Shown here in pieces: positions 1 through 26,463 of a stretch of 26,463 bases of DNA. A model generated the notes under the pieces. The model was given only the letters and a program-made list of their open reading frames with translations. It had not been told where the DNA came from and searched no databases. Position 1 is the stretch's first letter, and each line of letters starts with the position of its first letter. The translations under genes were made by a program, and so were the position numbers. This DNA is from a virus. Where the stretch lies: positions 1-26,463 of the IMG/VR virus record IMGVR_UViG_3300036830_000257. The stretch is one strand, 5' to 3'.

Positions 1-2
1 TT

Positions 3-104
3 GAGCCTAAAAAACGCGCAGACATAATTTTCCAGCTTCTTGAGGCCGAAGAAATTAGAGCGGAAAAGGATGATAGAAGTATTACATATTTTTATTTATC
101 ATAA
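3..104 (+). CDS. 3' end of an unidentified gene (partial)
   Basis: The window opens in an open frame on the plus strand (frame 3) giving 33 codons before a TAA at 102-104. The translation is charged (Lys/Arg/Glu/Asp-rich) and looks like a protein C-terminus, for example ending RSITYFYLS. It converges on the minus-strand RHH gene and overlaps its end by about 13 bases. The start lies outside the window and the product is not recognised. The short length means a chance open frame cannot be excluded. Confidence 0.4.
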   Translation, partial: EPKKRADIIFQLLEAEEIRAEKDDRSITYFYLS

Positions 105-367
105 GGAACGCCTCTAATATAACACTGAGCAATAATGCCTATTTGCTCAAATGCAAGACGATCATCATTATCAACACCTCCGCCACACAGCATTGATATT
201 TTTTCCATTGCTTCGGTTGCTTTGTTAGCGGGGATACCATTAATATAAGAAGTCAACGCCCGTTGCACAACCTCTAACAAGCTGACGCCGTCTTGTGCCG
301 CTCTTATCTTTGCTTGTTTAGCTAGTTCAAAATCAGATAGGCGTATTACTGCGTATTGTTTTTTCAT
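92..367 (-). CDS. Ribbon-helix-helix (RHH) family small protein
   Basis: This 91-aa protein has an N-terminal pattern typical of RHH DNA-binding or antitoxin-like proteins: a short basic strand (KKQYAVIRLS, residues 1-10), a first helix (about 11-25), a turn DGVS, and a second helix (LLEVVQRALTSYI, about 29-42). The C-terminal half has no motif I recognise. The ATG at 367 is preferred over upstream in-frame codons because it has a Shine-Dalgarno-like AAGGGGAAG just upstream and overlaps the preceding gene's stop as ATGA. It is the last gene of the leftward small-gene operon. It may be a regulator, but no partner toxin is visible. The fold assignment is moderately secure, the role is inferred. 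Confidence 0.65.
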   Translation of the reverse strand: MKKQYAVIRLSDFELAKQAKIRAAQDGVSLLEVVQRALTSYINGIPANKATEAMEKISMLCGGGVDNDDRLAFEQIGIIAQCYIRGVPYDK

Positions 368-513
368 GCTGCTTCCCCTTTTATTGTCCCTTGTTTGTAC
401 CCCGCCTCGTAAGCCTTCCACATAGACGAAAACTTAACATAGTTATGCGAGCGGTTAGGCTTGTTGCCCATGCCGTCAATATATCCGATTCTGTAGATGT
501 TGCCGTGTTTCAT
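364..513 (-). CDS. Small hypothetical protein, 49 aa
   Basis: The frame runs from an ATG at 513 to a TGA at 364-366, and the TGA overlaps the next gene's start as ATGA. The product starts MKHGNIYRIGYIDG, is rich in Lys, Tyr and Gly, and has no recognised motif. A GGGGTTG element upstream can act as ribosome binding site. It begins a few bases after the stop of the 57-aa gene before it. The tight coupling on both sides is the main evidence that it is real, because the length alone is weak evidence. Confidence 0.6.
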   Translation of the reverse strand: MKHGNIYRIGYIDGMGNKPNRSHNYVKFSSMWKAYEAGYKQGTIKGEAA

Positions 514-514
514 A

Positions 515-688
515 TCACAACCCCATTAAAAAGCGTTCTGCGGCCTTCTCATCCGTCCCTAACAGGCGGCGATAGGTCACGCAGTCGTCACACATGCAAT
601 CGGTTAGGAGTGCCTTAGATGCCAGCAAGAAAGCCTGTGCTGCCGTTCTAGATGGTTTCTGGGGAAAGAAGATGATTTGCGCGGTCAT
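515..688 (-). CDS. Small cysteine-containing hypothetical protein, 57 aa
   Basis: The frame starts at an ATG at 688 that overlaps the preceding gene's stop codon as ATGA, and ends at a TGA just before the next gene's ATG. The product contains a CMCDDC cluster (residues 31-36), which could bind a metal but has no second Cys pair to complete a zinc finger. No family is recognised. Coupling to both neighbours supports a real gene in the leftward operon. Confidence 0.6.
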   Translation of the reverse strand: MTAQIIFFPQKPSRTAAQAFLLASKALLTDCMCDDCVTYRRLLGTDEKAAERFLMGL

Positions 689-897
689 TGCGCCCCCTCC
701 CCATAGAGTGCGGTTATATCCCTGTTCTGGCGCTCCTGGCGAGTTAATGGCTTGCTGGTGTCAACCAAGCGCTGCAACGCTTGCCTATCCGATGCGCTAT
801 AGCCTGCGGGTTCGGTTTTGGTTTGCGAGTACCAGCAAAGCGTTAGGAATGCAGCGAGGATAAGAAGGGCAAGGATAGGCGAATTTAGGGTTTCCAT
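685..897 (-). CDS. Single-pass membrane protein, 70 aa
   Basis: The start at 897 follows a good AAGGAAAG ribosome site. A longer reading from 978 would overlap the previous gene and is rejected. Residues about 6-24 (SPILALLILAAFLTLCWY) form one strongly hydrophobic segment with a short N-terminal tail. A polar, Arg/Gln-rich C-terminal domain of about 45 residues follows. Size and topology resemble small phage inner-membrane proteins, some of which act in lysis or exclusion, but no holin or spanin signature is convincing. It overlaps the following 57-aa gene by ATGA. Function unknown. Confidence 0.65.
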   Translation of the reverse strand: METLNSPILALLILAAFLTLCWYSQTKTEPAGYSASDRQALQRLVDTSKPLTRQERQNRDITALYGEGAQ

Positions 898-928
898 GTT
901 TATTTCTTTCCTTGAGGTTGGGTGATCG

Positions 929-1141
929 TTATTTGATATTAAAATACATCCATTGTTCATAAGCGCGGGTTGTTTCATTGCCTAGCAACTCCTCAATATC
1001 GCCGGGGTGAATATTATGGCTTTCCAGTATCTCGAAAAACTCCTCTTGCGATAAATCATCCGCTGTGAATAACTCCCAAATTTCCTTGGTTGACAAATCC
1101 GAAGTTGGTTGACGTTTTCCTGTTTTTGCCGTTTCGGTCAT
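929..1141 (-). CDS. Acidic small hypothetical protein, 70 aa
   Basis: This small protein is rich in Glu and Asp (for example ELFTADDLSQEEFFEILES, about residues 24-42) and is predicted to be largely helical. The ATG at 1141 overlaps the stop of the preceding gene as ATGA. No domain is recognised. It belongs to the leftward operon of small genes. Small acidic phage proteins of this kind are often host-takeover or anti-defence factors, but nothing in this sequence shows such a role. Confidence 0.65.
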   Translation of the reverse strand: MTETAKTGKRQPTSDLSTKEIWELFTADDLSQEEFFEILESHNIHPGDIEELLGNETTRAYEQWMYFNIK

Positions 1142-1371
1142 TGTTTATCCCCATATAAAAGATCGTATAAGCCTACAAAAGGATTGTAATTATTTTCGTT
1201 ATCGTCTTTTTTTGCTTTTATCTCTGAGTACATCCATTTCAGGGCAGAGCACCCAGCTAACTTTACGGACAATAGCTTTTTGGATAACGCCTGATTGGTT
1301 TCCCAAGAGCTGGCTAGGGCTTCTTGCGTAGCTTTTAATTCAATGCGCATTTTTTGTATTTCTGAAGTCAT
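1138..1371 (-). CDS. Small hypothetical protein with N-terminal coiled coil, 77 aa
   Basis: Residues about 3-40 show heptad-like spacing of hydrophobic residues (IQKMRIELKATQEAL, then NQALSKKLL) typical of a short coiled coil. A hydrophilic linker with KKDDNENN and a small Tyr/Leu-rich C-terminus follow. It starts at 1371, three bases after the upstream gene's stop, and overlaps the next gene by ATGA. Oligomerisation is plausible, the function is unknown. Confidence 0.65.
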   Translation of the reverse strand: MTSEIQKMRIELKATQEALASSWETNQALSKKLLSVKLAGCSALKWMYSEIKAKKDDNENNYNPFVGLYDLLYGDKQ

Positions 1372-1374
1372 ATT

Positions 1375-1635
1375 TTACCTTATATGTTTAATGCTATTAC
1401 ATTTTTCATAGATATTACGCAGAATTTTAGCGGATTCTTTCCGGGAAATGTTTTCATGGTAAATACGCTTTAACATCATTTCGCAATCGCCATGTATTGA
1501 TTCAAGGGTACGGACTGCGACATCGAATTTATCTATATAAGTATTTCCAAATTCCCATGCATAATGCTTACAATCGCAAAGCGTTATGCATTTACATATT
1601 GGGCAATAGCTTCCTTCCTTTATAATCACAGACAT
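1375..1635 (-). CDS. Small Cys-rich (zinc-ribbon-like) protein, 86 aa
   Basis: With the ATG at 1635 the product is 86 aa and carries CPICKCITLCDCKH at about residues 11-24. This is a CxxC...CxC...H cluster that could bind one zinc ion. The rest is helical and charged. The start at 1635 is chosen because the upstream gene stops two bases earlier; a longer reading would overlap that gene by about 70 bases. A zinc-binding role is inferred from the Cys/His spacing only. Confidence 0.6.
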   Translation of the reverse strand: MSVIIKEGSYCPICKCITLCDCKHYAWEFGNTYIDKFDVAVRTLESIHGDCEMMLKRIYHENISRKESAKILRNIYEKCNSIKHIR

Positions 1636-1637
1636 AA

Positions 1638-1835
1638 TTATATCCTTTCCGCTATATTTTGTAGTGCATCTGCTATCTTCGGTTGCTCTAAATCGTATCG
1701 GATACAAGCAATCAAAGAATCTAATTCATCGCGCTTATTATCCAGTTCCCTTTCTCTATCAACCCAATCCTGGCAACGTCCGCACCGCATATTTCCAAGT
1801 TTCGCGGTATTATTGCAATTGCAACATTTAACCAT
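1638..1835 (-). CDS. Small zinc-finger-like protein, 65 aa
   Basis: The N-terminus holds two closely spaced Cys pairs (CCNC at residues 4-7 and CGRC at 18-21) separated by about 10 residues, a treble-clef or zinc-ribbon-like arrangement. A helical, charged C-terminal part with RERELDNKRDELD follows. It overlaps the end of the preceding gene by 8 bases and ends two bases before the next start. It may bind nucleic acid or protein. This is inference from the zinc motif. Confidence 0.65.
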   Translation of the reverse strand: MVKCCNCNNTAKLGNMRCGRCQDWVDRERELDNKRDELDSLIACIRYDLEQPKIADALQNIAERI

Positions 1836-2160
1836 TTTCCGCCGCCTTTCTAATCGCTACAATCCATCTACCGCATGAGTTATGCACATCAAAGCCCCTC
1901 AAACCGTCTTCTGAGAAGGGTTTGACGTGATCCCTAGAGCAGCCTACCAGCCATACGCCTTTATAGCCTAGCGTGGGGTTGCTGTTATGATCGGTAACAA
2001 AGATCTGTTTCTGATTTTTCTTTTCAAGCGGCCTGAAGCCACCACTGAGACTTTCAACCGAATCAGTCATACCGTCAAACGATGATTTTACGTTGATTAA
2101 GATTTTGCCTTCATTCTTGCGAATGAAAGATTTTAGTGTCGCTACTGTTGGTTTTTTCAT
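1828..2160 (-). CDS. Hypothetical protein, 110 aa
   Basis: The ATG at 2160 is preferred because a GGAGT site lies about 8 bases upstream. An alternative GTG at 2169 would sit directly against that site. The product begins MKKPTVATLKSFIRKNEGK and alternates beta-prone and polar stretches, with CSRDHVKPF near residue 75 and a Cys at about residue 97. No family is recognised. It lies mid-operon with one spacer base after the preceding stop. Confidence 0.65.
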   Translation of the reverse strand: MKKPTVATLKSFIRKNEGKILINVKSSFDGMTDSVESLSGGFRPLEKKNQKQIFVTDHNSNPTLGYKGVWLVGCSRDHVKPFSEDGLRGFDVHNSCGRWIVAIRKAAENG

Positions 2161-2161
2161 G

Positions 2162-2338
2162 TTACGCACTCCTCAAATCATCTTCGTTTACTGAAAACCA
2201 AGGTGTGTCCGTTGGTGAAATTAGATATGTTGGTTTTTGGGTTCTTTGTTCCAACCCCACTATTTTCTTTTCGCCCCAATACACGCCTTGCGGGTTGGTA
2301 TAATGCACCGTGTCACCGATTTTGAATTTATATTCCAT
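2162..2338 (-). CDS. Small beta-rich hypothetical protein, 58 aa
   Basis: The frame runs from ATG 2338 (preceded by GGGAGTATAGGAC) to TAA 2162-2164. The sequence begins MEYKFKIGDTVHYTNPQG, a pattern common in small SH3- or KOW-like barrels where a hydrophobic-Gly-Asp-x-Val turn follows the first strand. The rest (KIVGLEQRT, PTYLISPTD, PWFSVNEDDL) fits further short strands. An SH3-like fold is inferred by eye only. Its position between two coupled genes supports expression. Confidence 0.6.
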   Translation of the reverse strand: MEYKFKIGDTVHYTNPQGVYWGEKKIVGLEQRTQKPTYLISPTDTPWFSVNEDDLRSA

Positions 2339-2341
2339 GTC

Positions 2342-2452
2342 CTATACTCCCAATTCTGCTAATAGTTCATCATCCGCGCTGGTCCATGCGTGGTCGATAA
2401 TGGGATGCGCCGCTTGAATTTGATTTGCCATTATGTCTCTAAGGTTTTTCAT
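2342..2452 (-). CDS. First gene of the leftward operon, 36-aa peptide
   Basis: An ATG at 2452 with an AAAGGAC ribosome site opens a 36-codon frame ending in TAG at 2342-2344, four bases before the next ATG. The peptide MKNLRDIMANQIQAAH... ends in an acidic segment (SADDELLAELGV). It is the first gene after the leftward promoter and the tandem repeats, so it could be a leader peptide or a small effector. No homology is recognised. Confidence 0.55.
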   Translation of the reverse strand: MKNLRDIMANQIQAAHPIIDHAWTSADDELLAELGV

Positions 2453-2468
2453 AGTTATTTGTCCTTTC

Positions 2469-2507
2469 GTTATCGTTATTGGTCATTGTTATTTGTCATC
2501 GTTATTA
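2469..2507 (+). repeat. Three tandem 13-bp direct repeats
   Basis: On the plus strand the units are GTTATCGTTATTG (2469-2481), GTCATTGTTATTT (2482-2494) and GTCATCGTTATTA (2495-2507), exactly abutting. They lie between the predicted leftward transcription start and the first leftward gene. Tandem repeats of this length next to an RHH gene suggest operator half-sites. Iterons or an RNA-level leader element are alternatives. Confidence 0.7.
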
Positions 2508-2519
2508 GTTAGTATTGTT

Positions 2520-2548
2520 ACTATTGCATGTATAATGACATTAGTCAA
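2520..2548 (-). promoter_or_regulatory. Leftward promoter of the small-gene operon
   Basis: Read on the minus strand, TTGACT (2548-2543) and AATAGT (2525-2520) are separated by 17 bp, a fair sigma70-type promoter. Transcription would start near 2513 and run through the tandem repeats into the eleven small genes. A TGAC-ATTA-GTCA palindrome overlaps the -35 box, so it may be repressed. Confidence 0.5.
2536..2547. promoter_or_regulatory. Palindrome TGACATTAGTCA over the -35 box
   Basis: This inverted repeat has 4-bp arms (TGAC/GTCA) around ATTA and covers almost all of the leftward -35 hexamer. The same GTCAT half-site occurs in repeats 2 and 3 of the neighbouring tandem array. It could be an operator for the RHH protein encoded just to the right. 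Such a short palindrome can arise by chance. Confidence 0.4.
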
Positions 2549-2608
2549 TGGGTAAATTGATATTTTTTCTATTCCTTATTTATATTATTATGATATAGTA
2601 TTGGATAG

Positions 2609-2636
2609 TTGATTTAATTGTGAATCAATATATAAA
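2609..2636 (+). promoter_or_regulatory. Rightward promoter of the RHH regulator, with inverted repeat
   Basis: TTGATT (2609-2614) and TATAAA (2631-2636) are spaced by 16 bp, about 35 bp before the RHH gene. The spacer contains AATCAA (2623-2628), the reverse complement of the -35 box, giving a TTGATT-8-AATCAA inverted repeat where a repressor could sit. This fits autoregulation of the gene, but it is inferred. Confidence 0.45.
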
Positions 2637-2670
2637 CGATGTAAGAATAAATATATAAATGAGGTTAAAC

Positions 2671-2913
2671 ATGAATGATAATAAAATGATAACAATATCT
2701 CTTCCGCTTGAATATATACGTCTAATTGATATAGTTTCAAAGTTCGATGACCTTAGCCGGGCGCAGTTAATTCGGCGTATTATAAAAGAGTATATTATAG
2801 CTAAAGATTATTCTAGAAAGTTTCCACTATCTTCTAACCATATTAAAAAACCTACAGAATATAAGAATTTGCCGTCTGGTTCTTATGAGGATGTGTATGG
2901 GAAAAAATCCTAA
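2671..2913 (+). CDS. Ribbon-helix-helix transcriptional regulator (CopG-like), 80 aa
   Basis: The N-terminus shows the RHH pattern: a strand NKMITISLP (residues 3-11), helix A (about 12-25), a turn DDLSR, and helix B (AQLIRRIIKEYI, about 30-41). The C-terminal tail is basic and polar with no known domain. Start 2671 is chosen over the in-frame ATG at 2659 because a GAGGT site sits 5 bases before 2671. RHH dimers bind short direct or inverted repeats. The tandem 13-mers and palindrome in the divergent region just upstream are the obvious candidate targets, suggesting control of the leftward operon and of itself. Confidence 0.75.
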   Translation: MNDNKMITISLPLEYIRLIDIVSKFDDLSRAQLIRRIIKEYIIAKDYSRKFPLSSNHIKKPTEYKNLPSGSYEDVYGKKS

Positions 2914-3323
2914 TCTACCATTATAATATACTATATAAGTAATATCAAAATAATATTATTAAATATCCTTATAAATCATAAGGAAGGACACTTGCATATT
3001 GGTGGGACACCATCTTGTTATTGATTTATATTCCTAATTAGGAGTAATGTCCCAAATTAACGAAGGTTTACAGAACTATTATAACTTTTATCTTTACTAT
3101 TATTAATTATGGTTATTAGTGTTATATAATATATATAATATCAATAACTTAGATGTGTCCTACCCCTATGGTCGGTTAGGACATTATCTTGTATTATTCA
3201 TATATTTCATTGACTTAACCAAATGGACGGTTTCAAAACTTAATTTCTCGTAACTATTTATGGATCTATTGCACCGATCACCAAGCAATGCTACAATTTA
3301 TGAGGCAGTATTAAGGATGGGGT
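2914..3323. other. AT-rich gene-free region with repeated GGACA/TGTCC motifs
   Basis: I see no gene in these 410 bp. GGACA occurs at 2986-2990, 3005-3009 and 3179-3183, and its complement TGTCC at 3048-3052 and 3156-3160. The last TGTCC and last GGACA form the ends of a 7-bp-arm inverted repeat (3156-3162 and 3177-3183). GGACA-NN-ATCTTGT occurs twice in the same orientation (3005-3018 and 3179-3192). A perfect 12-bp palindrome TCCTAATTAGGA lies at 3032-3043. The region separates the control locus from the packaging genes and could hold operators, a packaging site or an origin. Confidence 0.55.
3269..3297 (+). promoter_or_regulatory. Promoter of the head/packaging operon
   Basis: TTGCAC (3269-3274), a 17-bp spacer and TACAAT (3292-3297) match the sigma70 consensus well. 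Transcription would start near 3304, about 20 bases before the putative small terminase start, which leaves room for its AAGGATGGGG ribosome site. Confidence 0.6.
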
Positions 3324-3773
3324 ATGGCAGCAAAGACCTGGGATGAGATTTACGGCGACGATGCGGGCAAGGATGACGATATCGCTCCATCCGCAACTAT
3401 TACAGAGGCGCAACTGGCTCAGTTGGATGCAATGACGCCTGAGCAGCTTAAAACGCTTGTACGGGCTTGTAATGCGGATAGAATAAGTTATGCGATAATG
3501 ACTGATGACGAACGCAAACTTGCATTGCGCGTCAAGCTTATGACGCTGGCTATGCTGGCTAAGGACGATAAAGTAGCTTTGAACGCTATAAGCCAGCTTT
3601 TAGACCGAATAGAGGGCAAGCCTACACAGGCTGTGGATGTGACGGTTGAGGATAAGGGGCTTGGTAAGTTGTCAACTGATAGGCTGTTACGCCTTGAATC
3701 TGAGCTTGCGCGAATAACCGGGAGTGAAGCGCTTATCATAGCGCCTGAACCTTCCTTGCTTATTTCTAATTAA
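3324..3773 (+). CDS. Putative terminase small subunit
   Basis: This 149-aa protein lies upstream of the large terminase, separated from it only by an inserted HNH gene. It has a helical middle part and the segment LLDRIEGKPTQ (about residues 92-102). An LLDR-x-x-GKP signature after a run of Ala/Leu-rich helix is common in phage small-terminase and packaging-associated proteins, where the helices form the oligomeric DNA-recognition ring. An acidic N-terminus (EIYGDDAGKDDD) precedes it. A strong AAGGATGGGG site supports the ATG at 3324. The assignment rests on position and this weak signature. No HTH is obvious at the N-terminus. Confidence 0.6.
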   Translation: MAAKTWDEIYGDDAGKDDDIAPSATITEAQLAQLDAMTPEQLKTLVRACNADRISYAIMTDDERKLALRVKLMTLAMLAKDDKVALNAISQLLDRIEGKPTQAVDVTVEDKGLGKLSTDRLLRLESELARITGSEALIIAPEPSLLISN

Positions 3774-3782
3774 AAGGTCTTC

Positions 3783-3818
3783 CTTGGCGATTTTCTTACC
3801 TATTAGGAAAATCCCAGG
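3783..3818 (+). other. Imperfect hairpin downstream of the putative small terminase gene
   Basis: GATTTTC (3789-3795) pairs with GAAAATC (3807-3813), extended by CTTGG/CCAGG with one bulged base. The hairpin is followed by A-rich, not T-rich, sequence, so it is not a classic intrinsic terminator on the plus strand. It may affect mRNA processing or stability. Confidence 0.35.
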
Positions 3819-3923
3819 AAAAAATATATATAGAAGTCGATAGCACTATACCTATTGATTGATAGGGGTATGCCTATTCAAACAGGGGAAAATTTTAGTT
3901 GGTTCTGAATTTAGAAATGCCAC

Positions 3924-3952
3924 TTGTCAATCTCATCAATATATGATAAATT
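3924..3952 (+). promoter_or_regulatory. Candidate leaderless promoter of the HNH gene
   Basis: TTGTCA (3924-3929), a 17-bp spacer and TAAATT (3947-3952) place the expected transcription start at or next to the ATG at 3959. There is no Shine-Dalgarno sequence upstream of that ATG. The -10 box matches only four of six consensus bases, so this is moderate evidence. Confidence 0.4.
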
Positions 3953-3958
3953 TTATAA

Positions 3959-4660
3959 ATGGGAACACATAGAGATATTACAGAGCAAAAATTTGGGCGT
4001 TTAACCGCTATAAGGGTAGTTGGTAAAAGTATAGCGCGTCGAGAATCAATTTGGTTATGTAAATGTGATTGTGGTATAGAGAAACCAATACAGCTAGGAA
4101 GCTTAAGAAGTGGACAAGCAAAATCTTGTGGATGCTTACAACAAGAGATTCGTTCTGAAAGTCATAAAAATCATATTGCTGGACTTCGCTCTGGAAAATT
4201 AATTGCCATTTCTCCGACTAACCGTAAGGTACGCGGTGTTATTATGTGGCTATGTCAATGTGATTGCGGTAAGAAAAAAGAAGTATCTTCGTATAATATA
4301 AAATCAGGACATACTATTTCATGTGGGTGTGCGAGATTAAAGCGTGACAGATATAGAAAAAAGGAAATAAGGGAAAAGAAGCTATTTCATCAAAATAACC
4401 GCCGTGCGAAACAATTAAACGCCGGTGGAACCTTTACTACCGAACAAGTAAAAGAACTTTATGAAAAACAACATGGAAATTGCGCGATATGTTTCAATGG
4501 TGTCGAATACGAAGAAATAGCAAGAGACCATGTTATGCCGCTGGCTAAGGGTGGTTCGAATGATATTTCCAATATTCAAATTCTATGCTATGATTGCAAT
4601 TCTAAGAAAAATTCTAAAGACCCGATTCAGTATGCAAACCAACTTGGCAGGCTCGTATGA
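3959..4660 (+). CDS. HNH homing-type endonuclease with two zinc-binding repeats
   Basis: This 233-aa protein has two related N-terminal modules, each a CxCxCG followed by SCGC (Cys at about 34, 36, 38, 57, 59 and again at 99, 101, 103, 122, 124), a DNA-binding zinc repeat seen in phage homing endonucleases. A basic linker follows. The C-terminal HNH nuclease has CAIC at 175-178, the catalytic RDH at 189-191, Asn at 201 and 205, and LCYDCN at 209-214. It lies between the putative small terminase and the large terminase, and its TGA overlaps the large terminase ATG, so it looks inserted. HNH proteins next to terminases can also assist packaging-site cleavage. It has its own promoter and lacks a ribosome site. 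Confidence 0.88.
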   Translation: MGTHRDITEQKFGRLTAIRVVGKSIARRESIWLCKCDCGIEKPIQLGSLRSGQAKSCGCLQQEIRSESHKNHIAGLRSGKLIAISPTNRKVRGVIMWLCQCDCGKKKEVSSYNIKSGHTISCGCARLKRDRYRKKEIREKKLFHQNNRRAKQLNAGGTFTTEQVKELYEKQHGNCAICFNGVEYEEIARDHVMPLAKGGSNDISNIQILCYDCNSKKNSKDPIQYANQLGRLV

Positions 4661-6144
4661 CTGAATTTTCCGTTAAAGACCATCATGCGGTACTGCAAGA
4701 ACTTGAACGGAGGAAGTTAGATTTATATCGTCCATACCCTAAACAATTAATGTTTCATAATGCGGGAATTACTTATCGCGAACGTCTGCTACGCGCAGGC
4801 AACCAGATGGGTAAAACAATGGCTGCTGCTGCGGAAGTAGCGATTCATGCAACAGGGCGTTACCCGTTATGGTGGAATGGGCGAAGGTTTAATAAGGCAC
4901 CTGTTATTTGGTGTGCTGGCGTCACTGGAGAGGTGGTACGCGATAGCATACAGCGATTGCTTATTGGTGATGTAGCAAATCCTGGGACTGGGTTTATACC
5001 GCCTGATGACATTATTGAGACAGTACCAAGTCGGGGTGTGGCTGGTCTTGTTGATACTCTCTTAGTGAATCATATTAATGGTGGGAAAACCAGGATACGT
5101 TTAAAATATTACGAGCAAGGGCGTGAAAAATTCCAAGCCGATACTGTTGATGTGGTATGGCTCGATGAAGAACCGGATTTGGATATTTACACAGAAGCAT
5201 TGACGCGAACCAATGCTACACGTGGAATGGTGTATTTGACTTTTACGCCGCTTAAGGGCATGAGCGAAGTAGTCAGGAGATTTTTAAAAACGACATCGCC
5301 TGACCGTTTTGAAATCAATATGACTATTGATGATGCGCTGCATATAGCCAAAACAGATAGGCAAAAAATTATTGATAGCTATCCAGCCCATGAAAAAGAA
5401 GCGCGTATTTATGGTACGCCTTCTCTTGGTGGTGGCAGGATATTTCCAATTTCGGAAGAAGCGATTGCCTGCGACGCTATTCCACTGGAGCGTATTCCTA
5501 TGCACTGGCAAGTATTGGGTGGTTTAGATTTTGGTTGGGATCATCCTACGGCAGCGGTGAAGTTACTCTATGATCCTGAGAATGATGTCGTATATATTAC
5601 CAATACCTATCGCTTACGAGAAGCAACTCCAGTTATCCATTCAGCCGCACTTAAATCGTGGGGTGATGTATTCTTTGCGTGGCCTCATGATGGATTGCAG
5701 CATGATAAAGGCTCTGGTGAGCAGTTAGCGCAGATATACCGTGACCAGGGGCTAAAATTATTATCAGAACATGCAATGTTTCCCGATGGAACGAATGGCG
5801 TAGAGGCCGGTTTAGCTGAAATGCTTATTCGCATGGAAACAGGAAGGCTAAAAATTTATCGCCATCTTATCGAATGGTTTGAGGAATTTCGTTTATACCA
5901 CCGTACAGATGGAAAGGTGGTCAAGGAATATGACGATATTTTGTGTGCGACACGTTATGCGCTTATGTGCATCCGATTCGCTACATTTATTTATAAACCA
6001 AAAGAATATGTAAATAATCAACATACCTCTAGTTATGATGCTTGCTCAGTTTCACGTTTTAAACAAGAAATTGGGTTGGGCCAACGTAAAATTGACGTTC
6101 AAAATACTTACGAGTGGTCGCCTGACTTTAGACGCTTGCAATAG
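4657..6144 (+). CDS. terL: Terminase large subunit (packaging ATPase and nuclease)
   Basis: This is the DNA-packaging motor that translocates and cuts phage DNA into proheads. The 495-aa protein has an ATPase domain with Walker A GNQMGKT (48-54), Walker B VVWLDEE (166-172) and the coupling motif TFTPLKG (195-201). The RNase H-fold nuclease domain has acidic residues at D291 (GLDFGWD), D345 (AWPHDG) and D426/D427 (YDDILCATRYA), where two Mg ions would bind. Length is normal for the family. The start overlaps the HNH stop as ATGA. Its usual partner, the putative small subunit, lies upstream of the HNH gene. Confidence 0.96.
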   Translation: MTEFSVKDHHAVLQELERRKLDLYRPYPKQLMFHNAGITYRERLLRAGNQMGKTMAAAAEVAIHATGRYPLWWNGRRFNKAPVIWCAGVTGEVVRDSIQRLLIGDVANPGTGFIPPDDIIETVPSRGVAGLVDTLLVNHINGGKTRIRLKYYEQGREKFQADTVDVVWLDEEPDLDIYTEALTRTNATRGMVYLTFTPLKGMSEVVRRFLKTTSPDRFEINMTIDDALHIAKTDRQKIIDSYPAHEKEARIYGTPSLGGGRIFPISEEAIACDAIPLERIPMHWQVLGGLDFGWDHPTAAVKLLYDPENDVVYITNTYRLREATPVIHSAALKSWGDVFFAWPHDGLQHDKGSGEQLAQIYRDQGLKLLSEHAMFPDGTNGVEAGLAEMLIRMETGRLKIYRHLIEWFEEFRLYHRTDGKVVKEYDDILCATRYALMCIRFATFIYKPKEYVNNQHTSSYDACSVSRFKQEIGLGQRKIDVQNTYEWSPDFRRLQ

Positions 6145-6172
6145 AAATGAAGGTGGTGTATAGGTGAACCAT

Positions 6173-6358
6173 ATGGATATAGAAAAAATTGATCCAAGCA
6201 CTTTAAATACTGAGCAGCGAAAAAGGTTAAAACAGGCTAAAGAATTTATAGAAAAGAAAAAACATAAATTGCTGGGCAATCATAAAAAGAATATTGCCAT
6301 GCGTGAATATTTGAAAAACAATTTAGCAAAACCATTACTTGGTGGCGATAAGAAATGA
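6173..6358 (+). CDS. Small Lys-rich hypothetical protein, 61 aa
   Basis: The product is basic and helical (EQRKRLKQAKEFIEKKKHK, about residues 15-33) with no recognised domain. An ATG at 6173 and a GTG at 6164 are both possible, since AGGTGG and TAGGTG lie suitably spaced before each. Its TGA overlaps the next gene's ATG. It sits in the terminase-to-portal stretch, so a small head-assembly or DNA-binding role is possible but not shown. Confidence 0.65.
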   Translation: MDIEKIDPSTLNTEQRKRLKQAKEFIEKKKHKLLGNHKKNIAMREYLKNNLAKPLLGGDKK

Positions 6359-6582
6359 TAACCGTCCGTGATCTTGCTGAAAAACTTATAGCCTATTGCT
6401 CTACTGCTCCAGGGAATGGATATACTGAAGTAATGATTGCATTTGATGGAGATATAGCATTCCCCTTTTTGTGTGGTAATGATAACCAGGCCATGGAAGC
6501 AAGTGGATCAATTGAAAAGTTTTTAGTGTTGATGCCGGATTTAAAGTCTGGGAAGAAGTTGAAATTGAAGGGAATGATATAA
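6355..6582 (+). CDS. Small hypothetical protein, 75 aa
   Basis: The start overlaps the preceding stop (ATGA) and the stop overlaps the next ATG (TAATG), so it is translationally coupled on both sides. It begins MITVRDLAEKLIAYCS and reads as a compact alpha/beta domain (a helix, strands TEVMIAFDGD and EKFLVLMPD). Small phage proteins starting with an RDLxxxL helix and an acidic strand turn are common, but I cannot name the family. Confidence 0.7.
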   Translation: MITVRDLAEKLIAYCSTAPGNGYTEVMIAFDGDIAFPFLCGNDNQAMEASGSIEKFLVLMPDLKSGKKLKLKGMI

Positions 6583-6776
6583 TGCCATCAGTATCAGACA
6601 AACAGCATAAATTTTTTGAAGCAATCGCTCACTCTAAAAAGTTTGCTAAAAAAGCGGGAGTGCCGCAATCCGTAGGGAAAGATTTTGCCGCCGCTGATGA
6701 CAAGGCTGGGATTACAAAAACACATCATGGAAAACCAGTGAAAAAATCTCCAACCTCTTTATACAAAAAGGACTGA
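6582..6776 (+). CDS. Small basic phage protein (SDKQHKFFEAIAH type), 64 aa
   Basis: The start MPSVSDKQHKFFEAIAHSKKFAKK resembles a recurrent class of small phage proteins that begin with a Ser-x-x-Gln-x-x-hydrophobic helix followed by a short FAAADD-like segment (residues about 35-40) and a Lys-rich tail. These are frequent in head modules but have no established function. AAGGGA precedes the ATG, which overlaps the upstream TAA. The comparison is from memory of family appearance. Confidence 0.65.
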   Translation: MPSVSDKQHKFFEAIAHSKKFAKKAGVPQSVGKDFAAADDKAGITKTHHGKPVKKSPTSLYKKD

Positions 6777-6779
6777 CCA

Positions 6780-7127
6780 ATGTTTCAAATAGCTATTGTG
6801 CCGAACAATACCGACGCCAATATGAGCCTTAGTTATAAGACTAAGGATGCGGCTATGAAGGCTAATGATACTTTATATGATGCAAAGAGGGCAAAGCAGG
6901 ATTTTTTGATTTTCGATGATTTCGGCTATGGCCTTTCCATGAATGGCGGTGATATATCATATGCACTTTTTGTGGACTTGGAAGAATCGCAAGTCTGTGT
7001 GCATGAGAAGAACTTAGCTATTGCCCGTTCTGGCCGTAAGTTAGGCGAGCGCGTTAATGACAGCCCTGAAGAAAAAGACTTACTTGGCGTCGGCCAGCCA
7101 TCTACAAAACCACGGTTGATACAATAG
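6780..7127 (+). CDS. Hypothetical protein, 115 aa
   Basis: The gene starts three bases after the preceding stop with an AAGGA site. The sequence has an N-terminal helix-containing domain (DAAMKANDTLYDAKRAK, about 23-39), an acidic and hydrophobic core (DFLIFDDFGYGL, about 41-52), and a disordered basic C-terminus. The middle strands FDDFGYGLSM and DISYALFVDLEES look like a small beta sheet. No family is recognised. Position suggests an accessory head protein. Confidence 0.65.
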   Translation: MFQIAIVPNNTDANMSLSYKTKDAAMKANDTLYDAKRAKQDFLIFDDFGYGLSMNGGDISYALFVDLEESQVCVHEKNLAIARSGRKLGERVNDSPEEKDLLGVGQPSTKPRLIQ

Positions 7128-7184
7128 TCTAACCGGAGCCGCACAATACAAGACGTAACAATACGATATAAAACAATTTTATTT

Positions 7185-7223
7185 TTTATCGTTATGCGAT
7201 AAACTATAGCAAACACGCTATAG
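7185..7223 (+). promoter_or_regulatory. Two adjacent hairpins before the sulfotransferase-like gene
   Basis: TTTATCG (7185-7191) pairs with CGATAAA (7197-7203) and CTATAGC (7204-7210) pairs with GCTATAG (7217-7223), two perfect 7-bp stems back to back. The second stem takes in the first bases of the AGGA ribosome site (7222-7225), so it could limit translation of the following gene. There is no T-run, so they are not terminators. Confidence 0.5.
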
Positions 7224-7232
7224 GAATTTTCA

Positions 7233-7859
7233 ATGTCGGTTCCTTTTATTATTCATGCTTTGCCACGCAGCCGCACTTCGTGGCTTTCCATGTTCCTGTC
7301 TTATGGAAGTTGGACATGTCATCATGAAAAACTCATGTTTATGCGGTCTATGGCCGATGTGCGTGGGCTTTTCTCCGCTTCAAATACTGGCTCTGCGGAA
7401 ACCGCTTCGTCGTATGGTCGCTGCCTACTTAAATGGATGTTCCCAAATATTAAAGAAGTTGTAATCCTGCGTCCAGTCGAGGATGTCATGGCTAGTCTTA
7501 TCGCGGTGAGTGATCGAGATGCCTTTACTTTTGACGTGCCTCGTTTGCGAAAAATCATGGAGCGTGGTCATCGCTGTCTGCTCAAGATAGCAAAAGACCA
7601 GAATGTTCTTGTGGTGAATTATGCTGACCTTGATAAAGAGGAAACATGTGCCAGAATTTTTGAATTCTGCTTACCCTATAAGTTCGATAAAGCATGGTGG
7701 GAGAGTTATAATAATAAGAATATTCAGTTGAATTTTCCATTGCTAATAGCGTATCGTCAGCAAAATAAAATTGAAATTGATGGCTTTAAAAGTCTATGCA
7801 AACGCGAATTATTGCGCCTTGTGCGTGTGGGTGAGATTTCTTTGAGTGGAGTTATTTGA
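7233..7859 (+). CDS. Sulfotransferase-like P-loop protein
   Basis: This 208-aa protein shows the two nucleotide-binding elements of PAPS-dependent sulfotransferases: the 5'-phosphosulfate loop ALPRSRTSWL (9-18) and the 3'-phosphate segment VVILRPVEDVMASL (76-89), with R80 and S88 in the expected places. The family transfers sulfate from PAPS to sugars, proteins or small molecules. The catalytic acceptor base is not obvious. It lies between packaging genes and the portal, an accessory position, and could modify a phage or host surface component. Its translation start is close to a stable hairpin. Substrate unknown. Confidence 0.8.
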   Translation: MSVPFIIHALPRSRTSWLSMFLSYGSWTCHHEKLMFMRSMADVRGLFSASNTGSAETASSYGRCLLKWMFPNIKEVVILRPVEDVMASLIAVSDRDAFTFDVPRLRKIMERGHRCLLKIAKDQNVLVVNYADLDKEETCARIFEFCLPYKFDKAWWESYNNKNIQLNFPLLIAYRQQNKIEIDGFKSLCKRELLRLVRVGEISLSGVI

Positions 7860-7860
7860 C

Positions 7861-8163
7861 ATGGGAATTGGAGCAGCAGCAGGAGCTGGTGCAATAGGTT
7901 CTGCAGTTGGTGGCGCTGCTGCTTTAGGGGGTCTTGCTTATACACTTATCAAAGGCGCTCCAAAAATGGCTGCTGCGCCTGCTCTTCCTCCTTCTGCTAA
8001 TCCAGCCACATTAGCTAACGCTGCAACTTCTGGTGCTCAACAGCAGAAAAGTAAGTTGGCGGCTGGAGCGGCTGCTTCAGGCTTCGATGGTACGCTAACT
8101 GGCGGAACACCATTATCTCAGGGTACGCCTACTACGGCGAAATCCTCATTGTTGGGTGGTTGA
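7861..8163 (+). CDS. Ala/Gly-rich small protein with hydrophobic N-terminus, 100 aa
   Basis: The ATG at 7861 follows GGAG about 9 bases upstream. The first 30 residues are Gly/Ala-rich and hydrophobic (GAAAGAGAIGSAVGGAAAL), then comes a low-complexity Ala/Pro/Ser part with FDGTLTGGTPLS near residue 75, ending SSLLGG. Similar small proteins with a Gly/Ala hydrophobic N-terminus and a C-terminal LLG tag are common next to podovirus portal genes and are usually annotated as virion structural. It may be a minor virion or ejection-associated membrane-active protein. This is inferred. Confidence 0.7.
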   Translation: MGIGAAAGAGAIGSAVGGAAALGGLAYTLIKGAPKMAAAPALPPSANPATLANAATSGAQQQKSKLAAGAAASGFDGTLTGGTPLSQGTPTTAKSSLLGG

Positions 8164-8164
8164 T

Positions 8165-8353
8165 ATGGGCGGCGGGTCACCTCCACCACAAGAGGCTCCA
8201 CCACCTGCTGCAATGCCAGCTATAATCGCTAACGCAGAAACTAAAAGCGGTGCTGGTAACAAAGCGAATGTAAGGGGCTTGTCTCCTAATCAGGGCGTAG
8301 CGTCTAATCCGCTGGGAAATCCTTCCGGTGCAAGCTCAATGTTAGGTGGATAG
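8165..8353 (+). CDS. Pro/Gly-rich small protein ending SSMLGG, 62 aa
   Basis: The ATG at 8165 lies just after the upstream stop, with GGGTGG as ribosome site. The product starts MGGGSPPPQEAPPPAA, is low-complexity throughout, and ends ASSMLGG, close to the SSLLGG end of the previous protein and the SKLLG of the portal C-terminus. It is probably disordered and may be virion-associated. No function is known. Confidence 0.6.
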   Translation: MGGGSPPPQEAPPPAAMPAIIANAETKSGAGNKANVRGLSPNQGVASNPLGNPSGASSMLGG

Positions 8354-8354
8354 C

Positions 8355-10226
8355 ATGGCAACCGCAGCGCAGATAGAACAAAAAAATATGGCTGGTGCCC
8401 CCTATATCGCAGGTGGCGCTAGTTTTCTCAGTATGCAATCTACGGATGAAACGGATACAGATCATCCTCAAACGGAATTAATATCCGAGAACGCGTGGAA
8501 AAAGCTACGCGGTTATAATGAACAGCGCATACCGGCGCTAAGAACTTGGCGTAACTCATGGTGGATGGAGAATTGGTCTGACTTGGCGCAGTTTGAAGTT
8601 CCCCGTCGATCAATATGGTTGACGCAATCGGCGGGCGGTTGGCCTACCGCTAATAATATGTTGCGTGGCCAGGAAATTAATCAAGCCATTATTGACCCTA
8701 CAGGAACCTACGCGATACGCATTTGCGCAGGCGGTATGGTAACTGGCCTCGCATCCCCATCACGACCTTGGTTTGATATTGTAACCAGTGATAAGCGGCA
8801 TGAACTTGACCATGATTCGCGTGTATGGATTGATGAGCATAAAGACCGTGTTTATCAGGTATTGGCGAATAGCAATTTCTATAATTCATTCGCTCAGGAA
8901 TGCGAGGATGAAATTGTATTCGGGACATCTCCATCCATTTGCTATGATGACCTTACCGATATTGTGCGATTTTATAATCCTGCTGTTGGTGAATATTATG
9001 TTGCCTGTAACGGTACGCTTAGGGTTGATACATTAGGCCGTGTGTTCGTTATGACTATTGGCCAGATGGCCAGCTTTTTCGGTGCTGATAATTTACCACC
9101 TGAAATTCGGTCTTTATGGAATCAAGGTGGAAGCCAGATAGATTCTGAGCGTATTGTTGGGCATCTTATTGAGCCGAATTTTGAAATACAGGGTGATAAA
9201 GAAACCAAAATTCCTGGTGCGTTTACTTATCGTGAAACTTATTGGGTGTATGGCATTGGTAGCAAACAGCCTCTTGCTCTTACCGGCTTTCGTGAATGTC
9301 CCTTTACAGTAGGGCGTTGGGCGACGCAGAGTAATGACGCTTATGGCCGTTCGGTAGGCATGGATGTTCTACCTGATATTATCCAACTTCAGGTAGAGAC
9401 TAGACGTAAGGCTGAGGCATTGGAGAAGAACGTAAGGCCACCTTTGATTGCTGATATGAGTATGAAAAATCAGCCGTCATCACAAGTAGCCGGTGCTGTA
9501 ACGTATGTACCGCAACTTAATGGTGGCGTTGGCATGAAGTCGCTTTATCAGCAACAGTTTAATCTGGCAGATATTACGGCGGATATTCAACAGTTGCAGG
9601 GTCGAATTAAGATGGGATTCTTCAATGATTTATTTATGGCTCTTTCCCAGAATGCCCAGATGCCTGATGCTAAAATAACGGCATATCAATCGGCGGCTAT
9701 TGTGCAGGAACGGATGGCGGTGCTTGGGCCAGTTATTGAATCGAAGTTAGAAAATCTTCGGATGAAACTGAAGCGTGTCTGGGCGATTATGGAACGCCGT
9801 GGTTTGATTGATGCTAAGCCAGCAGGCCTGCGTGGGATTCCGCTTGGTATAGAGTTTGTAAGTGCATTGGCATTGGCGCAGAAGGCGGCGGCACTAGGTG
9901 GCATTGAGCGTATGGTTGCATTACTTGGTAATCTCGCAGCGGAGTTTCCAGATTCAAAGGATAATCTGGATACAGATTCTCTTATCAATCTCACCAATCA
10001 ATTGCTTGGTAATCCGTCACGTATCCTTCGTGGCCCTGAAATGGTTGCTCAGATGCGCCAGCAACGCGCCCAGCAACAACAGCAAATGCAGAATGCGCAG
10101 ATGGCTGAACATGCCGCCAATGTTGCCAGCACTGGTGCTGATGCCGCTAATACGATGGCGAATACTTCTGTTGGTCAGGGCCAAGGTACGGTTCTTAGTA
10201 AACTTTTAGGGACATCGCAGCAATGA
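8355..10226 (+). CDS. Portal protein (podovirus head-to-tail connecting family)
   Basis: This 623-aa protein matches the podovirus head-to-tail connector/portal family in its opening (LRGYNEQRIPALRTWRNSWW, about residues 51-70) and the conserved ICAGGMVTGLASPSRPWF segment (about 124-141). The portal forms a dodecameric ring at the unique prohead vertex for DNA entry and tail attachment. The C-terminus is Gln/Ala-rich (from about 565) and ends VLSKLLGTSQQ. The ATG at 8355 follows AGGTGG with 5-base spacing. It is followed by a gene starting within its last codons (ATGA). Confidence 0.92.
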   Translation: MATAAQIEQKNMAGAPYIAGGASFLSMQSTDETDTDHPQTELISENAWKKLRGYNEQRIPALRTWRNSWWMENWSDLAQFEVPRRSIWLTQSAGGWPTANNMLRGQEINQAIIDPTGTYAIRICAGGMVTGLASPSRPWFDIVTSDKRHELDHDSRVWIDEHKDRVYQVLANSNFYNSFAQECEDEIVFGTSPSICYDDLTDIVRFYNPAVGEYYVACNGTLRVDTLGRVFVMTIGQMASFFGADNLPPEIRSLWNQGGSQIDSERIVGHLIEPNFEIQGDKETKIPGAFTYRETYWVYGIGSKQPLALTGFRECPFTVGRWATQSNDAYGRSVGMDVLPDIIQLQVETRRKAEALEKNVRPPLIADMSMKNQPSSQVAGAVTYVPQLNGGVGMKSLYQQQFNLADITADIQQLQGRIKMGFFNDLFMALSQNAQMPDAKITAYQSAAIVQERMAVLGPVIESKLENLRMKLKRVWAIMERRGLIDAKPAGLRGIPLGIEFVSALALAQKAAALGGIERMVALLGNLAAEFPDSKDNLDTDSLINLTNQLLGNPSRILRGPEMVAQMRQQRAQQQQQMQNAQMAEHAANVASTGADAANTMANTSVGQGQGTVLSKLLGTSQQ

Positions 10227-10435
10227 AAGAAATAAGAACTAAAGAACTCATTTTAGGAAATTTACTTGAGGGGCTTAATCAAGCCAGTGGAGCGGCATCT
10301 CTACTTATTCATCATCAGCAAAATACCTTCTGGATGCGTATGCGAGATGTGCTCGAACTTACGAAGGCAGGTATTGTTTCTTATTCTGTTGATCCATTAC
10401 TGAAGCCAAAGCAGAAGGAACCTGTAAATGAGTAA
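10223..10435 (+). CDS. Small hypothetical protein after the portal, 70 aa
   Basis: This gene overlaps the portal stop (ATGA) and runs into the next gene with an ATGAGTAA overlap. It is helical with an amphipathic segment LILGNLLEGLNQASGAASLLIHHQQ (first 20 residues from about 9) and a Lys-rich tail. Small helical proteins directly downstream of the portal are typical in this phage group, but I recognise no function. Confidence 0.65.
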   Translation: MKEIRTKELILGNLLEGLNQASGAASLLIHHQQNTFWMRMRDVLELTKAGIVSYSVDPLLKPKQKEPVNE

Positions 10436-10706
10436 AACTATTAGAACAATTGATAGCCAGCCAAGAGAAATGTATGAAGCTGAAACCATTGAACGTTTCA
10501 AAGAGGGATTGCTGCTTAGTATTTCATGTTGCAAAGAGATGAATCAGAATGAACCGAATAAAGGCTGGTATCAAATTGGTGAACAGCTTATGGCACTTCG
10601 ATTAAACGGCATTAAGCAATCTCAACGAAAGGCCATTACTCGTGGCGCATTACTTCAGGATGCGGCGATTCTTCAAAGAAGTCTGGATACGAGTGTGACC
10701 GCTTAG
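10428..10706 (+). CDS. Small hypothetical protein, 92 aa
   Basis: AAGGA precedes the ATG, which lies inside the last codons of the upstream gene. The protein is helical (about 15-40 and 55-88), with a Cys pair near residues 34-35 (SCCKE). It ends at a TAG that overlaps by four bases, tail-to-tail, the minus-strand Bbp19-like gene, so it closes this part of the rightward head operon. Function unknown. Confidence 0.65.
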   Translation: MSKTIRTIDSQPREMYEAETIERFKEGLLLSISCCKEMNQNEPNKGWYQIGEQLMALRLNGIKQSQRKAITRGALLQDAAILQRSLDTSVTA

Positions 10707-11128
10707 GATTTATCAGCTACTAAATCATTCCACAATTGTTCGCGTTCCCATCCTTCTTGGAGCATCAAAAAATATTCTTGTGGGGAATGTTTTTTAAATT
10801 CATTTTCCAATGAGCGCCCTATAATCAAAGCGCCGGAATTATAGGCGGTGAGGTGCGTATCAGCAGTATAGGGTGTTCCAAAAACATTAGTGATTGACAG
10901 TAAATCATAAATCCATTCGCGACCTAATTCATCTTGCATTAGCTGCGTGATGACGCGCTTTGCGACAGATGAGCGGCGTTTCATTTCGTCTTCACGTGTT
11001 TTAGCTTTATTGACTTTTTCTATGGGCTGACGAATCCCGGTAATTGGGTCTTTAATTCCAGCTTCAAGGGCTACCGTTTCTGCATCGAATTGGGCTAGTG
11101 GGTCTGGAATAATCGAGTCATAAGCCAT
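10703..11128 (-). CDS. Bbp19-like phage protein, minus strand
   Basis: Residues about 73-130 carry the pattern GREWIYDLLSITNVFGTPY, then THLTAYNSGALIIGRSL, then a helix SPQEYFLMLQEGWEREQ. This matches the Bbp19-like family found in podovirus head modules (Gly-Arg-x-hydrophobic-x-x-x-Leu-Leu..., Ala-Tyr-Asn-x-Gly..., terminal Tyr-x-x-Met/Leu helix). ATG 11128 follows AAGGA; an upstream TTG at 11170 is unlikely. Usual relatives are co-oriented with head genes. Here it is inverted and lies between the portal operon and the inserted cassette. Exact function in virions is not established. Confidence 0.75.
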   Translation of the reverse strand: MAYDSIIPDPLAQFDAETVALEAGIKDPITGIRQPIEKVNKAKTREDEMKRRSSVAKRVITQLMQDELGREWIYDLLSITNVFGTPYTADTHLTAYNSGALIIGRSLENEFKKHSPQEYFLMLQEGWEREQLWNDLVADKS

Positions 11129-11274
11129 CTTTTTTAATCCTTTCAAATATGCGTCGAATAATTTCCCCAATGGAAACTTGATATTTTTTACTGAGTTTCA
11201 CTAGGAATTCATATTGCTGGTGTGGTATTGAAATTGAAAATCTTTTCATGGTTCATTTTTACACCACTTAACTC

Positions 11275-11302
11275 TTGCGTGTCAAGTTTAAATATGTATT
11301 AT
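11275..11302 (+). promoter_or_regulatory. Cassette left-edge promoter with leaderless start
   Basis: TTGCGT (11275-11280), 16 bp, then TATTAT (11297-11302). The expected transcription start coincides with the ATG at 11309, seven bases after the -10 box. No Shine-Dalgarno is present. The upstream in-frame ATG at 11294 is inside the spacer and -10 box and is therefore unlikely to be the start. Confidence 0.6.
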
Positions 11303-11308
11303 GCGCTT

Positions 11309-11983
11309 ATGATAGACATATACTTAGATGGTGCAGACTTAAATGCTATGCGCGAAGGGCGCAAGAATCCATTGGTGAAGGGATTTACTACCAACCCTGC
11401 GCTCATAAGGGCGGCTGGCGTAACTGACTATGAAACCTTCTGCAGAGAGGCATTGGAGATTGTGGATGGTTTGCCAATCTCCTTTGAGGTGTTTTCTGAC
11501 GAATGGGATGACATGGAGCGCCAAGCACGGAAGATTGCATCATGGGGCAGAAATGTGAATGTGAAAATTCCAGTAACCAATACGAGGGGTGAGAGTGCTG
11601 CGCCATTGGTTCGGAAGCTTAGTGATAGCGGGATTATGTGCAATGTGACTGCGGTGTTTACGCAGGAACAGATAGAATATCTCATAAATATGAATGTTAT
11701 TATATCAGTGTTCGCTGGGCGCATTGCTGATACTGGTGTTGACCCCATTTTTCTTGATGGTGCTGGTAGGCAGGTAAATGGAAAACCTAAATTTCTTTGG
11801 GCATCATCGCGTGAGGTTTTGAATATTTATCAAGCCGCGCGGTCTCGATATGACATCATCACCGTTACTCCAGACCTCCTCAAAAAATACGAACAACTGA
11901 AGAATAAAGACCTAACTGAATTTTCATTAGATACGGTTAAAATGTTTTATAACGATGCGCAGAAAGCAGGATACATATTATGA
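11309..11983 (+). CDS. Transaldolase / fructose-6-phosphate aldolase-like enzyme
   Basis: This 224-aa protein matches the short (TalC/FSA-type) transaldolase family: YLDGADL (5-11) with D7, GFTTNPALI (25-33), NVKIPVT (84-90) with Schiff-base K86, CNVTAVFT (111-118) and VFAGRIADTGVDP (134-146). Classical transaldolase makes sedoheptulose 7-phosphate from fructose 6-phosphate and erythrose 4-phosphate; FSA instead cleaves fructose 6-phosphate. In this cassette sedoheptulose 7-phosphate would feed the GmhA-like isomerase and the HldE-like enzyme, so the transaldolase reaction is the better fit. Length is normal. The start at 11309 is supported by a leaderless promoter. The stop overlaps the epimerase ATG. 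Confidence 0.85.
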   Translation: MIDIYLDGADLNAMREGRKNPLVKGFTTNPALIRAAGVTDYETFCREALEIVDGLPISFEVFSDEWDDMERQARKIASWGRNVNVKIPVTNTRGESAAPLVRKLSDSGIMCNVTAVFTQEQIEYLINMNVIISVFAGRIADTGVDPIFLDGAGRQVNGKPKFLWASSREVLNIYQAARSRYDIITVTPDLLKKYEQLKNKDLTEFSLDTVKMFYNDAQKAGYIL

Positions 11984-12882
11984 CTATTAGTTTAATCACT
12001 GGTGGATATGGATTTATAGGATCACATATGGCTAAATTGTTACATGATAAAGGTCATGAAGTTCGTGTGATTGATAATATGTCTACAGGAAAGGTATCAA
12101 ATTTAGATGGTTTTCGAGTAAGCCATTCTCAGATTTCAGATATTAATACTATCGACATTAAACATGGTGTGTTTACAGACATAGATTATCTTTTCCACTT
12201 CGCCGGTATTCCGAGTATTCGCCCTTCATTGGTTAACCCAACACCGTATATGGAAACCAATGCCTTCGGTACTTCTCGTATGCTTGAGGCGGCACGTCAT
12301 GCTAGCGTAAAGAAATTTGTTTATGCCGCATCTTCCGCTTGCTATGGCGAGGCCGATGTTCATCCTACCCCCGAAACTGCTGAGATTAAGTTGCAGCATC
12401 CATATGGCTTGAGCAAGCATTTAGGTGAGGTGGAAACATTGCATTGGGGCGAAGTATTTGGATTGCCGGTGGTAAGTCTAAGGATGTTTGATGTCTTTGG
12501 AAGACGCGCTGATTCGACAGTGGTTGGTATTTTCCAGCGCATGAAGGCTGCTGGGAAGCCGATTACTATTTTTGGCGATGGTAATCAAACACGGGATTTT
12601 GTTGATGTTAAAGATGTGTGTCGTGCTTATCTTATAGCCGCAGAAAGCGATATAAGTGGAGAGGTGTTTAATGTCGGAACTGGCAATCCGCAGACAATTA
12701 ATCATCTTGTCGATTTACTGGGAGGGGAAAAGACGTATCTTCCTAAGCGTGAGAATGAGCCTTATGAGCATTGCGCTGATATTACGAAGATAAAAACAAT
12801 GCTTGGTTGGGAGCCACAGATTTCTTTCGAGGATACAATAAATGACATACTCCAAGATTCTTTCCCTTCCAGCGCTGCTTGA
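11980..12882 (+). CDS. NAD-dependent sugar epimerase/dehydratase (extended SDR)
   Basis: This 300-aa enzyme has the Rossmann NAD(P) motif TGGYGFIG (7-14), an SSAC segment (118-121) and the catalytic YGLSK (Y142, K146) of extended short-chain dehydrogenases. The substrate-binding part is of the UDP-hexose 4-epimerase type. Which sugar nucleotide it acts on cannot be read from sequence. In this context it may be a nucleotide-heptose epimerase like HldD or a 4-epimerase. It starts inside the transaldolase stop (ATGA) and its last 41 bases are overlapped by the next gene. Confidence 0.88.
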   Translation: MTISLITGGYGFIGSHMAKLLHDKGHEVRVIDNMSTGKVSNLDGFRVSHSQISDINTIDIKHGVFTDIDYLFHFAGIPSIRPSLVNPTPYMETNAFGTSRMLEAARHASVKKFVYAASSACYGEADVHPTPETAEIKLQHPYGLSKHLGEVETLHWGEVFGLPVVSLRMFDVFGRRADSTVVGIFQRMKAAGKPITIFGDGNQTRDFVDVKDVCRAYLIAAESDISGEVFNVGTGNPQTINHLVDLLGGEKTYLPKRENEPYEHCADITKIKTMLGWEPQISFEDTINDILQDSFPSSAA

Positions 12883-14314
12883 AAAGCTAGATAGGTCTAA
12901 AAAAGCAATAATGGCTTGCGGATGCTTTGATATAGTGCATCCAGGTCACATTAGGCATTTGACCTATGCTAAGTCAAAGGCGGATATTCTTGTCGTTAGT
13001 GTAACGGCGGATAGGCACATTAAAAAGGGAATATATCGGCCTCACGTTCCTGAGCAGATTCGCGCTGAAAGTTTGGCAGCATTGGAAATGGTGGATTATG
13101 TCATTATTGATGAAAATGCAGATCATTTGATTAATGTAGCCGAGATTAAACCAGACTATTTTGCCAAAGGCTTTGAGTATTCAGACCAACATCATCCAGC
13201 GACGGTTGCTGAAATTAAGTTGGTTGAATCTTATGGCGGTCAAATGATTTTTACACCTGGAGATGTGGTATATAGCTCTACCAAACTTCTTAATACTCAT
13301 CTTCCGAAATTACATATCGAAAAACTTATCAACCTGATGAAACGGTTTGATATTACGTTTGAGGGATTACGCGATGCAATCTCAAATTTTCAAAATTACA
13401 AATGCCATGTCGTCGGAGATACTATCATCGATACCTATACAAGAACCAATCTCATCGGAAGCAATGCCAAGACACCGACCTTTAGCGTTCTCTACGACGG
13501 ACATGAAGATTATATTGGGGGCGCTGCAATCGTTTCCCGGCATCTTAAAGCTGCTGGAGCAGATGTAACTTTTACTACTGTTGTAGGCAATGACCGTTAT
13601 GGTGCAATGGTACGGAAGATGGAAGGCATTAAAGTCAATGCTATCGTGGATGAAAACCGTCCTACGACGCATAAGAATACGATTATAGCGGGGGATTCGC
13701 GGTTGCTTAAGGTTGATACTGTAGATAATGCTCCTATTTCATCTAGGATTGCTGCTGAGATTGCTAATGATATTAAGGAATCCGCCGCTGATTGCACCGT
13801 CTTTAGTGATTTCCGGCATGGAATATTTAGCAAGGCTACGATACATGATTTAGCCATTTCTATTCCTGAGGGTGTGTTTACAGTTGCTGATAGTCAGGTA
13901 GCTTCACGTTGGGGAAATATCACCGAGTTCAAAGGATTCGATCTTATTACTCCGAATGAAAAAGAGGCGCGATTTGCTTTGGCTGACCAAGATTCCAATA
14001 TAGGAAATTTAGCTACGCTAACGCAAGAGACGGCTAGGGCTGAGAATATTATCCTCAAATTAGGGGCGCGTGGCGTATTTTTCTTAGAGAATGGCCTTCC
14101 TTATTCAATTGATAGTTTTGCTAGTCATATTAGGGATGCCGTGGGCGCTGGAGATGCCTTACTTGCCTACGCTACACTTACTATGTTGGCGACCAAATCC
14201 CTTCCTATGGCTTGTATAATAGGCTCTATGGCAGCAGCATGTGAATGTGAATATGATGGCAATATTCCAGTTAGGCCAGAAGATGTGCTGAGAAAGTTGG
14301 CGCAGTATGAGTAA
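12842..14314 (+). CDS. HldE-like bifunctional heptose nucleotidyltransferase and kinase
   Basis: The 490-aa protein joins two enzymes. The N-terminal cytidylyltransferase-type domain has GCFDIVHPGH (27-36) with the HxGH nucleotide site. The C-terminal PfkB-type kinase has GDTIIDTY (192-199), GGAA (226-229), PNEKEA (371-376) and DAVGAGDA (432-439). In E. coli HldE the kinase comes first, so the order is reversed. HldE phosphorylates heptose 7-phosphate at C1 and, after removal of the C7 phosphate, transfers AMP to give ADP-heptose. No GmhB-type phosphatase is visible here. GAGGAT lies upstream of ATG 12842, within the epimerase end. Confidence 0.85.
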   Translation: MTYSKILSLPALLEKLDRSKKAIMACGCFDIVHPGHIRHLTYAKSKADILVVSVTADRHIKKGIYRPHVPEQIRAESLAALEMVDYVIIDENADHLINVAEIKPDYFAKGFEYSDQHHPATVAEIKLVESYGGQMIFTPGDVVYSSTKLLNTHLPKLHIEKLINLMKRFDITFEGLRDAISNFQNYKCHVVGDTIIDTYTRTNLIGSNAKTPTFSVLYDGHEDYIGGAAIVSRHLKAAGADVTFTTVVGNDRYGAMVRKMEGIKVNAIVDENRPTTHKNTIIAGDSRLLKVDTVDNAPISSRIAAEIANDIKESAADCTVFSDFRHGIFSKATIHDLAISIPEGVFTVADSQVASRWGNITEFKGFDLITPNEKEARFALADQDSNIGNLATLTQETARAENIILKLGARGVFFLENGLPYSIDSFASHIRDAVGAGDALLAYATLTMLATKSLPMACIIGSMAAACECEYDGNIPVRPEDVLRKLAQYE

Positions 14315-14996
14315 GCCCATAATTGGCTTTGCAGGTAATGGACATTTAATGGAGCATGCTGCGGCTGCGGCACATATTAAAGGATTCAAGAAAATAAAAA
14401 ATACACCAGGGAAAACTGGCGATCATACCAGAGATTTGCATGAATGCGATATTGTGTATATCTGCCCTGACAGGCCAAGTAACACATCCCCACAGCAAAT
14501 GGTAGATTTAGTATTGCCATATTTGAAGGATGATGCAGTTCTGGTAATTCATTGTCAGGTTGAGCCTGGGTTTACTAGAAAAATTGAATGGCCTTCAGTT
14601 TATTATCATGTTGAAACGCTAAAAGTGAACGATAAGGCTATGGAGCGGGCACTGAATCCTGAGAGAATTATTTTGGGGTCTAATGCAATGGATGGTTCTT
14701 ATATAGATTTTAGGTTATCGCAATATTTACTTTCCTTCAATTGTCCAATAATTCCTATGTCCTACGAATCCGCTGAACTAGCTAAAATAGCCATTAATTA
14801 TTATCTGGCAAAGCAGATTGAGGCATCGAATACACTATCTAAAATAGCCGAAAAAATAGGCGCTAATTGGGATGATATTATACCGGCTCTACAAACTGAC
14901 AAGCGTATAGGTCAATATGCTTATCTCAAGCCAGGAGAGTTTGGGCCGCATTTGCAACGTGATTTGGATGTTATAGAGAAGATAAAACTTCAGTAG
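14307..14996 (+). CDS. Short UDP-glucose/GDP-mannose dehydrogenase-like protein without catalytic Cys
   Basis: This 229-aa protein resembles the first two-thirds of nucleotide-sugar dehydrogenases: an N-terminal Rossmann start (IGFAGNGHLM), a VEPGFT segment (85-90), NPERIILGS (117-125), and the central helix ESAELAKIAINYYLAKQI (154-171) with K160 and N164. The usual GFGFGGxCFPKD catalytic loop is replaced by PGEFGPHLQRD (209-219), with His at the Cys position, and the C-terminal substrate domain is missing (usual length over 400). A four-electron oxidation is therefore unlikely. It may do a simpler redox step or bind a nucleotide sugar. It is the last gene of the rightward operon. Confidence 0.75.
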   Translation: MSKPIIGFAGNGHLMEHAAAAAHIKGFKKIKNTPGKTGDHTRDLHECDIVYICPDRPSNTSPQQMVDLVLPYLKDDAVLVIHCQVEPGFTRKIEWPSVYYHVETLKVNDKAMERALNPERIILGSNAMDGSYIDFRLSQYLLSFNCPIIPMSYESAELAKIAINYYLAKQIEASNTLSKIAEKIGANWDDIIPALQTDKRIGQYAYLKPGEFGPHLQRDLDVIEKIKLQ

Positions 14997-15002
14997 TCGG
15001 CA

Positions 15003-15713
15003 TTATTTTTTTCTTATCATCAATAGACCATTGCCAATCGGAAGAATGACTTTTTCGTAGCCTTCTAGCGTTTTAACGTAATCCAGCATACGACGCACCC
15101 CAGCACCTTTCTCGGATGTTGATACTTGGTTCAGCGTGTCGCCTTGAAAAAATACATCATCTACGAGAATCATGCCGTTTTTAGCAAGTCTTGGTAGAGA
15201 TAATTCAAGTAGTTCTTTATAAGATTCTTTAGCGCAGTCTATGAGGATTAAATCATAGAGTAATATATCGCCTTGCAAATATTTAATGGCATCAAATTGC
15301 AAACATCTAATTTGTCTTTGGAATTTATTGTTTTTTATATTCTCTGTGGCAATTCCATGGAATTCCTTTCCTGTCTCTATAGTGTAAACCATAGCTCCCG
15401 CATCAGCTATATACATAGCTGATGCGCCAATATAAGTTCCAAGTTCTAAAACTTTTTTATACCCATGCGAGCGAATCAAAAATTGATAGAAACGCAGAGT
15501 ATTTAAATCTGATCCCATCACAGCGTACGTCATGCCATCTTTGGTTTTAATGTCCAGTTTTAGCGGCTCATACATGGATTCGAGCAATCGTTCCATATCG
15601 CCATAGAAATCCTTACCTTTATACATCTTTGAAAAATAAGGCTGTGATGGCAAAAGCCTATCCTTGTTTTGGATAGAGGACATTTCGTCGTCATTCCATA
15701 CTGCATTTTTCAT
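15003..15713 (-). CDS. Class I SAM O-methyltransferase (family 3, COMT-like)
   Basis: This 236-aa protein has SAM motif I VLELGTYIG (88-96), the acidic DLILIDCAKESY (154-165) and a VDDVFFQGD segment (184-192), the metal-coordinating region of catechol/caffeoyl-CoA-type O-methyltransferases. It would methylate a hydroxyl on a sugar or sugar intermediate. Its ATG overlaps the E1-beta stop as TAATG. It converges with the rightward operon, 6 bp away, and no terminator is obvious between them. Confidence 0.88.
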   Translation of the reverse strand: MKNAVWNDDEMSSIQNKDRLLPSQPYFSKMYKGKDFYGDMERLLESMYEPLKLDIKTKDGMTYAVMGSDLNTLRFYQFLIRSHGYKKVLELGTYIGASAMYIADAGAMVYTIETGKEFHGIATENIKNNKFQRQIRCLQFDAIKYLQGDILLYDLILIDCAKESYKELLELSLPRLAKNGMILVDDVFFQGDTLNQVSTSEKGAGVRRMLDYVKTLEGYEKVILPIGNGLLMIRKK

Positions 15714-16666
15714 TAGAATGGGCCTTTAAAGTTAGGGTTGGGGATATCAATAATCGGTGGTGTATCTGGATATAGCCCCTCAAGATAGCCGCGAGAGGAT
15801 GGAATTGGGTGGTCGGGAATGCCTATTCTTTGTACGCTAAATTGCAATCCAGCCTCAACACACCTTGCGATAATTTCCGCTCCAATTCCATAAGTTTTAT
15901 ATCCAGTATCCACAAAGCGTAGATGTCCGGTTTTTTTAACTGAGGAAATTATATCCTCAATATTTAATGGACGTAAAACACGAAGATCAAAAACATCTTC
16001 TGGGCCATCAAGTAATTCCGGAATTACCGAATACGAAGTAGCAACCACCGTAGCCAAGTCTCCACTTTGTAATTTCTTCGGCTTCGTAATATCACTTTTA
16101 TAATATCCCTCTGGCACTTCTCCTTTTACATAATGCGTCCAGCGATGCTCGATGATGACAACGGGATTGTCATCCTCAATAGCAGAAATTAACATCCCTT
16201 TATAATCTTCTGGAAACGTAGGCATCAGCACCTTGAGTCCAGGGATATAGGCAAACATCGCTTCAAGGCTTTGGGAATGACATGGCCCCTGCCCCCATCC
16301 ACGCCCAACGATCATGCGAATTACTAGCGGGCATTTATGCTGTCCATTGCTGATATAATGCATCTTGGCAGCATTATTGATGATTTGCTCCATAGCCAGA
16401 AGGGCAAATTCTACACGGTGAAATTGTATAACTGGACGTTTGCCCGACATGGCAAGACCGATAGCCACTCCAACCATCGCATTTTCTGAAACAGGTGTTT
16501 CGATAAGTCTATCCCCATATATGGGTTGCAATCCTGCTGTCGTTCCATAAAATGCTCCTTTATCGTCTATGCCCTGCCCCATAAGCAATACGTTCTTATC
16601 GCGCTCTCCCATGATGGCGAGAGCCTCGTTAATGGCTTGGGCTGAGGTGAGTTCACGCATAGACAT
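15713..16666 (-). CDS. 2-oxoacid dehydrogenase-like E1 component, beta subunit
   Basis: With the ATG at 16666 the product is 317 aa, near normal for E1-beta. It has the TPP-activating glutamate in ETPVSEN (E61), the conserved GPCHSQSLEA (127-136; H130) and PGLKVLMPT segments, and a C-terminal transketolase domain (RFVDTGYKTYGIGAEI). E1-alpha/beta pairs decarboxylate 2-oxoacids with thiamine diphosphate and normally pass the acyl group to E2. No lipoyl acyltransferase or E3 is encoded here. A role in making or extending a sugar by a two-carbon unit is possible but not shown. Its start overlaps the alpha stop. Confidence 0.88.
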   Translation of the reverse strand: MSMRELTSAQAINEALAIMGERDKNVLLMGQGIDDKGAFYGTTAGLQPIYGDRLIETPVSENAMVGVAIGLAMSGKRPVIQFHRVEFALLAMEQIINNAAKMHYISNGQHKCPLVIRMIVGRGWGQGPCHSQSLEAMFAYIPGLKVLMPTFPEDYKGMLISAIEDDNPVVIIEHRWTHYVKGEVPEGYYKSDITKPKKLQSGDLATVVATSYSVIPELLDGPEDVFDLRVLRPLNIEDIISSVKKTGHLRFVDTGYKTYGIGAEIIARCVEAGLQFSVQRIGIPDHPIPSSRGYLEGLYPDTPPIIDIPNPNFKGPF

Positions 16667-17549
16667 ATTTACTCGCCATTTCTGGTGTTGGTAAAGGTGC
16701 GGATTCAGCGGCATCGAAGGCGGCGGTGATTTTATCATTAATCTGCATTTGCATTTTTGCTATTCGCAAATCAGGAACACCACTAGCATCGACAGCTATT
16801 TTCAATGGATCGTTTTTACAATCAAATTCTCTGTCTATTCCACAATGAATACGTGAACGTTCAGTTAGCACATCAATGAAATATGGCTTTCCCTTCCTTA
16901 CATCATCAATAATTTGCTTAAAAGCATTGGCCAAAATAAATACATCTTTCGCAAGCATTCCCCAGTGCGAAATATTATGTGCCTTAGCAACATCTTCATA
17001 GCTTCTATCAGGCTGTCTTTTCTTAATCGGTGTATCCACAGAATACTGGTTATTCTCGCATACAAAAATAATTGGCAATTGCATAAGAGATGCAAAGTTA
17101 AGTGCCTCGTGGAAAACACCCTCTTCAACTGCCGCATCACCAAAAAAACAAACAACTACATTCCCGTTACCATCAATTTTATTAGCTAGAGCAGCACCAA
17201 CGGCTAGGGGGATTGCGGAAGCAACGATAGGACAACTAAAGAAATTTACAGAGGTATCCAATGCGTGCATACTGCCACCTCTACCTCCGTTGCATCCATC
17301 AGCCTTTCCATAAATTTCCAGCGTAAACTTCTCTATATCACCGCCTTTGGAAATAAAATGGCTATGATTGCGATGCGTACTAAAAACAGAATCTTGTTTT
17401 GTCAAATGATGACAAGCGCCCACTGCTATTGCTTCCTGATTGCACGATAAATGAACCGGACATCTAATCAATTGTCGTGGATAGCGCTCAATAATTTCCT
17501 CATCGAACCTCCGGCAGAGAAGCATTTTCTCTATGATAGAATGTTCCAT
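16653..17549 (-). CDS. 2-oxoacid dehydrogenase-like E1 component, alpha subunit
   Basis: This 298-aa protein (somewhat shorter than most E1-alpha) has HRNHSHFISKGGD (59-71), the GGRGGSMH segment (88-95), and the thiamine diphosphate-binding motif GDAAVEEGVFHEALNFASL, running from G137-D138 to N166-N167. It pairs with the adjacent E1-beta. The gene order methyltransferase, E1-alpha, E1-beta, methyltransferase inside a glycan cassette, without E2/E3, argues against central metabolism. Regulatory phosphorylation-loop features of mitochondrial E1 are not expected in this short version. The start overlaps the upstream methyltransferase end by 19 bases. Confidence 0.9.
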   Translation of the reverse strand: MEHSIIEKMLLCRRFDEEIIERYPRQLIRCPVHLSCNQEAIAVGACHHLTKQDSVFSTHRNHSHFISKGGDIEKFTLEIYGKADGCNGGRGGSMHALDTSVNFFSCPIVASAIPLAVGAALANKIDGNGNVVVCFFGDAAVEEGVFHEALNFASLMQLPIIFVCENNQYSVDTPIKKRQPDRSYEDVAKAHNISHWGMLAKDVFILANAFKQIIDDVRKGKPYFIDVLTERSRIHCGIDREFDCKNDPLKIAVDASGVPDLRIAKMQMQINDKITAAFDAAESAPLPTPEMASKYVYA

Positions 17550-18193
17550 GAATATGCCCCCGTATATCCAGCTTCTTCAAAAACCTTTAACCATCCCTCA
17601 GGATAATCATGAAATTCTGGCGTTAATGCCCAGCTTTCAAACAACATCTTTTCTTCAGGTGTGTAGTAACTATCAACCACTATATAGCTATTCCCCTTGG
17701 ATACCCGTTCAATTTCCTTCAATGCCATAACACACTTATCACGCGGAAGATTATGAAGAGTGTTTATCGAAATTACTAAATCAAAAAATTTATCCATAAA
17801 CGGTATATGCTTTGCCGAACCTAAATACATTCTATGGGCAATTTCAACGGGGCAATTTTCTATAGCATATTTCGATATATCCAAACCGCGTACATCAAGA
17901 AATTTCTTTTCCTTCATTAAATCCCAGACAAGAAAGCCTTTGCCGCAGCCTACATCTAGTACACGCGAACCTTTTTTTAATTTGAAAAATTCAATAATAT
18001 CCCTAGCGACTGGCCTCCAGCGCGAATCATAGTAATAACCTCCATAGCCATATTTTCTATCGCCATCGAAATAGTCATATCCAAACTGCTTGGCAATATT
18101 GATAATATTAGGGTCTTTCGCCTTAGCCCGCGCTTTAATATCGCGCTTGGATTTTGGAAGAGACGAGAGAAGATTTATTTCGCGACTCACCAT
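17531..18193 (-). CDS. SAM-dependent methyltransferase (Methyltransf_11-like)
   Basis: This 220-aa protein has SAM motif I VLDVGCGKGF (78-87), the acidic end of strand 2 at RGLDISK, and FDLVISINTLHNL as motif II/III. An N-terminal lead (KQFGYDYFDGDRKYGYGGYYY, first 20 residues from 35) with many Tyr is unusual and likely caps the substrate site. It would methylate a sugar hydroxyl or a carboxyl/amine of the product. The ATG lies within the isomerase stop region (overlap of 7 bases). Target unknown. Confidence 0.88.
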   Translation of the reverse strand: MVSREINLLSSLPKSKRDIKARAKAKDPNIINIAKQFGYDYFDGDRKYGYGGYYYDSRWRPVARDIIEFFKLKKGSRVLDVGCGKGFLVWDLMKEKKFLDVRGLDISKYAIENCPVEIAHRMYLGSAKHIPFMDKFFDLVISINTLHNLPRDKCVMALKEIERVSKGNSYIVVDSYYTPEEKMLFESWALTPEFHDYPEGWLKVFEEAGYTGAYSWNILS

Positions 18194-18762
18194 TTTGTGG
18201 CATTTTTCTGAAGAATCGGATTACTCACTAAGCTATGCCACACCAACGATTGAAATGCTTCGGATAATGGCGTAATCAAAGGTTCTTCAATAATCGGTAT
18301 GCAAATAGCTATATCTGCATACCGAGCCGTATAGCCGCTTGCCTTACCTACTACGCCATATATTTTAGCGCCAACAGCTTTAGCCAATTTTATTGCCCGA
18401 ATAAGATTAACACTAACTTTTCTCTTTTCATCGCCACCACCTACCGAGAATATCAGCAACGCATCATTTTTATTGAACTTGCTTACTTTGAGCCATCCAC
18501 TAAATACTGTATCCAATCCTTCATCATTTGCCCGTGCGCTAAATTCTGACACGTTATCTGTAGGCGCATACGCCTCTATGCCACAAAGCTTCCTGAAGTC
18601 ATTTACAGCATGACTAGCATTACCGGCGCTACCTCCCATGCCAAGGATGAAAAGACGGCCTTCGAGTTTGGATAGGGATTCGGCTAATTGTTCGATTTTC
18701 TGTGTATCGAGATTGTCCATGACTGATTTTGCGGTTTGAGCAAAGTGGCGGCTATGATGCAT
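18187..18762 (-). CDS. gmhA: SIS-domain sugar-phosphate isomerase (GmhA-like)
   Basis: This 191-aa protein has the SIS-domain signature GMGGSAGNASH (41-51), then TDNVSEFSARANDEG (68-82), the SVGGG phosphate loop (106-110), and EAFQSLVWH (168-176), the helix with the likely catalytic His. GmhA converts sedoheptulose 7-phosphate to heptose 7-phosphate. The pairing with transaldolase and the HldE-like enzyme supports that, though other SIS ketose isomerases look alike. The start overlaps the HNH stop; upstream only a weak GAGAT site is seen. Confidence 0.82.
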   Translation of the reverse strand: MHHSRHFAQTAKSVMDNLDTQKIEQLAESLSKLEGRLFILGMGGSAGNASHAVNDFRKLCGIEAYAPTDNVSEFSARANDEGLDTVFSGWLKVSKFNKNDALLIFSVGGGDEKRKVSVNLIRAIKLAKAVGAKIYGVVGKASGYTARYADIAICIPIIEEPLITPLSEAFQSLVWHSLVSNPILQKNATKW

Positions 18763-19237
18763 AAGTAATCTCGTTTAGTTTAGCAAATTTTCCATGCAAT
18801 TTTTGAGACATATTATTATAAGCTATAGCGGCTTCAATTTCTAAGAAATACTCTCCAATGTAATGATGTTTACAATCAGACACAATTTGCGCTATCCATT
18901 TATTTTTTCTTGTGCTGAAATGCACCCCTTTATATTTACTGGTGCCGCCTTTACTTTTGACATTCATGGCATTTTGTGATTTAGTCGCTAACCGAAGATT
19001 GCAACGTCTATTGTCTAAAGTATTACCATTGATGTGGTCTGTTTCTATACCTTTTTCAGTATTTAAAATAAGACGGTGCATATAAGTTTTACGACAATTC
19101 TTATATCTCTTTTCTCTAGGTTCATTTTTAACCGCATATCCAATCTTATTAAAAAACCAATTATACTGGGAAAGCCCCCCATAATCAGCATCATCTACGA
19201 TAGCAAACTTGCCTTGGCTTAAGAGTATTTCACGCAT
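18752..19237 (-). CDS. HNH endonuclease with AP2 DNA-binding domain
   Basis: This 161-aa protein has an N-terminal part, an HNH motif (MHRLIL with H54, TDHINGNTLDNRRCN with D67-H68 and N71-N80), and a C-terminal AP2-like domain (KYKGVHFSTRKNKW, then a helix with AAIAYN). This is a homing endonuclease type common in phages. It sits between the aminotransferase and the isomerase within one leftward operon, overlapping both by a few bases. It is likely a selfish insertion that did not break either gene. Confidence 0.9.
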   Translation of the reverse strand: MREILLSQGKFAIVDDADYGGLSQYNWFFNKIGYAVKNEPREKRYKNCRKTYMHRLILNTEKGIETDHINGNTLDNRRCNLRLATKSQNAMNVKSKGGTSKYKGVHFSTRKNKWIAQIVSDCKHHYIGEYFLEIEAAIAYNNMSQKLHGKFAKLNEITYAS

Positions 19238-20333
19238 AAAACTTTTTCACACAATCAATGATATATTGAAGTTCATTTTCTTCAAGATGTTCGTGACAAG
19301 GAAGGCTTAATTTGTTTTCTGCCTGCCAGTCGGTAATCAGAAAGTCTCCATCTTTACACTTATGTTGAAAGGCGCGGTTGCGATAACATGGCATTGGGTA
19401 ATGTACAAGCCCCTCCACACCACATTCTTTAAGATATGCCTGTAACTCATCGCGTCGTTCATAAAAGTTTTCGTATAGGGTGAATGTTACTTTACGATCT
19501 TTGCCAAACCGCCTTGATAATTTTACTTGTGGAATTTTGCTTAATTGCTCATCCATAAAAGCAGCATTCTTGATTCGATTATCAGTTATCATGTCGATTT
19601 GCTCTAACACATATTGTGCCACAACCGCCTGTACGGTATCGAGGCGAGAATTGCATCCTGCGATGGAATTGGTATTGCGGGCAATAAGTCCATGATTGCG
19701 ATAAAGGCGTAGCCATTTGGCATAGTCATCATTATCAGTAACGATCATGCCGCCATCTCCCCAGACGCTTAAATTCTTGAGCGGATGAAGTGAGAAGGCG
19801 CTTATATCTCCGAATGTACCGGCTTTTTTGCCATCAATCTCCGACATTATTCCTTGGGCGGAATCTTCTATTATCTTTAATTTATATTTGATCGCTAATT
19901 CTCTTATTGCGTTCATATCAGGCATATTGCCGCCCCAAATGACTGGCATTATCGCCTTTGTACGCCTAGTTATAGCTTTCTTTATTTTTGTTGCGTCCAT
20001 ACAGAAGTTATCAGTTACGTCTACGAAGACGGGAATAGCACCTACTTCACATATAGCGCCAGCGGTGGCGATGAATGTGTTGGCTGCTGTGATAATCTCA
20101 TCGCCAGATTTAATACCAGCCGCAAGCAAACTAAGCCGAAGTGCATCCGTACCATTACCTACACCGATAGCGTGTTTTATGCCTATTTTAGCTGCGAAGT
20201 TATCCTCGAATTCTTTGACTTCTCGGCCAAGTGTGAAATCGCCACGTGCTATTACGCTATCTAGGCGATGAAAGATTTCTGTACGGACTTCGGGAGGGAA
20301 TTTACGCTGAAGATATGACCAACCTATTTTCAT
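19230..20333 (-). CDS. DegT/DnrJ/EryC1-type sugar aminotransferase
   Basis: With the ATG at 20333 (ATGA overlap with the upstream gene) the product is 367 aa, normal for the PLP-dependent family. It has GNGTDAL (59-65), the IIEDSAQG segment (154-161) with the PLP-binding Asp, and SLHPLKNL with Schiff-base Lys at about 186. These enzymes transfer an amino group from glutamate to a keto sugar nucleotide. Thus the product of this cassette probably passes through a keto intermediate. A longer reading from 20375 is possible but is not favoured by the overlap. Confidence 0.9.
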   Translation of the reverse strand: MKIGWSYLQRKFPPEVRTEIFHRLDSVIARGDFTLGREVKEFEDNFAAKIGIKHAIGVGNGTDALRLSLLAAGIKSGDEIITAANTFIATAGAICEVGAIPVFVDVTDNFCMDATKIKKAITRRTKAIMPVIWGGNMPDMNAIRELAIKYKLKIIEDSAQGIMSEIDGKKAGTFGDISAFSLHPLKNLSVWGDGGMIVTDNDDYAKWLRLYRNHGLIARNTNSIAGCNSRLDTVQAVVAQYVLEQIDMITDNRIKNAAFMDEQLSKIPQVKLSRRFGKDRKVTFTLYENFYERRDELQAYLKECGVEGLVHYPMPCYRNRAFQHKCKDGDFLITDWQAENKLSLPCHEHLEENELQYIIDCVKKFYA

Positions 20334-21733
20334 AAATCGTGTTGCCTTTTCTTTGGTAATGTTTTGCCGATCCATGGGTCGCTTGCCAATACAACCCCTT
20401 TCAGCATTTCCTGCTCTTGTAATATTCTTGCTTTTGCCATTGGCGTTATTTGCGGCCTCAAAGAACGATTCAATTTATGCACCTCAGCAACGAAAAAGAA
20501 TTTCGCGCAATCGCGCATTTTAATTGCATCCCATATTGCCTGACCGTAATTGCTGAGATGTATATAAGATTGTTGCGGAGGCCGTGAAGATTGATTAGTC
20601 ATACCGCAGATGAATAAGTCATCGCATTCCTGTGGGATATAGAATGGTACTCCAGCGGGAATGAGCAAATCCAATTCGCTGTCAATGCTTATATAAAATC
20701 TATCAGGTTGCGCTGCCACAGTCTTTGCGCTTAGATATACAGGCTGTAAATGCGGAGCAGCCATATGAAGCGTATCAGGAGCTTCCCAGAACAAACGATG
20801 TTTCCCTGGCATGAAATTAGGCTCCGGACGTGTATTGACGATGCCAAAGAAATCGGAGATATTCACAGAGTTGAGTGTAATTGCGGCTAAATCTTCTGCG
20901 CAAACGCTAATTATATCATTTTTTGTATAATTTTTCAGCCATTTTTTTATTACGCCTTCATCGGTATCAATACAGCCCATAAGGATGTTATCGTGAGTTT
21001 CGGAGAGCCTTGTAATTTCCGCAAAAAAATTATTGCAATAAACAAAATCAGGCATCGCATGATGATAGGCAGCATTATGACGCTTAGCATAAGCAAGTTG
21101 TAAACTAACACCAGCACCTATGAGCCAATAGGTTTCCGAACCTTTGCTGAGTTCTTCGGTAATATATTCATAGACGAAGTGTGTGCCGAGTTTTTCTAAT
21201 GTTTTTGTTGAATTATTCGCTCTAATATTCGATTCATCTATTTCTGTCGTAATAATATGAATAATGACGTTAAATTTTTCACATAAAGATTTTATATTAC
21301 CTTCGGTAAGCCATGTTGGGAAAAGCGTTTCCAGCATCTTATGTGTCCATGCCCCCCATACCATAAGACCAATGATGATGCGTGGCTTGAGATGTTTATC
21401 GTAAATTACTGCTGGGGGGAGTTGCTTAATCTTCTCATCTAGCCATTCAGCCATAGCAATGACGTGCTTATCCTTGGGTGATGGTTCACGGCCTTCGAGC
21501 GCATTTATTTCTTTTGTGAGTGCGAGGAATGATTTGTAATCTCCTGATTCACGTAGCACCCACATCTTGAGGGATTCATTGAGCGAGCAAAGGCGCTGCG
21601 GATATGGATTGAAAAAATATCCGTCTACTGGTTCGCGTGGCAAACCCACATATTTTGCGGTTAAAGTGGTGATTTTATCGAAGAGATTATAATCAGCAAA
21701 TGTCTTAATGACATCTTTCTGGTCTTGGCTCAC
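20330..21733 (-). CDS. Large unknown protein, possible glycosyltransferase
   Basis: The GTG at 21733 gives 467 aa. It follows a strong GGGGAGAAAATAAC site and overlaps the upstream stop as GTGA. Residues about 115-150 (KPRIIIGLMVWGAWTHKMLE) resemble the opening strand-helix of a GT-A-like fold, and the rest alternates strands and helices. TEIDES and CIDTDEG are candidate metal or sugar-nucleotide acidic motifs. Proteins of this general appearance occur in surface-glycan clusters, but I could not assign a family. Context (sugar enzymes around, otherwise no glycosyltransferase in the cassette) makes this the best candidate to use the activated sugar. Confidence 0.6.
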   Translation of the reverse strand: MSQDQKDVIKTFADYNLFDKITTLTAKYVGLPREPVDGYFFNPYPQRLCSLNESLKMWVLRESGDYKSFLALTKEINALEGREPSPKDKHVIAMAEWLDEKIKQLPPAVIYDKHLKPRIIIGLMVWGAWTHKMLETLFPTWLTEGNIKSLCEKFNVIIHIITTEIDESNIRANNSTKTLEKLGTHFVYEYITEELSKGSETYWLIGAGVSLQLAYAKRHNAAYHHAMPDFVYCNNFFAEITRLSETHDNILMGCIDTDEGVIKKWLKNYTKNDIISVCAEDLAAITLNSVNISDFFGIVNTRPEPNFMPGKHRLFWEAPDTLHMAAPHLQPVYLSAKTVAAQPDRFYISIDSELDLLIPAGVPFYIPQECDDLFICGMTNQSSRPPQQSYIHLSNYGQAIWDAIKMRDCAKFFFVAEVHKLNRSLRPQITPMAKARILQEQEMLKGVVLASDPWIGKTLPKKRQHDL

Positions 21734-21927
21734 GTTATTTTCTCCCCTAGATTTTTGAGCCAAATGTCGGCGTTATCACGCTTTACATAGGTTCTTTTGC
21801 CTAATTTTGTTATCTGTAATTTTTTGTTTCTTACCTCTTCATAGAACTTACTTCTTCCTATGTGATATTCGGCCAAAAAGTCCTCAACGGTGAGAAGTCT
21901 TTTTTCGGGGGGTTTGTCCATCTGCAT
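21730..21927 (-). CDS. AlpA/excisionase-like helix-turn-helix protein
   Basis: With the start at 21927 the product is 65 aa. It has the typical small MerR/AlpA-type pattern: LLTVEDFLAEYHIGRSKFYE (about 11-30), a short wing KKLQITKLGKRTYVKRDNADI, then a C-terminal helix. These proteins bind DNA as transcription regulators or excisionases. No integrase is in the window, so a regulatory role, possibly of this operon, seems more likely. It is the first gene of the leftward cassette operon. An ATG at 21921 is also possible. Confidence 0.7.
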   Translation of the reverse strand: MQMDKPPEKRLLTVEDFLAEYHIGRSKFYEEVRNKKLQITKLGKRTYVKRDNADIWLKNLGEKIT

Positions 21928-21945
21928 ATGGGTATGTACTTTGGC

Positions 21946-21974
21946 ATAATATATTACGCTTGTCAAATTGTGCA
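21946..21974 (-). promoter_or_regulatory. Cassette right-edge leftward promoter
   Basis: On the minus strand TGCACA (21974-21969), a 17-bp spacer and TATTAT (21951-21946) form a plausible promoter, starting near 21939, about 12 bases before the HTH gene ATG. It shares the TATTATGC box with the left-edge promoter. TTGACA (21966-21961) is present but too close to the -10 box to be its -35. Confidence 0.45.
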
Positions 21975-22012
21975 TTTTTAACTTGTACTTGAATAAGTTA
22001 TATGGGATTATA

Positions 22013-22040
22013 TTGAAAATGTTGAACCACTACCTATAGT
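22013..22040 (+). promoter_or_regulatory. Candidate leaderless promoter of the scaffold gene
   Basis: TTGAAA (22013-22018), 16 bp, then TATAGT (22035-22040), only four bases before the ATG at 22044. No ribosome site precedes this ATG. The transcript would begin at or just beside the start codon. It could also let the capsid genes be transcribed despite the convergent cassette upstream. Confidence 0.4.
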
Positions 22041-22043
22041 TTT

Positions 22044-22913
22044 ATGCCTGAAACAGAAATTCCAGTAACTCCGGCTGCGGCATCTTCCGCTCCTGTCATT
22101 GACACCACTGTTTCTGCCTCTGCTCTTGCCACTGAATCTGCTCCCTCTTCAACTCCCGCAGTTTCCACGGAGGCTGCGGTTCCTTTAGTTGAAACTTCTG
22201 CTGTTGAATCCGCAAAACCGGAATCTTCATTACTCGCCGCTGAGTCTCCTATTGAAACTAAGACGGAAGTAAAGCCGGAGGTTAAAGATGAAGCCAAGCC
22301 AGAAGAAAAGAAGCCAGAGGTCAAAGCGGATGAAAAACCTGCGGAACCGAAAACTGTCGAAATTGAAGTACCAAAATTCGAGGCATTCAAACTTCCAGAA
22401 GGCTTTACAGCTGATGAAAAAGTTATGGGTGAGTTCACGGGATTGCTTGGTAAACTTGAAGTTTCTAAAGGCGACCATAAAGCGACTCAGGAAGTCGGTC
22501 AGCAGTTAGTGGATTTATTCACCGCGAGACTGACGGAAGCCACAAAATTTCAGAATGAATCGAATATCGCTTTTTGGGAAAAGACAAAGCAGAATAGGGT
22601 TGATGAATTAAAGAAAGATCCGTATTTCGGTGCTGGTGGCGATACTACCAAACAGACGCAGTTGCAGATGGAGATGGCTGGATTCCTTCAACGCAATATT
22701 CCTAAAGCGGAATTGCAAGAATTTAGAAAATTTGCTGTTGAGAATGGCATTGATAATGCACTGCCAGTCGCTCGACTTATCAATACCCTGAAACAGAAAA
22801 TCGACAAATATGAAAATGAGACGGGAAAGATGTTGCCCGGAACGAAACCTGCGCCGTCAAAGCCTGTGGTTGGTAAGGGAATTTTGACTACTCTGTACGG
22901 TAAACAGGCATGA
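22044..22913 (+). CDS. Capsid scaffolding (prohead core) protein
   Basis: The 289-aa protein has a low-complexity Ala/Ser/Pro then Glu/Lys/Pro N-terminus (about 1-110, with repeated KPEVK-type units), a segment FKLPEGFTADEKVMGEF (115-131), and a helical C-terminal part ending ILTTLYGKQA. A disordered acidic start followed by a helical domain with a C-terminal capsid-binding motif, directly upstream of the major capsid gene, is typical of scaffold proteins in this phage group. The scaffold assembles the prohead and is then removed. No protease is apparent nearby. Confidence 0.82.
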   Translation: MPETEIPVTPAAASSAPVIDTTVSASALATESAPSSTPAVSTEAAVPLVETSAVESAKPESSLLAAESPIETKTEVKPEVKDEAKPEEKKPEVKADEKPAEPKTVEIEVPKFEAFKLPEGFTADEKVMGEFTGLLGKLEVSKGDHKATQEVGQQLVDLFTARLTEATKFQNESNIAFWEKTKQNRVDELKKDPYFGAGGDTTKQTQLQMEMAGFLQRNIPKAELQEFRKFAVENGIDNALPVARLINTLKQKIDKYENETGKMLPGTKPAPSKPVVGKGILTTLYGKQA

Positions 22914-22952
22914 ACGCCCGCTTGAAGTTAAATATAATTAAGGAGATATAAG

Positions 22953-24014
22953 ATGGCATTAAATACTTTTGGCACTAACGTCCAGCCTAATCTAGTTGAT
23001 TATGCACAATTGACCGATCCCACCGGAAAAATAGCTACTGTAGCTTGGCTTCTGGCGCAGGCTAATCCTATCTTAAAGGATATGATCTGGAAGGAAGCTA
23101 ATGGTCCGACCTATCATGAAGTCACGCTCAATACGGCGTTACCGCAGGCTACATGGCGTCAGAACAATCAGGGCGTTCCTGCTTCAAAGGGTATGAATGC
23201 ACGTGTAAAGTTTGGTATTGGCATGATTACCGATTATAGCCAGCTTGACCGCGCTCAGGCTCGTCTTGGTGGAAATATCGAAGCTCAGCGCTGGACGATT
23301 GACCAGATGCATATTGAGGGTATTTCGCAGCAGATTGCTTCGGCTATCTTCTATTCCAACGAAGCCACCACTCCGGCGCAGTTTACGGGATTTGCTCCTT
23401 ATTATAACTCGCTTGAAACCACAACGGCTGCAACGGCGAAGAATGTCATCAATGCAGGTGGTGCGGCAAGTTCCAATACCTCGATTTTCCGAGTCGATTG
23501 GGGTGACCATACGTGCTTCGGTATTTTTCCGAAAGGTACGCAGGCCGGTCTTGTTTATGAAGATAAAGGCGAATTCCGTCAGCTTTATGATCAGTTCGGC
23601 AACGGCTTTGAAGGCTATACCTCATATTTCGAGTGGATGCTTGGCCTAGCTATCATGAACTGGACGTATGTTGGCCGTATTTGCAATATTGATACGACTA
23701 CGGCTGGTCTGGCTGGTACGTCGCCGCCTGATTTGAATTCGCTGATGATTCAGATGGCATCAAAAATCACGACTTCTCCGCGTCGCATGTTCGGCATCAC
23801 TGAAGTAGATGCTCCTGGCGACCCGATGCCTGGAACGATGCCGACATGGTATTGTAACCGTACTGGCCGTGCCGGTTTGGATTTACAGAGTATTCGCGAT
23901 AAGAACGTGCTTATTTCGCTCAAAGAATATGCCGGTGAGCCGGTTGAATTCTGGCGCGAAGCTCCTGTACGCTCGAATGACTCTATTCTTAACACTGAAA
24001 CCGCAATAACCTAA
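22953..24014 (+). CDS. Major capsid protein (HK97-fold, GP7-like)
   Basis: This 353-aa protein begins with the conserved family opening, including LVDYAQLTDPTGKIATVAWL (about 14-33), ANPILKDMIW and TWRQNNQGVPASKG (about 67-80), known from epsilon15/BPP-1-type major capsid proteins. It would form the icosahedral shell with the adjacent cement protein. A strong AAGGAG site precedes the ATG. It lies directly after the scaffold gene, as expected. Confidence 0.92.
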   Translation: MALNTFGTNVQPNLVDYAQLTDPTGKIATVAWLLAQANPILKDMIWKEANGPTYHEVTLNTALPQATWRQNNQGVPASKGMNARVKFGIGMITDYSQLDRAQARLGGNIEAQRWTIDQMHIEGISQQIASAIFYSNEATTPAQFTGFAPYYNSLETTTAATAKNVINAGGAASSNTSIFRVDWGDHTCFGIFPKGTQAGLVYEDKGEFRQLYDQFGNGFEGYTSYFEWMLGLAIMNWTYVGRICNIDTTTAGLAGTSPPDLNSLMIQMASKITTSPRRMFGITEVDAPGDPMPGTMPTWYCNRTGRAGLDLQSIRDKNVLISLKEYAGEPVEFWREAPVRSNDSILNTETAIT

Positions 24015-24032
24015 ATAAAGGAGTAAATAATC

Positions 24033-24575
24033 ATGGCATATCTTGAATCTCAAGGCGGCGCTGCCTTAAGCGCCAATCAAGCTATTACTACTACGGCTGA
24101 TTCCACCAATGTTTGGGACGTTACTGGTCAGGGTGCTGGTTCAACATTACCCAGTATGATTGGCTCTGGTGGCGTTAGTACCGCACTTGGTTATGACGTT
24201 GGTGGTGGTGATGGCGCAGCGGTTCCCGATGTGCTTGTAACGTTTGGTACTTGCACTACTGTTTCTGGAACTCTAACGGTTACATTGTCCTGTGCGCCCG
24301 ATAATGGTTCTGGATCTGCTGGTTCTTATGTTACGCTTTTTTCGACTGCGGCTCTTACTGGTGCTACCCAGCTTTTCAAAGGCGCATCATTTGTAATTCC
24401 TATCCCTTCTATACCGGATGGATTAATTGCTAATCTTGGACTCCCGCGCTTTTATAAACTGACTTATACGGTTAGTGCTTCTATTTCTCTTATTGTAAGT
24501 GCTAATGTTACGATTAATGCGCCGAATTTCTTGGCTAATACATTTTATGGAAACAACTTCCCAGCAGGACTTTAA
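24033..24575 (+). CDS. Bbp16-like capsid cement (decoration) protein
   Basis: The 180-aa protein is Gly/Ser/Thr/Ala-rich with beta-prone stretches (for example TVSGTLTVTLSCAPD, YKLTYTVSASISLIVSANVT in pieces of the C-terminal half). The opening LSANQAITTTADSTNVWDVTG (first 20 residues from 12) matches the Bbp16 cement family, which binds the outside of the capsid lattice. AAAGGAG precedes the ATG. Position immediately after the major capsid gene agrees. Confidence 0.85.
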   Translation: MAYLESQGGAALSANQAITTTADSTNVWDVTGQGAGSTLPSMIGSGGVSTALGYDVGGGDGAAVPDVLVTFGTCTTVSGTLTVTLSCAPDNGSGSAGSYVTLFSTAALTGATQLFKGASFVIPIPSIPDGLIANLGLPRFYKLTYTVSASISLIVSANVTINAPNFLANTFYGNNFPAGL

Positions 24576-24578
24576 TAT

Positions 24579-25118
24579 ATGGCACGTCTTTATAGTTCTC
24601 CGCCTAATTTCAGCCAAGTACCGAGTGCTATCCGCGAAGATAGGCCAGTATATCGGTTGCGTGGTGATATTTTTACTGACGATACTTTATTTCTTAAAGG
24701 TACGACACTGGAAACGGATGATGATTACATTCCGAATATAGCAATGTTTCCTGTTAATGACTTGGCATATAAGAATTATGTGGCATTTCTTAAAGAATAT
24801 GACGCTAAAGGCGAGGAATGGCTTACTATTCCAATTAAAGAGCGTCAGGGTTATATGCGCGAGCAGCCTAAACTTCCAGCTTTTCTGAATGAATGGAAGA
24901 AGGTTCACGCATTCGCCAAGGCTAAGGGTCTGCATCTTGTTCACGCTATCGATCGGTCACCTGCAATTCTTGGTGCTCCGCGTACTGGTAAGCCGTCTGT
25001 AAGGCCAGTTGATATGAGCATGATTGGTCAGTTGCCATTTGAGGATAATACCGCTGTTGGTAAGGGTAATACTATGGATAAAAATAGTGTTGCTGCTGTT
25101 CAAAGTCTATCGGCTTAA
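24579..25118 (+). CDS. Hypothetical phage protein, 179 aa
   Basis: The gene begins three bases after the cement gene. It has a globular N-terminal part with RPVYRLRGDIFTDDTLFLKG (21-40), a possible strand-turn-strand, and a helix-rich middle (NEWKKVHAFAKAKGLHL). The C-terminus, from about 150, is low-complexity. I recognise no family, but genes in this position in related phages are often annotated as virion proteins. No enzymatic motif is visible. Confidence 0.7.
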   Translation: MARLYSSPPNFSQVPSAIREDRPVYRLRGDIFTDDTLFLKGTTLETDDDYIPNIAMFPVNDLAYKNYVAFLKEYDAKGEEWLTIPIKERQGYMREQPKLPAFLNEWKKVHAFAKAKGLHLVHAIDRSPAILGAPRTGKPSVRPVDMSMIGQLPFEDNTAVGKGNTMDKNSVAAVQSLSA

Positions 25119-25129
25119 TAGGATATGGC

Positions 25130-25363
25130 ATGGCTAAACATTGGATTCAGAATGCAGTTAAAAATAAGGGTGGGCTTCATCGGCATTTAGGCGTACCTGA
25201 AGGTGAGAAAATCCCATCTGAAAAATTAGCTGCTGCTAAGAATTCCAAAAATCCAATTATACGCCGTGAGGCGGCGCTGGCTCATACCTTGAGCGGAATG
25301 GGTCATGGCAAGAAAGAGCATGGTCATTCTACAAAGCACATAATCAAATCTTTATACCACTGA
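25130..25363 (+). CDS. Small basic phage protein (HRHLGVPEGEKIP type), 77 aa
   Basis: The segment KGGLHRHLGVPEGEKIPSEK (13-32) followed by a basic helix and a His/Lys-rich tail (HGKKEHGHSTKH) is the pattern of a small protein family frequent in phage head regions. Its function is not established. It is short, highly basic and may bind DNA or the capsid. It starts 11 bases after the preceding stop. Confidence 0.7.
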   Translation: MAKHWIQNAVKNKGGLHRHLGVPEGEKIPSEKLAAAKNSKNPIIRREAALAHTLSGMGHGKKEHGHSTKHIIKSLYH

Positions 25364-25373
25364 GGAATATAAA

Positions 25374-25946
25374 GTGAATACTGCTGAAAATATTATTAAT
25401 ATTCCTATTACAAGACTTTGCACTAAGTGTAAGGTAGAGAAATCTTTTGGGAATTTTTACAACAGAAACAAACAAAGATATGACGGCGAAATTAATACAC
25501 AATGCAAAGAATGCGTAAAAGAATTCAATCGAATCAATAAGGCCAAACGCCTTGCTGAAAATCCTGAATATTGGAAAGCAAAATGGTTGGTTTCCAAACA
25601 AAAGTCTATTGTGAAAAAGGTTGGACATTATAAAAATGCTGAAAAAGATTATCAGTACAGAAGGAAATATGGCATTACCCTAGAGGATGCTCGTAAAATG
25701 TTGATTGCTCAAATGGGCATGTGTGCCAATAGGGCTTGTGGGAAAGAATTGTCCGTAGATAATTCCTCAATAAAAGTAATTGATGGCGTTAAAAGAGATG
25801 AGGTTGGTTGCGTTGACCACAATCATGAAACCGGAAAAGTTAGAGCTATTCTTTGCGGTAGATGTAATATGGCCGTTGGAGTTATTGAAAATAAAAATAT
25901 AATGTTTGGTTTAACCGAATACTTACAAAAACACGAAGAGGAATAA
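25374..25946 (+). CDS. Endonuclease VII-like HNH nuclease
   Basis: This 190-aa protein has an N-terminal zinc ribbon (CTKC at 16-19, CKEC at 44-47) and a C-terminal His-Me finger domain with Cys at 117 and 122, DHNHETGKVR (148-157) carrying the catalytic His, and CGRCN (161-165). This is the pattern of recombination endonuclease VII, which resolves branched DNA before packaging, and of many phage homing endonucleases. GTG 25374 follows GAGGA with good spacing. It lies among structural genes and is probably a mobile or accessory nuclease. Confidence 0.88.
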   Translation: MNTAENIINIPITRLCTKCKVEKSFGNFYNRNKQRYDGEINTQCKECVKEFNRINKAKRLAENPEYWKAKWLVSKQKSIVKKVGHYKNAEKDYQYRRKYGITLEDARKMLIAQMGMCANRACGKELSVDNSSIKVIDGVKRDEVGCVDHNHETGKVRAILCGRCNMAVGVIENKNIMFGLTEYLQKHEEE

Positions 25947-25949
25947 TTT

Positions 25950-26294
25950 ATGATTATGGGTTCCAAACAGATGTATAAAGATAGCCCGCGCTTAGAAAAA
26001 AATTCTGACGGTAAAATGGGTGTTAGTAGTAAAGTAACTGAGGCCACAAAAGAAGCCACGGCTGAAAATGGTGAAACTGGCGGAATGCCGGAGCATGAAA
26101 CACATAGTCTTCATAATTTAGAGCGTCATAATCTTCACGCCAAACATGAGCATGAACATCATGTTCATGAGAAGCATGGTGGTTCTAAAGAGCATCTGCA
26201 TGAAAAGCATGCTAAAGAGCATCATGACATGCTGAAAAAACATAATGAAGAATTAGCAGCCCACACTGAGGGCGAAGAACCGGAAGGAGAATAA
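25950..26294 (+). CDS. Histidine-rich hypothetical protein, 114 aa
   Basis: Residues about 49-100 are extremely rich in His, Glu and Lys (for example HAKHEHEHHVHEKH), a composition that could bind metal ions or be a charged, disordered spacer. The N-terminus is polar. The small protein at 25130-25363 also ends in a His-rich tail. It follows an AGAGGA site; the second ATG (25956, MGSKQ) is also possible. Function unknown. Confidence 0.65.
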   Translation: MIMGSKQMYKDSPRLEKNSDGKMGVSSKVTEATKEATAENGETGGMPEHETHSLHNLERHNLHAKHEHEHHVHEKHGGSKEHLHEKHAKEHHDMLKKHNEELAAHTEGEEPEGE

Positions 26295-26296
26295 AT

Positions 26297-26463
26297 ATGA
26301 GTTTTACTCCATTAGTGGGGACCGAGGTCCTTTACGTTAATGCTGTAGCTGAGAATAGTCAACTTTCTGGACAGGTACAGCCCACCACAACTCAGGCTAT
26401 TGCTGATTTATCGGCTCAATCATTACAGGGTAATACTGCGGTTTCGACTACTGCTTCTTCCAC
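26297..26463 (+). CDS. Start of a probable virion gene (partial)
   Basis: An ATG at 26297 follows a strong GAAGGAGA site, and the frame stays open to the window end (55 codons). The translation begins MSFTPLVGTEVLYVNAVAE and is rich in Gln, Thr, Ser and Ala, resembling N-termini of phage structural proteins. The rest is outside the window, so the product cannot be identified. Confidence 0.6.
   Translation, partial: MSFTPLVGTEVLYVNAVAENSQLSGQVQPTTTQAIADLSAQSLQGNTAVSTTASS

Follow-up and report, generated by a model that had tools for sequence, protein, structure and literature searches.

A convergent gene cassette in a phage head module resembles an alphaproteobacterial nucleotide-sugar pathway

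Gene content and boundaries of the cassette

We analysed a 26,463-nt stretch of viral DNA (IMG/VR record IMGVR_UViG_3300036830_000257; hereafter the window), in which positions 11309–21975 are filled with intact open reading frames (ORFs) that overlap or nearly abut at their ends (Table 1). The ORFs form two convergent blocks, one on the plus strand (11309–14996) and one on the minus strand (21975–15003), flanked on the left by portal-side genes (portal, 8346–10226) and on the right by a scaffold-like gene at 22044 and a GP7-type capsid protein gene at 22953. A first-pass annotation had described eleven enzyme-type genes in two facing operons between portal-side genes and scaffold, and this picture holds: ten ORFs have clear enzyme matches and the eleventh (GTx) is a candidate glycosyltransferase. 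Its gene list omitted an HNH endonuclease and an 81-amino acid (aa) ORF. The plus block encodes a transaldolase (TAL), an SDR epimerase (SDR1), a nucleotidyltransferase-PfkB fusion (ATK) and a short UGDH-like protein; the minus block encodes the xis-like 81-aa ORF, GTx, DegT, HNH, a GmhA-like protein, a methyltransferase (MT2), an E1-alpha/E1-beta pair and an O-methyltransferase (OMT).

Table 1. Features of the cassette and its immediate flanks
Feature	Position	Strand	Evidence and remarks
phrog_528 flanking gene	10703..11170	-	on plus strand in every mapped cassette-free relative
Transaldolase-like TAL, TIGR02134 type	11309..11983	+	Pfam TAL_FSA 8.5e-34; TIGR02134 1.3e-79
SDR epimerase/dehydratase SDR1	11980..12882	+	Pfam Epimerase 1.1e-51; YxxxK motif retained
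ATK, nucleotidyltransferase-PfkB kinase fusion	12842..14314	+	HldE-like; HPGH and GAGD motifs retained
Short UGDH-like protein, 229 aa	14307..14996	+	Pfam UDPG_MGDP_dh 3.4e-12
O-methyltransferase OMT	15003..15713	-	Pfam Methyltransf_3 1.6e-16; 72% identity in L019 and L022
E1-beta type ThDP enzyme subunit	15713..16738	-	Pfam Transket_pyr 1.5e-31; NF006667 2.2e-68
E1-alpha type ThDP enzyme subunit	16653..17549	-	Pfam E1_dh 1.4e-48; GDx...NN ThDP motif retained
SAM methyltransferase MT2	17531..18193	-	also present in bacterial clusters
GmhA-like SIS isomerase	18187..18762	-	SIS_2 1.1e-06; TIGR00441 1.5e-12
HNH (HNH_3 + AP2) homing-type endonuclease	18752..19237	-	inserted at DegT/GmhA junction
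DegT/DnrJ/EryC1/StrS sugar aminotransferase	19230..20375	-	Pfam 1.9e-99; best solved relative 3uwc, 302 bits
GTx, candidate GT-A type glycosyltransferase	20330..21763	-	relatives in bacterial glycan loci; predicted fold, weak
81-aa excisionase/HTH-like ORF	21730..21975	-	phrog_66 1.1e-04
Scaffold/protease-like gene, right boundary	22044..22913	+	phrog_458 2.7e-09; empty site in L003

TAL scores 267 bits against TIGR02134 (cut-off 282) and retains Asp7, Glu60, and Lys86 in the active-site alignment. Its start is probably the ATG at 11309 and not 11275; the ORF can also be opened from a GTG at 11222. The domain order of ATK is the reverse of the kinase-then-nucleotidyltransferase order of HldE, and its scores lie below the HldE equivalog cut-offs (NF008454, 142.9 bits, cut-off 521; TIGR02198, 136.9, cut-off 345; TIGR02199, 97.9, cut-off 181.5). 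The gene first labelled dehydrogenase-like is a UGDH homologue, but its product is short and lacks the catalytic cysteine: in alignments this residue of the GGxCxPKD motif is His in the phages and Asn in bacterial cluster members. The phage proteins also lack the C-terminal UDP domain, a second departure from UDP-glucose dehydrogenase. A truncated pseudogene was rejected, as the short form is conserved in three phages.

On the minus strand, the E1 pair belongs by match to the pyruvate dehydrogenase (PDH) E1 alpha/beta class rather than to transketolases; a central-metabolism pyruvate dehydrogenase E1 was rejected on the basis of the sugar context, the lack of E2 and E3 in the cassette and scores below NCBIfam cut-offs. 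The GmhA-like protein falls short of the GmhA equivalog (TIGR00441, 47.8 bits, cut-off 209) and has Asp in place of the GmhA-motif Glu. Its gene overlaps DegT by 11 bp in the phage contig L022, with no HNH gene at this junction. MT2 has 48–59% identity to its counterparts in most MT2-bearing bacterial loci and 64% to that in L085. GTx matched no Pfam model, had only chance-level sequence matches in the PDB and gave no match in a scan of viral sequences. A first structure model of it was poor, and in a second only the core (residues 74–258) was well modelled; Foldseek matches to solved structures were weak (best E 0.0055, TM about 0.17), with mostly glycosyltransferases at the top. The 81-aa ORF is possibly a regulator or a remnant.

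The cassette is missing from 16 fetched related portal loci, and in cassette-free related phages the neighbouring genes lie 53 bp apart at the insertion point. The phrog_528 gene, reversed here, probably marks the left edge of an inversion. The proposal that each operon has its own edge promoter was not borne out: promoter-like sites occur at chance frequency (31 versus 34.5 ± 6.1 in shuffled sequence), with none listed on the plus strand between 10500 and the transaldolase gene. Terminators were likewise at chance level, and a search of the cassette edges found no convincing inverted repeat.

Related copies in phages and selection

Cassette genes recur in three unrelated phage backbones, mostly at 61–78% identity, and each time are found within or next to the head/packaging module. 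TAL, SDR1, ATK, and the UGDH-like gene keep identical order and strand in three phages, contiguously in the window and L022 and with an extra SDR2 gene within the run in L002. Unity across phages extends to this four-gene run in three phages and to the convergent layout in two; in L022 the genes form two blocks around the portal gene. Phage copies form phage-only clades for ATK (support 95/100), SDR1 (SH-aLRT 99), TAL (85), and GmhA (88). For the ten enzymes that have relatives in other phages, pN is 0.14–0.28 against saturated synonymous sites, so retention of the cassette goes beyond chance, and by these sequence comparisons its enzymes are under strong purifying selection. Since at least three phage lineages that are unrelated to one another carry related copies, phages appear to exchange whole glycan pathways rather than single genes. 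Searches of cultured phages found none with the full gene set and no match to the GmhA-like or GTx proteins, plasmid searches returned generic UGDH matches or none, and the literature searched contained no report of a phage cassette combining a transaldolase with gmhA/hldE.

A counterpart cluster in Alphaproteobacteria

The pathway was found in about 27 of 385 sampled Alphaproteobacteria, in the order GmhA-GmhB-TAL-SDR2-SDR1-ATK-Gfo/Idh-UGDH-like, with which the TAL-SDR1-ATK-UGDH-like run of the window is collinear. MT2 is often present, the E1 pair sometimes, and DegT lies near some clusters. In 20 fetched loci, several of which end early at contig ends, we counted TAL in 16, Gfo/Idh and UGDH-like genes in 18 each, the GmhA-like gene in 13, GmhB in 10, MT2 in 14, and a complete E1 pair in 4. 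Seven genomes of the 385, including five with ATK, carry relatives of GTx, which lie about 12–17 kb or less from ATK where both share a contig. The loci also hold NusG-type antiterminator, GT2, and methyltransferase genes, surroundings that are apparently those of typical surface-polysaccharide loci. The earlier view that the pathway is larger than usual for a phage and is carried as a set is supported by its presence in unrelated phages and by this collinear bacterial cluster.

The proposal that the cassette is self-contained does not hold as stated: the bacterial clusters include a GmhB phosphatase and a Gfo/Idh oxidoreductase, and neither turned up in any of the three phage copies with the ATK operon, as judged from the cassette ORFs of the window (a 26-kb record, less than the whole phage genome) and from those ORFs of L002 and L022 that were read. 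The host must therefore supply these enzymes, or the corresponding steps differ.

Proposed pathway and product

We interpret the region as a phage-adapted copy of the alphaproteobacterial nucleotide-sugar pathway, with a probability of about 0.72. The sequences themselves establish the gene set, its motifs, purifying selection, the bacterial counterpart, and a lineage specific to phages. The steps are assigned by homology, from which we infer product, step order, and acceptor. TAL would build a ketose phosphate, either octulose 8-phosphate (from ribose 5-phosphate, as by LmbR) or sedoheptulose 7-phosphate, which the GmhA-like isomerase would convert to an aldose phosphate. The PfkB half of ATK would phosphorylate C1, a GmhB-type phosphatase encoded outside the cassette would remove the terminal phosphate, and the nucleotidyltransferase half would form an NDP-sugar (ADP by analogy to HldE). 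The SDR and the cysteine-less UGDH-like protein would then determine the stereochemistry and introduce a ketone, probably assisted by a host Gfo/Idh enzyme; DegT would add an amino group, the E1 pair a two-carbon branch from pyruvate, and the two methyltransferases would finish the sugar for transfer by GTx. The E1-type pair could alternatively be a transketolase-like or other ThDP enzyme. Because the bacterial gene set parallels the lincosamide octose route in each function and the E1 pair matches C2-branching enzymes, the product is most likely an amino octose or heptose that is NDP-activated, methylated, and probably branched. The first-pass annotation had suggested one activated heptose; a single nucleotide-sugar pathway is retained, whereas the octose route fits the gene set at least as well as a heptose.

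Acceptor and alternative readings

The acceptor is most likely either a virion protein or a host surface glycan. We lean slightly, and tentatively, towards the virion because each of the three phage lineages carries the genes within or next to its head module, a position that is compatible with virion decoration rather than proof of it. A somewhat less likely alternative, compatible with either sugar, is that the product modifies the LPS or capsule of the infected host, either to exclude superinfecting phages or to alter the receptor. The surface-polysaccharide setting of the bacterial copies and the GTx relatives near their pathway clusters speak for it, as do phages known to modify O-antigen (e.g., PMC8787464). 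The head-module location speaks against it, and among the cassette genes we recognised no O-antigen polymerase, no flippase, and no membrane transferase.

A plain heptose cassette, in which TAL and the E1 pair raise sedoheptulose 7-phosphate and the remainder makes a modified ADP-heptose, seems unlikely. It would account for the GmhA-like and HldE-like homology and for a dedicated transaldolase as provider of sedoheptulose 7-phosphate, but not for the PDH-class match of the E1 pair or the Asp in the GmhA-like protein, and the UGDH-like, Gfo/Idh, and DegT genes found with TAL in bacterial clusters match the octose route. Modification of phage DNA is very improbable: viral glycosyltransferases can hypermodify DNA, according to work cited in PMC12619734, but no base-modification enzyme was recognised in the cassette of this 26-kb record and its bacterial counterparts lie in apparent surface-glycan loci. 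Accidental capture of host DNA, whether recent and non-functional or an assembly chimera, would suit the absence from related portal loci and the inverted flanking gene but is the least credible reading, given intact frames under purifying selection, the recurrence of the same cassette in separate phage contigs of different metagenomic origin, and separate phage clades; host contamination was rejected on phage context and the same clades.

Sugar genes in phages are usually reported singly or in pairs and as auxiliary genes. The present pathway for a rare sugar is nearly complete, conserved, retained by selection, and common to unrelated phages, which points to a role in glycan pathways, rather than in the pentose phosphate pathway, for at least a part of the transaldolase genes on viral contigs. 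The alphaproteobacterial counterpart is an apparently uncharacterised sugar cluster; in gene logic it resembles the synthesis of the lincosamide octose, and a chemical question on phage glycans so becomes directly testable. That unrelated phages share a dedicated, phage-evolved pathway to a lincosamide-like NDP-sugar, a methylated amino octose with a C2 branch, with which they decorate their own virions is a bolder reading that we consider distinctly improbable. Such a decoration, if true, would be a virion glycan from a sugar class not known to us from viruses.

Comparison with known systems

Phage-borne sugar metabolism is also represented by cyanophage talC, HldE/gmhA-type auxiliary genes, and O-antigen nucleotide-sugar genes, but cyanophage transaldolases are only about 33% identical to TAL and cyanophage HldE-like matches cover the nucleotidyltransferase alone. 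Aquatic viral contigs with an NT-GmhA-GmhB-TAL arrangement (e.g., the PhoH-bearing L099) carry the same TAL and GmhA-like families side by side. They differ in having a separate nucleotidyltransferase, a GHMP kinase (L099), and GmhB in place of ATK, their TAL sequences mostly form a separate clade, and none of the mapped loci matched the E1 pair, DegT, or the UGDH-like protein.

The ADP-heptose pathway consists of GmhA, HldE, GmhB, and HldD. The phage cassette resembles it in the GmhA-like isomerase, the HldE-like domains, and the SDR epimerase, but its equivalog matches are below threshold throughout, the ATK order is reversed, GmhB is missing, and a dedicated transaldolase, aminotransferase, UGDH-like protein, and E1 pair are additional.

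E1 alpha/beta pairs add C2 branches to ketosugars (PMC12247030; AviB1/AviB2, PMC4753412). Like these sugar-cluster carboligases (alphaKADH2), the phage pair is split into alpha and beta subunits, has the ThDP motif, and lies without E2/E3 among sugar-nucleotide genes; the cited pairs come from antibiotic clusters and not from phages, and ligase activity of the phage pair is a prediction.

In the lincosamide octose route (LmbR/N/P/K/O/M/L/Z/S; PMC12945683, PMC4351081, PMC5854111), activation is to GDP by a guanylyltransferase, whereas the phage has kinase and nucleotidyltransferase in one HldE-like fusion; the phosphatase and oxidoreductase steps have counterparts in the bacterial clusters but not in the phage cassette, and the E1 pair goes beyond the route. 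Compared by function, the lincomycin/celesticetin octose pathway shares with the cassette the transaldolase, isomerase, kinase, nucleotidyltransferase, epimerase, dehydrogenase, and aminotransferase.

Organisation of the cassette

Gene content of the 26,463-base IMG/VR virus record was established from open reading frames and family searches, which revealed a head module split by a cassette of two convergent gene blocks. The plus block encodes a transaldolase-like protein (TAL), an SDR epimerase (SDR1), a nucleotidyltransferase-PfkB fusion (ATK), and a short UDP-glucose-dehydrogenase homologue (UGDH-like). The minus block consists of an 81-aa excisionase/HTH-like ORF, GTx (477 aa), a DegT aminotransferase, an HNH endonuclease, a GmhA-like isomerase, a SAM methyltransferase (MT2), the E1-alpha and E1-beta subunits, and an O-methyltransferase. 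The gene list of the first-pass annotation was correct in substance, with the HNH gene overlooked; the promoters it placed at the cassette edges were not borne out, as promoter-like sites in the window did not exceed chance level.

Immediately upstream of the portal gene is a sulfotransferase-like gene, which matches PF13469 at 22 bits where the curated cut-off is 27. A cassette-free relative (L012) carries a copy with 63% identity at the same place, and the protein might act on the same glycan or another one. Reading of the sequence revealed two more HNH-looking genes, one close to the terminase gene and one close to the capsid gene. The second has relatives between scaffold and capsid gene in L012 and another cassette-free relative, L003, and homing-type genes seem abundant in this head module.

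Features of the window and their coordinates
Feature	Position	Strand	Location
HNH-looking gene	3959-4660		near terminase gene
Terminase	4657-6144		head module
Sulfotransferase-like gene	7233-7859	+	immediately upstream of portal
Head-tail connector/portal	8346-10226		head module
Cassette	11309-21975	both	splits head module
Scaffold-like gene	22044-22913		head module
GP7-type capsid protein	22953-24014		head module
HNH-looking gene	25374-25946		near capsid gene

Insertion site and spread among phages

The cassette is absent from relatives whose portals are 52-57% identical. In L003, 53 bp separate the end of the phrog_528-like gene (8264) from the start of the scaffold (8317), against about 10.9 kb in the window. 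All mapped cassette-free relatives have the phrog_528-like gene on the same strand as the portal, and the window has it reversed, which a single inversion of about 10.7-22.0 kb would account for. With that inversion undone, DegT and GmhA would lie downstream of the portal and share its strand, as in the cassette-bearing phage L022; no clear inverted repeats were found at the cassette edges in the window. L022 has an 11-bp overlap between DegT and GmhA, and the window's HNH gene therefore occupies exactly that junction.

L022 has a terminase (63%) and portal (53%) of the window's types, with TAL-SDR1-ATK-UGDH between them; its portal is followed by GTx, methyltransferases, a PhyH-like gene, DegT, and GmhA. 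Contig IMGVR_UViG_3300045283_000068 (L002/L019) has a terminase and portal of a different type (phrog_38, phrog_1216). Its TAL, an additional SDR epimerase (SDR2), SDR1, ATK, and UGDH-like genes converge with E1b, E1a, and MT2 and adjoin its terminase, and an O-methyltransferase gene directly precedes its capsid genes. L085, with a third portal type, carries TAL-GmhA-MT2-SDR1 adjoining packaging genes. Cassette proteins of the window and the other phages mostly share 61-78% identity; TAL of L085 and SDR1 of L002 are lower, at 56% each, and GTx is a further, fast-evolving exception. TAL, SDR1, ATK, and GmhA each form a single phage clade (support 85, or 97 without L085, for TAL; 99 for SDR1; 95/100 for ATK; 88 for GmhA). 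Synonymous sites are saturated, with pN of 0.14-0.28 in the cassette enzymes; GTx evolves faster (34% identity, pN 0.47), as might be expected were the acceptors to differ.

The PhyH-like dioxygenase gene of L022 (18465-19274) lies among its cassette genes, and a PhyH-like ORF was also read at the TAL operon of L026, a Pelagibacteraceae contig. Such genes possibly hydroxylate the sugar further.

Among 50,697 phage records, GTx and the GmhA-like protein had no match and ATK none reaching 80% coverage. Most transaldolase matches were cyanophage genes, at about 33%; two Staphylococcus phage records, which carry no annotation at the match, reached about 45%. A distinct GmhA-GmhB-TAL module is present in many IMG/VR contigs. 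One of these, L099, also encodes PhoH, a GHMP kinase, and a family-1 glycosyltransferase; given the latter two, its transaldolase looks glycan-related rather than pentose-phosphate. Modules of the form NT-GmhA-GmhB-TAL were seen on viral contigs L089-L114 (e.g. L099, 8418-12727). Among phage sugar-nucleotide genes the cassette stands out by being so complete, by having a counterpart in bacteria, and by occurring in unrelated phages.

Bacterial counterpart

Of 385 Alphaproteobacteria sampled, 32 have ATK relatives (E ≤ 1e-60), and in about 27 of these genomes the copies are full-length or near-full, with about 49-58% identity. The gene order surrounding twenty of the copies (L063-L082) is GmhA-GmhB-TAL-SDR2-SDR1-ATK-Gfo/Idh-UGDH-like; most of these regions also have MT2, and four have the whole E1 pair. 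Nearby are a NusG-type antiterminator, GT2, and methyltransferases, a setting that resembles surface polysaccharide loci. L026 has the same order plus two GTx-like genes, and TAL with a GmhA-like gene was also found in Delongbacteria and Bdellovibrionaceae.

Searches for GTx-family genes identified seven genomes, and five of the seven also carry ATK. No Pfam family was found for GTx, which shares the motif VWGxxY...GNxPxL...PD with its relatives. Residues 74-258 form the confident core of the GTx model, where pLDDT is mostly 70-90. GT-A glycosyltransferases make up most of the best fold matches to this core, although every match is weak (E of 0.0055 at best). As modelled, GTx is probably a glycosyltransferase. 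Four bacterial family members (L117-L120) have C-terminal Fasciclin domain matches, some weak.

Likely product

Motifs are intact in TAL, ATK, SDR, and E1-alpha, and the DegT lysine aligns with that of 3uwc. Phage and bacterial forms of the UGDH-like protein both lack the catalytic Cys, which makes a four-electron oxidation unlikely; from its sequence, its step would be a two-electron oxidation or an epimerisation. E1 alpha/beta pairs of sugar clusters are carboligases that put C2 branches on ketosugars (PMC12247030, PMC4753412). The pathway identity is well supported, and a modified heptose is a possible product.

Transaldolase, isomerase, kinase, phosphatase, nucleotidyltransferase, epimerase, UGDH-like dehydrogenase, oxidoreductase, and aminotransferase together constitute lincosamide octose synthesis (PMC12945683, PMC4351081), in which LmbR converts ribose 5-phosphate to octulose phosphate (PMC5854111). 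The pathway described here resembles that set in its enzyme functions, with the phosphatase and oxidoreductase encoded in the bacterial clusters (GmhB, Gfo/Idh) and not in the phage cassette. The gene logic of the alphaproteobacterial cluster, which is apparently uncharacterised, parallels that of the lincosamide route.
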